NCBI RefSeq assembly: GCF_000209655.1
Contig: NC_015458.1
Span: 1,240,001 to 1,304,000, forward strand
DNA from: Pusillimonas sp. T7-7
GTDB taxonomy: Bacteria; Pseudomonadota; Gammaproteobacteria; Burkholderiales; Burkholderiaceae_B
Length of the DNA stretch: 64,000 nucleotides
Direction of reading: 5' to 3'
Of the stretch, positions 1 through 64,000 are shown one piece after another. Within the stretch, counting starts at the first letter, position 1; each line of letters starts with the position of its first letter. Under the pieces are notes generated by a model. The model searched no databases, was not told where the DNA came from, and was given only the letters and a program-made list of their open reading frames with translations. The position numbers and the translations under genes were made by a program.

Positions 1-1
1 A

Positions 2-145
2 CAGGCACACATCGACGAGTTACAGCAAAAAATAGACGGCCTGCAACAAATGGCCGCTACGTTGCAGACGCTCATCAACTGCTGCGCCGGCGACCATCGG
101 CCCGAATGTCCCATACTGGCCAATCTGGAGCGGTCGGATCACTAA
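2..145 (+). CDS. MerR-family metal-responsive regulator, C-terminal end (partial)
   Basis: Only the last 47 residues are inside the window; the reading frame runs in from the left edge and stops at TAA 143-145. The visible part is the dimerisation helix followed by a metal-binding loop, CAGDHRPEC, in which two cysteines are separated by seven residues. That spacing matches the Cu(I)/Ag(I)-sensing loop of CueR/HmrR regulators rather than the Hg or Zn loops. A second Cys directly precedes the loop (CC). A copper regulator is the best reading, but the DNA-binding domain is outside the window, so the metal and targets are inferred. Confidence 0.75.
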   Translation, partial: QAHIDELQQKIDGLQQMAATLQTLINCCAGDHRPECPILANLERSDH

Positions 146-201
146 AAATTACCGACCATCCGGCCCCCGCCCTTCACGCTGGCGCGTAAGGAATTTTGCG
201 T

Positions 202-1440
202 ATGAATGACGATATTCAAACGATGAACACACGCTGCTGTATCGTGGGCGGCGGCCCCGCGGGGATGATGCTGGGCCTGCTGCTGGCGCGCGCCGGCATC
301 GCTACTACGGTGCTGGAAAAGCATGGTGATTTCCTCAGGGATTTTCGTGGTGATACGGTCCACCCTTCCACATTGGAGATCCTTGCGGAGCTGGGTTTGA
401 AGGAACGCTTCGATGCATTGCCGCAGCATCGCGTTCAGCAGCTTGAAGGCATGTTCGCCGACGGCATGCACACGCTGGGCGACTTTCGCCGTTTACGGCC
501 CTTTCCTTATATGGCTTTGGTTCCCCAATGGGATCTGCTTGATCTGCTGGCCACCGAAGCGCGGCGTAATAAGGGCTTTCAGTTGTGCATGCGGCACGAG
601 GCCACCGAACTGATCCACGGCTCCGACGGACGGGTCACCGGCGTTATGGCCCGGTCACCCGACGGCACGATTCAGATTAATGCTGATCTGGTTGTTGGCT
701 GCGATGGCCGGCATTCTTTACTGCGTACGGCCTCGGGCCTGCAGCCCAAAGACTTGGGCGCCCCCATGGACGTGTTGTGGTTTCGACTTCCACGCCTTCC
801 AACCGACCCTTCGGGAACCTATGGTGTTCCTGGCTATGGCAATTTTCTGGTCATGCTTAATCGCAACGAGTACTGGCAGATAGCCAGCGTGATTGCGAAA
901 GGCACTGCACAGCAATGGCGTCAGCAGCCTATCGAGCGGTTTCAGGCCAAGTTAGGCAAGAAAGTCGGCTTCCTCACCGATCGGGTCAATCACATAGCCT
1001 CGTGGGACGACATAAAGTTGCTGGAAGTGCGGGTAGACCGCTTGCCCTGCTGGCACAAGCCGGGCTTGCTGCTGATCGGCGATGCGGCGCACGCGATGTC
1101 GCCCATAGGGGGCGTGGGCATCAACCTGGCCATACAGGATGCCGTGGCAGCGGGAAATATCTTGACCCCCGCCCTGCTTGCACCCGGTTTGCCGCGCGAG
1201 TCTGTGTTGGCCGCCGTGCAAAAGCGTCGACTGCTTCCCACCAAAGTCATACAGGCAATACAGGTCTTTATTCAACGACGTGTGATCGCACCGGCGCTCG
1301 CCAATCCAAACCTGGACCAGCCGGTCAGGCTGCCCCCTGTGGCGCGCTTGCTGCTGAAATCGGCGTTGATACGATCATTGCCTGCCCGTATTCTGGGACA
1401 AGGTTTTCGGCGCGAACACGTGCAGGGTTCACGCCGCTGA
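202..1440 (+). CDS. FAD-dependent monooxygenase (PheA/UbiH-like)
   Basis: A 412-residue flavoprotein of the aromatic-hydroxylase/FAD-monooxygenase superfamily. The N-terminal dinucleotide fold carries GGGPAG at residues 16-21. The DG motif (VVGCDGRHSLLR) has Asp168, and the GD motif (LLLIGDAAHAMSP) has Asp294, both typical of FAD/NAD(P)H-binding hydroxylases. ATG 202 is preferred over the in-frame TTG 196 because a GTAAGGA ribosome-binding site sits 9 bases upstream. The substrate cannot be told from sequence. The gene stands alone between a metal regulator and the convergent GlyGly-CTERM gene, with which its 3' end overlaps by 12 bases. Confidence 0.85.
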   Translation: MNDDIQTMNTRCCIVGGGPAGMMLGLLLARAGIATTVLEKHGDFLRDFRGDTVHPSTLEILAELGLKERFDALPQHRVQQLEGMFADGMHTLGDFRRLRPFPYMALVPQWDLLDLLATEARRNKGFQLCMRHEATELIHGSDGRVTGVMARSPDGTIQINADLVVGCDGRHSLLRTASGLQPKDLGAPMDVLWFRLPRLPTDPSGTYGVPGYGNFLVMLNRNEYWQIASVIAKGTAQQWRQQPIERFQAKLGKKVGFLTDRVNHIASWDDIKLLEVRVDRLPCWHKPGLLLIGDAAHAMSPIGGVGINLAIQDAVAAGNILTPALLAPGLPRESVLAAVQKRRLLPTKVIQAIQVFIQRRVIAPALANPNLDQPVRLPPVARLLLKSALIRSLPARILGQGFRREHVQGSRR

Positions 1441-3255
1441 AAGGCGCCGGTACCACCATAGCAAACCCAAGCCGGCCAACCAGATCAGACCCGCAGCGCC
1501 ACCAGAGCTTCCGCCGCTTTCTGGAGGTGGTGGCTTGACGAACAAGGCCGCATACCAGGCCACGCCCTGATTTTCGCTGCCGCTCAGTTTCTTGTGCGCG
1601 TCGATATCTGTTGTAAACACATGGCGTTTGGTCTTGATCTCGTAAAACCGATACACGGGCTCCAGGCCGGGCCAGGCTTGGTCAAAAGCGCCAAAGGCCC
1701 GCCCCTCGTTATGCCAACTCGGAGTCTTGTCCAGCCTGGCCTGCTCAGTCGGATCCAAGGTATATATGCGGTCGCCGGTGCTGGAAACATAAGCTATCAC
1801 AGGGCTGACACCAGGCCTGTCGGTTTCGTTGGCAAACCCCACATGTTCCAGGGTATAGCCTTGATCATCAACCCGCTGATTGGCCAAGCGCGAACTGCTG
1901 GTCAGTATGTCGGCCTGGTCGTCGGCTCGCAAACGAAACACCACAGGCAGATCGTCGTCCAGATCATAATCGGCAAGCGCCTGGCTGGCGTAGCTGACGG
2001 TGCGCGGCTGATCCACGCTATGGGCAATGGGATACAGCTGCGGCAGCGCGGCCTTGGTATAGATCGTAGTTGGTGAGGGTGTACGCCCCGGACCACCCGG
2101 GTTGTAGATATCGCTATAGCCGGCCACCGCAGAGGTGGGTATTTCGACCGACAACAGCGAGCTCATGGCGGCCGCGTCACCCTTCAACATGATGTCGAAA
2201 TAGTTGTCGTGGTCTTCCGCGTAATAAGCGGGATCGGGAACGCCTTCCACCGGCGGCCCGACTTCCGCCAGGCCGATAATTTCGATTTTGCCGACACCCA
2301 AGTCATATACCTGCCCCGTCTTGTCGAGCATGATGCGGTTGCCCTGGGCATCTTGGGCATGCAGGCGAAAGAAGGTCTGGAAGTCGGTTGGTAAAAAGCC
2401 GCTTACGCCATCAGGTGAAAAACCCCCAGATGTGAACAGGCGCAGGCGGTACTGGGCCTCGTCACCATAGAGTGCATACGCATCGTTCGGAAAGGCGTTA
2501 TTAAGCGCTGGCGGCGGAAAATCCCCGGCCGGCGAAAAACGGCTTAGCTTGGCACCCACCAGCGCCGGCCCCGCCACATAAGGATGACTGCTGGACGCCG
2601 ACAAACCCACGATGGATACTGGTCCGTCCGGACCCACCGCCATCAGCGGCGACTCTCCTTCCACAAAAGCAACACTGACCGGATAAATGGCGCTGGGGTC
2701 GTCGGGCGTCAGGCGGTTGGCGAACTCGCCGAACACCACAATGACGTGACGCTCGTTATGGTCGTAATTGGGATTCAACGCGGCAGCGACGGGATAAACG
2801 ATTTCGCCCGTATTCAGAGTAATGGCGATGTTGTCCGGCGCCACTGAACCGGGCAACAATGGCCAACTGACTTCTATAGGCATGGCGTCGGCATACTGTG
2901 GCGTGGCGCCGAAACCCGCCACTGCGGAACCAAGCACACCGGCGGCGCTGGTCAGGTTGCGCAGAGGCGGTACGGGATCAAGGGCTGCCCAATCAAGATT
3001 GACACCGGCGCCGGCAGCCTCGGCGCGGGGCAAATCATCAGCGCCCATCAGCCCCGGTACACCTATGATGCCTTCAAACCCAAAATTGGCGGCAAGTATT
3101 TCGGGTTGGTTTGTCCAGAGATCGGCGTTGATTAAAACGCCGCGTTGCAACTGAATATAGGCGGGCGTCTGCTTTGCCAGATCGGCTTGCTGTGCTGCAT
3201 GCACAGGCAGCGTCAAAAGTGTGGCGGCAAGTGTCTTGCATAGGAAGGAATTCAT
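1429..3255 (-). CDS. Exported GlyGly-CTERM protein with DUF5648-like repeats
   Basis: A 608-residue exported protein. It starts with a Sec signal peptide (MNSFLCKTLAATLLTLPVHA) and ends in a tripartite sorting tail at about 581-608: a Gly/Ser-rich stretch (GGSSGGAAG), a hydrophobic helix (LIWLAGLGLLWW) and a basic YRR end. This is the GlyGly-CTERM signature cleaved by rhombosortases. Residues about 489-575 contain two repeats of the type YRFY...HVFTT...GVAWYA, resembling DUF5648. The first roughly 480 residues match nothing I recognise. ATG 3255 is chosen because it gives a clean signal peptide and has AAGG upstream; the longer open frame (to 3468) would run into the rhombosortase gene. It lies just downstream of gspC and the rhombosortase gene on the same strand, so it is the probable dedicated substrate. 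Confidence 0.8.
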   Translation of the reverse strand: MNSFLCKTLAATLLTLPVHAAQQADLAKQTPAYIQLQRGVLINADLWTNQPEILAANFGFEGIIGVPGLMGADDLPRAEAAGAGVNLDWAALDPVPPLRNLTSAAGVLGSAVAGFGATPQYADAMPIEVSWPLLPGSVAPDNIAITLNTGEIVYPVAAALNPNYDHNERHVIVVFGEFANRLTPDDPSAIYPVSVAFVEGESPLMAVGPDGPVSIVGLSASSSHPYVAGPALVGAKLSRFSPAGDFPPPALNNAFPNDAYALYGDEAQYRLRLFTSGGFSPDGVSGFLPTDFQTFFRLHAQDAQGNRIMLDKTGQVYDLGVGKIEIIGLAEVGPPVEGVPDPAYYAEDHDNYFDIMLKGDAAAMSSLLSVEIPTSAVAGYSDIYNPGGPGRTPSPTTIYTKAALPQLYPIAHSVDQPRTVSYASQALADYDLDDDLPVVFRLRADDQADILTSSSRLANQRVDDQGYTLEHVGFANETDRPGVSPVIAYVSSTGDRIYTLDPTEQARLDKTPSWHNEGRAFGAFDQAWPGLEPVYRFYEIKTKRHVFTTDIDAHKKLSGSENQGVAWYAALFVKPPPPESGGSSGGAAGLIWLAGLGLLWWYRRLSAA

Positions 3256-3311
3256 TGATACGCCTTCTGTTGAGCTTGCCGTAAATAGTAACATCGCAAT
3301 CCTATTTATAT

Positions 3312-3896
3312 CTAAATATTTCCTTTTAAAAATGTGATGCTTCGCCAGACCCTGTTGGCGCCCGACATTGCAACCCCCATACTGAAGCCGTATAAATGCG
3401 CCATGCTGGCGATGCGCCCGCCTATCCATCTTTCTTCCATGGTCCAAGGGCCAATAACCCATTGCCACAGCATCCAGCCTACTGTCATGGCCAAAGCAAA
3501 CGCAGCAAGACGATCCCCGCGCCGCACCTCAGGCCATAGACCCAAGAAAAACAAGCCATACAGTACGCCGGAAAAGCCGACATAATTGGTCACTTCAGGC
3601 GTCCAGCACCATAGCGATATGCCCACCCCGAAAGCCAGGCAGGCCATCCTTGGCCAGATATAAGGGTTGAAAAGCTGAGGAGCCAGTGCGCAGCACAGCA
3701 GCACACCAGCGATATTCAAGACCGTATGCGCCCAGCCCAAATGGATGAAATGTGCGGTGAAAAGACGCCACCATGCACCCTGTTCCAGGGCCTGACGGCT
3801 GAACCGTAGCGCGGCTTGTGTTTCGTCACCCCCCGCCTGTAGCAGCAATAGCAGTCCGGCCAGCATCAAGGCTTGCAGCCAAGCCTGCCTGCTCAT
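3312..3896 (-). CDS. rrtA: Rhombosortase (rhomboid-family intramembrane serine protease)
   Basis: A 194-residue polytopic membrane protein. It carries the small-rhomboid features: WRLFTAHFIHLGWAHTVLN (His57 and Asn61 in HxxxN), the catalytic serine in GFSGVLYG (Ser109) and the catalytic histidine in AHLYGF (His167). The short length and the WR..T..F.H motif fit the rhombosortase branch, which clips GlyGly-CTERM tails of proteins exported by type II secretion. The start is at 3896, where TGATG fuses the gspC stop with this ATG, suggesting translational coupling. The next gene downstream encodes a GlyGly-CTERM protein, which supports the assignment strongly. Confidence 0.87.
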   Translation of the reverse strand: MSRQAWLQALMLAGLLLLLQAGGDETQAALRFSRQALEQGAWWRLFTAHFIHLGWAHTVLNIAGVLLCCALAPQLFNPYIWPRMACLAFGVGISLWCWTPEVTNYVGFSGVLYGLFFLGLWPEVRRGDRLAAFALAMTVGWMLWQWVIGPWTMEERWIGGRIASMAHLYGFSMGVAMSGANRVWRSITFLKGNI

Positions 3897-4366
3897 CAGG
3901 GCTGGATGCTGGGTGCGGGGCTGGCAACAGGAATAAAGCCTTGCACGACCGTAAAGGGGTTGGCCGGCATGTTCAGCTGCTCTATGACGCCATCCTGATC
4001 TATGGATACTCCCTGAGCTGAAACGCCAGCCAGGGTGACTCCGGGCGCCAGTACTTGGCCTACCCGATAAGCCTGCGCCGAAGCACCATTGATCGACAAC
4101 AAGGCCGCGCCACGCTCGCCTTTCGCCGAAATCAGGCCGGCGAGCGATATCGGCACACGCAAGGCAGCACCCCCGAACCAGTTTGCGACGGCACTGATAT
4201 CCTGTCCGGAAGGGGTGGCTGGATCCAGTGCAGGCGGCTGGCTTCTTGGAACCGGAGCAAGCAGCAAAGCACTCCATACGCCTATACCCGCCGCCAACAC
4301 CACAATCGCCAGGCTGCGCAGAATATTGGGCCCATTTACGCCTGCCGGTGTGGGTAAGTTGCCCAT
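3896..4366 (-). CDS. gspC: Type II secretion inner-membrane protein GspC, short form without PDZ
   Basis: A 156-residue bitopic protein. It has one N-terminal membrane segment (about residues 16-36) and then a periplasmic homology region (about 57-125, including GLISAKGERGAALLSING and YRVGQVL) that normally docks onto the GspD secretin. The usual C-terminal PDZ or coiled-coil domain is absent; the protein ends in a Pro/Ser-rich tail. A GGAG ribosome-binding site precedes ATG 4366. It is transcribed away from the other gsp genes across a shared 190-base spacer and is coupled to the rhombosortase gene. Confidence 0.85.
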   Translation of the reverse strand: MGNLPTPAGVNGPNILRSLAIVVLAAGIGVWSALLLAPVPRSQPPALDPATPSGQDISAVANWFGGAALRVPISLAGLISAKGERGAALLSINGASAQAYRVGQVLAPGVTLAGVSAQGVSIDQDGVIEQLNMPANPFTVVQGFIPVASPAPSIQP

Positions 4367-4437
4367 ATTGACTCCGTATTTTTGATTGTCACTTGCAAAC
4401 CAACAAGATAATTCTAAAATGTACTAAAAAACAACAA

Positions 4438-4466
4438 TTGTCAAAATTTGTATGGGGACGTAAAAG
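4438..4466 (+). promoter_or_regulatory. Candidate sigma-70 promoter for the gspG-F operon
   Basis: TTGTCA at 4438-4443 (5 of 6 matches to the -35 consensus), a 17-base spacer, and TAAAAG at 4461-4466 (4 of 6 matches to the -10). It lies in the AT-rich spacer between the divergent gspC and gspG genes, about 90 bases upstream of gspG. Confidence 0.4.
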
Positions 4467-4556
4467 TAAACGCCAGTCCAGTTTCTCCGGGAGGCATGGG
4501 TCTACAAGCCCCTGCCTCCTCCGTGTTCCTCTCCTTTCTGTTGCTCCCTGCTCCCC

Positions 4557-5009
4557 ATGAAACGCCATCAATGCCATTCCTCGCAGCTTACCTTAGCCAG
4601 CCGCCAGCTAGGCTTTTCCCTTATCGAAATCATGGTGGTCGTGGTCATTATGGGGATTATGGCTGCACTTATCGTCCCTAATGTAATGGATCGCCCCGAC
4701 CAGGCACGGGCGGTGGCAGCCCGTCAGGACATCGGCGCCCTGATGCAGGCCCTGAAACTATACCGGCTGGATCACGGCCGCTATCCAGCCGCGGAACAGG
4801 GGCTGGAAGCTTTGCTTGGCAATGACCAAAGTGGCCAGGCTTCTGGCAAGCGTTCATATATGGACCATCTGCCCAATGATCCCTGGGGCACGCCATATCA
4901 ATACCTTAATCCAGGTGTGCACGGGGAAATCGATGTTTTTTCCCTGGGCGCCGACGGGCAGGCTGGCGGTGAAGGCAACGATATCGATATCGGCTCCTGG
5001 ACCAGATAA
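4557..5009 (+). CDS. gspG: Type II secretion major pseudopilin GspG
   Basis: A 150-residue pseudopilin. A 19-residue basic leader ends in Gly19, followed by FSLIE with Glu24 at position +5 of the mature protein and a hydrophobic helix, the site cut and N-methylated by a prepilin peptidase. The body has the conserved LPNDPWGTPYQYLNPG segment and the calcium-loop region (FSLGADGQAGGEGNDIDIGSW) typical of GspG. The leader is longer than usual and no strong ribosome-binding site is visible before ATG 4557. It heads the eleven-gene plus-strand operon, and gspH begins 4 bases after its stop. Confidence 0.93.
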   Translation: MKRHQCHSSQLTLASRQLGFSLIEIMVVVVIMGIMAALIVPNVMDRPDQARAVAARQDIGALMQALKLYRLDHGRYPAAEQGLEALLGNDQSGQASGKRSYMDHLPNDPWGTPYQYLNPGVHGEIDVFSLGADGQAGGEGNDIDIGSWTR

Positions 5010-5013
5010 CTCA

Positions 5014-5505
5014 ATGGTCAGACAACAAGGGTTCTCGCTTATCGAAGTATTGATGGTCTTGCTCATTATCGGCATCGCTACCACCACAGTCAGTATCGCC
5101 GCGTTCTCTAGCAGCGATGCCCGGAAGCTGCGCCAGGACGCCGAGCGTCTTGCGCAATTGTTTTCTGTTGCACAGGCCCAGGCCCGCACGGCGGGAAGTC
5201 CCATCGTCTGGATCTACGATACACAGGGATACCGCTTTACGCAGTCCCCTCATGAGTTGTTCCTGCCTGCCGGGCTGGCACGGCAAGTCGGGGCGGCGCA
5301 GTCCCTCGACTTTTCCAGCTCCAGTCCACTGCGACCCCGCAGTTGGACACCCGATAATGCGATCGAAGTCCGTATCGAGCCGCCAGGCGCCAATGTGTTC
5401 AATACCGAATGGATCTCAGGCCCAATGGTCATAGAGCTGGATGATGGCGCCGTCACTGTCCGAGTCGAACGTCTGGGCAACGGGCAATACCAGGTCAAGC
5501 AATGA
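5014..5505 (+). CDS. gspH: Type II secretion minor pseudopilin GspH
   Basis: A 163-residue type IV pilin-like protein. The very short leader MVRQQG is followed by FSLIEVLMVLLIIG (Gly6 cleavage site, Glu at +5), then a GspH-like soluble domain. GspH is a minor pseudopilin thought to sit near the tip of the periplasmic pseudopilus. ATG 5014 is chosen because it places the cleavage motif directly at the N-terminus; an upstream extension of the open frame would lie inside gspG. The stop overlaps the gspI start (ATGA, 5502-5505). Confidence 0.88.
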   Translation: MVRQQGFSLIEVLMVLLIIGIATTTVSIAAFSSSDARKLRQDAERLAQLFSVAQAQARTAGSPIVWIYDTQGYRFTQSPHELFLPAGLARQVGAAQSLDFSSSSPLRPRSWTPDNAIEVRIEPPGANVFNTEWISGPMVIELDDGAVTVRVERLGNGQYQVKQ

Positions 5506-5873
5506 GCTCGGCAAGCGCACAAACAGGGTTTACATTGATCGAGGTCCTGGTTGCGTTGGCCATCGTCAGCATTGCGTTGGCCGCCAGCATGCGGGCCCTG
5601 GGCGTCAGCGCCAGTGGCTCGCAGTCCATGCAAGAACGCAGCCTTGCACTGCAAGCAGCTGAAAACAAACTCGCAGAGCTACGCCTGCTGCGCACCTTTC
5701 CCGCACCCGGCCGCAAGGCCGAACCCTGCCCGCAAGGGCCGTTGGCTCTGGTGTGCGAGCAGCAGTTTCAGACCACCGCCAATGGCAATTTTCGCCTGGC
5801 AACTGTGCGTGTTCGCCTGAATCAAGGTCCGGTACTCGCCGAGCTGAACGGCTTGCTGTCGGCGCTGCCATGA
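5502..5873 (+). CDS. gspI: Type II secretion minor pseudopilin GspI
   Basis: A 123-residue minor pseudopilin with leader MSSASAQTG and the mature start FTLIEVLVALAIVSIALAAS. The motif LQAAENKLAELR after the helix is typical of GspI, the nucleating subunit of the GspI-J-K tip complex. It overlaps gspH by ATGA and gspJ by ATGA (5870-5873), so translation is probably coupled. Confidence 0.9.
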   Translation: MSSASAQTGFTLIEVLVALAIVSIALAASMRALGVSASGSQSMQERSLALQAAENKLAELRLLRTFPAPGRKAEPCPQGPLALVCEQQFQTTANGNFRLATVRVRLNQGPVLAELNGLLSALP

Positions 5874-6499
5874 AACATGCACCAATGAATCAGCAAGGCT
5901 TTACCTTGATCGAGGTATTGATCGCACTGGCCCTGATGGCGCTGCTCAGTATCATCTCGTGGCAGGCGCTTGATCTGGTGCAGCGCTCCAGTGAGCGCCT
6001 GAATGCCAATGCCGATGACACGCTGGCACTGGTGCGAGTGCTGGGTCAGTTGGAAAAAGATATCAACCAGCACGCTACCGCCGGTATCTTGTCACAGCCC
6101 GCCCAAACGCATGCAACTGCGGACAACCCCGTCAGCCCTGATAGCCACGCCTCTGGCCTGCTGCCGCCAGGCATACACTGGAGCGCGCCGGCGCTTACCA
6201 TATTGCGCTCAGCCCATGACGGCGCTTGGCAGCAAGTCATATGGGGCCAGGTCGGCCATACACTACAGCGCGCGGCAGGCCCTGCCTCACGCACATTACC
6301 CTTGCCCCCAGCGCAGGCAAACCAAGAGGTACTGGGGCAGATAAAGTCTTTTAGCGTACGTGCATGGATACCTGGCCAAGGCTGGACCACCCCCGACACG
6401 ACAATCAGCCAGTTGACCGCAACAGGGCTGGAAATAACCATCGTGCGCGAGCATAAGCAACAGCTGGAAACCTACAGAAAAGTGGTGCTGCTGCCATGA
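5870..6499 (+). CDS. gspJ: Type II secretion minor pseudopilin GspJ
   Basis: A 209-residue minor pseudopilin. Leader MKHAPMNQQG is followed by FTLIEVLIALALMALLSIISW. The soluble part contains ILRSAHDGAWQQVIWGQVG and ends with YRKVVLLP, fitting GspJ. The first ATG after the gspI overlap is used; a second in-frame ATG (M6) is also possible. It overlaps gspK by ATGA at 6496-6499. Confidence 0.9.
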   Translation: MKHAPMNQQGFTLIEVLIALALMALLSIISWQALDLVQRSSERLNANADDTLALVRVLGQLEKDINQHATAGILSQPAQTHATADNPVSPDSHASGLLPPGIHWSAPALTILRSAHDGAWQQVIWGQVGHTLQRAAGPASRTLPLPPAQANQEVLGQIKSFSVRAWIPGQGWTTPDTTISQLTATGLEITIVREHKQQLETYRKVVLLP

Positions 6500-7428
6500 A
6501 TAAACATCGCTACCCCATGCACAGGCGCACGGTGGCCGGACTTCATGGCCGGCAAGGCGGCATGGCGATCATAGGGGCTTTGGTGGTGGTGGCCGCAGCC
6601 TCGATTGCAACGGCGGCCATCATCGAAAGACAGGCTCTGCTGGCCGACACCCTGGCCGGCGAGCGCGATCGTGTACAAGCCAAATGGCTGTTGCGAGGGG
6701 GCCTGGACTGGTCGCGCGTCATTTTGTTTAATGATGCGCGCCGCAATTCTGTGACCCGCAAGGGCGCAATCTGGTCCCAGCCCATTGTGGGGCTGGAAGT
6801 AAGCACCCCGGGTCAAGCACGCAAAGCTTATTTTTCAGGGCAAATCGAAGATGAGCAAGGCAAATTCAATATTGCAGACCTGGCTGAAAACGGCATGCTG
6901 CGGCCGCAAGAGCTGGCAGTGCTGGAAACCTTGCTGGCCGGGCTGAATCTGCCAATTTCACTGGCGGAAGCCATTGCACGGCGGGTGGCCGAAGCACAGA
7001 CCGGACACGACGGGGCACAAGCCGCGCCGAGCCTGAGAACATTGGGTGACTTACTGCATATAGACGATATGACGCCTGAAATAATCACCATACTGAGCGC
7101 CTACGTGACCATCTTGCCGGAACAAACCACCATCAACGCCAATACAGCCAGTGCCGAAGTGCTCAGCGCAAGCGTACCTGGCCTGCAACTGGCCGAGGCA
7201 CGCGATCTTGTCGACCAACGCGACCGCGGACAATGGTTCAACAGCCGTGCCGACTTCTTTAATCGCCTGGGCAAACCCACTATCAAGCCCGGCAATCAAA
7301 TAGGGGTTAATAGCGAATGGTTCAAAGTGACCGGTCAGGTTACGCTGGGCGAGTCCGTCGCCGGCATGCAAGCCTTGCTGCATCGCCATGGCGGACAGCC
7401 CCCTTCTATAAGCTGGACCATCAACTGA
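6496..7428 (+). CDS. gspK: Type II secretion minor pseudopilin GspK
   Basis: A 310-residue protein, the large minor pseudopilin that caps the GspI-J-K tip. A 22-residue leader ends in GRQGG and is followed by MAIIGALVVVAAASIATAA. Position +5 is Gly rather than Glu, a known peculiarity of the GspK family. The body contains GQIEDEQGKFNIADL and INANTASAEVL, the helix-hairpin-like GspK signature. gspL starts one base after the stop. Confidence 0.92.
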   Translation: MNKHRYPMHRRTVAGLHGRQGGMAIIGALVVVAAASIATAAIIERQALLADTLAGERDRVQAKWLLRGGLDWSRVILFNDARRNSVTRKGAIWSQPIVGLEVSTPGQARKAYFSGQIEDEQGKFNIADLAENGMLRPQELAVLETLLAGLNLPISLAEAIARRVAEAQTGHDGAQAAPSLRTLGDLLHIDDMTPEIITILSAYVTILPEQTTINANTASAEVLSASVPGLQLAEARDLVDQRDRGQWFNSRADFFNRLGKPTIKPGNQIGVNSEWFKVTGQVTLGESVAGMQALLHRHGGQPPSISWTIN

Positions 7429-7429
7429 C

Positions 7430-8455
7430 ATGAAGAACACTCTGCGCCTGGTCCTGCCCCCTCTTGCACAAGTCGCACCCGACTGCATGGTAGCGTTTGC
7501 GCTTCATGACCGCCACGGCCGGCTGCTGCGCTCTGGCCTGATGCCTTTGATCCAACTTGCGCAAGCCATGCCGACCGCACAGGCGCAGGTCATTTTGCAT
7601 CCCGGCGACGCAATCGTCACCACCATCCGCCTTCCGCCCTTGCCTGCCAAACGCCTTGATGCTGCCGTGCAAGCCAGCGTTGAACCTATGGCGCTCAGCG
7701 ATCTTTCGAAGCTGTGCATCGCTCACGGGCCCCGCGCCGCCGATGGCAGCGTCTGCGTGGCCTGGGCAGACCGTCCCGCCCTGCTGCAAGCCTGGCGACA
7801 GCTTGACGAGCTGGGTCTTAAAGTGGACGGCCTCGTGCCGTTTCCCCTGGCCATACCCCAGGATGATCCCCAACCCGATCAGGCGCTGGCCCTGCCTGTT
7901 AACGAGCGCTGGTTGACTGCGCTGCCGCGCTGGTCGCTGGCAAGGCCCGAATGGCGCCCGGTTTCGCACAGCAAACGCTGGCGCAGTCCCTTGTTATGGC
8001 TGTGCGCCGCTGTCTTGCTGTGGCTGGCCGGTCTGCAGCTGTATGCCGCCCAGCTGCGCGACGAAGCCAATGCGCTGCGGGCATCCACTGAAACCGCCGT
8101 ACGCAACGCTTTTCCATCAATATCCATCATTCTTGACCCGGTCAAACAAGCGCGCGGCCAACGCGACATACTGCGTCTGGAGCATGGCTCGGCCAGCACC
8201 AATGGATTCATGCCCCTGGCAATGGGAGCTGCCGAACTGCTGACTTTTGCTGAAGGCCATATCTCTTCTTTGCAATATGAAAAAGGAACCCTGACGCTCG
8301 TGCTGAACGAAAGCTATACCCCGCCATCGAACGAGGTGTCCTTGCATCAGGCCGCCGCCGCTCAGTCTCTAGTGCTGGAAAAAGACCAGAAAGCCGCCCA
8401 TACCTGGCACATTCGGCATACCGATACGCCGCTCACCGCCAAGGCCCAGCCATGA
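7430..8455 (+). CDS. gspL: Type II secretion inner-membrane protein GspL
   Basis: A 341-residue protein with an N-terminal actin-like cytoplasmic domain (about residues 1-180) that normally binds the GspE ATPase. A single membrane segment follows around 187-207 (LLWLCAAVLLWLAGLQLYAA), then a periplasmic ferredoxin-like domain. Only the general GspL architecture and operon position support it, since GspL proteins diverge strongly. Its stop overlaps the gspM start by four bases (8452-8455). Confidence 0.82.
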   Translation: MKNTLRLVLPPLAQVAPDCMVAFALHDRHGRLLRSGLMPLIQLAQAMPTAQAQVILHPGDAIVTTIRLPPLPAKRLDAAVQASVEPMALSDLSKLCIAHGPRAADGSVCVAWADRPALLQAWRQLDELGLKVDGLVPFPLAIPQDDPQPDQALALPVNERWLTALPRWSLARPEWRPVSHSKRWRSPLLWLCAAVLLWLAGLQLYAAQLRDEANALRASTETAVRNAFPSISIILDPVKQARGQRDILRLEHGSASTNGFMPLAMGAAELLTFAEGHISSLQYEKGTLTLVLNESYTPPSNEVSLHQAAAAQSLVLEKDQKAAHTWHIRHTDTPLTAKAQP

Positions 8456-9051
8456 GTTCGCATCCGCCTCCGTCAAACTCTTCGCCCGCCTTGATATGGC
8501 GTCAACAAGTTAATACGCTGTCCCAACAGATACGGTCCTGGTGGAATGCCCGCAGCCGGCAGGAACGCAAGCTGTTGCGGCTATGCGCCGTCGTTATCGT
8601 CCTTGCGCTGTTATGGGTGCTGGGGCTGCAACCTGCACTGAGGTCCATAGAGCGATCACGCGTGCAACTTCCTCTGTTGCACGCCGACGCAGCACAAGTA
8701 CAAGCCTACATACTCGAGGCTCAGGCGCTACAGCGCCGTCACACAGGGAAGATCGACGCAGCCGACCTGACACAAGCCCTGTACACCAGCCTGCAGCGCG
8801 CAGGCCTGCAAGAGGCCACGACCTTGAGTGAAGTGCACACCCCCGACAGTATCTCGATGCAACAGTGGGAGGTCGCGGTGTTCAATGCCAGTGCCGCACG
8901 CGTTATGGCCTGGCTGGCGGAACTGCCCTATTTGCTTCGTTTGCAGATATCAATGGTCGAGCTCGAGCGTGCTAGTGTCGAAGGTCGCGACAGGCCAGGA
9001 CACGTATCGGGGCATATTCTGGTTCGCAAAGCCGTAAAGGACCAGCCATGA
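8452..9051 (+). CDS. gspM: Type II secretion inner-membrane protein GspM
   Basis: A 199-residue bitopic protein. A cytoplasmic N-terminus with SRQERKLLRLCAV leads into one membrane segment (VVIVLALLWVLGLQPAL, about 44-62), followed by a periplasmic domain that pairs with GspL. The RQERKLL before the helix is typical of GspM. Start and stop overlap gspL and gspN by ATGA, so the GspL-M-N proteins are likely made in step. Confidence 0.82.
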   Translation: MSSHPPPSNSSPALIWRQQVNTLSQQIRSWWNARSRQERKLLRLCAVVIVLALLWVLGLQPALRSIERSRVQLPLLHADAAQVQAYILEAQALQRRHTGKIDAADLTQALYTSLQRAGLQEATTLSEVHTPDSISMQQWEVAVFNASAARVMAWLAELPYLLRLQISMVELERASVEGRDRPGHVSGHILVRKAVKDQP

Positions 9052-9803
9052 GCTTGTGGAGCCGCCTTTTTATGACTGTAGCGCTGATGCTGCTGGCCTG
9101 CTGCGCTGCGCTGCTTGTGCTGCCGGCCCGCTGGGTCATGACAGTGTTGCCCGGTAACTGGCCCCTGACCGTAGTGAATGCCAACGGCACGATCTGGTCA
9201 GGCAGCGCAAACTTTGCCTTGGGTGCACGCGAGCACCAACGCACTGTCACCGCGCCATTGCACTGGAAAGCGTCTTGGTCCCAAGGACCCAAACTGACGC
9301 TGACTCACCCCTGGCTGCTTGGCCCTGTGGTCCTTAGACCGGCCTGGCTCGGCCTGGCCATATCGGGTCAGACCATGCAATTGCCCGCCGCAGCATTGGC
9401 GACACTGGACGCCCGTATAGCGGCCATTGGTCCAGCCGGCGCCTTGTCGGTCAAATGGCCCGCGAGCATCATCGGAGGCGCTACGCAGCCGCCGGGAGCC
9501 ACGTTGCTGGAAGCCCAGTGGCTCGACGCGGCATCGACATTGACACCAATTCGTCCGTTGGGCAGCTACGCTCTTGCGCTGAACCAGGCTGCTTCAGGTC
9601 TTGTGGACATCACCCTCAGTACCCGACAAGGACCATTGATTCTGAAAGGTAAAGGCGTACTGGATGGCAACAAACGATTGCACTTCGACGGCACAGCACA
9701 GGCAGACCCGGCCGCCAGCAGCGATGTCCATGCGGCACTGCGCGACGTGCTGGCCGCGCTGGGTCCCCAGCGGAACAATCAAACTCTACTGCGTATTCGT
9801 TAA
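9048..9803 (+). CDS. gspN: Type II secretion protein GspN
   Basis: A 251-residue protein with an N-terminal membrane anchor (about 5-26) and a periplasmic beta-rich domain containing WPLTVVNANGTIWSGSA, characteristic of GspN. This component is present only in some T2SS and is often dispensable. It starts inside the end of gspM and lies 34 bases before gspD. Confidence 0.82.
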   Translation: MSLWSRLFMTVALMLLACCAALLVLPARWVMTVLPGNWPLTVVNANGTIWSGSANFALGAREHQRTVTAPLHWKASWSQGPKLTLTHPWLLGPVVLRPAWLGLAISGQTMQLPAAALATLDARIAAIGPAGALSVKWPASIIGGATQPPGATLLEAQWLDAASTLTPIRPLGSYALALNQAASGLVDITLSTRQGPLILKGKGVLDGNKRLHFDGTAQADPAASSDVHAALRDVLAALGPQRNNQTLLRIR

Positions 9804-9837
9804 CGCAACTCACAGAATAGGCCCTAGTGATTCAGTC

Positions 9838-12216
9838 ATGAAAAATTTCTATAAAGCTGAGCAACGCTGCTATCGCATCCGCCCCACGCTCTCCACGCTG
9901 GCGCTGGCCCTGGCCCTGGCTGGCTGCGCTACCCCCGATCCCGGCGCCAATGCCAACAACAATCCGTCTCAGTTGGTGGTGCATACGTCCACAGGCAACG
10001 GCTGGCAACAGGAAGGACGGCGCAGCACAAGCACCAAGCCTGTACCAGAGTCCAGAACCCGCACGCGCCGTTTAACGCCAACTGCGGCAAATCCCGGCAC
10101 AGAAGGCCCAACGCTTACCGCAGAGCCCACATCCGATGCGCCCGGCAACGACATCATGCTTAACTTCGTGGAGGCCGATCTGCAAGGTGTCGTGCGTGCG
10201 CTGGCTCGCTTTACCGGGCACAATTTTGTGGTGGATCCTCGCGTCAAAGGCCAGTTAACCCTTGTATCGGAAGCCCCCGTCGACCAGGACACGGCCTATG
10301 CCATGCTGCTCAGCGCGCTACGCATGCAAGGCTTTGCCGTGGTGGACGTAGACGGCGTAAGCCGGGTCGTTCCTGAAGCCGATGCAAAACTGCTGGGCAC
10401 TCCGGTGGCAGGTCCGCGGCAAGCCGGCAGCGCCTATGGCGGCGAACTCATTACGCGCGTGTTTCCGCTCAAGTTTGAAAATGCGACCAATCTGGTACCC
10501 ATACTGCGGCCCATGATCGCACCCAACAACACCATTAATGCCTACGCCGGCAACAATACACTGGTCATTACCGACTATGCCGACAACCTTGATCGCATCG
10601 CCCAGGTCATTGCCGGCATTGATACCCCCCAATCCATCAACACCGATGTGGTACCCATCCATTATGGCGTTGCGCTTGATGTTGCCGCCCTGGCCACACA
10701 ACTGCTGGGCAACAACACAAACGGCGCCGGCATGCAGGCCACCGTGGTTGCAGATCCGCGCAGCAATTCCATTCTGCTGCGCGCTGCCACGCCCGCTCAA
10801 CTGGGCATCGCGCGCGACCTGATCGAGCGCATAGACAATCCGGAAACCCAAAGCGGAAACTTGCACGTGGTGTACTTGCGCAACGCCCAGGCTACCCGTC
10901 TGGCGGAAGTTCTACGTGGTGTGCTGAGTGGCCAGGATGGCAACACGCCGTCGAATAACGATCCATTTGGCGCATTGTCCGGTGAAACAGGCGGCGCGCT
11001 GTCGGGCAACAACCAGGGCCGACTCAATACCAGCACAAACGCCACGATGGGTTCCGGCTCGAACAGCAACCTGATGGCTGGCTCGACCGAGGGCGTGGGC
11101 GGCGCCCTGGGTGGTTCGCGCAACTCCGCGCAGTCCCTTGCTTTTACTGCAGGCGGAGCCACCATACAGGCCGATCCATCCACCAACACACTTATTATTT
11201 CTGCGCCGCCACCGCTATACCGCAGCCTGCGTGAAGTCATAGATCAGCTGGACCAGCGCCGCGCACAAGTACTGGTTGAAAGTCTGATCGTTGAAGTCAG
11301 CACCGACAAAGCCGCCGAATTCGGCATTCAATGGATGGCCGGCGGCAACGATCTATCGAGCGGGAACACATCTTTCATGGGTGGCGCCAACTTTAACGGC
11401 AGCGGCATCAACCCAAGCGGGATCACCACCATCGACGCTCTGGCCCAAGGCCTGAGTCTGGGTGTGGTGAAGGGTACTGTCGACATTCTGGGTACCGAAA
11501 TTCTGAATCTGGGTGTATTGGCCCGCGCCCTGGAATCCAAGGGTGATGCCAACGTACTATCCACCCCCAACCTGATGACCCTGGACAACGAAGAAGCCAG
11601 CATCATCGTGGGGCGCACAGTGCCTTTCGTGACTGGGCAATACACCACCTCGGCCGATGGTGCGAGCAACCCCTTCCAGACCGTCACGCGTGAAGATGTG
11701 GGTCTGACGCTGCGCATACGGCCGCAAATTTCCGAAGGCGGCACGGTCAAGATGGCGATTTACCAGGAAGTCAGCAGCATAGACGGGGCCGCCTCCAGTG
11801 CGGGCGCCGGGCTGATCACACGCAAGCGCGCGCTGGAAACCAACGTGCTGGTCGACGATGGGCAAATCATTGTGCTGGGCGGCTTGCTTGAGGACACCAT
11901 CAGCGACAGCACGAGCGCAGTGCCGGTGCTGGGCGATATTCCAGTACTGGGCAATCTGTTTCGCTACGACAAGCGCAGCCGGACCAAGACCAATTTAATG
12001 GTGTTCCTGCGCCCTCATATTGTCCGCAATGCACGGGATGGCGCCAGCGTGACGCTGGACCGCTACAACTATATGCGTGGGGCCCAGGCAGGACTGCCGA
12101 TGCGATCCACCTGGTTCTCGCCGGACGCCACCATGCAGAAGCTGCCCGAAATCCTGCGCGATCCAGGCACTGGCCTGCTGGATCTGCGCGATCCTTCGCC
12201 TCCGGGAGCGCTATGA
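9838..12216 (+). CDS. gspD: Type II secretion outer-membrane secretin GspD (lipoprotein form)
   Basis: A 792-residue secretin, the outer-membrane channel. The signal peptide ends in the lipobox LALAGC (Cys30, Ala at +2). Next come the N0 domain ([24 protein letters not shown]) and repeated N1-N3 ring domains ([32 protein letters not shown]). A Gly/Asn/Ser-rich linker follows at about 370-430, and then the C-terminal beta-barrel domain with [19 protein letters not shown] 9838 is chosen because it begins the signal sequence. No separate pilotin is seen; the lipid anchor may replace one. gspE overlaps its end by ATGA. Confidence 0.94.
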
Positions 12217-13634
12217 CCACACGGCTACCCTATGCCTGGGCGCGCACTCATCGGGCACTGATCCAGACGGGGTCTGCCGGCACGGTGTTGACCACGACTG
12301 CCCGCACGCCGGCCTGGGCGTTGGCTGAAATCCGGCGGCGCCACGGCGAACTCACTCGACGGGAAGTCGGCGAGTCCGAACTGGACACGCTGCTGGCGGC
12401 CTCTTATGCGCAAACGGGGGATGCGGCTGCGGTAGTGGATGCAGCCAGCAACGAAATCGACCTTGATCGCCTGATGCAGGAAATTCCTGAAGTGGAAGAC
12501 TTGCTGGAAGCCCACGACGACGCGCCGGTCATCCGCATGATCAACGCCCTGTTCACCCAGGCCGTACGCGACGGCGCCAGCGACATACACCTGGAAGTCT
12601 TTGAGGCCCATTCTGTGGTGCGCTACCGGGTTGACGGCACCTTGCGTGACATCGTCAACCCCAGGCGCGCGCTGCATAATGCGTTGGTGTCCCGCATCAA
12701 GATCATGGCAAGCCTGGACATTGCCGAAAAACGTTTGCCGCAAGATGGGCGCATTGCCTTGCGCGTAGGCGGACGCCCCATTGATGTACGCGTGTCAACA
12801 CTGCCCACCGGCCATGGCGAGCGCGCCGTGCTACGCCTGCTGGACAAAGAAGCAGGACGGCTGGAACTGGAGCGCCTGGGCATGGCGCCTGAAGTACTGG
12901 CCAGACTCGACGGGCTCATACGCCAGCCCCATGGCATTGTATTGGTGACCGGCCCCACAGGCAGCGGTAAAAGCACGACCTTGTATGCTGCGCTGGGTCG
13001 GCTGGACGCCACCACCACCAATATTCTGACGGTGGAAGACCCTATCGAATATGACCTGCCCGGCATAGGCCAGACCCAGGTCAACGCCCGCATTGACCTG
13101 AACTTCGCAACGGCCTTGCGAGCCATTTTGCGTCAGGATCCCGATGTGATCATGATAGGCGAGATCCGTGACCTGGAAACCGCCCAGATCGCCGTTCAAG
13201 CATCATTGACCGGTCACCTGGTGCTGGCAACCTTGCATACCAATGATGCCGTATCGGCGGTAACCCGGCTGACTGATATGGGCGTTGAGCCTTTTCTGCT
13301 GGCCTCTACTCTGCAAGGCGTACTGGCACAGCGCTTGATCAGAAAGCTGTGCCCGCATTGCAAATCCAGTGACCCTGACGGCACTGCCGCCTGGACGCCG
13401 GGAGGATGCACAGCCTGCAGCCATACCGGATACACAGGCCGCACCGGCGTACATGAACTATTCGTGCTGGACGACAACACACGCAGCCTGATACATGCCG
13501 ATGCGGGTGAGCAGGCGCTGCGCCACGCCGCACAGCAATCAGGCATGCGCAGCCTGCGTCAGGACGGCACGCGCTGGGTGAAGCTGGGCATCACCACCGA
13601 TGAAGAAATGGCCCGTGTAACACGCGACGCCTGA
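12213..13634 (+). CDS. gspE: Type II secretion ATPase GspE
   Basis: A 473-residue cytoplasmic ATPase that powers pseudopilus assembly. It shows Walker [10 protein letters not shown] (Lys253), the Asp box [14 protein letters not shown], Walker [13 protein letters not shown] and a four-cysteine zinc site (Cys380/Cys383 and Cys399/Cys402, CPHC and CTAC). The N-terminal GspL-binding part is shorter than in many relatives. It overlaps gspD by four bases and precedes gspF by 19. Confidence 0.95.
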
Positions 13635-13653
13635 GCCAGAGGACGGAGCCGAT

Positions 13654-14862
13654 ATGCCTACCTATCAATATGAAGCCTCGAACGCCGCCGGTCGTATGGA
13701 GCGCGGGCTGGTCGACGCCGACACCGAGCGCAATGCCCGGCAAATACTGCGCACGCGCGGTTTGCTGCCACTGTCGCTGAAAGATACTGGCGGCCGCAGT
13801 AAAAGCGGCCCGCTGTTCATCGGCAGGCGCATCAGCGATACTGACCTGGGATGGTTGACCCGCCAACTGGCCAGTTTGCTGGCTGCAGGTCTGACGCTGG
13901 AAACAGCGTTGAGTGCGACGCTGGATCAGGCCGAACGCCAGCATGTGGCACACGCCCTGGCTGCAGTCCGGGCCGATATTCGCGCCGGCCACCGGCTGGG
14001 TGAGGCACTGGCGGCACGCCCGCGTGACTTCCCCCCTATTTATCGCGCGCTGATCGACGCCGGTGAACAATCGGGCGACTTGTCGCAGGTGATGGAAAAA
14101 CTGGCCGACTACATCGAATCACGCGGCGCCCTGCGCAACAAGATTCTGACGGCGTTCATCTACCCCATCATCGTATCGGTCGTTTCTATAGGCATAATAA
14201 TTTTTCTGCTGAGCTACGTGGTGCCTCAAGTGGTGGGCGCCTTTAACCATACTCAGCAAACCCTTCCCTTGCTTACCCGCATCATGCTGGCCGCCAGTGG
14301 CTTCGTGCAGGACTGGGGCGCCATCGCCGCCTTGATCCTGGCCTTGATGTTCGGGTTGTGGCGCTGGCATCTGCGTCACCCGGCCGCCCGCCTTGCATGG
14401 CACACAAGAATATTGGGCATGCCTTTATTCGGCCGTTATGCGCTGGGAGTCAATACTGCACGCTATGCGGCTACGCTGGGCATTCTGACCAGCAGCGGCG
14501 TTCCCCTGTTGGCCGCACTCGAGGCCTCGCGCCGCACCTTGAGCAACGACAGGCTGCGCGTGGCCGTCGACGAAGCCACGCGTCATGTACGGGAAGGCAG
14601 CCCGCTGGCGCCGTCGCTGGCGGCGCAAAAGGTTTTCCCTTCGCTGTTGATACACCTGATCGGCAGCGGCGAGCGCACAGGCGAAATGCCTGCCATGCTG
14701 GAGCGGGCCGCAAAAACGCTGGCCAATGAGCTGGAACGCCGGGCCATGACCATGACCGCCCTGCTTGAACCGTTGATGATTCTGTTCATGGGTGGAATTG
14801 TGCTGCTGATTGTGCTGGCCGTGATGATGCCCATTATTGAAATCAATCAGATGATTCAGTAA
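13654..14862 (+). CDS. gspF: Type II secretion inner-membrane platform protein GspF
   Basis: A 402-residue polytopic protein with two repeated GspF/PilC cytoplasmic domains. The first includes LTRQLASLLAAGLTLETAL and EAL-type segments around residue 110; the second includes TLGILTSSGVPLLAALEAS. Three membrane helices are visible, the last being MILFMGGIVLLIVLAVMMPI. It organises the assembly platform. It is the last gene of the gsp operon; no prepilin peptidase (gspO/pilD) is present in the window and one must be encoded elsewhere. Confidence 0.94.
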   Translation: MPTYQYEASNAAGRMERGLVDADTERNARQILRTRGLLPLSLKDTGGRSKSGPLFIGRRISDTDLGWLTRQLASLLAAGLTLETALSATLDQAERQHVAHALAAVRADIRAGHRLGEALAARPRDFPPIYRALIDAGEQSGDLSQVMEKLADYIESRGALRNKILTAFIYPIIVSVVSIGIIIFLLSYVVPQVVGAFNHTQQTLPLLTRIMLAASGFVQDWGAIAALILALMFGLWRWHLRHPAARLAWHTRILGMPLFGRYALGVNTARYAATLGILTSSGVPLLAALEASRRTLSNDRLRVAVDEATRHVREGSPLAPSLAAQKVFPSLLIHLIGSGERTGEMPAMLERAAKTLANELERRAMTMTALLEPLMILFMGGIVLLIVLAVMMPIIEINQMIQ

Positions 14863-14873
14863 CACCATTAAAG

Positions 14874-14920
14874 TATAATTTGTTTACTGAAGTTTCTTTT
14901 GCTCACATTATATAAACAAA
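14874..14920 (+). promoter_or_regulatory. Candidate -10 element and dyad before the first sulfatase gene
   Basis: A perfect TATAAT lies at 14874-14879, with no good -35 at the right distance. It runs into a dyad: TTTGTTTA at 14879-14886 and its reverse complement TAAACAAA at 14913-14920, 26 bases apart. The 140-base spacer is markedly AT-rich. This could be an activator-dependent promoter with paired operator half-sites, but chance in AT-rich DNA is not excluded. Confidence 0.3.
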
Positions 14921-15004
14921 CTGTACTGACACTTTGCGCGTCCAGGCAATAAAGGCGCACAGCTTGCCGTTGCACAGCCCATCACATTGCCCGGAGCACC
15001 CAAG

Positions 15005-17164
15005 ATGACGAAGATTCCCGCACTGCTGACTCTAGCTTTTGCCGCAATAGGGTTGACTGCCTGCGATAGCAGCAGCAACAGCACGGCTTCGAACGATACC
15101 CCACCCAATATTTTGTTTGTTGTGCTTGACGACCTGGGCGTAGACCAACTACCGGTATTCGGTTATGGCGGCCTGACACCGGCCAGCACCCCCAATCTGG
15201 ATGCCATTGCACACGCTGGCGTGCGCTTTCGAAACGCCTGGTCCATGCCCACTTGCACGCCTACCCGCGCAACTTTTTTTCAGGGGCGTTACCCCATGCG
15301 CACAGACGTTCTGAATGCCGTCGTCGCTCTGGACCTGGCCAACTCCCAAGTCTCCCCCTTTGAAAAGACCACACCCAAGCTTTTAAAGGAAAAGGGCTAC
15401 GTCAACGCGCTCATCGGCAAAATGCACTTGTCGGGCTCCGACCTGAACACCGCCAACAATCCCCTGGGCAATGGCGTCATGCATGAACTGGGTTGGGATT
15501 ATTTTGAAGGCTATCTTGATGGCGGCCCCTACCCCATTGATACGACCGCAGGGGGTGTAAGCCAGGTCAACAACGGCTTCTATGGCTGCGGCTTTGTTCC
15601 CAACACCACAGACGACCCCACCTACGGCGCTGACAGCGGCGCATGCTATCAAGCCAGCGGCAGTTGTTCGGCGCTGTCTTTGGCCGACGCCCCAACGCCA
15701 GGCCGCACTTGTATGGAACACGGCGGCATTTTCGATCCCGGCCAATCCTGCAAACCGGTCAAGCCCGCCTACCTGGATTTTGAAACCCAGAATGGCTACT
15801 ACACGGGTGAGTGGATCATCAACCTGCCTGATGGCAGCGTGCAGGTCTTGCCCGCGTCCGATGCCAGCAGCCGCGGTTATCGCAGCATCATGGAAACAGA
15901 CCGCGCCCTGGCCTGGCTCAAGCAACAATCGGCTGATCAACCCTGGATGCTGAGCGTGGGTTATTCCGCCATACATACGCCACTGCATCAACCCCCGGTA
16001 GCACTGCTGCCCGCAGGGTCCGAAGAAACCGGCGCATTCACTTGCGGCACCGGCGTCGTGGCAGAACAGCGCACCATTACCAACCAGATGCTGGAAGGGC
16101 TCGATAGCGAAATTGGCCGCCTGCTGGTCGAAGCGGGTATTGCTCAATTCAAACCGGACGGCACGCTTGATTACCAACCCGAAAAGACCAATACCGTGGT
16201 GGTCATCATGGCCGACAACGGCACTTATGCGCCCAGCGTAAAGGCGCCGTTCAACCCGGCCCGCGCCAAGGGCTTCCCTTATCAAGGGGGCGTCTGGGTT
16301 CCCTTGATCGTGGCTGGCCCCATGGTAAGCCAGCCCGATCGTGACGTTCCGCACATGGTCAACTCCACCGACTTATACAGCCTGTTCGCCGAAGTGGCCG
16401 GCATAGACCTGGCCACCGCCGTGCCCGCCAGCCACAGTGTCGACGCCGAAGCTCTGCTGCCCTACCTGACCAACCCCAGCCAGGCCAGCATACGCAGTGT
16501 CAACTACACCGAGATGGGTACCAATATCACCTCGACCACCGTGCCATCCGCCCCTCCCTGCGTCATACCGGCCTCGAATGTCTGCGTGCAGGTGTTCCCC
16601 CAAGAGGGGGTATGCCTGGACCAAAGCGGGATCTGGTATGGCCCGGGCGGAGTCGCCGGCGCCCAAGGGCTGGGGTCTTGCTGCGCGGTCAACGACTACC
16701 GGATCACGCAGGGTGAAGAGGTCGTCGACATCATGCCGGATTCTCAAAGGGCCATACGCAACGAATTCTATAAACTGGTGCGCATAGAACGCCTGAATTG
16801 CAGTACCAATCAGCTGGAATCCACCGACGAGTTCTATCACGTCAACCAGGCAACACCTATACCGAAGCTGGATAACAAACCCGGCAATTTGCTGGCGCAT
16901 GCCGTCATGACGCCGGAGCACCAGCAAAACTACGAAAGCCTGAAGACAGAACTGCAGAAGCTGACCGACAGCAGAATCCAATGCCCGGGTGACGGCAATC
17001 TTGATTTAATCGTGGACGCTGCCGACGTGCAGAACTGGAAGCGCTTCAGCACTGAAAACGGCGGCAACTCCAGCTGGTACGACTTTAATCACGACGGCCT
17101 CACCAACGAGGCCGACTTGGCTGTAATCAATCAGAATATGGGTAGGGATTGCCGGCCGGCTTAA
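15005..17164 (+). CDS. Lipoprotein sulfatase with dockerin-like C-terminus (sulfatase A)
   Basis: A 719-residue Cys-type sulfatase. The signal peptide ends in lipobox LTAC with Cys20 lipidated and Asp21 at +2. Metal-site residues appear in FVVLDDLG, and the catalytic motif is CTPTR with Cys84, the residue converted to formylglycine. Downstream are a Lys/His-bearing GKMH segment and VVIMADNGTYAP. Two Cys-rich insertions (about 190-250 and 520-560) each contain C-x-[DE]-x-x-G-I-[FW]. Residues 660-719 form a Cys-bounded, dockerin-like pair of calcium loops (GDGNLDLIVDAAD; DFNHDGLTNEAD). ATG 15005 has GGAG upstream. The sulfated substrate is unknown. It converges on the formylglycine-generating enzyme gene, sharing TTAA for both stops. 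Confidence 0.88.
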   Translation: MTKIPALLTLAFAAIGLTACDSSSNSTASNDTPPNILFVVLDDLGVDQLPVFGYGGLTPASTPNLDAIAHAGVRFRNAWSMPTCTPTRATFFQGRYPMRTDVLNAVVALDLANSQVSPFEKTTPKLLKEKGYVNALIGKMHLSGSDLNTANNPLGNGVMHELGWDYFEGYLDGGPYPIDTTAGGVSQVNNGFYGCGFVPNTTDDPTYGADSGACYQASGSCSALSLADAPTPGRTCMEHGGIFDPGQSCKPVKPAYLDFETQNGYYTGEWIINLPDGSVQVLPASDASSRGYRSIMETDRALAWLKQQSADQPWMLSVGYSAIHTPLHQPPVALLPAGSEETGAFTCGTGVVAEQRTITNQMLEGLDSEIGRLLVEAGIAQFKPDGTLDYQPEKTNTVVVIMADNGTYAPSVKAPFNPARAKGFPYQGGVWVPLIVAGPMVSQPDRDVPHMVNSTDLYSLFAEVAGIDLATAVPASHSVDAEALLPYLTNPSQASIRSVNYTEMGTNITSTTVPSAPPCVIPASNVCVQVFPQEGVCLDQSGIWYGPGGVAGAQGLGSCCAVNDYRITQGEEVVDIMPDSQRAIRNEFYKLVRIERLNCSTNQLESTDEFYHVNQATPIPKLDNKPGNLLAHAVMTPEHQQNYESLKTELQKLTDSRIQCPGDGNLDLIVDAADVQNWKRFSTENGGNSSWYDFNHDGLTNEADLAVINQNMGRDCRPA

Positions 17165-18291
17165 GCCGGTTCAGGCGCATCCTTGACCAGTCTGAAGCCC
17201 AGATGCGACATGGGGCTGTATGGGTCAGAGCTGCGCCGGGCGCTTGGCCTATACGACAGGCAGTACGATTCATTGCATAAAAACGAGCCGCCACGTATGA
17301 CCCGCTTGGGAGCATTGGCCGGGACGCCGGGCTCGTTGGGATCAAAAGACTCGCCCGGACCCTTGGGGTTGTCTATGGGCTTTTGCCCCGCTTGCGCCTG
17401 CATGGCGAAGTAGTCAAAGCGATACCAGTCGGACACCCACTGCCACGCATTGCCTGTCATGTCGTGCAGACCGTAGCCATTGGGCGGAAACGTACCGGCC
17501 GGCACGGTATTGGCGGCCCCGCCGGCCTTGGGGCTGACCACCGGAAACGGCTGCTCGGTGGTATCCCAATAGTTGGCCTGCATCTCACCATTGGGCATGA
17601 GCTCATCGCCCCACACATAAGTGGCCTGCTCCAGGCCTCCGCGCGCGGCAAATTCCCACTCGGCTTCCGTAGGCAGACGCTTACCTGCCCAGGTTGCATA
17701 AGCCTGCACATCAACATAGCTGACCTGCACCACGGGGTGGTCGCCCTTGCCTTCGATGGAGCTGCCCGGACCCTGGGGGTGGCGCCAGTTGGCCCCAGGC
17801 ACATAACGCCACCACTGGGAATAGTCATTCAGATTCACTTGCGCATTGGTGCCCACAAAAACCATTGCGCCAGGCTGCAGCACATGGTCAGGCGGCTGCG
17901 GTACACCGGGCGGCAACTGTACGCGTATGGTTTCCCAATCGGGCTTCTGCTCAGCCGTGGTCAGATAGCCCGTCTTTTCCACAAACTCGGCAAACTGGTC
18001 ATTGGTGACGTGGGTGACGTCCATCCAGAAGCCGTGAACCTTGACTTGATGCGTGGGGCGCTCGTTGGGCTGGGCCAGCTTGCTGTCACTGCCCATCAGG
18101 AATACGCCGCCTGGCACCCAGGCCATGTTTTGAGGCGTACTTACACCATCGCCAAGGACCACGACAGGCTCTGCAACGGTTTGCCGCGATGGCCAGGCCA
18201 TCCATGCGGCCGCGCCACCGGCAGCCGCCAGCCCCAAGGCTGCTACGCTCATCATCAGTATGCGGCGGCGTGGCAGCTTAGTGCAGCGCAT
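17161..18291 (-). CDS. Membrane-anchored formylglycine-generating enzyme (SUMF1/FGE family)
   Basis: A 376-residue protein that probably oxidises the sulfatase cysteine to formylglycine. After a basic, twin-arginine-like start (LPRRR) there is one hydrophobic helix (about 11-33), so the enzyme domain should lie in the periplasm or be exported. The FGE domain runs from MAWVPGGVFLMGSD to GFRLV and contains RLPTEAEWEFAARGG and WQWVSDWYR. Both copper-binding cysteines of the active site are present in GGSFLCNESYC (Cys339 and Cys344, spaced as Cys336/Cys341 in human FGE), so this is a true FGE rather than a cysteine-less relative. It begins inside the 3' end of sulfatase B (14-base overlap), indicating one transcript. 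Confidence 0.87.
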   Translation of the reverse strand: MRCTKLPRRRILMMSVAALGLAAAGGAAAWMAWPSRQTVAEPVVVLGDGVSTPQNMAWVPGGVFLMGSDSKLAQPNERPTHQVKVHGFWMDVTHVTNDQFAEFVEKTGYLTTAEQKPDWETIRVQLPPGVPQPPDHVLQPGAMVFVGTNAQVNLNDYSQWWRYVPGANWRHPQGPGSSIEGKGDHPVVQVSYVDVQAYATWAGKRLPTEAEWEFAARGGLEQATYVWGDELMPNGEMQANYWDTTEQPFPVVSPKAGGAANTVPAGTFPPNGYGLHDMTGNAWQWVSDWYRFDYFAMQAQAGQKPIDNPKGPGESFDPNEPGVPANAPKRVIRGGSFLCNESYCLSYRPSARRSSDPYSPMSHLGFRLVKDAPEPA

Positions 18292-20449
18292 AGGTTTTTT
18301 CGCAGGTTTTACCCAGGTTGTTCTGAATGACCGCTTCGTCGGCGTTGTTGGTCAGGCCGTCGAATACACCATTGCTGGCAAAATCATAGACGCTGGACAG
18401 CCCCCATTCATGAGCGATGCGGCGCCACTCGGCCAGGTCTTTGGCATCCACCACGCCATCCATATTGCCATCGCCCGGGCAGTCGGGGTTAGAGGCCAGC
18501 ATACGCTCTAGCTTGGCGCGTAAATCGTCGTAGATGGCCTGAGTTTGAGGCGTTGGAGACAGCAGCAGATTACGATCGGGCGTATCGAGCAGTGGTTTGG
18601 GAACAGCCTGGTTTATCTGGTACAGCTCTTCGGTAGTGGATGATCCGAAGCTATCGGTGGCTGGCTCATAGGTTTGGGTGATGTTCCTGACCAGTTTGTA
18701 ATCATCATCGCGTATGGCCATTGAGGTTTCAGGCAGGATATTGATCAGCGGCTGATTGTCTTTGGACAGGGCCTGATTCACTTCGCCACACATCAGGTAG
18801 CCCTCGCCACCATTGTCGACTACCGAAGCGTCGGTATAGCCTGGACCCCACCATATGCCCTGATTGTCTTCGCACACGTTCTTATTGACGGGTATCTGGG
18901 AGCAGCTGCCTGCGATGACACAAGGACCGTTACGCGCACCATATGCCTGGGTGTTGACACCGCCCAGAGTGAAATTGATAGTACGCAAGCTGGGCTGACC
19001 TGGGTTGGTCAGGTAAGGCAACACGCTTGCGGAATCAATGGTGTAGGGCACACTCTGTTGGACGTCTATATCGGCCAGCTCACCAAAAAGCTGAAACATA
19101 TCTACGGTATTGACCATATGGGCAACTTCACGGTTGGGCTGTGCGACCTGCGGCCCCGCAACGATCAAAGGGGTCCACACACCTGTTTGATAGGCTGTGC
19201 CCTTGGCTTGACTGAGTTGGAAGGGAAACTTGACCGCAGAGCCCAAAGAGCCGTTATCGCCGGCAATGATAATAATGGTATTGGATGCGGCAGGGTTGTA
19301 AACCAGCTTGCCGTCGGCATCGCGCTGGGCCATGCCGGTATCGACCAGAAGCCGGCCAAATTCAGTGTCCATGGCCTCGGTCATTTTGTCTTGTATCAGA
19401 CGACCGGCAACGCTGCCCTTGCAATCCAGGCCGCTGGCGGCCGGGCCCTCGTAGCCGCTTACCAGGCCGCCGGGAGGCTGTTGCCATGGCGTATGGGCCG
19501 CACTGTAGCTGACAGTAGCCATCCAGGGCCTGTCGTCGCTACGTGTTTTGATCCAGTCTATGGCCGCTTGGGTTTCTATACGGGTACGATAGCCGCGCGA
19601 GCGGGGGTCGGTCAGTGGCACCTCTTCCATGGTCGCCCCATCGATAATGACCAGAGGCGACACGTAATAGCCATTTTGACGTGTGAAATCCAGCGAGGCC
19701 GGCGGCACGCCGCACATTTCATCACGCACAAAAATTCCGCCGGAATCCAGGCATTGCATACCCGCTGAATCTTGCGTTGGCGAGCTATGGCTGATTTCCT
19801 TGCAGCTATTGTCGGCCTGGTAGCAGGCGCCGGCATTGGCGCCGCCCAAGTTGGGTTTGGCCGGTACAAAGCCGCAACTATAGGTGTTTTCAGGTGCAAC
19901 ACCGCCTGCCGTGGTGTCGACCGATGCCGGCAGCCCGCCTATCCAGCCGTAGAAATAATCCCAACCCAAAACGCTGGGTGTTAAATTTTCAGCCTCGTTA
20001 TTTTCAGGGCCGGCCAAATGAAATTTGCCGAACATGGCGCTTTCATAACCGGCCTGCTTGAGCATTTTGGGCGCCGTCATGGCATAGGGCGATATCTGCG
20101 AGTTGGCCAAATCGTTCTGGCCTATGGCTTGGCGGATATCGGTCCTGGTCGGATACTGCCCAAGGAAGAAAGCGGCACGGCCGGGCGAACACTCGGGCAT
20201 GGACCAGGTATTGCGAAAACGCACTCCAGCATGGGCAATGGTGTCGATGTTGGGCATTTTGGGCTGGATCGTGCCCCCGTAGCCAAAGGACGCCATTTGA
20301 TCTATGCCTACGTCGTCCATGATGACAAAGAGAATATTCGGAGGGTTGCTGGCTTGTTCGTTCGTCCCCCCGCTGTTATTGCTGTCGCACGCAGTCAAGG
20401 CCGTGACGGCAAACGCGGCCGTTAACAAAACCGGAAGTTTTTTGGGCAC
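18278..20449 (-). CDS. Lipoprotein sulfatase with dockerin-like C-terminus (sulfatase B)
   Basis: A 723-residue paralogue of the convergent sulfatase A. Lipobox LTAC has Cys21 followed by Asp22 at +2. FVIMDDVG supplies metal-binding Asp residues, CSPGR carries catalytic Cys87, and MFGKFHLAG and IIAGDNGSLG are family motifs. Two Cys-rich insertions again hold C-x-[DE]-x-x-G-I-[FW]. Residues 657-723 form a dockerin-like tail whose first loop (DGNMDGVVDAKD) is a near-perfect calcium loop. The start is GTG 20449, preceded by AGGAG at 7 bases. The FGE gene follows with overlap, so the sulfatase and its maturase are probably co-expressed. Substrate unknown. Confidence 0.88.
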   Translation of the reverse strand: MPKKLPVLLTAAFAVTALTACDSNNSGGTNEQASNPPNILFVIMDDVGIDQMASFGYGGTIQPKMPNIDTIAHAGVRFRNTWSMPECSPGRAAFFLGQYPTRTDIRQAIGQNDLANSQISPYAMTAPKMLKQAGYESAMFGKFHLAGPENNEAENLTPSVLGWDYFYGWIGGLPASVDTTAGGVAPENTYSCGFVPAKPNLGGANAGACYQADNSCKEISHSSPTQDSAGMQCLDSGGIFVRDEMCGVPPASLDFTRQNGYYVSPLVIIDGATMEEVPLTDPRSRGYRTRIETQAAIDWIKTRSDDRPWMATVSYSAAHTPWQQPPGGLVSGYEGPAASGLDCKGSVAGRLIQDKMTEAMDTEFGRLLVDTGMAQRDADGKLVYNPAASNTIIIIAGDNGSLGSAVKFPFQLSQAKGTAYQTGVWTPLIVAGPQVAQPNREVAHMVNTVDMFQLFGELADIDVQQSVPYTIDSASVLPYLTNPGQPSLRTINFTLGGVNTQAYGARNGPCVIAGSCSQIPVNKNVCEDNQGIWWGPGYTDASVVDNGGEGYLMCGEVNQALSKDNQPLINILPETSMAIRDDDYKLVRNITQTYEPATDSFGSSTTEELYQINQAVPKPLLDTPDRNLLLSPTPQTQAIYDDLRAKLERMLASNPDCPGDGNMDGVVDAKDLAEWRRIAHEWGLSSVYDFASNGVFDGLTNNADEAVIQNNLGKTCEKTYALH

Positions 20450-20467
20450 GAATGTTCTCCTGGGCTA

Positions 20468-20489
20468 GGGCGCCGACGTAAAAGCGCCC
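20468..20489 (-). promoter_or_regulatory. Small stem-loop in the leader of sulfatase B
   Basis: GGGCGC at 20468-20473 pairs with GCGCCC at 20484-20489 around a 10-base loop. It lies about 20 bases upstream of the GTG start and directly before the ribosome-binding site, so it would be in the 5' untranslated region. A role is not shown. Confidence 0.3.
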
Positions 20490-20646
20490 AAGCATGAAAA
20501 GGTGTTGGGCGATGGAAGAATAGCCTGATAACTTGTCAAAATGTTAAAAAATAATATCAGACTTTAATGGCATTGCCGTTGAAAAGTTTGTTTTTTGCGA
20601 ACTTGGCAAACACTTTGGCTGATGAACTGACACGGCTTGATGGATA

Positions 20647-21573
20647 ATGCCCAATATGCTCAAGCCACACCTGATGCCGAATCGCCGCTCCTTCCTGCTT
20701 GCGCTTGCCGGCTGCATTGCCGCTGCCTGCGCGGCCTTGTGGGTCTACTGCCTGGCAAGCGAACCCGAAACACGGCTCATACATACCGAGCAGTCCGAGT
20801 TCGCACCCGTGGTCGTGCTTGAAGAGTTCGGCCAGCGCTGCATGAATTTCAACACCATCGAAGATAACGGGCGGCATACTTGCGTTGACCTGAGCGATCC
20901 CGACAAAATGGTGTTTGCCTACACCCGCATGATGACCAGTGCGGTACTGGTCAAGCCCGACACCAAAAGCATACTGATCGTGGGCCTGGGTGGCGCAACT
21001 TTGCCGCTGGCCCTGGCGAAAATACTGCCTGGCGCCACCATAGACAGCATAGAAATCGACCCGGCAGTAGCTCGTGTGGCCGAGCGTTTTTTTGGCTACC
21101 GGCAAGGTCCCAGGCAGCATCTGTTTATTGAGGACGGCCGGGCCTATGTAGAGCGGGCTCGCAAGCAAGGCAAGCGTTACGACATGATCATGCTCGACGC
21201 CTTCGATGTCGACTACATCCCTGCCCACCTGCTTACCCGTGAGTTTTTTGAGCATGTACGCGCCATTCTTGCGCCAGATGGTGTGCTGGTGGCCAATTCG
21301 TTTACCATAAGCACCATGTACGAGCGCGAATCGGCCACCTACGCGGCCGTGTTCGGCGACTTCTTCAACCTGCGTCCCGAAAACCGTGCATTAACTGGCA
21401 ATCGCGTCGTCATCGCCACGAAAGGCCCCTTGCCCGACCCAGGCGCCTTGCGCCGGAATGCAAAGGCAATGAAAGCTACACTGGCGCCTTTTGGCATACA
21501 GGCCGAACAAATACTGCAGCTGTTTTCGCGCGAACGCGACTGGCCGCAAGATGCAGCTGTGCTGACTGACTGA
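20647..21573 (+). CDS. Membrane-anchored spermidine-synthase-like methyltransferase-fold protein
   Basis: A 308-residue protein whose N-terminus (RRSFLLALAGCIAAACAALWVYCL) looks like a signal or membrane anchor. The rest is a Rossmann-like spermidine synthase/SAM-binding domain: VGLGGATLPLAL as the glycine-rich loop, IEIDPAVA as the acidic ribose-binding loop, IEDGRAYV, and LDAFDVDYIPAHLLTREFFEH. Real aminopropyltransferases are cytosolic, so the anchor makes a standard polyamine role doubtful. The start is uncertain: ATG 20647, 20656 and 20674 all lack a strong ribosome-binding site. It lies 21 bases before a response regulator and appears to be in its operon. Confidence 0.72.
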   Translation: MPNMLKPHLMPNRRSFLLALAGCIAAACAALWVYCLASEPETRLIHTEQSEFAPVVVLEEFGQRCMNFNTIEDNGRHTCVDLSDPDKMVFAYTRMMTSAVLVKPDTKSILIVGLGGATLPLALAKILPGATIDSIEIDPAVARVAERFFGYRQGPRQHLFIEDGRAYVERARKQGKRYDMIMLDAFDVDYIPAHLLTREFFEHVRAILAPDGVLVANSFTISTMYERESATYAAVFGDFFNLRPENRALTGNRVVIATKGPLPDPGALRRNAKAMKATLAPFGIQAEQILQLFSRERDWPQDAAVLTD

Positions 21574-21594
21574 ATATTCAAGGGAATTGCGCTG

Positions 21595-22302
21595 GTGATA
21601 TGGAATTGCCTCATTATTGAAGACGATAGGGACAATGCCCGCTACATTGCCGACGGCTTTCGCGAGCTGGGTCATTGGCCCGTGGTTTGCCATGATGGTG
21701 CCGAAGGATTGCAACGCGCCACTTCCGAGCCCTGGCATATCATCATCCTGGATCGCATGCTGCCCAATCAAATCGATGGCTTGTCCATTTTGACGACTCT
21801 GCGCGGCGTCGGCATCAAGACACCGGTTATCGTTCTGAGTGCACTGACCGCGCTGGATGAGCGCGTACGCGGGCTGAAGTCCGGTGGCGACGACTACCTT
21901 ACCAAGCCTTTTGCCTTGATCGAACTGCTCACACGGGCCGAAGCATTGGTGCGCCGTTCCCAAAGCAACGCCAGCAACCGGGTCCTGACAGTCGCCGACC
22001 TGCGCCTGGACTTGACATCGTCCAAAGCGACACGGTCCGGCAAGCCCCTGTCCCTACAACCTCGCGAGACGCGGCTGCTGACCTACATGATGATGCATCC
22101 TGATCAAGTCCTTACCCGGGCCATGTTGCTGGGTGCGGTATGGGGCTACCAGTTCAATCCGCAAACCAATGTCATCGATGCGGCTGTCAGCCGGCTGCGC
22201 CAGAAAGTCGATGGAGACCAACAGGGCCCGGCTCTGATCCACACGGTAAGGGGCGTTGGTTATACATTGACCAGCCAGCCTGGTCGTGACGAAACCCACT
22301 GA
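21595..22302 (+). CDS. OmpR-family response regulator
   Basis: A 235-residue two-component regulator. The receiver domain has acidic residues EDD near position 10, phospho-acceptor Asp53 (IILDRMLP) and YLTKPF with the conserved Lys. A winged-helix DNA-binding domain follows, ending HTVRGVGYTL. The start is GTG 21595 with AAGGGA 9 bases upstream. The kinase gene overlaps its end by 17 bases. The neighbouring tctBA genes and the direct repeats at 23745-23766 suggest that it controls that transporter. Confidence 0.9.
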   Translation: MIWNCLIIEDDRDNARYIADGFRELGHWPVVCHDGAEGLQRATSEPWHIIILDRMLPNQIDGLSILTTLRGVGIKTPVIVLSALTALDERVRGLKSGGDDYLTKPFALIELLTRAEALVRRSQSNASNRVLTVADLRLDLTSSKATRSGKPLSLQPRETRLLTYMMMHPDQVLTRAMLLGAVWGYQFNPQTNVIDAAVSRLRQKVDGDQQGPALIHTVRGVGYTLTSQPGRDETH

Positions 22303-23743
22303 CACGGCACGGCGCACGGGCGCTGAACGGATTGCCGATGCCTGGCGCGGGCTATGGGACTCCGTTGCCTTTCGCCTGACCTTCAATTACAGCCTGCTGG
22401 CCGTCTGCACCACGACCTTTCTGCTGATTTTCGCCTACGGAAAAATCACCGATGTGCTGCAGGCTCAGTTCCAGCGTCAGGTGGTCCTGACCGCGCAACG
22501 CCTGGTGGCGCACCATGAACAGCATGGCCGCCGTGCTCTGAAGGCGGAAATCAGGCAACTGCTGTCTGACCAGACCGATATCGACACTGAAATGTATCTG
22601 TTGCTGGACGAGCAGGGCAACAAGCTGGCGGGCAACCTTGACCTTTTCGATGCGGCCCGGCTTGCCGACGACACGCGCGGCCCTATTGAACTGAACGTAC
22701 TCAGGCACGGCAAAGAGGCCGAGGCCTTAATGGGCATACGACGCTTGAATGATGGCAGTACCTTGGTGGTTGGGCGGAATACTGAAGACATGGCCGAAGT
22801 CCGGCGACTCATAGGCAATGCGGTCATTGCCGCGATGCTGGTGGCTTTGTTGCTGGTCATGATCGGTACAGTCATATTCCGTCGCACACTGGGCCGACGC
22901 GTTGCGGCAATTCGCGACACGGCCGTACGGGTGGGGACTGGCCAATTGGGCAGGCGGGTCCCCGTCTCACTGCAGGCAGACGAGTTCGAGCAGTTGCGTG
23001 GCGATATCAACCGCATGCTGGACCGGATTGAATCGCTTATGAGCGGCGTGCGCAATGTGTCGGATTCGATAGCCCATAATATCCGTACGCCGCTTGCGCG
23101 CGTGCTGGCCGGACTGGATAGAGTCCGGCACGGCGAACGCGACCAGGCAGACCTTGCTGCCGCCATCGATGCCGCGTCAAGTGAAATCATGGATCTGATC
23201 ATGGTGGCCGAAAAGCTGCTGTTGATTGCTGAAGCCGAATCAGGCGTACGGCGCCAGGTTTTCCGCCCTGTAAAGCTGGAGTCCATCGCGCAGGATGTTA
23301 TCGAACTATATGAACCATTGGCGCTGGAGCGCGGTGCATCCCTGACGCATGCCTCAAAGCCGGTCAGCGGCTCAGGCCAGGAAACATGGGTCATGGCCGA
23401 CGCCGACTTGCTGGCCGGCGCACTGGCCAACCTCGTGGACAATGCCTTGAAATTTACCGAGTCCGGCGCCCGCATACAGATCAAGACAAAAAGGCAGGCA
23501 GACCGGGCAATACTGACTGTGACCGATAGCGGCCATGGTGTGGGTTCCGAACATCTGAACCAACTGGGTACGCGCTTTTTTCGACTGGAGCCGGAGGTGC
23601 CCGGTTCAGGGCTTGGGCTCGCCTCGGTGCGGGCAATCGTATCGCTCCATGGCGGCGCCCTCAGCTTCGAAGCCGCGCAGCCCGGCCTACGCGCCCGCAT
23701 CGAACTTCCTCTGAATGCAGAACCAAATATTGAACATGACTAA
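22286..23743 (+). CDS. Sensor histidine kinase with HAMP domain
   Basis: A 485-residue inner-membrane kinase. The first membrane segment is at about 33-52, followed by a periplasmic sensor region of about 115 residues, a second segment at about 174-197, HAMP, a dimerisation domain and a HATPase domain (NLVDNALKFTE; DSGHGVG; GSGLGLASV). The phospho-acceptor is His264 in SIAHNIRTPL. The residue after it is Asn265, where most kinases have Asp or Glu, which could alter autokinase or phosphatase balance. The start is GTG 22286. It pairs with the response regulator it overlaps; its position before tctBA suggests a TctDE-like role in sensing a carboxylate, which is inference. Confidence 0.88.
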   Translation: MTKPTDTARRTGAERIADAWRGLWDSVAFRLTFNYSLLAVCTTTFLLIFAYGKITDVLQAQFQRQVVLTAQRLVAHHEQHGRRALKAEIRQLLSDQTDIDTEMYLLLDEQGNKLAGNLDLFDAARLADDTRGPIELNVLRHGKEAEALMGIRRLNDGSTLVVGRNTEDMAEVRRLIGNAVIAAMLVALLLVMIGTVIFRRTLGRRVAAIRDTAVRVGTGQLGRRVPVSLQADEFEQLRGDINRMLDRIESLMSGVRNVSDSIAHNIRTPLARVLAGLDRVRHGERDQADLAAAIDAASSEIMDLIMVAEKLLLIAEAESGVRRQVFRPVKLESIAQDVIELYEPLALERGASLTHASKPVSGSGQETWVMADADLLAGALANLVDNALKFTESGARIQIKTKRQADRAILTVTDSGHGVGSEHLNQLGTRFFRLEPEVPGSGLGLASVRAIVSLHGGALSFEAAQPGLRARIELPLNAEPNIEHD

Positions 23744-23744
23744 A

Positions 23745-23766
23745 CGGTAATGATTCGGTAATGAAA
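23745..23766 (+). promoter_or_regulatory. Tandem direct repeats, candidate response-regulator site before tctB
   Basis: CGGTAATGATT (23745-23755) is followed at once by CGGTAATGAAA (23756-23766): nine identical bases repeated with an 11-base period, and a further CGG begins a possible third unit at 23767. Adjacent direct repeats spaced 10-11 bases are the usual target form for OmpR/PhoB-type regulators. The site lies directly after the kinase stop and about 80 bases before tctB. Confidence 0.5.
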
Positions 23767-23787
23767 CGGCGCGTAAAACGCCCCTAG

Positions 23788-23830
23788 CCTCGCCTACTAT
23801 TTCACGCTTGTATTGAAAATAGTAGCGAGG
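23788..23830 (+). promoter_or_regulatory. Stem-loop overlapping the tctB Shine-Dalgarno
   Basis: The arm at 23788-23802 (CCTCGC, one unpaired C, then TACTATTT) pairs with 23817-23830 (AAATAGTAGCGAGG), giving 14 pairs with one bulge and a 14-base loop. The right arm contains the first part of the GAGGAG ribosome-binding site (23827-23832) of tctB, so folding would hide it. It may act as a translational switch or thermosensor; no known riboswitch family is recognised. Confidence 0.5.
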
Positions 23831-23843
23831 AGACTTCATTGCG

Positions 23844-24302
23844 ATGAATATCAGAAACAAACAGGACTTCTGGTCCGGTGTCATGTTCGTGCTCATAGGG
23901 GCGGGTTTTGCCCTGGGCGCGACCAAATACTCCATGGGCACCGCGGCCCGCATGGGTCCCGGCTACTTTCCCTTCTGGCTGGGAACCTGTCTGGCGTTGC
24001 TGGGGGCATTCGTCGCACTGGCCGCCACGTCCAAGAAAGCCGAAGAAACCACCGTCGACAAGTTTGACTGGGGCATCGTTTTCATTCTTCTGGGCAGCGT
24101 GGTTCTTTGCGGTCTGTTGATGAACTACCTTGGCGTCTACATCAGCGTCTTCCTGCTGGTATTCCTCAGCAGCTTCGCCAGTCACGTCTTCAATTGGAAA
24201 GTGGCCACCATCACTGCCTTGGCCCTCGTGATCTTTGTATGGGGTGCGTTCATCAAAGGACTGGGCTTGATTTTCCCGCTGTGGCCCAGCTTCATGGGCT
24301 AA
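23844..24302 (+). CDS. tctB: Tripartite tricarboxylate transporter small subunit TctB
   Basis: A 152-residue inner-membrane protein with four hydrophobic segments (VMFVLIGAGFALGA; WLGTCLALLGAFVALA; FILLGSVVLCGLLMNYLGVY; ATITALALVIFVWGAFI) as in TctB. It starts at ATG 23844 behind GAGGAG. It works with TctA and normally a periplasmic binding protein (TctC) to take up carboxylates with a cation. tctA follows after 18 bases, but no tctC is present in the window. Confidence 0.88.
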   Translation: MNIRNKQDFWSGVMFVLIGAGFALGATKYSMGTAARMGPGYFPFWLGTCLALLGAFVALAATSKKAEETTVDKFDWGIVFILLGSVVLCGLLMNYLGVYISVFLLVFLSSFASHVFNWKVATITALALVIFVWGAFIKGLGLIFPLWPSFMG

Positions 24303-24320
24303 CCGAGGAGTACCCACGAA

Positions 24321-25826
24321 ATGGAATTATTCGATAACTTGCTATTGGGCTTCTCCGTCGCCCTGAGCCTTGAAAACCTGGCCTACTGTCTGTTGGGTTG
24401 CCTACTGGGTACCCTGATCGGCGTGCTGCCCGGCATCGGCCCTGTGCCGACCATCGCCATGCTGCTGCCCATCACCTACGTATTGCCGCCCACCGCAGGC
24501 CTCATCATGCTCGCCGGCATCTACTATGGCGCTGCCTACGGCGGGTCGACCACCGCCATTCTGGTGGCACTGCCCGGAGAAACCTCAGCGGTGGTGACCG
24601 TGCTCGACGGCCATCAGATGGCGCGCAACGGGCGCGCCGGCTCCGCCCTGGCCATCGCGGCACTGGGCTCGTTCTTCGCCGGCTGCGTCACCACCTTCCT
24701 GATCGCCGGTTTTGCCCCTCCCTTGGCCGAGCTCGCCTTCAAGTTCGGCCCTGCCGAGTATTTCTCGCTCATGTGTCTGGGCCTGATCGGCGCCGTGGTG
24801 CTGGCATCCGGTTCCCTGCCCAAGGCTATCTGCATGATCTTCCTGGGTCTGCTGCTGGGCATGATAGGCACCGACGTGAACTCTGGCGTGGCGCGCTACG
24901 ACTTCGGCATCCCCGAGCTGCAGGACGGCATCGACTTCGCCGTCGTGGCCATGGGCGTGTTCGGTTTCTCCGAAATCATGAACAATCTGGAACTGCGGGA
25001 CCAGCGCGTAGACCTGACCGACAAGGTCGGTAAACTCTACCCCAACAAACAGGAGTTCCAGGAAGCCTGGCCTGCCGTGGTTCGCGGCACCGCTCTGGGT
25101 TCTGCCCTGGGCATTCTGCCAGGCGGCGGTGCGGTTCTGTCGTCCTTCGCTTCCTACACCCTGGAAAAGAAGATCTCCAAGAACCCGGAACGCTTCGGCA
25201 AGGGCCACCCCGCTGGAGTGGCCGGCCCCGAATCGGCCAACAACTCCGGTTCGCAGGCATCGTTCATCCCGCTGCTGACCTTGGGTATCCCGGGTAACGC
25301 GGTAACCGCCCTGATGATCGGCGCCATGACGATCCACAACATCCAGCCCGGCCCCCAGGTCATGACCAGCCACCCTGAGCTTTTCTGGGGCCTGATCGTG
25401 TCCATGTGGATAGGCAACTTGATGCTGGTCGTCCTGAACCTGCCGCTCATCGGCCTGTGGGTCAAGCTGCTGATGGTGCCCTACCGCATCCTGTTCCCCG
25501 CCATTCTGGTGTTCTGTACCATCGGTGTCTACTCGTTGAACTACAACGTGTTCGACATCTGGATGACGGCGGCTTTCGGCCTGGTGGGCTACATCTGGTC
25601 CAAGCTCAAATGCGAGGGGGCGCCTTTGCTGCTGGGACTGGTGCTTGGGCCCATGATGGAAGAAAACTTCCGTCGTGCCTTGCTGCTGGCACGCGGCGAC
25701 TACAGCACCTTCGTGACCCGGCCATTGTCGCTGACACTGCTGCTCCTGGCCGCGTTGCTGGTCGTGCTGGTGGCACTGCCGTCCATCAGGAAAAAACGCG
25801 AGGAAGCCTTTGTTGAGGAAGGTTGA
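24321..25826 (+). CDS. tctA: Tripartite tricarboxylate transporter large subunit TctA
   Basis: A 501-residue polytopic permease. It shows the signature TctA segments GVLPGIGPVPTIAMLLP and YYGAAYGGSTTAILVALPG near the N-terminus, and the repeated half GILPGGGAVLSSFASYTLEK and TLGIPGNAVTALMIGAM. About a dozen hydrophobic helices are visible. Substrate specificity lies in the missing binding protein, so the cargo (citrate, another carboxylate or an aromatic acid) cannot be named. An imperfect stem-loop follows the stop. Confidence 0.93.
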   Translation: MELFDNLLLGFSVALSLENLAYCLLGCLLGTLIGVLPGIGPVPTIAMLLPITYVLPPTAGLIMLAGIYYGAAYGGSTTAILVALPGETSAVVTVLDGHQMARNGRAGSALAIAALGSFFAGCVTTFLIAGFAPPLAELAFKFGPAEYFSLMCLGLIGAVVLASGSLPKAICMIFLGLLLGMIGTDVNSGVARYDFGIPELQDGIDFAVVAMGVFGFSEIMNNLELRDQRVDLTDKVGKLYPNKQEFQEAWPAVVRGTALGSALGILPGGGAVLSSFASYTLEKKISKNPERFGKGHPAGVAGPESANNSGSQASFIPLLTLGIPGNAVTALMIGAMTIHNIQPGPQVMTSHPELFWGLIVSMWIGNLMLVVLNLPLIGLWVKLLMVPYRILFPAILVFCTIGVYSLNYNVFDIWMTAAFGLVGYIWSKLKCEGAPLLLGLVLGPMMEENFRRALLLARGDYSTFVTRPLSLTLLLLAALLVVLVALPSIRKKREEAFVEEG

Positions 25827-25835
25827 GCTTCGCAT

Positions 25836-25868
25836 GCAAAGGTGTGTGCCTGCCGGCATACACCTTGC
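25836..25868 (+). promoter_or_regulatory. Imperfect stem-loop after tctA
   Basis: The arm at 25836-25850 can pair with 25855-25868 around TGCC, about 14 pairs with one bulge and one wobble. No T-run follows, so it is not a standard intrinsic terminator; it might protect the 3' end of the tctBA message. The rest of the 171-base spacer up to 25998 shows nothing else clear. Confidence 0.35.
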
Positions 25869-25997
25869 GACGCTTCAGAGGTTCACTCATGGAGCCGCCG
25901 TCCATAAAATATCTTGTTCGAATCGGTGCAATCCCTTACGCTGTCCAAGGAGCACTTGCCTTGAGTGCCATCATGCAATCTTATACAGGAGATCTCC

Positions 25998-26546
25998 ATG
26001 GCCCAGTATCAAATCGCCGTTGTTGTAGGCAGCCTTAGAAAGGATTCATTCAATCGCAAGCTGGCCAACGCGCTGGTCAAGCTGGCGCCGTCCGAGTTTA
26101 CTTTCAAGTTCCTGGATATCGGCGCCCTGCCCTTATACAACCAAGACGACGACGGCAATCAGGCCGACACGGTCAAGCGCATGAAGGCTGAAATCACGGC
26201 TTCTCAAGGCTTGCTGTTTGTCACTCCTGAATACAACCGTTCCATGCCGGGCGTGCTCAAGAATGCGCTGGATCACGCTTCCCGCCCTTACGGTCAGAAT
26301 GCCTGGGCAGGCAAGCCCGCAGGCGTCATCGGCGCGTCGATAGGCGGTATAGGTTCAGCCCTGGCCCAGCAGCACCTGCGCAATGTGCTGGCCTATCTTG
26401 ATGCCCCAACTCTGGGGCAGCCTGAAGCCTTTATTCACGTTAAAGACGGTTTGTTCAATGAAGATGGCAGCATAGGCGCCGGCAGCAAAGATTTCCTGCA
26501 AGGCTGGATGGACAGCTATGCAGCCTGGGTAAGAAAGCACGCATAA
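25998..26546 (+). CDS. NAD(P)H-dependent FMN reductase (ChrR/azoreductase type)
   Basis: A 182-residue flavodoxin-fold reductase. GSLRKDSFNRKLA at residues 10-22 is the FMN phosphate-binding loop, and PEYNRSMPGVLKNALDHASRP is the family signature near residue 77. Relatives reduce quinones, chromate or azo dyes with two electrons and so limit oxidative stress; the true substrate is not visible. ATG 25998 is used because CAGGAG lies 8 bases upstream, although the open frame extends further back. Confidence 0.87.
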   Translation: MAQYQIAVVVGSLRKDSFNRKLANALVKLAPSEFTFKFLDIGALPLYNQDDDGNQADTVKRMKAEITASQGLLFVTPEYNRSMPGVLKNALDHASRPYGQNAWAGKPAGVIGASIGGIGSALAQQHLRNVLAYLDAPTLGQPEAFIHVKDGLFNEDGSIGAGSKDFLQGWMDSYAAWVRKHA

Positions 26547-26583
26547 ACACACGCAGGCAGGCGCCCGCGAAGGTCAAGACCGG

Positions 26584-26883
26584 CTATATCGCCTCGAAGC
26601 GGTCGAAATATCTGTCGGTATGCTCTTCCTGGTGTGTCACAAGATCAACACGGGCGCCCTGTGGACCATGCTGCAGCCAGGAAAGCATGCGATCAACTTG
26701 GTCGTGCGGCCCTTGCAACAAGGCTTGCACCGTACCGTCTTCCAGGTTGCGCACCCAGCCTTTCACGCCCTGCAGATGCGCATGACGTACTGTAGCGGCC
26801 CGAAAACCCACGCCCTGGACATGACCGCTTATGGTAACGAGCAGGGTTTCAAGATTATGTTTGCGATGCAGTGTTTTGATCGT
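26584..26883 (-). CDS. acyP: Acylphosphatase, apparently without a standard start codon
   Basis: A protein of about 99 residues with the full acylphosphatase signature GHVQGVGFRAATVR and GWVRNLEDGTVQ. The phosphate-binding Arg (28) and catalytic Asn (46) are both present. The frame is open back to a stop near 26900 but contains no ATG, GTG or TTG ahead of the catalytic loop; the only GTG lies inside VQGVGFR and would delete the first strand and half the loop. The most sensible start is ACG at 26883 (then IKTLHRKH), with GGAG shortly upstream; ATC 26880 or CTG are alternatives. The enzyme hydrolyses carboxyl-phosphates in the cytosol. Confidence 0.72.
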   Translation of the reverse strand, partial: TIKTLHRKHNLETLLVTISGHVQGVGFRAATVRHAHLQGVKGWVRNLEDGTVQALLQGPHDQVDRMLSWLQHGPQGARVDLVTHQEEHTDRYFDRFEAI

Positions 26884-26897
26884 CGTTCTCCGGAACC

Positions 26898-26911
26898 TTG
26901 ATATTTATCAT
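26898..26911 (+). promoter_or_regulatory. Candidate FNR/Anr box before usp
   Basis: TTGAT-ATTT-ATCAT matches the FNR/Anr palindrome (TTGAT, four bases, ATCAA) at 9 of 10 defined positions. TAATAT at 26933-26938 would serve as the -10, putting the box about 40.5 bases before the predicted start, the position expected for class II activation. The box is also 15 bases from the divergent acylphosphatase start. Confidence 0.55.
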
Positions 26912-27019
26912 GATTCGATTTTACGAGTCTTTTAATATAAAGTTAAAACAACAGGCTCACAGCATCACTCACCCTTTGCGGGAAAAATCGTCAACACTTG
27001 TTTAACAGCGGGGATTTTC

Positions 27020-27445
27020 ATGAGAACCATACTTGTACCAGTAGACGGATCCGAATCATCTTTACGTGCCGTTCGTGCCGCCATCAAGGCTTCCAATGAG
27101 CTGGGCGGCGCCACCCTGCACATCATTACCGTGCAAGCGCCTATTGTGTCCGGCAACGTAACCCGTTTCTTTTCGGCAGAGGCCATCAATGACTATTACC
27201 AGGATGAAGGCAATAATGCCCTGCTTCCCGCCAAAACACTGGTAGACGAAGCTGGCCTGGCTTACGATAGCAAAGTGATCGTAGGCCCGGTGGCCCACAC
27301 CATTACCGACTACGCCAAGAAAAACAACTGCGACCTGATCATCATGGGTACACGCGGCCTTGGTTCGGTTACAGGCCTGATACTGGGCTCCGTCACCACC
27401 AAGGTACTCAGCCTGACCGATATTCCGATTACCCTGATCAAATAA
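27020..27445 (+). CDS. Universal stress protein (UspA family)
   Basis: A 141-residue single-domain Usp. It starts ILVPVDGSESSLRAVRAA and carries the ATP-binding type signature GTRGLGSVTGLILGSVTTKV near the C-terminus (GxxG followed by nine residues and GS). Such proteins accumulate under energy or oxygen limitation. ATG 27020 follows GGGGA. A candidate FNR/Anr box and -10 lie about 110 and 85 bases upstream, suggesting induction at low oxygen. A terminator hairpin follows. Confidence 0.92.
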   Translation: MRTILVPVDGSESSLRAVRAAIKASNELGGATLHIITVQAPIVSGNVTRFFSAEAINDYYQDEGNNALLPAKTLVDEAGLAYDSKVIVGPVAHTITDYAKKNNCDLIIMGTRGLGSVTGLILGSVTTKVLSLTDIPITLIK

Positions 27446-27475
27446 CGCTCGGCAAGCAAGCAGGCCTTCGGCACC

Positions 27476-27499
27476 AAAGCCCTGCACAGGGCTTTATTC
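27476..27499 (+). terminator. Intrinsic terminator after usp
   Basis: AAAGCCCT (27476-27483) pairs with AGGGCTTT (27488-27495) around GCAC, followed by a short T-containing tail. The right arm contains the stop codon of the convergent sugar dehydrogenase gene, so the ends of the two genes are packed together. Confidence 0.55.
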
Positions 27500-28645
27500 C
27501 TTCAGTCCTATTCTTAACAGCTTGCCTTCGGCTTCGTCTGTCAGTACATATACATAACCGTCAGGGCCCACACGCACGTCTCGTATGCGCTCGTCCCTGT
27601 CTTCCAGCAAGCGCTCTTCACTGACTACCTGGTCGCCTTTCAGCGTCAAGCGTATCAGAGCTTCTTCTTTCAGCGCCCCGATAAACAGCGAATGTTTCCA
27701 GGCAGGAAAAAGATCGGCATTGTAGAAAGCCATACCCGATATGGCGGGCGACACTTTCCAGTAATAATGCGGCTGCTCGGTGCCTTCTTTATGTGTGCCC
27801 TCGGCCTCAGGGATGTCCAGGCCCGAATAGTTGATGCCATAAGTAGCCAGCGGCCAACCATAGTTTTTGCCGGCTTGGGGAAGATTGATTTCGTCTCCGC
27901 CACGCGGGCCATGCTCATGGGTCCATAGCTGGCCGGTCCAGGGGTTAAGCGCTGCGCCCTGCTGATTGCGGTGGCCATAAGACCAGATTTCAGGCCTGGC
28001 CTGGCTATTGTCGACGAAAGGATTGTCGGCCGGGACTCGCCCGTCGGCGTGCAAACGAACAATCTTGCCCTGCAGCTTGTCGAGATCTTGCGAAGTCGAC
28101 CTTTGGTTGTTTTCGCCCAGGGCAATAAACAAATAGCCCTGCCGGTCGAAAACCAGCCGAGAGCCAAAATGCGCACCACTGGACAACTTGGGTTGCTGGC
28201 GAAAAATGACGGTAAAGTCTTCCAGCCTGCGCTTGTTGTCTGACAGCCTGCCATAGCCCACGGCAGTGCCTGCGCGACCTTCCTTGCCCTCTTCGGCATA
28301 CGACAAGTAAACATGCCGGTTTTGAGCAAAATCGGGAGCCAGGGCGACATCGAGCAGACCTCCTTGCCAGCGGGTATAGACCTTGGGTACGCCTTCTATG
28401 GGTTCGGACAGGCCGTGATCTGCTTGCCACAAACGCAACTGGCCCGTCTGTTCGGTAATCAACGCGCTTGAGCCATCGGGCAAGAAAGCCAATGACCAAG
28501 GATGATCCAGCCCCGTCAGGACTTCGCTGACAATGACTGTGCTGTGTTTGCCGGCGCTTCCCCGGTCAATCTGCCCTTGCGCCGCCGATACACCCACGGA
28601 CCACGACAGCACTCCGGACGCCAGTGCCGCAGCCAGTTTTTTCAT
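27494..28645 (-). CDS. Periplasmic PQQ-type aldose/sorbosone dehydrogenase
   Basis: A protein of about 383 residues with a Sec signal peptide (MKKLAAALASGVLSWSVGVSAAQG) and a six-bladed propeller of the YliI/soluble glucose dehydrogenase type. Visible motifs are GLDHPWSLAFLPDG, QGGLLDVALAPDF, YGHRNQQG, EHGPRGGDEIN and NYGWPLATYG, which hold the PQQ and calcium site in relatives. It should oxidise aldoses in the periplasm with PQQ. The start is uncertain: ATG 28645 gives the best signal peptide but has its AAGGA 17 bases away; ATG 28666 is alternative. Confidence 0.85.
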   Translation of the reverse strand: MKKLAAALASGVLSWSVGVSAAQGQIDRGSAGKHSTVIVSEVLTGLDHPWSLAFLPDGSSALITEQTGQLRLWQADHGLSEPIEGVPKVYTRWQGGLLDVALAPDFAQNRHVYLSYAEEGKEGRAGTAVGYGRLSDNKRRLEDFTVIFRQQPKLSSGAHFGSRLVFDRQGYLFIALGENNQRSTSQDLDKLQGKIVRLHADGRVPADNPFVDNSQARPEIWSYGHRNQQGAALNPWTGQLWTHEHGPRGGDEINLPQAGKNYGWPLATYGINYSGLDIPEAEGTHKEGTEQPHYYWKVSPAISGMAFYNADLFPAWKHSLFIGALKEEALIRLTLKGDQVVSEERLLEDRDERIRDVRVGPDGYVYVLTDEAEGKLLRIGLKE

Positions 28646-28682
28646 CACACGATGTAATGTGATCATTCCTTGATATTTTTCC

Positions 28683-29702
28683 CTAGCCATCGTCTTTGCC
28701 CTGCTCCACATGGCCGCCAAATTGCTTGCGCATGGCCGACAGAACGCGATTGGCGTAGTCGGCATTGCCGCGCGATTCGAATCGTGAAAACAAGGCTGCG
28801 CTGAGGACCGGAGTGGGCACGCCCTGCTCTATGGCAGCCGACAAGGCCCAACGCCCTTCGCCGGAATCAGAAACATGGCCTGTGTAGCCAGCCAGCTTGG
28901 GATCACCCTGCAAAGCCTGAGCGGTCAGGTCGAGCAACCATGAGCCCACCACGCTGCCCCGGCGCCAAAGCTCGGTAATTTCAGGTAAATCAAAGTCGTA
29001 TTGGTAGTGTTCAGGATGTCGCAAGGGAGTGGTTTCCGCATCGACCTTGCGTTCATGTTTGCCAATATTGCCTTTATGCAAAATATTGAGGCCTTCCGCG
29101 TAAGCGGCCATGATGCCGTATTCGATACCGTTGTGCACCATCTTGACGAAATGGCCCGCTCCGTGCGGACCGCAATGCAAATAGCCGTTTTCCGCACTGG
29201 TCTGCCCGGCCCTGCCAGGTGTACGCGGCGCGGCGTCGGACCCTGGCGCCAGCGCGGCGAATATCGGCTCAAGATGCTGATAGATGGCTGTTTCCCCGCC
29301 TATCATCAGGCAATAGCCGCGCTCCAGCCCTGCCACCCCGCCGCTGGTGCCCACATCCATGTAATGCAATCCTGCTTCGGCCAGTTTGTCGGCACGGCAT
29401 ATGTCGTCATGGTAGGACGAGTTGCCGCCATCAATCACGATGTCGCCCTTGTCGAGCAGCGGGGTCAAGGTATCGAGAACGCCGTCCACCACTGCCGCTG
29501 GCACCATCAGCCATATCGCGCGCGGCCTGGCCAGTGCCTGCACAAAATCCGGTAGATTCGAAAAACCCGTGGCGCCCTGGGCCGTGGCGCCGGACAGTGC
29601 CTGCGGCTGGCTGTCGTACACCACACACTCGTGTCCCCTGGACAGCAGGCGCTGCACCATATTGCTGCCCATACGGCCCAAGCCCACCATTCCTATCTGC
29701 AT
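28683..29702 (-). CDS. gndA: 6-phosphogluconate dehydrogenase, decarboxylating (short NAD type)
   Basis: A 339-residue enzyme. GMVGLGRMGSNM at residues 4-15 is the nucleotide-binding fold, IDGGNSSYHDD and DVGTSGGVAGLERGYC are substrate and signature motifs, and KMVHNGIEYG carries catalytic Lys and the HN pair. It converts 6-phosphogluconate to ribulose 5-phosphate and CO2. The length, about 130 residues shorter than E. coli Gnd, points to the short, usually NAD-preferring class. The neighbouring sugar dehydrogenase lies downstream on the same strand, so a shared role in gluconate metabolism is possible. Confidence 0.9.
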   Translation of the reverse strand: MQIGMVGLGRMGSNMVQRLLSRGHECVVYDSQPQALSGATAQGATGFSNLPDFVQALARPRAIWLMVPAAVVDGVLDTLTPLLDKGDIVIDGGNSSYHDDICRADKLAEAGLHYMDVGTSGGVAGLERGYCLMIGGETAIYQHLEPIFAALAPGSDAAPRTPGRAGQTSAENGYLHCGPHGAGHFVKMVHNGIEYGIMAAYAEGLNILHKGNIGKHERKVDAETTPLRHPEHYQYDFDLPEITELWRRGSVVGSWLLDLTAQALQGDPKLAGYTGHVSDSGEGRWALSAAIEQGVPTPVLSAALFSRFESRGNADYANRVLSAMRKQFGGHVEQGKDDG

Positions 29703-29792
29703 ACCTGTACTCCCAAATAATGCTTATAAAGTCTACACTGCCATTATATTGGCCTGTAAAGACCGGCACGCCTTATCAGCAAGGGAGCTCTC

Positions 29793-30272
29793 ATGAATGC
29801 AGTGGCCTACCAATCTGCGCCAGCCTGGTCAGTCAGCCAGTGGATGAACACGCCCGACGACATCACCCTGGAATCACTGCGCGGCCTGGTCGTCGTGTTG
29901 CATGCTTTCCAGATGCTGTGCCCTGGTTGTGTCTCGCACGGCATACCGCAGGCCAAGTCCATACACACGGCATTCCCGCTTGATAAAGTACGAGTCATAG
30001 GCCTGCATACGGTATTTGAACACCACGACGCCATGGGTCCGGTGTCGCTGGCCGCCTTTCTGCATGAGTACCGCGTGGGCTTTCCCGTGGCCATCGACCA
30101 AGCGGGTGAAAACAGCCCAATTCCCAAGACCATGCAAGCCTACGGCATGCAAGGCACCCCCACGCTGGTGCTTATCGATAAAACGGGCCACATCAGGCTG
30201 CATCAGTTCGGCCAGCTCGACGATTTGCGTGTAGGTGCACTCATTGGCCAGCTTTTAAGCGAAGACGCCTGA
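29793..30272 (+). CDS. Thioredoxin-fold redox protein (TlpA/AhpC-like), cytoplasmic
   Basis: A 159-residue thioredoxin-like protein with the active-site motif MLCPGCV (CPGC near residue 44) and the cis-proline segment GTPTLVLIDKTG near 125. No signal peptide is visible, unlike periplasmic TlpA/ResA, so it probably acts in the cytosol as a thiol oxidoreductase or peroxidase-like protein. AAGGGAG precedes ATG 29793. It is divergent from the 6PGDH gene. Confidence 0.78.
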   Translation: MNAVAYQSAPAWSVSQWMNTPDDITLESLRGLVVVLHAFQMLCPGCVSHGIPQAKSIHTAFPLDKVRVIGLHTVFEHHDAMGPVSLAAFLHEYRVGFPVAIDQAGENSPIPKTMQAYGMQGTPTLVLIDKTGHIRLHQFGQLDDLRVGALIGQLLSEDA

Positions 30273-30277
30273 CACGA

Positions 30278-30306
30278 CCGGCGCAGGCATTGATGCCCTG
30301 CACCGG
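30278..30306. promoter_or_regulatory. Stem-loop between convergent genes
   Basis: The arms 30278-30290 and 30293-30306 form a near-complete hairpin with one bulge and one C-A mismatch (a G-U pair in the minus-strand RNA). No T-run follows on either strand, so it is not a clear intrinsic terminator. It sits between the converging redox-protein and slipin genes. Confidence 0.35.
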
Positions 30307-30330
30307 GGCCAACAAAATCTAATCCAGCTT

Positions 30331-31095
30331 CTACTGCCCGTTTTTCTTGCCCAACAGATCGGACAGCAAATCCACAGGAACCGGAAACACCAGCGTCGAG
30401 CTTTTATCGCCTGCTACCTGTGTAAGCGTTTGCAGATAGCGCAGTTGCATGGCCGACGGCTGTGTGGACAAGATCTCGGCGGCCTCCATCAGGGCCTGGG
30501 CGGCTTGCTTCTCGCCCTCGGCATGGATCACCTTGGCGCGCCGCTCGCGCTCGGCTTCGGCCTGGCGGGCGATGGCGCGCACCATGTTCTCGTTCAAATC
30601 AATATGCTTGATTTCAACGTTGGTAACCTTGATGCCCCATGAATCAGTTTGCGCATCCAGTATCTGTTGAATATCGATATTGAGCTTTTCACGTTCGGAC
30701 AGCATTTCGTCGAGTTCGTGCTTGCCCAGCACCGCCCGCAAAGTAGTCTGGGCCAACTGGCTGGTGGCATCAAGATAACGCTCTACCTGAATGATGGCCT
30801 TGTCCGGCGCAACCACACGAAAGTACAGGACTGCGTTTACCTTGACCGATACGTTATCGCGCGAAATGACATCCTGGCTGGGCACATCCATGGTCACTAC
30901 CCGCAGATCCACACGCACCATCTGCTGCACCATGGGGATGACGAAAATCAGGCCAGGCCCCTTGACGCTGCTGAAACGCCCCAGTGTAAAAATGACGCCA
31001 CGCTGATATTCACGCAGAACCTTGATGGCGTTGACGAGCACCAGCACCAAGACAATGATGATGGCCGTAAGCCCGATATTGACGCTATAGAACAT
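30331..31095 (-). CDS. Slipin/stomatin-family SPFH membrane protein
   Basis: A 254-residue protein with one N-terminal membrane helix ([16 protein letters not shown]) and an SPFH domain starting [21 protein letters not shown]. The later [19 protein letters not shown] is a coiled oligomerisation region typical of stomatin-like slipins. ATG 31095 follows AAGGGGA. It starts 10 bases after the NfeD gene, the classic partner arrangement; in archaea the NfeD protease cleaves the stomatin partner. Probably organises membrane microdomains. Confidence 0.9.
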
Positions 31096-31105
31096 GTGAT
31101 TCCCC

Positions 31106-32503
31106 TTAGACTGCCAGGTTGCCGGCGACAGCCTGGCCGGTACGCACGACCTGCAGAACCAGGCCGTCCATTGCAACTATCTTCACCTTATCGCCGGGCG
31201 ACAAGGTTTCACTACAGGAAACCCGCCAGCTTTCCCCACGCACGTCAGCATAAATCATGCCACCCTTGGTGGATGTGACCATGCCAACAACCCCCAGCAT
31301 ATCTTCGCGGCCGCTAACCACCTTGCGCTTATGTACACGCGCGGCCAGGACACCGATAGCCATGATCAGGCCGGCACTCACCACAGCCAGCCCGATAAGG
31401 AAAGGGATGGACAAGTCAAAACCGGGGATGCCTGTGTCGGTCAGGAATAGCCCGCCCAACACAAATGCAATAATGCCACCCACCCCCAGCACCCCGAAGC
31501 TGGGCAAAAAGGCTTCGCCTATCATCATGGCCGAACCGACCGCAATCAAGCCGACACCGGCCCAATTGACCGGCAGCAATTGAAAGGCGTACATGCTGAG
31601 CAGCAAACAGATCAAACCGGCCACACCAGGCAGCGCCGCGCCAGGGCTCATGAGCTCGAAAAACAAACCATAAATGCCCACCATCATCAGTATCAGGGCT
31701 ACCTGCGGATTGGCCAGCAAAGACAATATCTGTGTGCGCCAGCCGGGCTCTATGCGTTCTATGTCAGCCTGGGCCGTGCGCAGACTGACAGCGGCTCCGT
31801 TACCGAGCTTGACCGTACGGCCATCGATCTGGTCGAGCAACTGCGCCATATTGCCGGCAACGACATCGACCACACCCGCCTTCAAGGCTTCTTGGGCCGA
31901 CATGCTGCGCGCCTCGAGTACCGCCTGCTCGGCAAAGTCCGCATTGCGGCCACGCAACTGGGCCAGGCTGCGAATATAGGCGGCCGCATCATTGGTAGCC
32001 TTGCTGCTCAGGGTGTCGGCATTGCTTTTCTGTTTATTGCCTTCATTCTTGCCCTTGTCATCGTCCTGAGTTTCGGTACCGGCGCCGGGCATGCCTATGG
32101 ATACCGGCGAGGCGGCCCCCAGATTGCTGGCCGGCGTCATGGCGGCAATATGGCTGGCGTATAAAATGAAAGTGCCCGCACTGGCGGCGCGCGCACCGCT
32201 CGGGCTGACAAAACTGGCCACGGGTATGGGCGAGGCCAGAATCTGGCGAATGATGGCGCGCATGGAGGAGTCGAGACCGCCGGGCGTATCGAGTTCGATG
32301 ACGGCCAATGTAGAACCGTTTTCAACAGCCTGCTGCAAACCGCGCGTAATGAAATCAGAGGTAGCCGGGCTGATGATGCCGTCGACCTGCAAAACGGTGA
32401 CCTTGGGTGCTTGCGCATTGGCCTTTACCGCAGACTGGGCCAAGGAAGCCAGCAAACCCAGCAACAAAATGCACGTGAACAACCCTGCTCGTGTTCTGTT
32501 CAT
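31106..32503 (-). CDS. NfeD-family membrane serine protease (long form)
   Basis: A 465-residue protein: signal peptide, then a ClpP-like protease domain ([32 protein letters not shown]), with the catalytic Ser in [14 protein letters not shown]. Four or five membrane helices follow, then a C-terminal OB-fold NfeD domain ([14 protein letters not shown]). A charged insert ([14 protein letters not shown]) splits the protease part. ATG 32503 has AGGAGG 6 bases upstream. It forms a two-gene unit with the downstream slipin gene. Confidence 0.9.
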
Positions 32504-32576
32504 GTTGGCCTCCTGCTGTCTGTTGCACCTGTGCAAGCCTTGCACCAAGGATACATGCCCGCTTCAAGACATGATC

Positions 32577-32939
32577 TCAGTATAGACGGTTTAACTCGGC
32601 TGCCAAGATCAAGGCATGATTGTGATCAGGGTCTTTGGCGCCGTACACCAGGGTGATCTTCTGGCCGCCCGCCGCTTTGATCAGAGTCCGCATGCGATCT
32701 TTTTGTTCCGGCGTACGCAGCTCGGACTCGTAGCTGTCACGAAAATGCGCCCAGTTTTCAGCCTTGTGGCCAAACCATTTTCGCAAGGCGGGGCTGGGGG
32801 CCAGATCTTTGCTCCACTCATCGTAGGGCAAATCTTCTTTGCTGACGCCACGCGGCCACAGGCGATCGATCAGGACCCGGTAGCCGTCGGCATCGTCCGC
32901 CTGTTCGTATGCCCGCTTGATATGTACGTGCTGGGCCAT
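32577..32939 (-). CDS. DUF488 family protein (YeaO-like)
   Basis: A 120-residue soluble protein with the family motifs RVLIDRLWPRGVSKE, WSKDLAPSPALRKWFGH and KITLVYGAKDPDHNHA. The biochemical function of DUF488/YeaO proteins is not established. It begins 5 bases after fumC ends, so it probably shares that transcript. Confidence 0.85.
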   Translation of the reverse strand: MAQHVHIKRAYEQADDADGYRVLIDRLWPRGVSKEDLPYDEWSKDLAPSPALRKWFGHKAENWAHFRDSYESELRTPEQKDRMRTLIKAAGGQKITLVYGAKDPDHNHALILAAELNRLY

Positions 32940-32944
32940 ATTTT

Positions 32945-34342
32945 TTAGCCTGTATGCGTCATGTCTATGGGCTTGATCCAGTTATCGTATTGCTCGGCGC
33001 TGACGTAGCCCAGCGCCAGCGCCGCCTCACGCAAGGTCGTGTTTTCTTTCTGGGCTTTTTTCGCAATGGCTGCCGCCTTGTCGTAGCCTATATGCCGGTT
33101 CAGCGCCGTTACCAGCATCAGATTTTTTTCAAGATTGTCGATAATGCGGGGCGTGTTGGGCTCTATGCCCACGGCGCAATGGTCATTGAAAGCCATGCAG
33201 GCATCGGACAGCAAGCTGATGCTTTCAAGCACGTTATGCACCATGACGGGCTTGTATACGTTCAACTGGAAGTTGCCCTGGCTGCCGGCAAAAGCCGTGG
33301 CTGCATCGTTGCCAAACACCTGTACGCAAACCATGGTCATGGCCTCGCACTGGGTTGGGTTGACCTTGCCCGGCATGATGGACGAGCCCGGTTCATTGTC
33401 GGGAATATTCAGTTCACCGATGCCGCAACGCGGTCCGCTGGCCAGCCAGCGCACATCGTTGGCCATTTTCATGAGTGCACCCGCCAGGGTGCGCAGCGAT
33501 GCCGACAAATTCACCAGCGCATCGTGCGCAGACAAGGCAAAAAATTTATTGTCGGCCGACCTGAAAGGCAGACCGGTGATCTGGGCAATATACCCGGCTG
33601 CGGTATCGCCAAACCGGGCGTGGGCGTTCAGGCCAGTGCCCACCGCCGTACCACCTATGGCCAAATCGTAGATGCCAGGCAGGTCTGCCTGCACGCCGTC
33701 GAGCGCAAAATCGATTTGCGCCACCCAGCCGCCTATTTCCTGCCCCAATGTGATGGGCGTGGCGTCCTGCAAGTGGGTACGACCTGTCTTGACGATGTCT
33801 TGATAGGTCTCGGCCTTGTCGGCCAGCGTGTTGCGCAGCGTGCCCACGGCGGGAAACAGCCGGCGCTCAAGCTCCTGCGCAACCGCAATATGCATGGCGG
33901 TGGGAAAGGTGTCGTTGGAAGATTGGCCGCGATTCACATGATCGTTCGGGTGCACGGGCTTCTTCGAACCCATATTTCCGCCCGCAAGCTCGATGGCGCG
34001 GTTGGAAATGACCTCGTTGGCATTCATATTGGATTGCGTGCCCGAGCCTGTCTGGAACACCACCAGGGGGAACTCATCGTTCAGCTTGCCTTCGATGACT
34101 TCGTCGGCCGCTCTTGTAATCAGGTCGGCGATGTCGGTCGGCAGCTCGCCCAGTTCGGCATTGGCCTGCGCGGCCGCTTTTTTAAGTGTGCCCAACGCAG
34201 TAATGATGGGCGCCTGCCAGGTGAATCGGCCAACACCTATGGGAAAATTGTGAATCGAACGTTGTGTTTGGGCCCCCCAGTAATGCGCAGCGGGTACTTC
34301 TATTTCGCCCATGGAATCGGATTCGATACGACTGGCCGTCAT
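32945..34342 (-). CDS. fumC: Class II fumarate hydratase
   Basis: A 465-residue oxygen-stable, iron-free fumarase of the TCA cycle. The family signature [11 protein letters not shown] near residue 318 carries the mobile-loop catalytic Ser. [12 protein letters not shown] and [16 protein letters not shown] are the substrate-binding regions. The full length matches FumC. The DUF488 gene follows on the same strand. The 206-base upstream spacer contains a 10-base inverted repeat. Confidence 0.96.
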
Positions 34343-34414
34343 GCCTGCTCCTTATGTGTGTGCGGCTTGATGTGCCAGGAAGAGGCTGAACCATGCCCAC
34401 GCACAGGCAAGATC

Positions 34415-34476
34415 CAGAGCCTGCAAAAGCCGCAACAGACCCTGACTCCAACTATACGCCTGGCGGGCAGGCTCTG
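34415..34476. repeat. 10-base inverted repeat upstream of fumC
   Basis: CAGAGCCTGC at 34415-34424 recurs as its exact reverse complement at 34467-34476, 42 bases apart. It could form a long-range leader hairpin or mark two operator half-sites for fumC. Nothing else clear is seen in the 34343-34548 spacer. Confidence 0.3.
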
Positions 34477-34548
34477 CACGGTTAACTCTGTTTTACCAAT
34501 GGTCTTTACAGGGCGCCCGCCTGAGGGCCAACCCCCTGCAGCCAGTAT

Positions 34549-35598
34549 TTATAAGGTATCGGTCTGCAAAACCGGGAAGTGTGCCGACCAGGCCTGCACG
34601 ACGTCGAGCATGCGATTGGCAAAACCCCATTCATTGTCGAACCAGATGAACAGATTGGCGAAACCGTCGCCGTTGGTACGCGTTTGGCTGGCATCGATAA
34701 TGGCCGAATGGGGATTATGATTGAAATCGACCGACGCATGGGGATGGTCGGAATAATCGAGCAAGCCCCGATAGTGCTGGGTGGCAGCCAGCAGTACGGC
34801 ATTGAGCGCCGGCGCCGGCACGTCGCTTTGCAGCTTGACCATCAGATCTATGGCGGAAACGTTCAGAATGGGCACGCGTATGGCTTTGGCCTGCACCTTG
34901 CCTGCGAGCTGCGGCAACAATCTTTCCACCCCCTGCGCCAGCCCGGTCGCCACCGGCACAATAGACTGCATCGCAGAACGCGTTCTGCGCAGGTCGGAAT
35001 GATGGTAGCCATCGATCATGGGCTGGTCGTTCATCACCGAATGCAGAGTCGTCAGGAAAGCGTGGTCTATGCCGAAGGCGGTGTCCAGCTCGGCCAGAAT
35101 GGGCACAATGGCATTGGTGGTGCACGAAGCATTCGAGACTATGGTTTCACGCCCCGTCAGGCCCTTGTGATTGATGCCGTAGACCACGGTGTAGTCCACA
35201 TCTTGAGCACTATTGGAGGGCTGCGATACCAGCACCCGAGGGCAACCTGAATCGATAAAACGCTGCAGTTGCTGGCGCGAACTATAACGCCCCGAGCATT
35301 CCAGCAACAGGTCAACATCAAGGGCTTGCCAGTCGACCGCTTCGGGCTCTGTTTCGTGGCTGACCCGAATGCTGTGCCCATTGACGACCAGGCTATCCGG
35401 CCCCTGCCCCACCTTGCCGGGGAACACGCCATGGGTCGAGTCGAACTGCGACAAATACACCATGCTGGCCAGGTCCGCCGGTTCATTGATGGCCACGACC
35501 TGATAAAACTCTTTGAGTGGGGATTCGTAAAGGGCGCGCAGCACACATCGACCTATACGGCCATAACCATTGATTGCCAGACGTAAGGGGCGGCTCAT
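34549..35598 (-). CDS. epd: Erythrose-4-phosphate/glyceraldehyde-3-phosphate dehydrogenase
   Basis: A 349-residue NAD-binding dehydrogenase. INGYGRIGR at residues 9-17 is the NAD-binding fold and SNASCTTN carries catalytic Cys159. Later segments such as SVDFNHNPHSAIIDASQTR and DNEWGFANRML resemble the Epd branch (pyridoxal phosphate supply) more than glycolytic GapA, but the two are close relatives and either assignment is possible. It lies upstream of fumC on the same strand and downstream of mmsA. Confidence 0.75.
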   Translation of the reverse strand: MSRPLRLAINGYGRIGRCVLRALYESPLKEFYQVVAINEPADLASMVYLSQFDSTHGVFPGKVGQGPDSLVVNGHSIRVSHETEPEAVDWQALDVDLLLECSGRYSSRQQLQRFIDSGCPRVLVSQPSNSAQDVDYTVVYGINHKGLTGRETIVSNASCTTNAIVPILAELDTAFGIDHAFLTTLHSVMNDQPMIDGYHHSDLRRTRSAMQSIVPVATGLAQGVERLLPQLAGKVQAKAIRVPILNVSAIDLMVKLQSDVPAPALNAVLLAATQHYRGLLDYSDHPHASVDFNHNPHSAIIDASQTRTNGDGFANLFIWFDNEWGFANRMLDVVQAWSAHFPVLQTDTL

Positions 35599-35632
35599 TC
35601 AGTACTCTCGAGGTTGTTGAAGAAAGTCCACA

Positions 35633-35675
35633 GTGCCAGGAGCCCCGTCCGTCAGACGGAACAGGGCACTGGCAC
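35633..35675 (-). promoter_or_regulatory. Two-tier stem-loop between mmsA and epd
   Basis: GTGCCAG (35633-35639) pairs with CTGGCAC (35669-35675), and inside it TCCG (48-51) pairs with CGGA (57-60). It lies 29 bases beyond the mmsA stop and 35 bases before the epd start, on the same strand. No T-run follows, so it may be a transcript-stability or leader structure rather than a plain terminator. Confidence 0.4.
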
Positions 35676-35703
35676 ATCTTCAACTTTACTACTTTACCGA
35701 CTG

Positions 35704-37251
35704 CTACATCGTGGGCATGATGAACTCGTTGCCTTTGCTGATGTTCTGGGGCCAGCGCTGCATGATGGATTTCTGCTTGGTATAGAAGCGCACGCCCTCT
35801 TCGCCATACGAATGCGTATCACCAAACAAGCTGCGCTTCCAGCCGCCAAAGCCATGCCACGACATGGGCACGGGAATCGGTACATTCACGCCGACCATGC
35901 CCACCTGAATGCGGCGCGCGAACTCACGGGCGGTGTGGCCGTCGCTGGTAAAGCAAGACACACCGTTACCGAACTCGTGGCGGTTGATCAAGTCGACGGC
36001 CGCTCCCAGGTCGGGCACATGCACGCACGCCAGCACCGGTCCGAAGATTTCTTCCTTGTAGATGCGCATTTCGGGAGTCACGTTGTCGAACAGTGTGCCG
36101 CCCACATAAAAGCCCTGCTCATGGCCTTCAACCTTGTGGTTTCGTCCATCGACCAGCAGTTCCGCACCCTCTTCCACGCCCAGGGCAATATAGCCCTCGA
36201 TGCGCTTCAAGGCTTCCGCCGTCACAACCGGCCCCATTTCCGCATCCAGATGCATGCCGTCCTTGATTTTCAGCGTTGCTGCACGCTCTTTCAGGGCAGG
36301 CAATATCTTTTTGCCCACATCCCCCACCAACACAGCTACTGAAATAGCCATGCAGCGCTCGCCAGCCGAGCCATAGGCCGCACCGACCAGGGCGTCTACC
36401 GTACGTTCGATATCGGCGTCGGGCATGATGATCATGTGGTTCTTGGCGCCGCCCAGAGCCTGGACACGTTTGCCAAAGTGCGCGCCCCGCTCGTAGATGT
36501 ACTGGGCGATGGGTGTCGAACCGACAAAGCTGAGCGCCGCAACATCAGGATGCTCGAGCAAACCGTCAACGACCACTTTGTCGCCCTGTACGACATTGAA
36601 TACGCCGTCAGGCAGCCCAGCTTGCCTGAACAGATCGGCCATCAGCAGCGAGACGCTGGGGTCACGTTCGCTGGGCTTCAGAATAAAGGTGTTGCCGGCG
36701 GCGATGGCCATCGGAAACATCCAGCAAGGCACCATGCAGGGAAAATTGAACGGAGTAATGCCAGCCACTACCCCCAAAGGCTGGCGCATGGTCCAGTTGT
36801 CGATGCCGTTGGCGACCTGTTCGGTATAGTCGCCTTTCAGCAGCTGCGGAATGCCGCAGGCAAATTCAATGACGTCGATACCGCGGGCGACTTCGCCTTG
36901 CGCATCGGTGAAGACCTTGCCATGCTCGGCCGTGATCATGGCCGCCAGTTCATCGGTATGCTGGTTCATCAAGCCCAGAAATTTGTTCATGATGCGGGCA
37001 CGCTTGACTGGCGGGGTGTCGGCCCAGGCAGGTGCAGCGGCTTTGGCGGCGGCAACGGCTTTGTTCAGATCATCGAGCGTTGACAATACAACCTGGCGGG
37101 CAGCTTGGCCCGTTGAAGGATTGAACACGTCTTGCTTGCGACTGCCGCTGCTGGCCGTGGCCTGCCCATTGATGAAATTGATAACATCATTGCTGTCTGC
37201 GTAGGGGGCCTGCGTGCTGAGCGTGCTGGCGGCCTGGTTCTGGTCCTTCAT
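35704..37251 (-). CDS. mmsA: Methylmalonate-semialdehyde dehydrogenase (CoA-acylating)
   Basis: A 515-residue aldehyde dehydrogenase of valine and myo-inositol catabolism, forming propionyl-CoA or acetyl-CoA. FINGQ at the N-terminus, [15 protein letters not shown], the motif [15 protein letters not shown] and catalytic Cys300 in [11 protein letters not shown] are typical of MmsA. ATG 37251 follows AGGAG; a longer frame exists upstream. A divergent LysR gene and a shared palindrome suggest local control. Confidence 0.94.
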
Positions 37252-37329
37252 GGAAATCTCCTGGTGGTATTCGGATACCAAAAAGTATAGGCAGGCCATA
37301 CGCCTCAAACAAGAGCCTGCCGCTGGATA

Positions 37330-37353
37330 CATTGTTTAATTTATTAGACAATG
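37330..37353. promoter_or_regulatory. 24-base palindrome between mmsA and its LysR gene
   Basis: CATTGT (37330-37335) and ACAATG (37348-37353) bracket an AT-rich centre. Eleven of twelve bases in each half mirror the other, with one mismatch apart from the central pair. It lies 61 bases before the LysR ATG and 79 bases before mmsA. This form fits a LysR-type operator and would let the regulator control itself and mmsA. Confidence 0.6.
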
Positions 37354-37413
37354 GCATTGCAGGAAACTTCTGCCTGTTTCCATACAAACTCTAGACAACC
37401 CAGGGTAGCCGCC

Positions 37414-38367
37414 ATGAAGGAACAAAAAAACGAGCTGATGTGGTCACACATCTATTGGCTGGGCATGCTGGGTACCACCGGCAGCTATACCGCAGCCGCC
37501 AGACGCCTGGGCGTGAGCAAGGGCGCAGTCAGCCTGCGCATTGCTGAACTGGAACAAGTTTCGGGGGTAGCATTGGTGCAGCGCACCACCCGTAGCGTGC
37601 GGCTTACCGAAGCGGGTCAGGCCCTGGTTGACAGCACGCGCAAGGCATTTTCCGATATAGAGCAGGGCTTCGACAGCATACTCGACCTGGCCAGCATGGC
37701 TCGCGGAGTGGTGCGCGTCACTGTACCCGTTGCCCTGGGTCGACAGAAAATCATGCCCATGATCAGCGGCTTTCTGCAAAGCCATCCCGATGTTCGCATA
37801 GAAATCGAACTGTCGGATCATGTAAGTTCGCTGGCCCGGGAAGGTTTCGACCTGGCCATACGCCATACGGGCCATGTGCCCGATACCCACGTAGCCTGGC
37901 TTTTGCAGGAGTCGAAAACGCTGCTGGTGGCCACACCCGCCTATCTGCAGCGGCATGGCCACCCCAAGCGTCCTCAGGATCTGGCATCACACAACTGCCT
38001 GTACTACCTGCGTTCAGCCGCCTCGCCAGCCTGGAGCTTCGCCCCCGTCCGGCGCGAAAGCGAACGGCAGAGCGTCGAGGTCAAAGGCAATTTTTGCGCC
38101 AATAACAGCGAGGCGCTGCGAGAACTGGTTTTGGCCGGCCAGGGCATTGCCCTGCTGCCTGATTTCACGGCGCAATCTGAAGTCGATGCCGGACGACTGG
38201 TGCACTTGCTGCCCGGCTGGAAACCCGTAGGCGTATTTGGCGATGCCGTTTATGCCATCAGGCCCTACAGCGCCTATGTGCCGCGTGCGGTACGCGTCTT
38301 TGTCGATTATCTTAAAGAGGCATTCGCGCCCGCCAGCCAGGCGCGCGTACAGTCACCGGCACGCTGA
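37414..38367 (+). CDS. LysR-family transcriptional regulator (CrgA-type)
   Basis: A 317-residue regulator. The winged helix at about residues 8-67 contains GSYTAAARRLGVSKGAVSLRIAELE and RTTRSVRLTEAG, followed by a periplasmic-binding-like effector domain. The RTTR.VRLTEAG form belongs to the large CrgA/DsdC-like branch. ATG 37414 is used because it starts the helix-turn-helix at the normal distance. It is divergent from mmsA. The 3' end overlaps the convergent glycerate kinase gene by 61 bases. Confidence 0.9.
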   Translation: MKEQKNELMWSHIYWLGMLGTTGSYTAAARRLGVSKGAVSLRIAELEQVSGVALVQRTTRSVRLTEAGQALVDSTRKAFSDIEQGFDSILDLASMARGVVRVTVPVALGRQKIMPMISGFLQSHPDVRIEIELSDHVSSLAREGFDLAIRHTGHVPDTHVAWLLQESKTLLVATPAYLQRHGHPKRPQDLASHNCLYYLRSAASPAWSFAPVRRESERQSVEVKGNFCANNSEALRELVLAGQGIALLPDFTAQSEVDAGRLVHLLPGWKPVGVFGDAVYAIRPYSAYVPRAVRVFVDYLKEAFAPASQARVQSPAR

Positions 38368-39452
38368 CGCAGGTACTCGGCGGCTTGCGCATAAGCCTGC
38401 TCCAGCGACACCGGCCCAGGGGCCAGGCTGAAAGCAGCGCTGATCCCCACCTTATACAGGGCTTCATAGTCGTCGCCTAAAGAACCAGCCAAGGCAATGA
38501 CGGGGATATCGCGCCGGCTGGCATAGCGCGCCACCCCCGCCGGGGTTTTGCCCAGCAGGGTTTGCGCATCCATGCGCCCCTCGCCGGTAAAGACCAGACT
38601 GGCCCCTTCCAGTGCGGCTTCCAGGCCGGAAAGCTCGGCCACCAGCTCCACGCCTGGCCTGAAGCTGGCCTTGAAGCAGGTTTTCACGGCGAAGCCCAAG
38701 CCACCCGCAGCGCCCATGCCAGGAATGTTGCGATGGTCTTCGCCATACTGGCGAGCACAGACATCGGCAAAATGCGACAAGGCCGCATCCAGCACCGCCA
38801 CGTCATCGGGCGAGGCTCCTTTCTGAGGGCCAAAAATGGCGGACGCCCCGCGCAAACCACACAGAGGATTATCGACGTCGACCGCGATTTCAAACTGTAC
38901 CTCGTGCAGGCGTGGATCGATATTATCAAGCGAAATGCGGTCCAGCTGCTGCAAGGCGGCTCCGCCACGCGGCAGATCCTTGCCCTGGGCATCAAGCAAA
39001 CGCGCACCCAGTGCTTGCAACAGGCCAGCCCCTCCATCGTTGGTGGCGCTGCCGCCCAGGCCCAGCACAATATGCCGCGCGCCGGCCTCCACCGCCTCCT
39101 GAATGAGCTGGCCTACCCCATAGCTGCTGGCCTGCAGCGGTTTACGCTCGGACGGTGCAATCTGCTCCAACCCCGCCGCCGCCGCCATTTCTATGAAAGC
39201 CCTGCCCTCGCCCAACCAGCCCCAACTGGCTTCGCAGGGCTGGTCATTGGCGTTGCGCACTTGCAGTCCCTTTTTCTGACCCTGGGTGGCCGCCAGTACT
39301 GCGTCGAGTGAACCTTCACCCCCGTCGGCCATGGGCACGCAAACGATATCGGCCTGCGCCAGCACTTGCCGCACGCCGGACGCAATCGCCTCGGCGACTT
39401 CGACCGCGCTCAGGCACTCTTTAAATGAATCGGGGGCGATGACAATGCGCAT
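38307..39452 (-). CDS. glxK: Glycerate kinase (GlxK/GckA type)
   Basis: A 381-residue kinase of the two-domain glycerate kinase type. MRIVIAPDSFKECLSA at the N-terminus, PMADGGEGSLDAVLA, LGLGGSATNDGGAG and FTGEGRMDAQTLLGKTP are all family motifs. It phosphorylates glycerate to 2- or 3-phosphoglycerate. ATG 39452 is used rather than the upstream frame. The next gene upstream on the same strand is a hydroxyacid dehydrogenase that would supply glycerate from hydroxypyruvate, so together they look like the end of a glyoxylate-to-glycerate route. Confidence 0.93.
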   Translation of the reverse strand: MRIVIAPDSFKECLSAVEVAEAIASGVRQVLAQADIVCVPMADGGEGSLDAVLAATQGQKKGLQVRNANDQPCEASWGWLGEGRAFIEMAAAAGLEQIAPSERKPLQASSYGVGQLIQEAVEAGARHIVLGLGGSATNDGGAGLLQALGARLLDAQGKDLPRGGAALQQLDRISLDNIDPRLHEVQFEIAVDVDNPLCGLRGASAIFGPQKGASPDDVAVLDAALSHFADVCARQYGEDHRNIPGMGAAGGLGFAVKTCFKASFRPGVELVAELSGLEAALEGASLVFTGEGRMDAQTLLGKTPAGVARYASRRDIPVIALAGSLGDDYEALYKVGISAAFSLAPGPVSLEQAYAQAAEYLRQRAGDCTRAWLAGANASLR

Positions 39453-39503
39453 GCAAACAACCTTGTTCAAATTCCGGAACGGCCCAATGGCCCAAAAAAA
39501 AAC

Positions 39504-40481
39504 TTACTTGCGGGCGCCAACGACGTTGCGTGGTTGACCCTGCTGGAAGGCTTCGATATTATCGATGAGCTGATCAACCAGCCCCTGTATGGCTTCCTGA
39601 CTGGCCCAGGCCACATGCGGGGTCAGAATGAAATTGGGCAAATCCAGCAGTTGGACCAGGGGATGGTCGTTGGGGGGCGGCTCGGGAGCGGTCACATCGA
39701 AGCCGGCCCCGCCAAGCTGGCCCGAACGCATGGCCCGCGCCAGGGCTTCTTCATTGACCAATCCACCACGTGCCGTGTTGATCAACATCGGCTTGCGTTT
39801 CATCAAGGCAAACTCGGCATCGCTGATCAAATTGCGGGTCTGTTCATTCAGAGGGCAATGCAAAGTAATGATGTCGCTTTGCTCAAGGAACTGCTCGAAC
39901 GGCGTATACAGGCTGCCCTGTTTCTGGCCGCCCTTGCGGGCGGCAAACAGCACGCGCATGCCCAAGGCCCTGCCTATGGCGGCCACCGATTGCCCCAGCA
40001 CGCCTTCGCCAATAATGCCCAATGTCGAGCCCGACAAGTCTTTGATGGGATAGTCAAAATAGCAGAACTGCTGCGCCTGCTGCCAGCGTCCCGCCTTGAC
40101 CGATTCGCGATAGGCGACAATGCTGCGGCGTAAGGCAAAAATCAGGGCGAAGGTGTGCTCGGGCACGGTATTGACGGCATATCCGCGAATATTGGACACC
40201 ACCACACCTTTTTCGGCGCACACCGCAAGATCGATATTGTCGGTTCCCGTAGCGGCCACAGCGACCATCTTCAGATGCGTGGCGCCCGCCAATGCTTCCC
40301 TGCGTAGCGGAACCTTGTTCGTGATGACGATATCGGCATCGGCGATCCTTTCAGCGACCTGCTCGGCGCTAGTGCGTTCGTATACCTTCAGCTCGTGTTC
40401 AAAAGCAAAAGGGCGAATAACGGTTTCAGGAGAAATGGTATCGCGATCAAGGAAAACAACTTGCAGGGCTTGAGGGGCCAT
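39504..40481 (-). CDS. D-2-hydroxyacid dehydrogenase (hydroxypyruvate reductase-like)
   Basis: A 325-residue NAD(P)-dependent reductase. The Rossmann motif is GIIGEGVLGQSVAAIGRALG, the substrate Arg sits in NTARGGLVNEEAL, and the catalytic Glu and His lie in VTAPEPPPNDHP and PHVAWAS. It probably reduces hydroxypyruvate or glyoxylate, judging by the glycerate kinase gene 51 bases downstream. ATG 40481 begins the conserved domain. It is divergent from the peptidase gene. Confidence 0.88.
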   Translation of the reverse strand: MAPQALQVVFLDRDTISPETVIRPFAFEHELKVYERTSAEQVAERIADADIVITNKVPLRREALAGATHLKMVAVAATGTDNIDLAVCAEKGVVVSNIRGYAVNTVPEHTFALIFALRRSIVAYRESVKAGRWQQAQQFCYFDYPIKDLSGSTLGIIGEGVLGQSVAAIGRALGMRVLFAARKGGQKQGSLYTPFEQFLEQSDIITLHCPLNEQTRNLISDAEFALMKRKPMLINTARGGLVNEEALARAMRSGQLGGAGFDVTAPEPPPNDHPLVQLLDLPNFILTPHVAWASQEAIQGLVDQLIDNIEAFQQGQPRNVVGARK

Positions 40482-40626
40482 TGGGTATCCTGTTGATTGT
40501 TTGGGAGCCCGCCAGGCTGGATTGCATGAGGGGCTGCTGAATAATAATCCGATATAGTAATAGGAAACACGCATTGCACAAGCAATCGTAAACCAGCGTA
40601 CTGCACTACACACGAGGCTCCACGAT

Positions 40627-42483
40627 ATGACGTCAAAGAAATATGCTGTCCAGGATTTTTTCCGTAACCCCGAGCGCGGCTTTTTTCGTTTGTCTGACGA
40701 CGGCGCCATGCTCGCGTTCATGGAGCCGGTCAGCATAGACGGGCAAGCCGCCCGCATGAACGTTTGCGTTCAGGCGCTGGAAGGCAGCACGCCCAGCGGC
40801 CCCGTACGCCGCCTGACGGGTGAAACCGAGCGCGATATTGCCCAGTTTTTCTGGAAAGGCTCCGACACCATCATTTATGAAAAAGACTTTAATGGCGATG
40901 AAAATTTCCATGTGCTGACTGTCAATGTGGCAAGCGGCGAACTGACCGACCTGACGCCCTTTCCGGGTGTGCGGGCCAGTATCGAAGACGACCTGGAAGA
41001 CGATCCCGATCACATCCTGCTTAGCCATAACGGACGCAACCCCGAAGTATTCGATGTCTATCGCGCCAACATCCGCAATGGCCAATTGACGCTGGTCGCC
41101 GAAAACCCCGGCAACATCGTCGGCTGGCAAACCGATCACGAGGGTCGCGTGCGAGCCGGCATCGCCAGCGACGGCCTGCATACCACCCTGCTATACCGCG
41201 ACACCGAAGCCGACGAATTCAAACCCATTATCACCACCGACTTCCGCACCAGCGTGGTCCCGCAGTTTTTCACCCCTGACAACCGCGCCATGTACGCCCT
41301 GAGCAATCGCGGGCGTAATTACCTGGCCTTGGTCATCATCAACCCCACCGACCCCGACCATGAAGAACTCGTCTTCAGTCCGCCTGCCAATGACCTGGAT
41401 GGCGCAGGGTACTCGCGACTGCGCCAGGTGCTGACGATGGCCGTCTATCAGTCCGACAAGCCGCAGTATCACTTCTTCGACAAGTTCAGTGCCGAGCGCC
41501 ATGCACGCGTTTGCGCCCTGCTTGAAGGCTACGATGTGGCTTTTCAAAGCAGCACGCGCGACGAAAACAAATTCATCGTCGCGGCCTATAACGATCGCAC
41601 ACCCGGCAGCCGCTACATCTACGACGCGACCCGCAACACACTGGACAAGCTGGCCGACATCAATCCGGTTCTGGCCGAACACGACATGGCGCCCGTACAG
41701 GCCATCAGTTATCAATCGCGCGACGGCCTGACCATACACGGCTATCTGACCTTGCCTGTAGGTGAGGCAAAAAAAAACCTGCCATGCATCATCAATCCTC
41801 ACGGCGGTCCATGGGCCCGCGATGGTTGGGGCTTCAATCCCGAAGCGCAATTTCTGGCCAACCGCGGTTATTGCGTGCTGCAAATGAACTTTCGCGGATC
41901 CACTGGCTATGGCCGCGAATTCTGGGAGGCCAGTTTCGGCCAATGGGGTCTGGCCATGCAGGACGACATTACCGACGGCGTACGGTGGCTGGTTGATCAA
42001 GGCATTGCCGACCCCAAGCGCATAGCCATCTACGGCGGCAGCTACGGCGGTTACGCCACTTTGGCAGGCATTACCTACACGCCCGAATTGTATGCAGCGG
42101 CAGTAGACTATGTGGGCGTATCGAATTTGCTCACTTTCATGAACACCATACCGCCCTACTGGAAGCCCATGCTCACCAAGATGCACAGCATGGTGGGCAA
42201 TCCGGAAACCGATCACGAACGGCTGGTGGCCACGTCCCCGGCGCTTAACGCCGACCGCATCGTTACGCCGCTATTCATTGCCCAGGGCGCGCACGACCCC
42301 AGGGTCAATAAAGACGAAAGCGATCAGATGGTGGCCGCTTTGCAGGCCCGCGGTGTGGAAGTTGAATACATGGTCAAAGACAATGAAGGCCATGGTTTCC
42401 ATAACGATGAGAACAAGTTTGAGTTTTATGAGCGCATGGAAGCATTTCTTGCGCAGCATCTGAATCCTTCATCCGCCGAATAG
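40627..42483 (+). CDS. S9-family prolyl oligopeptidase-like serine peptidase
   Basis: A 618-residue peptidase without a signal peptide. The N-terminal part is a propeller with WD-like strands; the C-terminal alpha/beta-hydrolase domain starts near 370 (YQSRDGLTIHGYLTLP). The catalytic triad is Ser472 (YGGSYGGYA), Asp557 (AHDPRV) and His589 (EGHGFH), spaced as in acylaminoacyl peptidases. ATG 40627 is the start. The glutathione transferase gene follows after 35 bases. Confidence 0.91.
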   Translation: MTSKKYAVQDFFRNPERGFFRLSDDGAMLAFMEPVSIDGQAARMNVCVQALEGSTPSGPVRRLTGETERDIAQFFWKGSDTIIYEKDFNGDENFHVLTVNVASGELTDLTPFPGVRASIEDDLEDDPDHILLSHNGRNPEVFDVYRANIRNGQLTLVAENPGNIVGWQTDHEGRVRAGIASDGLHTTLLYRDTEADEFKPIITTDFRTSVVPQFFTPDNRAMYALSNRGRNYLALVIINPTDPDHEELVFSPPANDLDGAGYSRLRQVLTMAVYQSDKPQYHFFDKFSAERHARVCALLEGYDVAFQSSTRDENKFIVAAYNDRTPGSRYIYDATRNTLDKLADINPVLAEHDMAPVQAISYQSRDGLTIHGYLTLPVGEAKKNLPCIINPHGGPWARDGWGFNPEAQFLANRGYCVLQMNFRGSTGYGREFWEASFGQWGLAMQDDITDGVRWLVDQGIADPKRIAIYGGSYGGYATLAGITYTPELYAAAVDYVGVSNLLTFMNTIPPYWKPMLTKMHSMVGNPETDHERLVATSPALNADRIVTPLFIAQGAHDPRVNKDESDQMVAALQARGVEVEYMVKDNEGHGFHNDENKFEFYERMEAFLAQHLNPSSAE

Positions 42484-42518
42484 GCACCCTTCACATGGAA
42501 CTACAAGGAAGAACCGCC

Positions 42519-43127
42519 ATGAAACTGTACTACCTTCCGGGCGCTTGCCCGCTTGCCTCGAACATCGCCATGGAATGGGCTGGCCAGCCCTACGAATTGC
42601 AGCTCGTCAGTCGTGAAGAACTCAAACAGCCTGCCTATCTGGCGCTGAACCCGCTGGGCGCGGTGCCCACATTGGTCGACGGCGACTTCGTACTGACCCA
42701 AAGCGCAGCGATTCTTGAGTACATCGCCGAGCTTAATCCTTCGGCCAAATTGCTGCCCGACACCGCACGCGGGCGCGCCGAGGTACGGCGCTGGCTGGGG
42801 CTGTGCAATGCCGACATCCACCGTACTTTTGCGAATGTTTTCGGCGCCCAGGGGCTGGCCAGCACGCCAGAGTCCCAGGAAGAGCTGATAGCGAAGTCGT
42901 CGGCCAAGCTGCAGCAGTTGTTTGCGGTGGCCGACAAGCAGCTGGAAGGCAAGGATTGGATTGCCGGTGCGCGCTCCGTTGCTGATCCCTATCTTTACAC
43001 GTTGCTGCGCTGGACACGTGCGAAGAAGGTTGATATTGGCGACTTGAAGAACCTATGGGCTTTTTATGAGCGGATGGAAAAAGATGCCGGTGTACAGGCA
43101 GCGTTGAAAGCGCAGGGCTTGAGCTAA
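42519..43127 (+). CDS. Glutathione S-transferase (beta class)
   Basis: A 202-residue transferase. The thioredoxin-like domain begins MKLYYLPGACPLAS, where Cys10 is the beta-class active-site cysteine, and has NPLGAVPTL and TQSAAILEYIAE for glutathione binding. An all-helical C-terminal domain follows. ATG 42519 has AAGGAAG upstream. It probably shares a transcript with the S9 peptidase gene. Confidence 0.92.
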   Translation: MKLYYLPGACPLASNIAMEWAGQPYELQLVSREELKQPAYLALNPLGAVPTLVDGDFVLTQSAAILEYIAELNPSAKLLPDTARGRAEVRRWLGLCNADIHRTFANVFGAQGLASTPESQEELIAKSSAKLQQLFAVADKQLEGKDWIAGARSVADPYLYTLLRWTRAKKVDIGDLKNLWAFYERMEKDAGVQAALKAQGLS

Positions 43128-43178
43128 ACGGAGCCACCACCGGCAAGTTCTACTCTTAGTCCAGCATTCAACGAGCAC

Positions 43179-43204
43179 AAAAAACAGCGGCCATCAGGCC
43201 GCTG
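43179..43204 (-). terminator. Intrinsic terminator of the liv operon
   Basis: CAGCGGCC (43185-43192) pairs with GGCCGCTG (43197-43204) around ATCA. Six A on the plus strand (43179-43184) give a run of six U after the hairpin in minus-strand RNA, 32 bases past the livF stop. Confidence 0.85.
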
Positions 43205-43235
43205 TATATCTACGAACTGCCAAGTCAAAAAGGCA

Positions 43236-43937
43236 TCAGGCCCCCAGATACGCCTTGCGAACCTCATCGTTGACCAGCAAATTCGCTCCCGTATCAGCCA
43301 GCACCACTTTCCCGGTTTCGAGCACATAGCCGCGATCAGCCACCTGCAGCGCCTTATTGGCGTTCTGTTCGACCAGAAATACCGTGACGCCCTCTTCCCG
43401 TATCGTGCGGATAATGTCGAAAATTTGGGCAATGATCAGCGGCGCCAGACCCAGTGTTGGCTCGTCCAGCAACAACAGCTGCGGCTTGGTCATCAAGGCG
43501 CGCCCGATGGCCAGCATCTGCTGCTCGCCACCCGACATTGTGCCGGCCCGCTGACTGGCGCGTTCTTTTAGACGTGGAAACAAAGTATATACATGATCCA
43601 GGCCTGTCTCGATCTCGTCGCGCTTCAGAAAAAAGCCGCCCATCTTCAGATTTTCAGACACAGTCAGGTCGGGAAACACCCGGCGGCCTTCCGGCGAAAT
43701 GGCAATGCCCCGCTGCATGATGGTGTGCGTATCTTTCTGGGTGATGTCTTCGTCCAGAAAGGTGACTGTACCGCTGCTTGCACGGGGTGAACCGCAGACG
43801 GTCATCAGCAGCGTGGTCTTGCCTGCGCCATTGGCGCCGATCAGTGTGACGATCTCGCCCTTGTTGACTTCGACCGAGACATCATTAAGCGCTTGAATGG
43901 CACCATAGTAGGTATGTACGTTTTGGAGCTTAAGCAC
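43236..43937 (-). CDS. livF: Branched-chain amino-acid ABC transporter ATPase LivF
   Basis: A 233-residue ABC ATPase. Walker A is GANGAGKTT, the signature SGGEQQMLAIGRAL, Walker B LLLLDEPTLGLAP, and the switch His region has VEQNANKAL. LivF pairs with LivG to drive uptake of branched-chain amino acids through LivH and LivM. Its ATG directly follows the livG stop, and a terminator lies just after its own stop. Confidence 0.95.
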   Translation of the reverse strand: MLKLQNVHTYYGAIQALNDVSVEVNKGEIVTLIGANGAGKTTLLMTVCGSPRASSGTVTFLDEDITQKDTHTIMQRGIAISPEGRRVFPDLTVSENLKMGGFFLKRDEIETGLDHVYTLFPRLKERASQRAGTMSGGEQQMLAIGRALMTKPQLLLLDEPTLGLAPLIIAQIFDIIRTIREEGVTVFLVEQNANKALQVADRGYVLETGKVVLADTGANLLVNDEVRKAYLGA

Positions 43938-44705
43938 TTACTCTTCCCCCAGATAAGCTTTGATGACACGAGGGTCGGCACGGACGTCGTCGGGCAACCC
44001 GGTTGTAATGGGCTTGCCGTGCTCCATGACAAGAATGCGGTCTGAAACGCCCATGACCAGGCTCATATCGTGCTCGATCAGAAGAACGGCGACGCCAAAC
44101 TCTTTGCGCAGCAGATCTATAAGCTGCTGCAGATCGCGCTTTTCCTGAGGATTCAGGCCTGCCGCCGGCTCGTCCAGCATCAGCAGGCGTGGCTGGGTGA
44201 TCATGCAACGCGCGATTTCAAGGCGGCGCTGGTGGCCATAGGCCAGGTTGCCTGCCTCGCGGTTGGCATACTCGCGTATGCCCATGAAGTCCAGCCATTC
44301 AGCTGCGCGCTTTTGCGCATCTTGCTCTGAGCGACGAAACCCGGGCGTTTTCAACAAACCCTGCAGCAAACCGGTTTCGATATGGGTATGCTGCGCCACC
44401 AGCAGGTTTTCAAGCACGGTCAGACTTTTAAACAGGCGCACGTTCTGGAAGGTACGAACCAGACCATGCTGGGCCACCTTATGGCTGGGCAGCCCATGAA
44501 TAGGCTTGCCGTCCATGACGATGGCACCGGTGGTGGGCTTGTAAAAGCCGCCAACACAATTAAATACCGTGGTCTTGCCAGCCCCATTCGGGCCGATAAT
44601 GGCAAAAACCTCGTCAGACTTTACGTCGAACTCAACGTGGTCGACCGCCAACAGGCCGCCGAACCTCATCGTCAGACCCGACACTTCAAGCAATACTTCG
44701 CTCAT
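43938..44705 (-). CDS. livG: Branched-chain amino-acid ABC transporter ATPase LivG
   Basis: A 255-residue ABC ATPase. It shows GPNGAGKTT (Walker A), the Q-loop [24 protein letters not shown] in place of the usual LSGGQ signature as is normal for LivG, and [11 protein letters not shown] (Walker B). It overlaps livM by four bases (ATGA) and livF starts at the next base, indicating one tightly packed operon. Confidence 0.95.
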
Positions 44706-45928
44706 GCTTTCAACTCCACCTGCGGGCGTTTAACGGGCAGCAAGCCTTGAGGGCGCCACATCATCATCAACACCATGACCAAACCAAAGATCAACATCCG
44801 GTACTCTGCGAACTCACGCGCGATCTCGGGCACGACGGTCAGTATGATGGCTGCCAGTATCACCCCCACCTGCGAGCCCATGCCGCCCAGCACAACAATG
44901 GCGAGAATCAGGGCCGACTCGATAAACGTGAAGGACTCGGGGTTCACCAGGCCTTGGCGAGCGGCAAAGAAAGCGCCGCCGAAGCCTGCAAACATGGCGC
45001 CCATGGTAAAGGCAGACAATTTGATACGGGTAGGATTCAAACCCAGGGAACGGCAGGCGATTTCATCCTCGCGCAGCGCTTCCCAGGCACGACCTATGGG
45101 CATGCGGATGACGCGATTGGAGACGAACAAAGTGATCAGCGCCAAGCACAAAGCCATTAAGTACAGGAAAATGATGACATCCTGAGTATCGTAATTCCAG
45201 CCCACCAGTTCGTGGAAAGTGGTTACCCCTTCGGGTGCGCGCCTGGCCATGGGAAAACCGAAAACCGTAGGCTTGGGCACACCGGAGATGCCATCGGGGC
45301 CGCCAGTAAGGGTGTACAGATTGATCAACAGCAAGCGGATGATCTCGCCAAAACCCAGTGTGACGATGGCCAGGTAGTCGCCGCGCAAACGCAATACCGG
45401 GAAACCCAGCAAGAAACCGAATAGCGCAGACATGCCGCCGGCAAAAGGCAGTGCCTCCCAGAAGCCCCAGCCCGCCCAGTGATACAGCAAGGCGTAGGTA
45501 TAGGCGCCTACCGCATAAAAGCCTACGAAACCCAAATCGAGCAGGCCGGCAAAGCCCACCACAATATTCAGGCCCAGACCCAGCATCACATAAATCAGCA
45601 CCAGGGTGGCAATGTCGACTTGCGCACGGCCAGTGGTAAATGGCCAGACCAGTGCAATGGCGATCAGCAGGAAGATAAGCCCCCGTCGCATCGGTTCGGT
45701 GAGCACTGGCAGGCTGCGTTTTTTACCGGACGACTTGAATACCCGGCCGAAAGCGGGCCTGATCATCTGGAAGATGAAAACTATGGCCATACCCGAAAGA
45801 ATCATGTTCCATTCGGGTTTAAGATGTGTTTGCATCCCGCTGCGGACAATCTGCAAGCCAAAGATCGGCGCAATAATGACCCCAGCCATAAAGGCTGCGA
45901 TCAATGCGTTTTTAATATTGTTGCCCAT
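44702..45928 (-). CDS. livM: Branched-chain amino-acid ABC transporter permease LivM
   Basis: A 408-residue permease with about ten hydrophobic helices. The C-terminal two thirds contain [27 protein letters not shown], the LivM signature, and the cytoplasmic loop [20 protein letters not shown] that contacts the ATPase. An extra N-terminal region of about 90 residues with two more helices precedes the core. The first base of the ATG is shared with the livH stop. Confidence 0.93.
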
Positions 45929-46854
45929 TACACTTTTTCCACTTCAGGTTTGCCCAGCAGCCCTGTTGGGCGGAACAGCAAGATGAATACCAGCAGGCCA
46001 AACGCGACAATATCTTTGTATTGGGACGAGATATAGGCAGCCGCGAACGTTTCGGCCAGGCCCAGCAGCACCCCACCCAGCATGGCGCCGGGGATGCTGC
46101 CTATTCCACCGAGGACGGCGGCGGTAAATGCCTTGATACCTACGATGAAGCCAATGAACGGGTTGAGCTTGCCGATGGCCAATGCAATCAGCACGCCGCC
46201 CACCGCTGCGAGCATGGCGCCAATGATAAAAGTGAAGGAAATGATGCGGTTGGTGTCTATGCCCAGCAAATTCGCCATGCGCAAGTCTTGTGAGCATGCA
46301 CGTGAGGCACGGCCGACACGGGAGTATTTGATGAATAAGGACAGCGCGATCATCATGAGTACCGTCACGACGATGATCATGATGCGTGAGTAAGGTGCGG
46401 TAACGACAAAGTCGGAGCCCATCTGGAACTGGACCGAACCGGTGATCAGCGCCGGCACGGCCATATCGCGCGCGCCCTGGCCGATGGCTACCCAGTTCTG
46501 CAGAAAAATGGACATACCGATGGCGGAAATCAGCGGTACCAGGCGCGGCCCGCCACGCAAGGGCGCATAAGCAACTTTTTCAATTGCATAGCCGTACACG
46601 CCGGTGACCAGCACCGCAACAATGAGCATGATAAGAATAACGACCGCCAGCGGCAGACCACTGCCCACGCCGATGGCAGACAGGGTCACCAGACCCACGT
46701 ATGCTCCGATCATGTAGATTTCGCCGTGCGCGAAATTGATCATGCCGATAATGCCGTAGACCATGGTGTAGCCGATGGCAATCAGTGCATAAATGGCGCC
46801 AAGCGACAAGCCGTTGAACAGCTGTTGCGTAAGTTGGGGGATAAGCTCAGACAT
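45928..46854 (-). CDS. livH: Branched-chain amino-acid ABC transporter permease LivH
   Basis: A 308-residue permease. It starts [42 protein letters not shown], broken here only by description, which is the LivH signature region; [15 protein letters not shown] is the ATPase-contact loop. Eight hydrophobic helices are visible. It follows livK after 103 bases that contain a strong stem-loop. Confidence 0.94.
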
Positions 46855-46919
46855 AAAACGGGTATTTCCGGTACGTTAATCTGGACGGTACACGCAGACT
46901 AACCGGGGGAAGAAAAGAA

Positions 46920-46943
46920 GCTCCAGCCCGACCGGGCTGGAGC
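46920..46943 (-). terminator. Stem-loop between livK and livH (attenuator-like)
   Basis: GCTCCAGCCC (46920-46929) pairs perfectly with GGGCTGGAGC (46934-46943) around GACC. In the minus-strand RNA a pyrimidine-rich tail (CTTCTTTTCTTC) follows. It would let only part of the transcription continue from livK into livHMGF, or protect the livK message from 3' decay. Confidence 0.6.
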
Positions 46944-46957
46944 AGACTGCTTCGTAA

Positions 46958-48079
46958 TTAGAGTTTCAACTGCTCCAGATTACCTTCTTTGTCCCATTTG
47001 TAGACGGCAAATTCGAATTCCTTCAGGTCGCCCTTGGCATCGTATTCAACTTTGCCGATGGCAGTGTTGAATGTATGGCTGTGCATGTAGTCGGCGACTT
47101 TTGCTGGGTCCTGGCCTACGGCGTTAATACTGTCGACCAGAATTTGCACTGCAGCATAGGCGGTCAGTGTAAAGGCGCCGTCAGGACTGCGATTGGCTTT
47201 CTTGAAGTTTTCGAGCACTTTTTCATTGCCTGGCAGCTTGGTGAAGTCGGCAGGCAGTGTAACCAGCAGACCTTCTACAGCCGGACCGGCAATGGCAACC
47301 AGATCTTTGTTGGCAACACCTTCAGGGCCCATGAACTGGGTTTGCAGGCCTTGCTCGCGAGCCTGGCGCAACAACAGGCCCAGTTCAGCGTGGTAACCGC
47401 CAAAGTAGATCAGGTCGGGATCCAGCGCCTTGAGCTTGGTGATGACAGCCGAGTAATCGTTGTCGCCTACGTTGATGCCCTCGAAAAGGGGAACATCAGT
47501 ACCGCCTTTGGTGAGGTTGTCGCGCACTTGCGTCGCCACACCCGAGCCGTAGGTTTGCTTATCGTGCAAAATGGCGACGGTTTTGGGCTTGACTGTATTG
47601 ATGATGTAGTTGGCAGCAAAGGGGCCTTGCTGATCGTCGCGGCCAATAGTGCGAAAGAAAAAGTGCGGCTTGATGGTATCGGTAACCAGCGGCGAAGTCG
47701 CCCCCGGGGTGATGGCGACAATGCCTTCCTGCTCGTAGACGTTTACCGCGGGCACAGTGGTACCCGAGCACGCATGCGCTACGGCAAACTTGGCGCCTTC
47801 ATTGATGACCCGGTTGGCGGCGGGAACAGCCTGCTTGGGTTCGCAGCCGTCGTCGATGAGCAAAGGCTCGAGCTTTTGGCCCTTTACACCGCCTGCTGCG
47901 TTGATGGCTTCAATGGCAGTCAGCGCGCCGGCCTGTATCTGGTCGCCATATTGGGTGGCCGGACCAGTCATGGGCTGAGGAATGCCGATTTTGATGGTGT
48001 CGGCTGCGTAGACGCTGCCCGCAATGGTCAGTGCGCCCAGCGCCATAACCAGTGGTGATAATTTTTTAAGGACCTTCAT
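46958..48079 (-). CDS. livK: Branched-chain amino-acid periplasmic binding protein LivK
   Basis: A 373-residue periplasmic protein with a Sec signal peptide ending VYAADT. The Leu/Ile/Val-binding fold shows IGIPQPMTGPATQYG, AAGGVKGQKLEPLLIDDGCEPKQA (described, Cys-containing) and FFRTIGRDDQQG. It captures branched-chain amino acids and delivers them to LivHMGF. It is the first gene of the operon. A second, very similar protein is encoded at 53732-54856. Confidence 0.93.
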   Translation of the reverse strand: MKVLKKLSPLVMALGALTIAGSVYAADTIKIGIPQPMTGPATQYGDQIQAGALTAIEAINAAGGVKGQKLEPLLIDDGCEPKQAVPAANRVINEGAKFAVAHACSGTTVPAVNVYEQEGIVAITPGATSPLVTDTIKPHFFFRTIGRDDQQGPFAANYIINTVKPKTVAILHDKQTYGSGVATQVRDNLTKGGTDVPLFEGINVGDNDYSAVITKLKALDPDLIYFGGYHAELGLLLRQAREQGLQTQFMGPEGVANKDLVAIAGPAVEGLLVTLPADFTKLPGNEKVLENFKKANRSPDGAFTLTAYAAVQILVDSINAVGQDPAKVADYMHSHTFNTAIGKVEYDAKGDLKEFEFAVYKWDKEGNLEQLKL

Positions 48080-48247
48080 GCCTGTGCTTCTCCGGTTGAG
48101 CCCACCGCTGACGAAATCATTGTGCGAAATCGCATGGCTTGCTGCGGCGGGCCAGTTTTTATTAGCTTACGCCTAGTAACGGCAAGCGTATTCTGACGAT
48201 TCGCCCTCCGCATGTCACTACGGATAAGCCCTTAGAGCCCCCTGATT

Positions 48248-49081
48248 TCACTGGGCAAACTCGTTCGATAATTCGCCCGCACGCGAATAGGCAGCCAGCA
48301 TGGCCTGCTGCACAATGCCTGGAAAATTCCGGCTTTGCAATACATCAAGGGCGGCCGCGGTGGTGCCCCCTTTTGAGGTAACGCGCTCACGCAGGGTTTG
48401 CAGGCTTTCGTGCGAAAGCGCGGCAAGCTGGGTGGCGCCCGTAACGGTAGCCAAAGCCAGTGTGCGGGCCTGATCCTCGTCCAGGCCTTGCTCGATGCCG
48501 CCCTGTATAAGCGCCTCGATAAACAGAAAGACATAGGCGGGACCGCTGCCCGACAGCGCGGTCACGGCGTCAACCTGGGCGTCGGTATCGACCCAGACCA
48601 CCTCGCCTACCGCACGCATGCATTGCTGTACGATCGCTTTGTCGTCTTCGGACACGCCCGGCAATGCCAGCAGGCCAGTGGCGCCGGAACCGATCAGGGC
48701 GGGCGTATTGGGCATGCAGCGCACCAGCCGGGTAAAGGGCGTGCCATCGCGACCCAGCCAAGCCGACAGCGTTTCGGCCGAGATGCCTGCCGCAATACTG
48801 ACAACCAGCGTGTCTTCCTGGAGAAAGGGCCGGCATTGCATGACGGCTTCTTTAAGAAATTGCGGCTTGACAGCCAGTATCCAGAGACGGCGCCTGGCCA
48901 GCGTATCGTCGGGGGCTTGGGACACGGTCGTGCCCTGCCCGGCCCAGCGTTCGAGCACGGATGCATTGATATCGATGACATGCACATCGTGGGCGCCACA
49001 GCGTTTTCCGATCAGGCCGGCAGCCAAAGCAGAGGCCATATTGCCGCCGCCAATAAAAGCGATAGTGAGTTCTTTGGTCAT
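48248..49081 (-). CDS. proC: Pyrroline-5-carboxylate reductase
   Basis: A 277-residue enzyme, the last step of proline synthesis. IAFIGGGNMASALAAGL at the N-terminus is the NAD(P) fold, LAVKPQFL and VRCMPNTPALIGSGATGL bind substrate, and ALSGSGPAYVFLFIEALI plus VTSKGGTTAAALDVL are the C-terminal family signature. It stands upstream of the liv operon on the same strand with 168 bases between, so it probably has its own transcript, and is divergent from ugpB. Confidence 0.95.
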   Translation of the reverse strand: MTKELTIAFIGGGNMASALAAGLIGKRCGAHDVHVIDINASVLERWAGQGTTVSQAPDDTLARRRLWILAVKPQFLKEAVMQCRPFLQEDTLVVSIAAGISAETLSAWLGRDGTPFTRLVRCMPNTPALIGSGATGLLALPGVSEDDKAIVQQCMRAVGEVVWVDTDAQVDAVTALSGSGPAYVFLFIEALIQGGIEQGLDEDQARTLALATVTGATQLAALSHESLQTLRERVTSKGGTTAAALDVLQSRNFPGIVQQAMLAAYSRAGELSNEFAQ

Positions 49082-49139
49082 AGGATAAATATTGTAGCCT
49101 TAGGAATTTCGCATTGACGAAAGCTTACGCTTATCGTTA

Positions 49140-49179
49140 CAGTCACGCCAGCGTCATAAACGCGTCATAAACTCTGTCG
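49140..49179 (+). promoter_or_regulatory. Pho box: four 7-base units before ugpB
   Basis: CAGTCAC (49140-49146), GCGTCAT (49151-49157), GCGTCAT (49162-49168) and TCTGTCG (49173-49179) recur every 11 bases, separated by four-base spacers, two of them AAAC. This is the PhoB-binding arrangement (7-base CTGTCAT-like units plus 4). TATACG at 49194-49199 is a possible -10. ugp operons belong to the Pho regulon in E. coli, so phosphate control is expected. Confidence 0.75.
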
Positions 49180-49231
49180 CGCGCCGGGTCACATATACGC
49201 GGCAACTACAGCAATCTCAGGAGAACAACTC

Positions 49232-50539
49232 ATGCGAGTCAAGCTTTATGCACTATCCCTCGCCGGCATCATCGCCAGCATGGGCACTGCTCACGCCGCA
49301 ACCGATATCAACTTTTGGCACTCGATGCAGGGTGCCCTGGGCGAGCGGGTCAATGCACTGGTCGAAGACTTCAACAAGAGCCAGTCCGACTACGTCGTCC
49401 ATGCAGTTTACAAAGGCACATACGGCGAATCCATGAATGCAGGCATCGCCGCCTTCCGCGGTGGCCAGGCGCCCGATATCCTGCAGGTTTTCGAAGTAGG
49501 CACGGCAACCATGATGTACGCCAAGGGCGCCATCAAGCCTGTACAGGAAATGTCTGAAGAAGCCGGCGACCCGCTCAACCCCGATGACTTCCTGGGCGCT
49601 GTGGCCAGTTACTACTCGTCCGCCGAGGGCAAGCTGGTATCGATGCCATTCAACAGCTCGACCCCTGTTTTCTACTACAACAAAGACGCTTTCAAGAAAG
49701 CCGGCCTTGACCCCGAAAAACCACCCAAGACCTGGAAGGAAGTGGCCGAAACCGGTAAAAAACTGCGTGACGCCGGCATGGAGTGCGGCTACACAACCTC
49801 GTGGCCCTCCTGGATTCAGCTGGAAACCTTCGGCGCCTGGCATAACACGCCTTACGCAACGCAAGACAACGGCTTTGGCGGCCTGAACGCACGCCTGGCC
49901 ATCGACAAGCCCCTGTTTGTACGCCACATCAGCTTCCTGGCCGATATGTCCAAGAAAGGCACCTTTACCTATGGTGGCCGTGGCGACGCATCGAACGCAC
50001 TGTTCACTTCGGGCAAGTGCGGCATGTTCACCGGCTCCAGCGGCAACCGCGCCAACATCATCAAGACCGGCAACTTTGCGTTCGGCACCTCTTCGCTGCC
50101 TTACTATGACGATGTTGCAGGCGCACCGCAAAACTCGATTATTGGCGGCGCATCGTTGTGGGTATTCGCCAAGAAAACCCCCGAAGTCTACAAAGGCGTG
50201 ACCAAGTTCTTCAAGTTCATTTCCAGCCCTGAACAGGCTGCGCAATGGCATCAGGGCACCGGTTATGTTCCTGTCACCAAGGCAGGCTTCGAGCTCACCA
50301 AGAAATCAGGCTTTTATGAAAAGAACCCTGGTTCTGATGTGGCCGTCAAACAGCTTGACGCCACCACCACCGAGAACTCGCGCGGCATACGCCTGGGCTA
50401 TCTGCCTCAAATCCGCGATATCGAAGATGGTGTCATGGAACAAATTTTTTCAGGCAAAGTTACCCCTGAAGCCGGCCTGAAAGATATCGTCGAGCGCGGC
50501 AACGAACTGCTTAGCCGTTTCGAAAAAAGCGTGAAATAA
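49232..50539 (+). CDS. ugpB: Glycerol-3-phosphate ABC transporter binding protein UgpB
   Basis: A 435-residue periplasmic binding protein with a Sec signal peptide ending AHAATD. The sequences [34 protein letters not shown] and [20 protein letters not shown] are typical of UgpB, which binds sn-glycerol 3-phosphate and its diesters. CAGGAG precedes ATG 49232. It leads the ugpBAEC operon behind a Pho box; a terminator-like hairpin separates it from ugpA. Confidence 0.95.
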
Positions 50540-50561
50540 GCCATCTTGGCTTAAAATCGCT

Positions 50562-50599
50562 GCCGTAAGAGGGCCGCCGGGCGTCTCTTACGGCTTTTT
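50562..50599 (+). terminator. Terminator-like hairpin between ugpB and ugpA
   Basis: GCCGTAAGAG (50562-50571) pairs perfectly with CTCTTACGGC (50585-50594) around a 13-base loop and is followed by five T. It has every mark of an intrinsic terminator but lies inside the operon, so it probably lowers ugpAEC expression relative to ugpB. Confidence 0.75.
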
Positions 50600-50654
50600 C
50601 TGTCCACACGCCCTATGTTCATCCCGGTCGACTTTCACACACACCCCTTCTCAC

Positions 50655-51539
50655 ATGGAAAAACGCGTAGCCTTCAGCCACAAGACGCTCCCCTACCTGC
50701 TGCTTGCACCGCAGTTGGCGATTACCGTTATCTTCTTCTTCCTGCCCGCGGGCCAGGCCATGTGGCAATCGTTCCGGCTCGAAGATCCTTTCGGACTGTC
50801 TTCGCAGTTTGTGGGGCTTTCCAATTTCGTCGACCTGTTCTCTAGCAACGACTACGTTCACTCATTCAAGGTCACCGCTGTCTTTTCCGTGCTGGTGGCC
50901 GTTCTGGGCCTATCCATCTCGCTATTGCTGGCCGTCATGGCCAACCGGGTCGTCCACAAGGCGGCCGGCATATACAAGACGTTGCTGATCTGGCCTTATG
51001 CCGTAGCCACCGCCGTTGCAGGCGTACTGTGGCTGTTTCTATTTTCCCCTTCGGTCGGAATACTGGCCGTGTTCCTGGCTGACAACGGCATTGCCTGGAA
51101 CCCAAGACTGGATGGCGACGACGCAATGATATTGGTTGTGCTGGCCTCAGTCTGGAAACAGATTTCCTACAACTTCCTGTTCTTCCTGGCTGGCTTGCAG
51201 TCTATTCCCCGCTCGCTCATCGAGGCGGCCGCCATCGACGGCGCCAGCCCGGCGCGCCGATTCTGGACCATCGTATTTCCGCTGCTTTCGCCAACGACCT
51301 TCTTTCTTCTGGTCATCAACGTCATCTATGCCTTCTTCGATACGTTCGCCATCATCGACATCATGACGCAAGGCGGCCCCGGATCCAGCACTTCGATTCT
51401 TGTCTACAAGGTCTACAACACTGGTTTCAAAGGCCTGGACATTGGCTCTTCCGCCGCTCAATCGGTCATTCTCATGCTCATCGTCGTGCTGCTGACGGTT
51501 GTCCAGTTCCGCTTCATAGACCGAAAGGTCAATTACTAA
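50655..51539 (+). CDS. ugpA: Glycerol-3-phosphate ABC transporter permease UgpA
   Basis: A 294-residue permease with six hydrophobic helices. The cytoplasmic EAA loop reads [22 protein letters not shown], and the N-terminus ([24 protein letters not shown]) is typical of MalF/UgpA-type permeases. It pairs with UgpE. ATG 50655 lacks an obvious ribosome-binding site, though the family N-terminus fits. Confidence 0.94.
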
Positions 51540-51581
51540 TGCTCGGCCAACGCCTCTCTTTGTTTTATCGTCAAGGCCACC

Positions 51582-52424
51582 ATGATTGAACGCCGCCCTA
51601 TTCTGGATATCGTTACCCACCTGATCCTTATCGTTGGGGTGGCGATCATTGCCTTCCCGCTTTATGTAACCCTGATCGCTTCAACGCAAACAGCCCAAGA
51701 GGTGGCGCAAGCCCCCATGTCGCTCCTGCCGGGTGATCAATTTCTGGAAAACTTTCGCACCGTCCTGGCGGGCGAGGCTGCCAACACCCCGCCGGTTGCG
51801 CGCATGATGTGGGTCAGCACTGTCATGGCGCTGGCCATCACCGTAGGCAAGATTGTCATTTCGATGCTGTCGGCCTTTGCCGTGGTGTATTTCCGCTTCC
51901 GTTTCCGTATGTTTTTTTTCTGGATGATCTTCGTCACGCTGATGCTTCCCGTCGAGGTGCGCATTTCGCCTACCTATAAGGTGGTGGCCGATCTGGGCAT
52001 GCTGAACAGCTATGCCGGCCTGACGCTGCCCCTTATTGCCTCGGCCACAGCCACCTTTTTGTTCCGCCAGTTTTTCCTGACGGTGCCCGATGAGTTGATC
52101 GAAGCCGCACGCATAGACGGAGCCGGCCCCATGCGTTTCTTCTGGGACGTATTGCTGCCCCTGTCGCGCACAAGTATTGCCGCGCTTTTCGTCATTCAGT
52201 TCATCTACGGCTGGAACCAATACCTGTGGCCGCTCATCATCACCACTCACGAAGACATGTACCCTGTCGTCATCGGCATCAAACGCATGATTGCCGGCGG
52301 CGACAGCGTCACGGAATGGAATCTGGTCATGGCGACCGCCCTGCTGGCCATGATTCCTCCCGTGGCAGTGGTCATCTTCATGCAGAAATGGTTTGTTAAG
52401 GGTCTGGTCGATGCCGAAAAATAA
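51582..52424 (+). CDS. ugpE: Glycerol-3-phosphate ABC transporter permease UgpE
   Basis: A 280-residue permease with six helices. The EAA loop is [22 protein letters not shown] and the end [24 protein letters not shown] is characteristic of UgpE. It forms the membrane channel with UgpA. A large inverted repeat begins at its stop codon and fills most of the spacer before ugpC. Confidence 0.94.
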
Positions 52425-52526
52425 TTCCAGCCCCAGGCCAAGCCTGCGCTTTGTCGGCGTCGCTTGCCTGACACGAGTCATGTCTGTGTTTCGCCTTCGT
52501 GCGCATGCTTGACCTGGGGCTGGAAT
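52424..52526. repeat. 26-base imperfect inverted repeat between ugpE and ugpC
   Basis: The arm 52424-52449 (beginning ATTCCAGCCCCAGG) matches the reverse complement of 52501-52526 at 24 of 26 positions, enclosing 51 bases that contain a smaller dyad (GACA/TGTC). It can fold into a long hairpin in the ugp message. No T-run follows. It might be an attenuating or stabilising structure, or a REP-like palindromic element. Confidence 0.65.
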
Positions 52527-52565
52527 CCAGAAAAACCATCATTGATACCGCTTTTGGACGTACAC

Positions 52566-53651
52566 ATGGCTACTTTAAGTTTTAACAAAGTCACCAAAAC
52601 CTATCCCGGGGATATCGCCGTCATACACGGTATAGACATGGAGGTTGCCGATGGCGAGTTCATCGTCATCGTGGGGCCGTCAGGTTGCGGGAAATCGACC
52701 TTGATGCGTATGGTGGCGGGGCTGGAAAGCATTACGGACGGCGAGATCAGCATAGACGGCAAAGTCGTCAACAAGCTGGAGCCCGCCGAGCGCGATATTG
52801 CCATGGTGTTCCAGAACTACGCCTTGTATCCGCACATGACCGTGTTCGAAAACATGGCCTATGGCCTGAAGATCCGCAAGCTCAGCAAGGCCGAGATCCA
52901 GAGCCGCGTGGAAGGAGCGGCCCATATTCTGGAACTGTCCCATCTGTTGACGCGCCGTCCGCGCCAGTTATCCGGAGGACAGCGCCAGCGTGTGGCCATG
53001 GGCCGCGCCATAGTTCGCGACCCCAAAGTCTTTCTGTTCGACGAACCCTTGTCTAACCTGGACGCCAAACTGCGCGTACAGATGCGCCTGGAAATTCAGA
53101 AGTTGCACCACAGGCTGAAGACCACCAGTCTTTATGTCACTCACGACCAGGTCGAAGCGATGACGCTGGCACAGCGCATGGTGGTCATGAACAAGGGCGT
53201 TCCAGAGCAAATAGGTACACCGGCCCAGGTTTTTGAGAAACCTGCTTCCACCTTTGTGGCCAGCTTCATTGGCTCACCGCCCATGAACCTGATACCCGTT
53301 CAAGTCGATGAACAACGCCAGGTACACGACGAAGATGGTGTGCCCCTGCAGATCGCCCCTAATGCCGTGCCCGCCGCACTGGTCAATCGCAAAACCATCA
53401 TGGGCATCCGGCCCGAGCACATGCAACTGCATGCCAGCGGAATACAAGTGGATGTGGAAATGGTGGAAATTCTGGGTTCAGAACAATTGATCCATGGCCG
53501 CCGGGGTGATACCCCCATTATTCTGCGTTGCCCGGTTGGCTTGACCAAAGACTATCCGCTTCAAATCGGCGAGGCGGTTCAGGTAGGCAGCGACGGAGTG
53601 CATCCGCTGCACTGGTTCGACCCGAGCACAGGAAAACGTATCGAAGACTAA
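52566..53651 (+). CDS. ugpC: Glycerol-3-phosphate ABC transporter ATPase UgpC
   Basis: A 361-residue ATPase of the MalK/UgpC class. Walker A is GPSGCGKST, the signature [19 protein letters not shown], Walker [12 protein letters not shown], and the switch His lies in [11 protein letters not shown]. The C-terminal TOBE regulatory domain (about 240-361) contains [12 protein letters not shown] 52566 begins the ABC domain; a longer frame upstream lies within the inverted repeat. The usual phosphodiesterase gene ugpQ is absent here. Confidence 0.95.
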
Positions 53652-53654
53652 TTG

Positions 53655-53680
53655 AAAATGCCGGCGGAAGCCGGCATTTT
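53655..53680. terminator. Bidirectional terminator between ugpC and the LivK-like gene
   Basis: An 11-pair perfect stem (AAAATGCCGGC at 53655-53665 with GCCGGCATTTT at 53670-53680) around GGAA. T-rich arms serve both strands, so it can end the ugp operon and the convergent binding-protein transcript. Confidence 0.85.
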
Positions 53681-53731
53681 TACTGCTACCAGAGCACAGG
53701 CCTTTGATGCTGGCCAAGCCCTTGCGTCAAA

Positions 53732-54856
53732 TTACTGGTATACGGTCTTGGAACCGTCTTTATGCCAGTTGAAGACATCGAACTTGAAATCATTCAGATC
53801 GCCCTGCTTGTTCCAGGAAATTTCACCGATAGGAGTGGCCACCTTATTGGCATGCAGCCACTCAGCCACCTTGATGGGGTCGTCTTCACCGACGCCCTTA
53901 ATACCTTCGGTGATGGCAACGGTTGCCGAATAGGCCGTCAGCTGGAATGCCCCGCTGGGATTGCGTTTTTTATCGGTAAAGGCCTTGACGATGGCTGCAT
54001 TGGACGGGTCTTGGGTAAAGTCGGCGGGCAATGTTACCAGCAGGCCTTCTACCGCGGCGCCGGCAATGGCATTGATATCCGGGTTGCCTACGCCTTCAGG
54101 CCCCATGAATTTGACCTTCAGGCCCTGTTCAGCGCCCTGACGCAGCAGCAAGCCCATTTCGGGATGGTAGCCACCGTAGTAGACGAAATCGGCATCGGAG
54201 CTCTTGAGCTTGGTAATGACGGCGGAATAATCGCTGTCGCCCGCGTTGATCCCTTCGAACATCACGACCTTGACGCCAGCTTTTTCAAGTTCGCTCTTGA
54301 CCGAGCTGGCGATACCTTGACCATAGGATTGCTTGTCATGCAAGATGGCAACCGCCGCAGGCTTGATTTTTTCTATGATGAACTTGGCAGCGGCCGGGCC
54401 TTGTTGATCGTCACGCCCAATGGTGCGGAAGATCATGTCGTAGTTTTTACCATCAGTGACAGCGGGCGAAGTGGCCGACGGGGTGACCATGACAACGCCT
54501 TCGTTGTTGTAGATATCGGTGGCTGCAATTGTGGCGCCTGAGCATACGTGTCCGACGACATAATGGATTTCATCATTGACCACCCGGTTGGCCACGACAG
54601 GCCCTTGCTTGGGTTCGCAACCATCGTCCACCGTAACCGCTTCGATCTGCTTACCCAGCACGCCGCCAGCGGCATTGATCTGTTCGACAGCGGTATCAAC
54701 ACCTTCTTTGACCATGGTGCCGTATTGAGTCAGCGCACCAGTGAATGGGCCTGCAATAGCAATTTTGATGGTATCGGCAGCCAGCGCGCCACCCGAGACG
54801 AACAGGCTCGCAGCCAAGCTGATGGCGCCTGCAATGGGAGTAAAACGAATTTTCAT
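53732..54856 (-). CDS. Second LivK-like branched-chain amino-acid binding protein, solitary
   Basis: A 374-residue periplasmic binding protein with a signal peptide ending ALAADT. It parallels the operon LivK throughout: INAAGGVLGKQIEAVTVDDG, FRTIGRDDQQGP, DSDYSAVITKLKSSDADFVY and MGPEGVGNPDINAIAG. ATG 54856 follows AGGAGG at 5 bases; the frame continues upstream but is not needed. No permease genes adjoin it, so it probably feeds LivHMGF as a second receptor with different specificity, as LivJ and LivK do in E. coli. Confidence 0.9.
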   Translation of the reverse strand: MKIRFTPIAGAISLAASLFVSGGALAADTIKIAIAGPFTGALTQYGTMVKEGVDTAVEQINAAGGVLGKQIEAVTVDDGCEPKQGPVVANRVVNDEIHYVVGHVCSGATIAATDIYNNEGVVMVTPSATSPAVTDGKNYDMIFRTIGRDDQQGPAAAKFIIEKIKPAAVAILHDKQSYGQGIASSVKSELEKAGVKVVMFEGINAGDSDYSAVITKLKSSDADFVYYGGYHPEMGLLLRQGAEQGLKVKFMGPEGVGNPDINAIAGAAVEGLLVTLPADFTQDPSNAAIVKAFTDKKRNPSGAFQLTAYSATVAITEGIKGVGEDDPIKVAEWLHANKVATPIGEISWNKQGDLNDFKFDVFNWHKDGSKTVYQ

Positions 54857-54947
54857 ATAGCCTCCTGAAAGTACGCCAGAAAGCATACACCGAAAGACGG
54901 TGCAACGCCGTGCTTGAGGCTTCAGGGTTTTCGCTATGATGAAAATT

Positions 54948-54982
54948 AAAAAACGCTCCAGGGCGCTGACGCCATGGAGCGT
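54948..54982 (-). terminator. Intrinsic terminator after dps
   Basis: ACGCTCCA (54953-54960) pairs with TGGAGCGT (54975-54982). An inner GGCG/CGCC stem continues it past one mismatch. A-rich bases at 54948-54953 give a run of U after the hairpin in minus-strand RNA. Confidence 0.85.
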
Positions 54983-55004
54983 AAGGCTTGCCGCGCGCGG
55001 TGAA

Positions 55005-55529
55005 CTATTGCAGCAGACTGCGCAGCATCCAGGCGTTTTTCTCGTGGATGTCCAGGCGCTGGGTAAGTAGGTCGACAGTGGGCTGGTCGTCGACGCCATC
55101 AGCCTTTTTGAGGGCGGCACGCGCAGTTTTCGCGACCGATTCATTGCCCTTGACCAGCAATTGAATCATCTCTTCAGCACTGGGAATCGAAGTGGTTTCA
55201 GCAATGGAAGAAAGTTTGGCGTATTCGGCGTAAGTACCTGGCGCGAAATGACCCAACGCCCTGATGCGCTCGGCAATGCTGTCCAGCGCCTGCCACTCTT
55301 CGGTGTACTGGGTCATGAACATGAGGTGCAGCGTGTTGAACAGCGGCCCGGTCACGTTCCAGTGGAAATTATGCGTCATCAGATACAGCGTATATGAATC
55401 GGCCAGCATTTTGGACAACTCGACAGATACCGTGGCACGATCCTTGTCTGAAATACCGATGTCTATGGGCAGACCTTTAGCGCTCATTTTTTCAACTTTG
55501 CTGCTATCCAGTTTTTTTACTCTTGCCAT
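55005..55529 (-). CDS. dps: Dps-family ferritin-like DNA-protection protein
   Basis: A 174-residue ferritin-like protein. The ferroxidase residues are visible in [19 protein letters not shown] and in [21 protein letters not shown], with [15 protein letters not shown] at the end. It forms hollow dodecamers that store iron and consume peroxide, and many members bind DNA; the Lys-rich N-terminus ([14 protein letters not shown]) could do so. GGAG lies 8 bases before ATG 55529. It sits next to oxyR on the same strand. Confidence 0.92.
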
Positions 55530-55611
55530 ATATATCTCCGGAAAAATACAAGTGATGTGTGACACCAGAATAACATGCGGTCATGACACTTGCGCTGGCA
55601 GACAGATACCT

Positions 55612-56562
55612 TTACACCAGTTCACCAGCAGTCGCCGGATCCAGGTAGTTGACACCATCCAGTTCGCAAGAACGTACAGACTCAATGAGGGCCTCAATGG
55701 CTGCCGGACGCGGGAAGCTTTTGCGCCAGACGAGCACAACGCGACGGTCTGGCACCGGCTTCTTGAATGGTATGAAATTCAGCAGGTCGTTCTGTACGCC
55801 AGGCATGGACAAGGAACTGGACGGCAACACCGTCACTCCTATGCCCGCTGCCACCATATGGCGTATGGTTTCCAGCGACGAACCTTCGAAGCTGCGTTGA
55901 ATGCCTTCACTGGCAGCTGAAAAACGCGAGAGCTCGGGGCACACCTCGAGCACCTGATCGCGGAAACAATGACCCGAACCCAGCAATAGCATGGTTTCAT
56001 CTTTCAGCTCGGACGAGGCAATTTCCTTGCGCCCGGCCCAGGGATGATGCTTGGGCACCGCCACCAGAAAAGGTTCATCGTATAAAGGGTGAATGGCAAA
56101 ACCGGTATCAGGCAGCGGCAAGGCCACGATGGCGCAATCGATCTCGCCCTGGCGCAGCAGCTCAAGCAAACGCACCGTGTAGTTTTCCTGCAGCAACAAA
56201 GGCATTTGGGGTGTAGCGGCGATTTGCGTGGGCACCAGCTTGGGCAGCAGATAAGGACCTATCGTATAGATAATGCCTACTCGCAAAGGCCCGGCCAGGG
56301 GATCATGCCCCTGGCGGGCAATTTCACGCAGATTGGCCCCCTCTTCCAGCACGCGCTGGGCCTGAGCCACCACGCGCAGGCCTATGGGCGTAATGCCTAC
56401 CTCGGTACCACCGCGCTCGAACAATATCACCCCCAGCTCATCTTCCAGCTTGCGTATGGCAACCGATAAAGTGGGTTGACTGACGAAGCAGGCTTCAGCA
56501 GCGCGGCCAAAATGCCTTTCGCGCGCAACTGCGACAATATATTTCAGTTCAGTCAAAGTCAT
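55612..56562 (-). CDS. oxyR: Hydrogen-peroxide-sensing regulator OxyR
   Basis: A 316-residue LysR-type regulator. The helix-turn-helix contains HFGRAAEACFVSQPTLSVAIRKLE. The sensing cysteines are Cys199 and Cys208 in GSGHCFRDQVLEVC, the same numbers as in E. coli OxyR, so the disulfide switch is intact. ATG 56562 gives the standard N-terminus MTLTELKYIVAV. dps follows downstream and recG lies upstream, all on the minus strand, a common betaproteobacterial grouping. Confidence 0.95.
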   Translation of the reverse strand: MTLTELKYIVAVARERHFGRAAEACFVSQPTLSVAIRKLEDELGVILFERGGTEVGITPIGLRVVAQAQRVLEEGANLREIARQGHDPLAGPLRVGIIYTIGPYLLPKLVPTQIAATPQMPLLLQENYTVRLLELLRQGEIDCAIVALPLPDTGFAIHPLYDEPFLVAVPKHHPWAGRKEIASSELKDETMLLLGSGHCFRDQVLEVCPELSRFSAASEGIQRSFEGSSLETIRHMVAAGIGVTVLPSSSLSMPGVQNDLLNFIPFKKPVPDRRVVLVWRKSFPRPAAIEALIESVRSCELDGVNYLDPATAGELV

Positions 56563-56633
56563 GATGTTTCTCGCAAATAAATGTAATAAACCACTGCTGC
56601 TGCCAGTTTTTTGTTTCAAGCATGATGCCCGCC

Positions 56634-58736
56634 CTAACTGCGCAGGAAATCCTGCTTATTGCGCATCCATCGACGCAAATGCGTCTGCACGTGCCCGGGA
56701 TAGCTGTCGCGTAGTTCAACGACCGCCTCGCGAGCCTGTTCGGCAATACGGATATCGGTATCTATGCTGGCAAAGCGCAGCAGCTCCTGGCCAGACTGCC
56801 GCACGCCCAGAAACTCCCCTGGCCCGCGTAATTCCAGATCACGCCGGGCAATCTCGAAACCGTCAGCGGTTTCGTACATGGCACGCAAGCGCTGGCGTGC
56901 AATTGCCGACAGCGGAGCTTGATACATCAGCACGCATATTGATTGACGACTTCCCCGCCCTACCCGCCCGCGCAGCTGATGCAGTTGCGCCAAACCGAAG
57001 CGTTCAGCGTGCTCGATAATCATCAGCGATGCGTTGGGCACATCTACGCCGACCTCGATAACAGTGGTAGCCACCAGCAGATCTATGCGGCCAGCACGAA
57101 ACTCCTGCATGACCTCTTGCTTTTCAGAGGTCGCCAGCTTGCCATGTATCAGTCCCACGCGCATGTCGGGCAGCGCCTGCACCAGCCTTGCATGGGTATC
57201 GACGGCGGTCTGCAACTGCAAGGCCTCGCTTTCCTCTACCAATGGGCATACCCAATAAGCCTGGCGACCCTGGCGCACCTCTGTCATGACGCTGCCAAGT
57301 ACTTCGTCGCGCCGGTTATCAGCAATCAGTTTGGTCAATACCGGGCTTCGTCCGGGCGGCAGCTCGTCGATCGCCGAAACATCCAGATCCGCAAAGAAAG
57401 TCATCGCCAGTGTGCGGGGTATGGGGGTGGCGCTCATGTTCAGCTGATGGGGCATCAAAGCTTGCCCGCCTAAAGAATCCTCGCCCTTGCGGCTGAGCTC
57501 CAGCCGCTGCCCCACACCGAAGCGGTGCTGCTCGTCCAGAATGATCAAGCCCAGATTGTCGAATATGACCTTTTCCTGAATAAGTGCCGTGGTGCCCACC
57601 ACCAATTGCGCTTGGCTCGACGCAACGGCATCGAATGCGGCTTTCCTTTGCTTACCTGTGAGACTGCCGGCCAACCAGGCCAAGCGCACACCCAAAGGCT
57701 CCAGCCAGGCGCGCAATTTGTGGAAGTGCTGCTCAGCCAGAATTTCGGTAGGCGCCATGATGGCTACCTGGCAGCCGCTGGCAATCGCCTGAGCCGCTGC
57801 AAACGCGGCAACAATTGTTTTTCCGCTGCCCACATCGCCTTGCAGCAGACGATGCATGGGGAAGGTACGCAACAGATCCTGAGAGATTTCGGCTATCACA
57901 CGTGTTTGCGCACCCGTCAGGGTAAAAGGCAGGCTCTGTTTCAGCTGCTGCGGCAAGTTGCCTTGCGCGGCGCTTAGGGCTGGAGCCCGCTGCCGGCGCC
58001 GCGCTGCGCGGGCGGCCGCCAAAGACAATTGTTGGGCCAGCAATTCGTCGAATTTGATGCGCACCCAGGCGGGATGTTCCCGCTCGATAAGGTCTGCATA
58101 CGAGACATTGGCGGGTGGATGATGCAAGACCCGTATGGCGTCAGCAAAGGAAATCAAGCCGTAGCGCTGGCATAGCTCGACGGGCAGACTGTCAGACAGG
58201 TCGGCCACGCCGAGCGCCGCATCTATGGCCTTGCGCAAGCTGGTTTGGGGCAAACCATCGGTAGTGGGGTAGATCGGCGTCAGCGCCTGGGGCAAAGGCA
58301 TGCCTGCCGTGGAAACTTTGGGGTGCACCATTTCGTAACCGCCAAAGCCATTGCGAACTTCGCCTCTGACGCGGATCCGCTTGCCAGCTTCCACTTGCTT
58401 TTGCTGGTTGGGATAGAAATGAAGCCAGCGCAGGGCCAATTGTCCGGTATCGTCTTGAATAATGGCATGTAGTTGCCGGCGCGGCCGAAACTGCACCTCG
58501 CTGCGTATGACATCGCCCTCGACCTGTGCAGCCGCACCCGGCTGCACAGACGCAATAGGCGTGATCTGGGTTTCGTCCTCGTAGCGCAAGGGCAAATGCA
58601 CCACAAAGTCGGATGGCTGATGCAAGCCCAGATGCCGCAGCTTGCGCTCAATAAGCGAGCTGCCGGCGCCCGCCGCCTGTTTTGCGGCAACGGACTTGCG
58701 GGAACTTTGGCCGGGCGCCTTGGAAGCAACCACCAA
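56634..58736 (-). CDS. recG: ATP-dependent DNA helicase RecG
   Basis: A 700-residue fork-reversal helicase. An N-terminal wedge/OB domain (about 50-150) is followed by SF2 helicase motifs: Walker A GDVGSGKT (Lys306), DEQH at 402-405, SATPIPRTLAM, and the RecG-specific C-terminal region QLRGRVGRG. It regresses stalled replication forks. It starts 10 bases after the ridA stop and ends 71 bases before oxyR. Confidence 0.96.
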   Translation of the reverse strand: MVVASKAPGQSSRKSVAAKQAAGAGSSLIERKLRHLGLHQPSDFVVHLPLRYEDETQITPIASVQPGAAAQVEGDVIRSEVQFRPRRQLHAIIQDDTGQLALRWLHFYPNQQKQVEAGKRIRVRGEVRNGFGGYEMVHPKVSTAGMPLPQALTPIYPTTDGLPQTSLRKAIDAALGVADLSDSLPVELCQRYGLISFADAIRVLHHPPANVSYADLIEREHPAWVRIKFDELLAQQLSLAAARAARRRQRAPALSAAQGNLPQQLKQSLPFTLTGAQTRVIAEISQDLLRTFPMHRLLQGDVGSGKTIVAAFAAAQAIASGCQVAIMAPTEILAEQHFHKLRAWLEPLGVRLAWLAGSLTGKQRKAAFDAVASSQAQLVVGTTALIQEKVIFDNLGLIILDEQHRFGVGQRLELSRKGEDSLGGQALMPHQLNMSATPIPRTLAMTFFADLDVSAIDELPPGRSPVLTKLIADNRRDEVLGSVMTEVRQGRQAYWVCPLVEESEALQLQTAVDTHARLVQALPDMRVGLIHGKLATSEKQEVMQEFRAGRIDLLVATTVIEVGVDVPNASLMIIEHAERFGLAQLHQLRGRVGRGSRQSICVLMYQAPLSAIARQRLRAMYETADGFEIARRDLELRGPGEFLGVRQSGQELLRFASIDTDIRIAEQAREAVVELRDSYPGHVQTHLRRWMRNKQDFLRS

Positions 58737-58746
58737 AATGACCTGA

Positions 58747-59133
58747 TTAAACGACGATAATCGCTTCGACTTCGAACTGTGCGCCCTTGGGCAGGCTGGC
58801 CACGCCGATAGTGGACCGGGCGGGGAAAGGCTGAGGAATGATATCGGCCATAATCGCGTTGGCGCTGGCGAACTTGCTCAGGTCAGTCAGGAATAGTGTG
58901 AGCTTGACGATACTTTCGAGTTTGCCGCCCGCGGCTTCGATAACAGCCTGCATATTGGCAAAAGACTGCCTTACCTGGCCTTCGAAATTTTCAGAGACCA
59001 GCTCTCCGGTGCCTGGTTCCAGACCAATCTGGCCGGACAAATACACGGTTTTGCCGGGGCCAGCCATAACCGCTTGTGAATAAGGGCCTACAGCGGCAGG
59101 GGCTGCATCGGTATGAATGATTTGCTTAGTCAT
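58747..59133 (-). CDS. ridA: RidA-family enamine/imine deaminase
   Basis: A 128-residue Rid protein. GPYSQAV and the C-terminal signature PARSTIGVASLPKGAQFEVEAI carry the catalytic Arg106. It hydrolyses reactive enamines such as 2-aminoacrylate in the cytosol, protecting pyridoxal enzymes. It lies directly upstream of recG on the same strand, probably one transcript. Confidence 0.94.
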   Translation of the reverse strand: MTKQIIHTDAAPAAVGPYSQAVMAGPGKTVYLSGQIGLEPGTGELVSENFEGQVRQSFANMQAVIEAAGGKLESIVKLTLFLTDLSKFASANAIMADIIPQPFPARSTIGVASLPKGAQFEVEAIIVV

Positions 59134-59252
59134 GATAAGTCTCGGTTAAGTCGTTAAAACAACTATTAGAGTTTAATCATCTATAGCTAAAATTAAAAGT
59201 CCCTGCCGGCATCTGGCGAAACAAAATCAGCCGCCAGGCCATGCATGGTTTC

Positions 59253-60029
59253 TTATTTTTCGACGAAAGCACGCTCGATGACATAATCGCCAGGTTGCCC
59301 CACACCGGAAGACACGACAAAGCCGCGTTTATCCAACATGGCGCTTATATCGGCCAGCATGTGCGGGCTACCGCAAAGCATGGCGCGATCAACGTCAGGA
59401 TTCAGCGGAGGCAGGCCAATATCGTCAAACAACTGCCCTGTTTCGACAACATGGGTAATGCGCCCTTGATGAATAAAAGGCTCGCGCGTCACCGTGGGAT
59501 AGTAAATGAGCTTGTCGCGAACGAACTCACCAAAGTATTCATTATCGGGCAGCTCGTTCTGGATGTAGTTCGAGTAGGCCAGCTCGCTTTTGAAGCGTAC
59601 ACCATGCAACAAAACCACTTTATCAAAGCGCTCGTAGACATCCGGGTCTTTGATAATACTCATGAACGGCGCCAGACCGGTTCCAGTGGCAAACAAGTAC
59701 AAATGCTTGCCGGGCTTCAAGTCGTCGACCACCAGGGTACCGACCGGTTTTTTGCTGACCAGAACCGAATCGCCCTGCTTCAAATGCTGCAGGCGTGAAG
59801 TCAGGGGGCCGTCCTGGACCTTGATGCTCAGGAATTCAAGGTTTTCTTCGTAGTTGGCGCTGGCAATGCTGTATGCACGCATCAGGGGTTTGCCGTTGAC
59901 CTCGAGCCCCAGCATCACAAAGTGGCCATTGTGAAAGCGCAAGGCGGGGTCACGGGTGGTGGTGAAGGAAAACAGCGTGTCGTTCCAGTGATGAACGTTA
60001 AGAACCTGCTCTGTATTAAAAGCTGCCAT
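59253..60029 (-). CDS. fpr: Ferredoxin/flavodoxin-NADP+ reductase
   Basis: A 258-residue FAD enzyme. RAYSIASANYEENLEF binds FAD, and ATGTGLAPFMSIIKDP and LCGSPHMLADI bind NADP. The short length and the C-terminus (YVIERAFVEK) fit the bacterial Fpr subclass. It shuttles electrons between NADPH and ferredoxin and is often part of oxidative-stress responses. No strong ribosome-binding site is seen; a perfect 12-base palindrome lies just upstream. Confidence 0.94.
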   Translation of the reverse strand: MAAFNTEQVLNVHHWNDTLFSFTTTRDPALRFHNGHFVMLGLEVNGKPLMRAYSIASANYEENLEFLSIKVQDGPLTSRLQHLKQGDSVLVSKKPVGTLVVDDLKPGKHLYLFATGTGLAPFMSIIKDPDVYERFDKVVLLHGVRFKSELAYSNYIQNELPDNEYFGEFVRDKLIYYPTVTREPFIHQGRITHVVETGQLFDDIGLPPLNPDVDRAMLCGSPHMLADISAMLDKRGFVVSSGVGQPGDYVIERAFVEK

Positions 60030-60041
60030 GTGTCTGATAAA

Positions 60042-60053
60042 AGGTAATTACCT
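60042..60053. promoter_or_regulatory. 12-base perfect palindrome upstream of fpr
   Basis: AGGTAATTACCT lies 13 bases before the fpr start codon, where a ribosome-binding site would be expected. It may be an operator in the leader. The remainder of the 278-base fpr/fbpA spacer is AT-rich toward fbpA and holds the candidate Fur box. Confidence 0.3.
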
Positions 60054-60215
60054 GCGGCCTGATGAAAGGCACGGACTATGCCTGGGCGCGCAAGCCAGAA
60101 AGACTGGATTTTAGCCTACCTGGCTTACCTCCTGCACAAGGCCGCAAGTTCCAAAGGGATATTAAGGATATGTTGAAATGTTTCTTGTAGTCTGCTATCT
60201 TTCGTAATCCTATTT

Positions 60216-60234
60216 AAGACTCATTTTCATTGCT
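60216..60234. promoter_or_regulatory. Candidate Fur box before fbpA
   Basis: On the minus strand, AGCAATGAAAATGAGTCTT matches the 19-base Fur consensus at 11 positions. It overlaps TATATT (60234-60239), a possible -10 for fbpA, so bound Fur would block transcription. The match is moderate; the iron-uptake operon downstream makes it plausible. Confidence 0.45.
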
Positions 60235-60307
60235 ATATTGCGGACCATTGTTTTTTCAGTGTTTCGCCATGTTTTCCATACCTATCTCTACTTTCCCGGA
60301 GCAGTCC

Positions 60308-61351
60308 ATGCGTGCAAATAAAACGCTGCGCCCATTATTCAAAACCATGGCTCTGGCGGGTATTGCCGCCATGACTGTCTTTTCGGCTGCGGCCATGGCC
60401 GCCGATGTCAGTCTGTATACAACGCGCGAGCCCAAGCTTATACAACCCCTGCTCGACGAATTCACCAAAGACACCGGCGTCAAGGTCAATACCGTTTTCG
60501 TCAAAGATGGCTTGATTGAGCGAGTAAAGGCTGAAGGCGACAAATCGCCCGCCGACGTACTCATGACGGTCGATATCGGCAACCTGCTTGACTTGGTCGA
60601 AGCCGGCATCACCCAACCAATTGACTCCAAGGTGCTGAACGAAACCATTCCCGCCAATTTGCGTGGCCCCGAATGGTACACACTGTCGCTGCGTGATCGA
60701 GTGGCTTATGTAGCCAGCGACCTGGACGTTAGCGCAATTACCTACGAAGCTTTCGCCGATCCCAAATGGAAAGGCAAAGTCTGCATCCGCTCGGGCCAGC
60801 ACCCATACAACACGGCTCTGATTGCCGCCATGATTGCCCATAACGGTGCACAGGCCACCGAAGACTGGCTGCGTAACGTCAAGAACAACCTTGGCCGCAA
60901 GGCAACCGGCGGCGATCGCGACGTTGCGCGCGATATTCTGGGCGGCATTTGCGATATTGGCATCGCCAATGCCTACTATGTGGGCCGCATGAAAAACGCG
61001 GAACCCGGCACTGACGCACGCAAATGGGGCGATGCCATCAAGGTGGTGCGCCCCACCTTTGCCAACGCAGACAGCAAAGGCACGCACGTGAATATTTCGG
61101 GCGCCGCTGTTGCCAAGCATGCTCCCAACAAAGACAATGCCGTCAAGCTGCTTGAATACCTGGTTTCCGAAAAAGCACAAGGCCTGTATGCCAATGCCAA
61201 CTACGAATACCCCATCAGGGAAGGCGTGAAACTGGACCCCGTCGTTGCCAGCTTCGGCCCGCTGGTGGTCGACCCCCTGCCCCTGACGGAAATTGCCAAG
61301 TACCGCAAGCAGGCAAGCGAACTTGTCGACAAAGTCGGGTTCAACAACTAA
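60308..61351 (+). CDS. fbpA: Fe(III) ABC transporter periplasmic binding protein
   Basis: A 347-residue periplasmic protein with a signal peptide ending AAMAADV. It begins SLYTTREPKLIQPLLDEF, as iron-binding FbpA/FutA proteins do, and has the paired tyrosines Tyr223-Tyr224 (NAYYVGRM) that hold ferric iron. ATG 60308 follows CGGAG. A candidate Fur box lies about 75-90 bases upstream. A terminator-like hairpin separates it from the permease gene. Confidence 0.93.
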   Translation: MRANKTLRPLFKTMALAGIAAMTVFSAAAMAADVSLYTTREPKLIQPLLDEFTKDTGVKVNTVFVKDGLIERVKAEGDKSPADVLMTVDIGNLLDLVEAGITQPIDSKVLNETIPANLRGPEWYTLSLRDRVAYVASDLDVSAITYEAFADPKWKGKVCIRSGQHPYNTALIAAMIAHNGAQATEDWLRNVKNNLGRKATGGDRDVARDILGGICDIGIANAYYVGRMKNAEPGTDARKWGDAIKVVRPTFANADSKGTHVNISGAAVAKHAPNKDNAVKLLEYLVSEKAQGLYANANYEYPIREGVKLDPVVASFGPLVVDPLPLTEIAKYRKQASELVDKVGFNN

Positions 61352-61374
61352 GCAAGCCTCCACACTCACCTGAC

Positions 61375-61398
61375 CGCGGGCCGTGCGCCCGCGTTTTT
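61375..61398 (+). terminator. Terminator-like hairpin between fbpA and fbpB
   Basis: CGCGGGC (61375-61381) pairs with GCCCGCG (61387-61393) around CGTGC and is followed by five T. It should end most transcripts after the binding-protein gene, so that less permease than binding protein is made. Confidence 0.75.
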
Positions 61399-61405
61399 AC
61401 GACTT

Positions 61406-63091
61406 TTGCAGGAACAACCGCTGTTGCCTTCGCGTCCCCATTTTTTCTTTGAACCGGGCCTGGGATGGCGGATAGCCACTTTCTTGATCGCCTTGTGCGT
61501 GATTGCGCCTGTGCTTTCGCTGCTATGGTTTGCCCTGCATGGCTCTGCAGAGCACTGGGCCCATCTGCTGCAGTTCGTCCTGCCCACGGCATTTCGCAAT
61601 ACCGTGCTGCTGCTTTTGGGCGTCGGTATACTGGTGACCTGCCTGGGCGTGGGCAGCGCCTGGCTGATTACAGCCTACGACTTCCCCTCTCGTCGCGTCC
61701 TGTCGTGGGCGCTGCTGCTGCCCTTGGCGGTCCCTACTTACATCGTGGCCTTCGCCTATCTGGATCTGCTGCATCCCATAGGCCCCATCCAGACAGTCAT
61801 ACGCGAGCTGCTGGGTTACGACAGCCCTCGGCAGTTTCGCCTGCCCGATCTGCGCTCAATGCCGGGCGCCATATTTCTGCTGGGCTTTGTGCTCTACCCT
61901 TATGTGTATCTAAGCACCCGGGTCATGTTCGCCACGCAGGCTGCCAGCTTGCTGGAAGCCGCGCGGATCCTGGGTGCAACAGGCCGCAGCGCTTTCTTTC
62001 GTGTTGCACTGCCTATGGCGCGACCGGCCATTGCCGTAGGGGTAAGCCTGGCCTTGCTGGAAACCCTGAACGACATCGGCGCATCGGAGTTTCTGGGCGT
62101 GCAAACGCTGACCGTGTCGATTTATACCACCTGGGTAACCCGGTCCGATCTGGCCGGCGCTGCGCAAATCGCATTGGCCATGCTGGCCATTGTCGCGGTA
62201 CTGATACTGTTTGAACGCCATGGCAGACGTCGTCAGCGCTATGCCAGCACACAGCGCACACGCACCATACAAGCCAGCAAGCTCAAGGGATCGCAGGCCA
62301 TGGTTGCCATCGCGCTCGGCTGGACCCCTATCATCATAGGCTTCCTGGCGCCCGGCCTCTACCTGCTGAACGAAACCTACAAGCATTTTCACACCATAGG
62401 TTCGGTGTCCGACCAACTGCTGCACAGCGGCTACAACACGGTCAAAATCGCCCTGATCGCCACCGTGGCCACCGTGCTGGCCGGACTGGTGGCAGCCTGG
62501 GCTGCGCGCATCATCCGGCACGGCGCACCAATCAACCTGCCCAGATTTTGCACCCGCATCGCCACTTCTGGCTATGCCATTCCAGGCACGGTGCTGGCCA
62601 TAGGCCTGCTCATGCCCTTCATGCTCATAGACAGGCTGGCCAGCTGGGCCTGGCAAACGCTAGGCAATCCGGAACCCGGGCTGTTGCTCATGGGTACCAG
62701 CACCGCGCTGGTCTGCGCCTATATGATCCGTTTCCTGGCCATCTCGATCGGAGGCATAGAGGCAGGGCTGGCCCGGATCCCTCCTTCGCTCGAACAGGCG
62801 TCGCGCTTGCTCGGAGAAACCTCGGCCGGGACCCTGAAGCGTGTTCACCTGCCTCTATTGCGCCCAGCACTGGGCGCCGCAGCCCTGCTGGTCTTCGTCG
62901 ATACCATGAAAGAATTGCCGGCCACACTGCTGCTGCGACCGGTCAATTTTGAAACGCTGGCTACCTGGCTTTATGCTGAAGCTGCGCGCGGCACCTATGA
63001 AGAAGGTGCTGTCGCAGCGCTTGCCATTGTGCTGGCCGGGTTGCTGCCGGTGATACTGCTGGCGCGAGCCCAACTCAAATCAAGTCATTAG
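61406..63091 (+). CDS. fbpB: Fe(III) ABC transporter permease, two-domain
   Basis: A permease of about 561 residues with two fused halves and roughly twelve helices. Each half has an EAA loop: EAARILGATGRSAFFRVALPMARPA and, in the second, EQASRLLGETSAGTLKRVHLPLLRPA. This is the FbpB/SfuB arrangement. There is no ATG near the start; TTG 61406 lies right after the hairpin without a ribosome-binding site, while TTG 61424 has AGGA about 10 bases upstream and may be the true start. Confidence 0.92.
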   Translation: MQEQPLLPSRPHFFFEPGLGWRIATFLIALCVIAPVLSLLWFALHGSAEHWAHLLQFVLPTAFRNTVLLLLGVGILVTCLGVGSAWLITAYDFPSRRVLSWALLLPLAVPTYIVAFAYLDLLHPIGPIQTVIRELLGYDSPRQFRLPDLRSMPGAIFLLGFVLYPYVYLSTRVMFATQAASLLEAARILGATGRSAFFRVALPMARPAIAVGVSLALLETLNDIGASEFLGVQTLTVSIYTTWVTRSDLAGAAQIALAMLAIVAVLILFERHGRRRQRYASTQRTRTIQASKLKGSQAMVAIALGWTPIIIGFLAPGLYLLNETYKHFHTIGSVSDQLLHSGYNTVKIALIATVATVLAGLVAAWAARIIRHGAPINLPRFCTRIATSGYAIPGTVLAIGLLMPFMLIDRLASWAWQTLGNPEPGLLLMGTSTALVCAYMIRFLAISIGGIEAGLARIPPSLEQASRLLGETSAGTLKRVHLPLLRPALGAAALLVFVDTMKELPATLLLRPVNFETLATWLYAEAARGTYEEGAVAALAIVLAGLLPVILLARAQLKSSH

Positions 63092-63098
63092 CTCTTTT

Positions 63099-63896
63099 AT
63101 GTCAGATTTTCTAGAACTGGATCAAATCTCCCTGGCCTACGATACGCCCGATGGCCTTGCGTCCGTTGTACAGTCCTTGTCGCTATCCCTGGAAAAAGGT
63201 GGCATAGGTTGTCTGCTGGGCGCTTCGGGCTGCGGCAAGACAACGGTATTGCGTGCCATCGCCGGGTTCGAGCCCTTGCGGGCAGGTTCAATTTCGCTGG
63301 GTGACGCCTACTTGTCGGAGGTGGGCCGACAACTTGCACCCGAGCGCCGCAATGTGGGCATGATGTTTCAGGATTACGCCCTGTTTCCTCATTTGACAGT
63401 CGGAAAGAATATAGCCTTCGGTTTGCGAAAATGGGACAAGGCCCGCCGTAATCAACGTGTCAGCGAACTCCTGGCCTTGACAGGCCTTGCCGGCTCGGAG
63501 CGCCGCTATCCGCATGAGTTATCGGGCGGACAGCAACAACGCGTTGCCCTGGCACGCGCCCTGGCGCCCGAACCCGATCTGTTGCTGCTCGATGAACCGT
63601 TTTCAAACCTGGACGTCGACACGCGCGAGCGACTGGCCTTCGAGGTGCGCGATATTCTGAAAAAAACGGGCCATACAGCCATTCTGGTCACGCATAATCA
63701 GGCCGAGGCTTTTGCCATCGCCGACCGGATCGGCGTGATGCAGCAAGGCAAGATCGTCCAGTGGGACACACCCCACGGCCTGCATCAGCATCCCGCCAAT
63801 GATTTCGTGGCCGACTTCATCAAACGAGAAACCTTGATGTCGCTGCGTGCGCAAGCCTATCTGCGCGGCGAAGCTATTCAGGGAAGCCCCGAATAA
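63099..63896 (+). CDS. fbpC: Fe(III) ABC transporter ATPase
   Basis: A 265-residue ATPase: Walker A GASGCGKTT, Q-loop MMFQDYALFPHLTV, signature LSGGQQQRVALARAL, Walker B LLLDEPFSNLD and switch His in LVTHNQAEAF. It lacks the long C-terminal regulatory domain of many FbpC proteins, so the length is short. It starts 7 bases after fbpB. It converges with the ntrC end, 44 bases away, with no clear terminator between. Confidence 0.93.
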   Translation: MSDFLELDQISLAYDTPDGLASVVQSLSLSLEKGGIGCLLGASGCGKTTVLRAIAGFEPLRAGSISLGDAYLSEVGRQLAPERRNVGMMFQDYALFPHLTVGKNIAFGLRKWDKARRNQRVSELLALTGLAGSERRYPHELSGGQQQRVALARALAPEPDLLLLDEPFSNLDVDTRERLAFEVRDILKKTGHTAILVTHNQAEAFAIADRIGVMQQGKIVQWDTPHGLHQHPANDFVADFIKRETLMSLRAQAYLRGEAIQGSPE

Positions 63897-63940
63897 GTCC
63901 TCACGCCGTATGGTTACCGACCGACTTATCCGGCGCTTCC

Positions 63941-64000
63941 CTAGTCATCCAGGCCCAGTTCGGCACATTTGCGCGTAAGGGTGTTTCGCCCTATGCCCAG
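63941..64000 (-). CDS. ntrC: NtrC-family regulator, C-terminal end (partial)
   Basis: Twenty codons ending at the window edge: LGIGRNTLTRKCAELGLDD and a TAG stop. This is the last part of the Fis-type helix-turn-helix, and the wording GRNTLTRK..ELG is typical of nitrogen regulator NtrC (GlnG). The ATPase and receiver domains lie beyond the window, so another sigma-54 activator cannot be excluded. Confidence 0.75.
   Translation of the reverse strand: MGIGRNTLTRKCAELGLDD

Follow-up and report, generated by a model that had tools for sequence, protein, structure and literature searches.

Two large sulfatases are encoded beside a type II secretion system (T2SS) in the 64,000-nucleotide stretch of the Pusillimonas sp. 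T7-7 genome analysed here (the window), and the locus raises the question of whether they are lipid-anchored cargo of that T2SS and, if so, what marks them as such. A preliminary description had answered yes, arguing from the Asp that directly follows the lipobox Cys of both proteins. The present analysis suggests that the pair are probably surface lipoproteins exported with the help of GspN and the T2SS, of the PulA/InvL kind, although the argument from Asp is not the one that leads there. Statements attributed below to PMC12802150, PMC6469965 and PMC2996285 refer to parts of these papers.

The sulfatase locus

Sulfatase 1 starts 142 nt downstream of gspF, and the two sulfatase genes flank a gene for a formylglycine-generating enzyme (FGE) of their own, the group adjoining the T2SS cluster (Table 1). 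Given a PF00884 match, a CxPxR motif and an FGE in the genome, both proteins are predicted to be formylglycine-dependent sulfatases. Searching the window's genome with a family profile recovered two full-length members, both in the window; the matches elsewhere were three, all partial and weaker. A further four proteins of the genome match PF00884, and none shows a lipobox pattern within the first 90 residues of its frame. The structure model of the sulfatase was only moderate (mean pLDDT 72.8). When a C-terminal Pfam domain was sought, sulfatase 1 gave only a sub-threshold Dockerin_1 match (E 0.033) and sulfatase 2 gave none. A promoter scan detected no promoter-like site close to either sulfatase start, and a terminator scan detected one terminator-like site, at 20563, with 0.5 expected by chance. 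A spermidine-synthase-like protein (PF01564) is encoded at 20647-21573 on the plus strand; its N-terminus, NRRSFLLALAG..., resembles a Tat-type export signal.

Table 1. Features of the locus, in window coordinates
Feature	Position	Strand	Evidence and remarks
DUF5648 protein, GlyGly-CTERM-like tail	1429..3468	-	PF18885
Rhombosortase	3312..3899	-	TIGR03902 122.9 bits (cut-off 84)
gspC	3896..4366	-	PF11356 32.2 bits (cut-off 27)
gspG, H, I, J, K, L, M	4557..9051	+	gspH and gspJ by pilin motif and position only
gspN	9048..9803	+	PF01203 58.5 bits (cut-off 29.6)
gspD	9838..12216	+	TIGR02517 642.3 bits; lipobox LAGC, Ala at +2; start picked by eye
gspE + gspF	12213..14862	+	PF00437 and PF00482
Sulfatase 1	15005..17164	+	719 aa, ATG start; PF00884 93.4 bits (cut-off 25); active-site motif CTPTR
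P1'-P8' of sulfatase 1	15062..15085	+	CDSSSNST; G/S/D/N in 6/7 residues past Cys
FGE	17161..18291	-	PF03781 266.4 bits; 14-nt overlap with sulfatase 2
Sulfatase 2	20449..18278	-	723 aa, GTG start; PF00884 98.6 bits (cut-off 25); active-site motif CSPGR
P1'-P8' of sulfatase 2	20366..20389	-	CDSNNSGG; G/S/D/N in 7/7 residues past Cys

The T2SS cluster extends from 3896 to 14862, with gspC and the rhombosortase gene on the minus strand followed by gspG-H-I-J-K-L-M-N-D-E-F on the plus strand. The earlier statement that the sulfatases lie next to a full T2SS was borne out, in that gspC, gspD-M and gspN are present; "full" refers to these genes, gspO lying outside the inventory. The gspN of the cluster is the only GspN match found in the genome, and the sulfatases thus share their genome with a GspN-bearing T2SS. 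Its product was modelled well (pLDDT 91.8); a Foldseek search with this model returned 0 PDB matches at E ≤ 0.001 and did not confirm the beta-taco fold described in the part of PMC12802150 used here. Lipobox-like GspD starts were also seen in the relatives L049, L051, L052 and L088.

Beside gspC, next to the rhombosortase, lies the DUF5648 protein, a possible second display route in this island; its tail looks right by eye and scores 11.9 bits against TIGR03501, under the cut-off of 15.5. The idea that the sulfatases use a display route besides GlyGly-CTERM is the best reading for the sulfatases themselves, with the GlyGly-CTERM-like partner scoring under threshold. GlyGly-CTERM anchoring of the sulfatases was ruled out, as both end in a soluble, Cys-bearing tail.

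The catalytic domain of the FGE aligns with those of solved FGEs and keeps the Cys pair. At its N-terminus, the protein has an Arg-rich segment and a hydrophobic stretch, which by eye are also present in most of 44 relatives (an FGE homologue occurs in 44 of the 77 loci derived from the best 80 of 146 matches, see below), and formylglycine formation may therefore be periplasmic rather than cytoplasmic. From this segment we infer an exported, membrane-anchored enzyme that would work on the Sec-exported sulfatase in the periplasm; its export is perhaps Tat-dependent. To our knowledge, the characterised bacterial FGEs are cytosolic.

Family survey and linkage to gsp genes

A scan of the genome collection, taken to the best 80 of 146 matches, yielded 77 loci with 106 family segments, of which 85 have a scored lipobox and 21 do not; adding the window pair gave 87 scored lipidated members. 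After inspection, with the window pair and the protein of genome G208 added and the partial sulfatase 2 of L122 omitted, there were 108 rows: 89 lipidated, 16 soluble and 3 in neither class. Here "lipidated" means that a lipobox is predicted, and "soluble" that the signal peptide is of the signal peptidase I type by eye. The three unclassed rows are L082 copy 1 (no in-frame lipobox), L103 (fused N-terminus) and L110 (QSGC); L093 (MPGC) and L085 (start cut off, Cys visible) were assigned by hand to the lipidated class in the tree and in the table of genomes, and stand outside the 87. No other C-terminal anchor was seen by eye in the tails of the soluble relatives. In L103, from Methylobacter, a sulfatase domain (~9700-12058) is fused behind a long N-terminal region, and the genome has GspD with no GspN found. 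Wider surveys returned family matches in 3 of 369 genomes of the class and 4 of 399 of the order, the window's own genome being counted in both; judged by N-termini, G776, G140 and probably G789 repeat L079, L110 and L091. The best locus for sulfatase 2 among the best 80 of 146 matches was that of Pollutimonas harenae (89% identity), in keeping with an Alcaligenaceae-like organism.

Within 10-kb flanks, gsp genes were found at 20 of the 77 loci from these best 80 of 146 matches, in two arrangements, either beside gspF, as in the window, or beside gspG; in L079 (Gallionella), gspE-F on one side and gspG on the other enclose the sulfatase and FGE genes. The linkage threshold itself gives 21 of 77, from which L108 was dropped, its matches possibly belonging to another pilus system, and the counts rest on gsp genes other than gspD. 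By our own arithmetic, chance linkage would be ~1% per locus, the loci being related to one another. No clear gsp genes were present within the flank at the remaining 57 loci, some of which are short contigs.

Lipoboxes and the stretch after the Cys

Both sulfatases start with a signal peptide that carries a lipobox for signal peptidase II, and the preliminary description was accurate on this point: the lipobox is LTAC in each, followed by Asp (Cys20-Asp21 and then SSSNST in sulfatase 1; Cys21-Asp22 and then SNNSGG in sulfatase 2). In an alignment of 23 hand-chosen rows, Cys21 is invariant. According to the sections of PMC12802150 drawn on here, a G/S- or N/D-rich stretch past the Cys is required, yet not sufficient, for T2SS lipoproteins; the rule is more than four G/S or N/D residues in P2'-P8', with hybrids in other species. 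The window proteins have 6/7 and 7/7 such residues, in mixed G/S/D/N composition.

This composition separates the family from other lipoproteins better than Asp at +2 does. At least 5/7 G/S/D/N residues in P2'-P8' occurred in 77 of the 87 lipidated members, as against 5 of 42 other predicted lipoproteins (p = 9e-18; family members from the best 80 of 146 matches). One of these five, RlpA-like by eye, is a lipoprotein of the window's own genome (6/7), and the motif is therefore not exclusive. In eight homologues (L093, L094, L096, L099, L102, L104, L105 and L107), a W, K, F or R at +2 precedes a D/S/G-rich run; their hosts are Halopseudomonas, Pseudomonas, Alcanivorax and Marinobacter, mostly GspN-bearing (L093 stands outside the GspN classes).

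Asp at +2

The residue at +2 varied among the 87 scored lipidated members from the best 80 of 146 matches: Gly in 28, Asp in 25, Ser in 12, Asn in 11 and others in 11 (Trp 4, Phe 3, Lys 2, Arg 1 and Tyr 1, all in other gammaproteobacteria). Asp is thus absent at this position in 62 of 87. The closest relative of sulfatase 1 in that set (L049 of Pollutimonas harenae, 92% identity) has Gly, and in L049, where the gene arrangement is the same as in the window, sulfatase 2 keeps Asp at +2 and sulfatase 1 has Gly. Where the locus is linked to a T2SS, Asp was more frequent (16 of 29, as compared with 7 of 56 elsewhere), again within the best 80 of 146 matches, an excess that may reflect kinship.

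Against other lipoproteins, Asp at +2 is nevertheless enriched, being found in 25 of 87 family sulfatases (best 80 of 146 matches) and in none of 42 others (Fisher p = 2e-5, which overstates independence because the 87 sequences are related). The 42 comprise 16 predicted lipoproteins from the window's genome (0 of 16 with Asp; the sample was the window and 60 stretches of 20 kb each, together 1.264 Mb of the 3.92 Mb) and 26 non-sulfatase lipoproteins from the relatives' loci; they come from a home-made rule that is probably incomplete, and at least one of them, a GspI-like pilin in L065, is likely to be a false positive. Outside the enterobacteria, Asp at +2 is a less common Lol-avoidance signal, as stated in the part of PMC6469965 consulted. 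By the Escherichia coli rule, then, both window proteins carry the residue, and the lipidated family does not keep it. As a reason for regarding the sulfatases as T2SS cargo, Asp at +2 is weak, given 25 of 87, Gly in a 92%-identical relative and a rule that is mainly enterobacterial; as a conserved or sufficient signal it was rejected on the same counts. The case corrects the shortcut by which Asp at +2 alone is taken as the mark of a T2SS lipoprotein.

GspN and lipidation across genomes

GspN, long considered dispensable, was linked to lipoprotein cargo in 2025 in Acinetobacter baumannii and Klebsiella pneumoniae (PMC12802150). In the sections of that paper used here, Roberts et al. report that the T2SS lipoproteins of A. 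baumannii need GspN and that soluble CpaA does not, and PulN is described as needed for the surface location of PulA. This rule predicts that in T2SS genomes without GspN, family members should not be lipidated, and the prediction was tested in 74 genomes, namely 72 reached through the loci (best 80 of 146 matches), the window's own and G208.

A PF01203 search of the 72 genomes gave matches in 39 of 50 and 20 of 22. One of the 13 misses was false, since in L076 a GspN sits between gspM and gspD, and a 19-row GspN profile agrees; absence elsewhere therefore leans on this second profile too, which found no GspN in the other 12 missed genomes, nor in G208, which came from the class survey. GspD scored over the cut-off in 46 of 50 genomes checked among the 72 and in 6 of 6 in a further check that included G208 and the window's genome.

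Lipidated members occurred in 54 genomes with GspN and in 0 without, and soluble members in 6 with GspN and 8 without (Fisher p = 4e-7; best 80 of 146 matches). Four lipidated genomes stand outside this two-by-two table, L073, L090 and L093 having no GspD over the cut-off and the L085 contig ending inside gspD; two further genomes, L103 (no GspN found) and L110 (with GspN), belong to neither lipidation class. Among the 74 genomes, drawn from the best 80 of 146 matches, none in which a T2SS was shown and GspN was missing carried a lipidated member. Two genomes of the order survey outside the 74, G762 and G789, are likewise lipidated with GspN.

Seven of the eight soluble genomes without GspN are metagenome drafts. 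GspD exceeded the cut-off in seven of the eight; in L111 it is in pieces (best 342.6 bits against 351.35). A broad GspN profile had no match in the T2SS stretches of seven of the eight or of L103, some of these being short contigs. G208, a soluble genome without GspN, is a single contig, 100% complete, with a GspD of 668.7 bits. The pattern of GspN and predicted lipoboxes agrees with the prediction, short of proof, and the six soluble genomes with GspN fit a GspN that permits lipidation and does not force it. The tree requires 6-7 changes for lipidation and 5 for GspN; ~3 independent pairs agree, 0 disagree and 1 is a tie (p = 0.25), a test that could not reach 0.05 because there are too few pairs.

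Proposed route and alternatives

The directly observed features are the genes, lipoboxes, motif, gspN, linkage and the pattern of lipidation against GspN, and from them we infer lipidation, periplasmic FGE action, dependence on GspN and the T2SS, and surface location of the sulfatases. Sec would export both as prolipoproteins, and the exported FGE would turn the active-site Cys into formylglycine in the periplasm, ahead of folding. Lgt and signal peptidase II would then lipidate and cut them at Cys20/Cys21. The Gly/Ser/Asp/Asn-rich stretch past the Cys, of which Asp at +2 would be one part, may divert the sulfatases from the Lol route and enable GspN to hand them over to the neighbouring T2SS; the folded proteins would pass GspD, and the lipid would hold them at the outer surface of the outer membrane. 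It is the G/S/D/N-rich motif, the gspN in the cluster, the recurrent gsp linkage and the GspN pattern in relatives that make lipid-anchored T2SS cargo the best reading, and the claim of the preliminary description stands in part, on these, while its rationale from Asp does not carry it. Weighing against this reading are the small number of independent pairs, the draft state of most soluble genomes without GspN, the motif in the RlpA-like lipoprotein, the ElpS case described below, the lipoboxes with W, K, F, Y or R at +2 and the 57 loci with no clear gsp genes.

That the sulfatases are instead Lol-routed outer-membrane lipoproteins, facing the periplasm or flipped outwards (for example by Slam) without the T2SS, and that the gsp linkage records shared regulation or history, seems to us unlikely. 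Asp at +2 is no general Lol-avoidance signal outside the enterobacteria in the part of PMC6469965 seen, Caulobacter crescentus ElpS offers a precedent (PMC2996285, in part), the RlpA-like lipoprotein also has a G/S-rich stretch, and 57 of 77 loci (best 80 of 146 matches) lack clear gsp linkage; yet two large sulfatases are gsp-linked in 20 of these 77 loci, and lipidated members number 0 in the eight T2SS genomes with no GspN found, as against 54 with it. Retention in the inner membrane by Asp at +2, with the enzymes acting in the periplasm, would follow from the enterobacterial rule (PMC6469965, in part) and appears highly improbable, as Asp varies even among the closest relatives, soluble relatives exist and the family is linked to the T2SS.

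A further alternative, which concerns the GspN pattern alone and could be compatible with export by GspN and the T2SS, is that the pattern reflects shared ancestry, methanotroph-like lineages without GspN happening to have soluble sulfatases for non-causal reasons. We regard this as possible, though somewhat doubtful: five of nine soluble rows without GspN fall in one starred clade and the independent-pairs test is not significant, but the tree demands 6 changes of the soluble, GspN-lacking label, of which starred branches force at least 5, and the pairs were never reversed in 200 pairings. We offer, tentatively, that GspN is a gate permitting lipidated cargo to evolve and that the family switches between free and anchored forms accordingly, in combination with periplasmic FGE maturation. 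If so, gain or loss of one T2SS part would rewire where a sulfatase acts. The occurrence of lipidated and soluble versions in one sulfatase family, the lipidated one only in genomes with GspN or outside the GspN classes, gives independent comparative support for the tie between GspN and lipoproteins.

Comparison with known systems

The window pair shares the sulfatase fold region and the CxPxR motif with the formylglycine-dependent S1 sulfatases in the PDB, the best match being 6ust, an N-acetylgalactosamine 6-sulfate sulfatase (102.4 bits). The best matches are largely confined to the catalytic part at the N-terminus (for 6ust, residues 37-153), and the window proteins differ in having ~720 aa with extra Cys-rich inserts.

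As a warning case, ElpS matters most. Like the window pair, it comes from a gene that neighbours a gspN-bearing T2SS, and in the sections of PMC2996285 used here it is a surface lipoprotein that does not need the T2SS, which affects its release only. Because ElpS reaches the surface without its neighbouring T2SS, adjacency alone proves nothing.

Klebsiella PulA, as far as described in the sources covered, resembles the window pair: it too is a hydrolase whose lipobox is followed by Asp, and its gene adjoins a T2SS with gspN. It is a different enzyme with a different fold, its T2SS dependence is measured whereas that of the sulfatases is predicted, and the Asp at +2 varies in the sulfatase family. 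The A. baumannii InvL kind shares the G/S- or N/D-rich stretch and a GspN-bearing T2SS (PMC12802150, in part). In the same sections, the list of A. baumannii T2SS lipoproteins includes a protein annotated as an arylsulfatase; apart from it, the portions of the open-licence PMC literature covered contained no tie between a sulfatase family and GspN or T2SS surface display. Unlike the InvL and arylsulfatase cargo as described there, the window pair adjoins its T2SS and its own FGE. The locus provides a test system in an environmental member of the Burkholderiales, in which two candidate cargoes lie next to their own machine.
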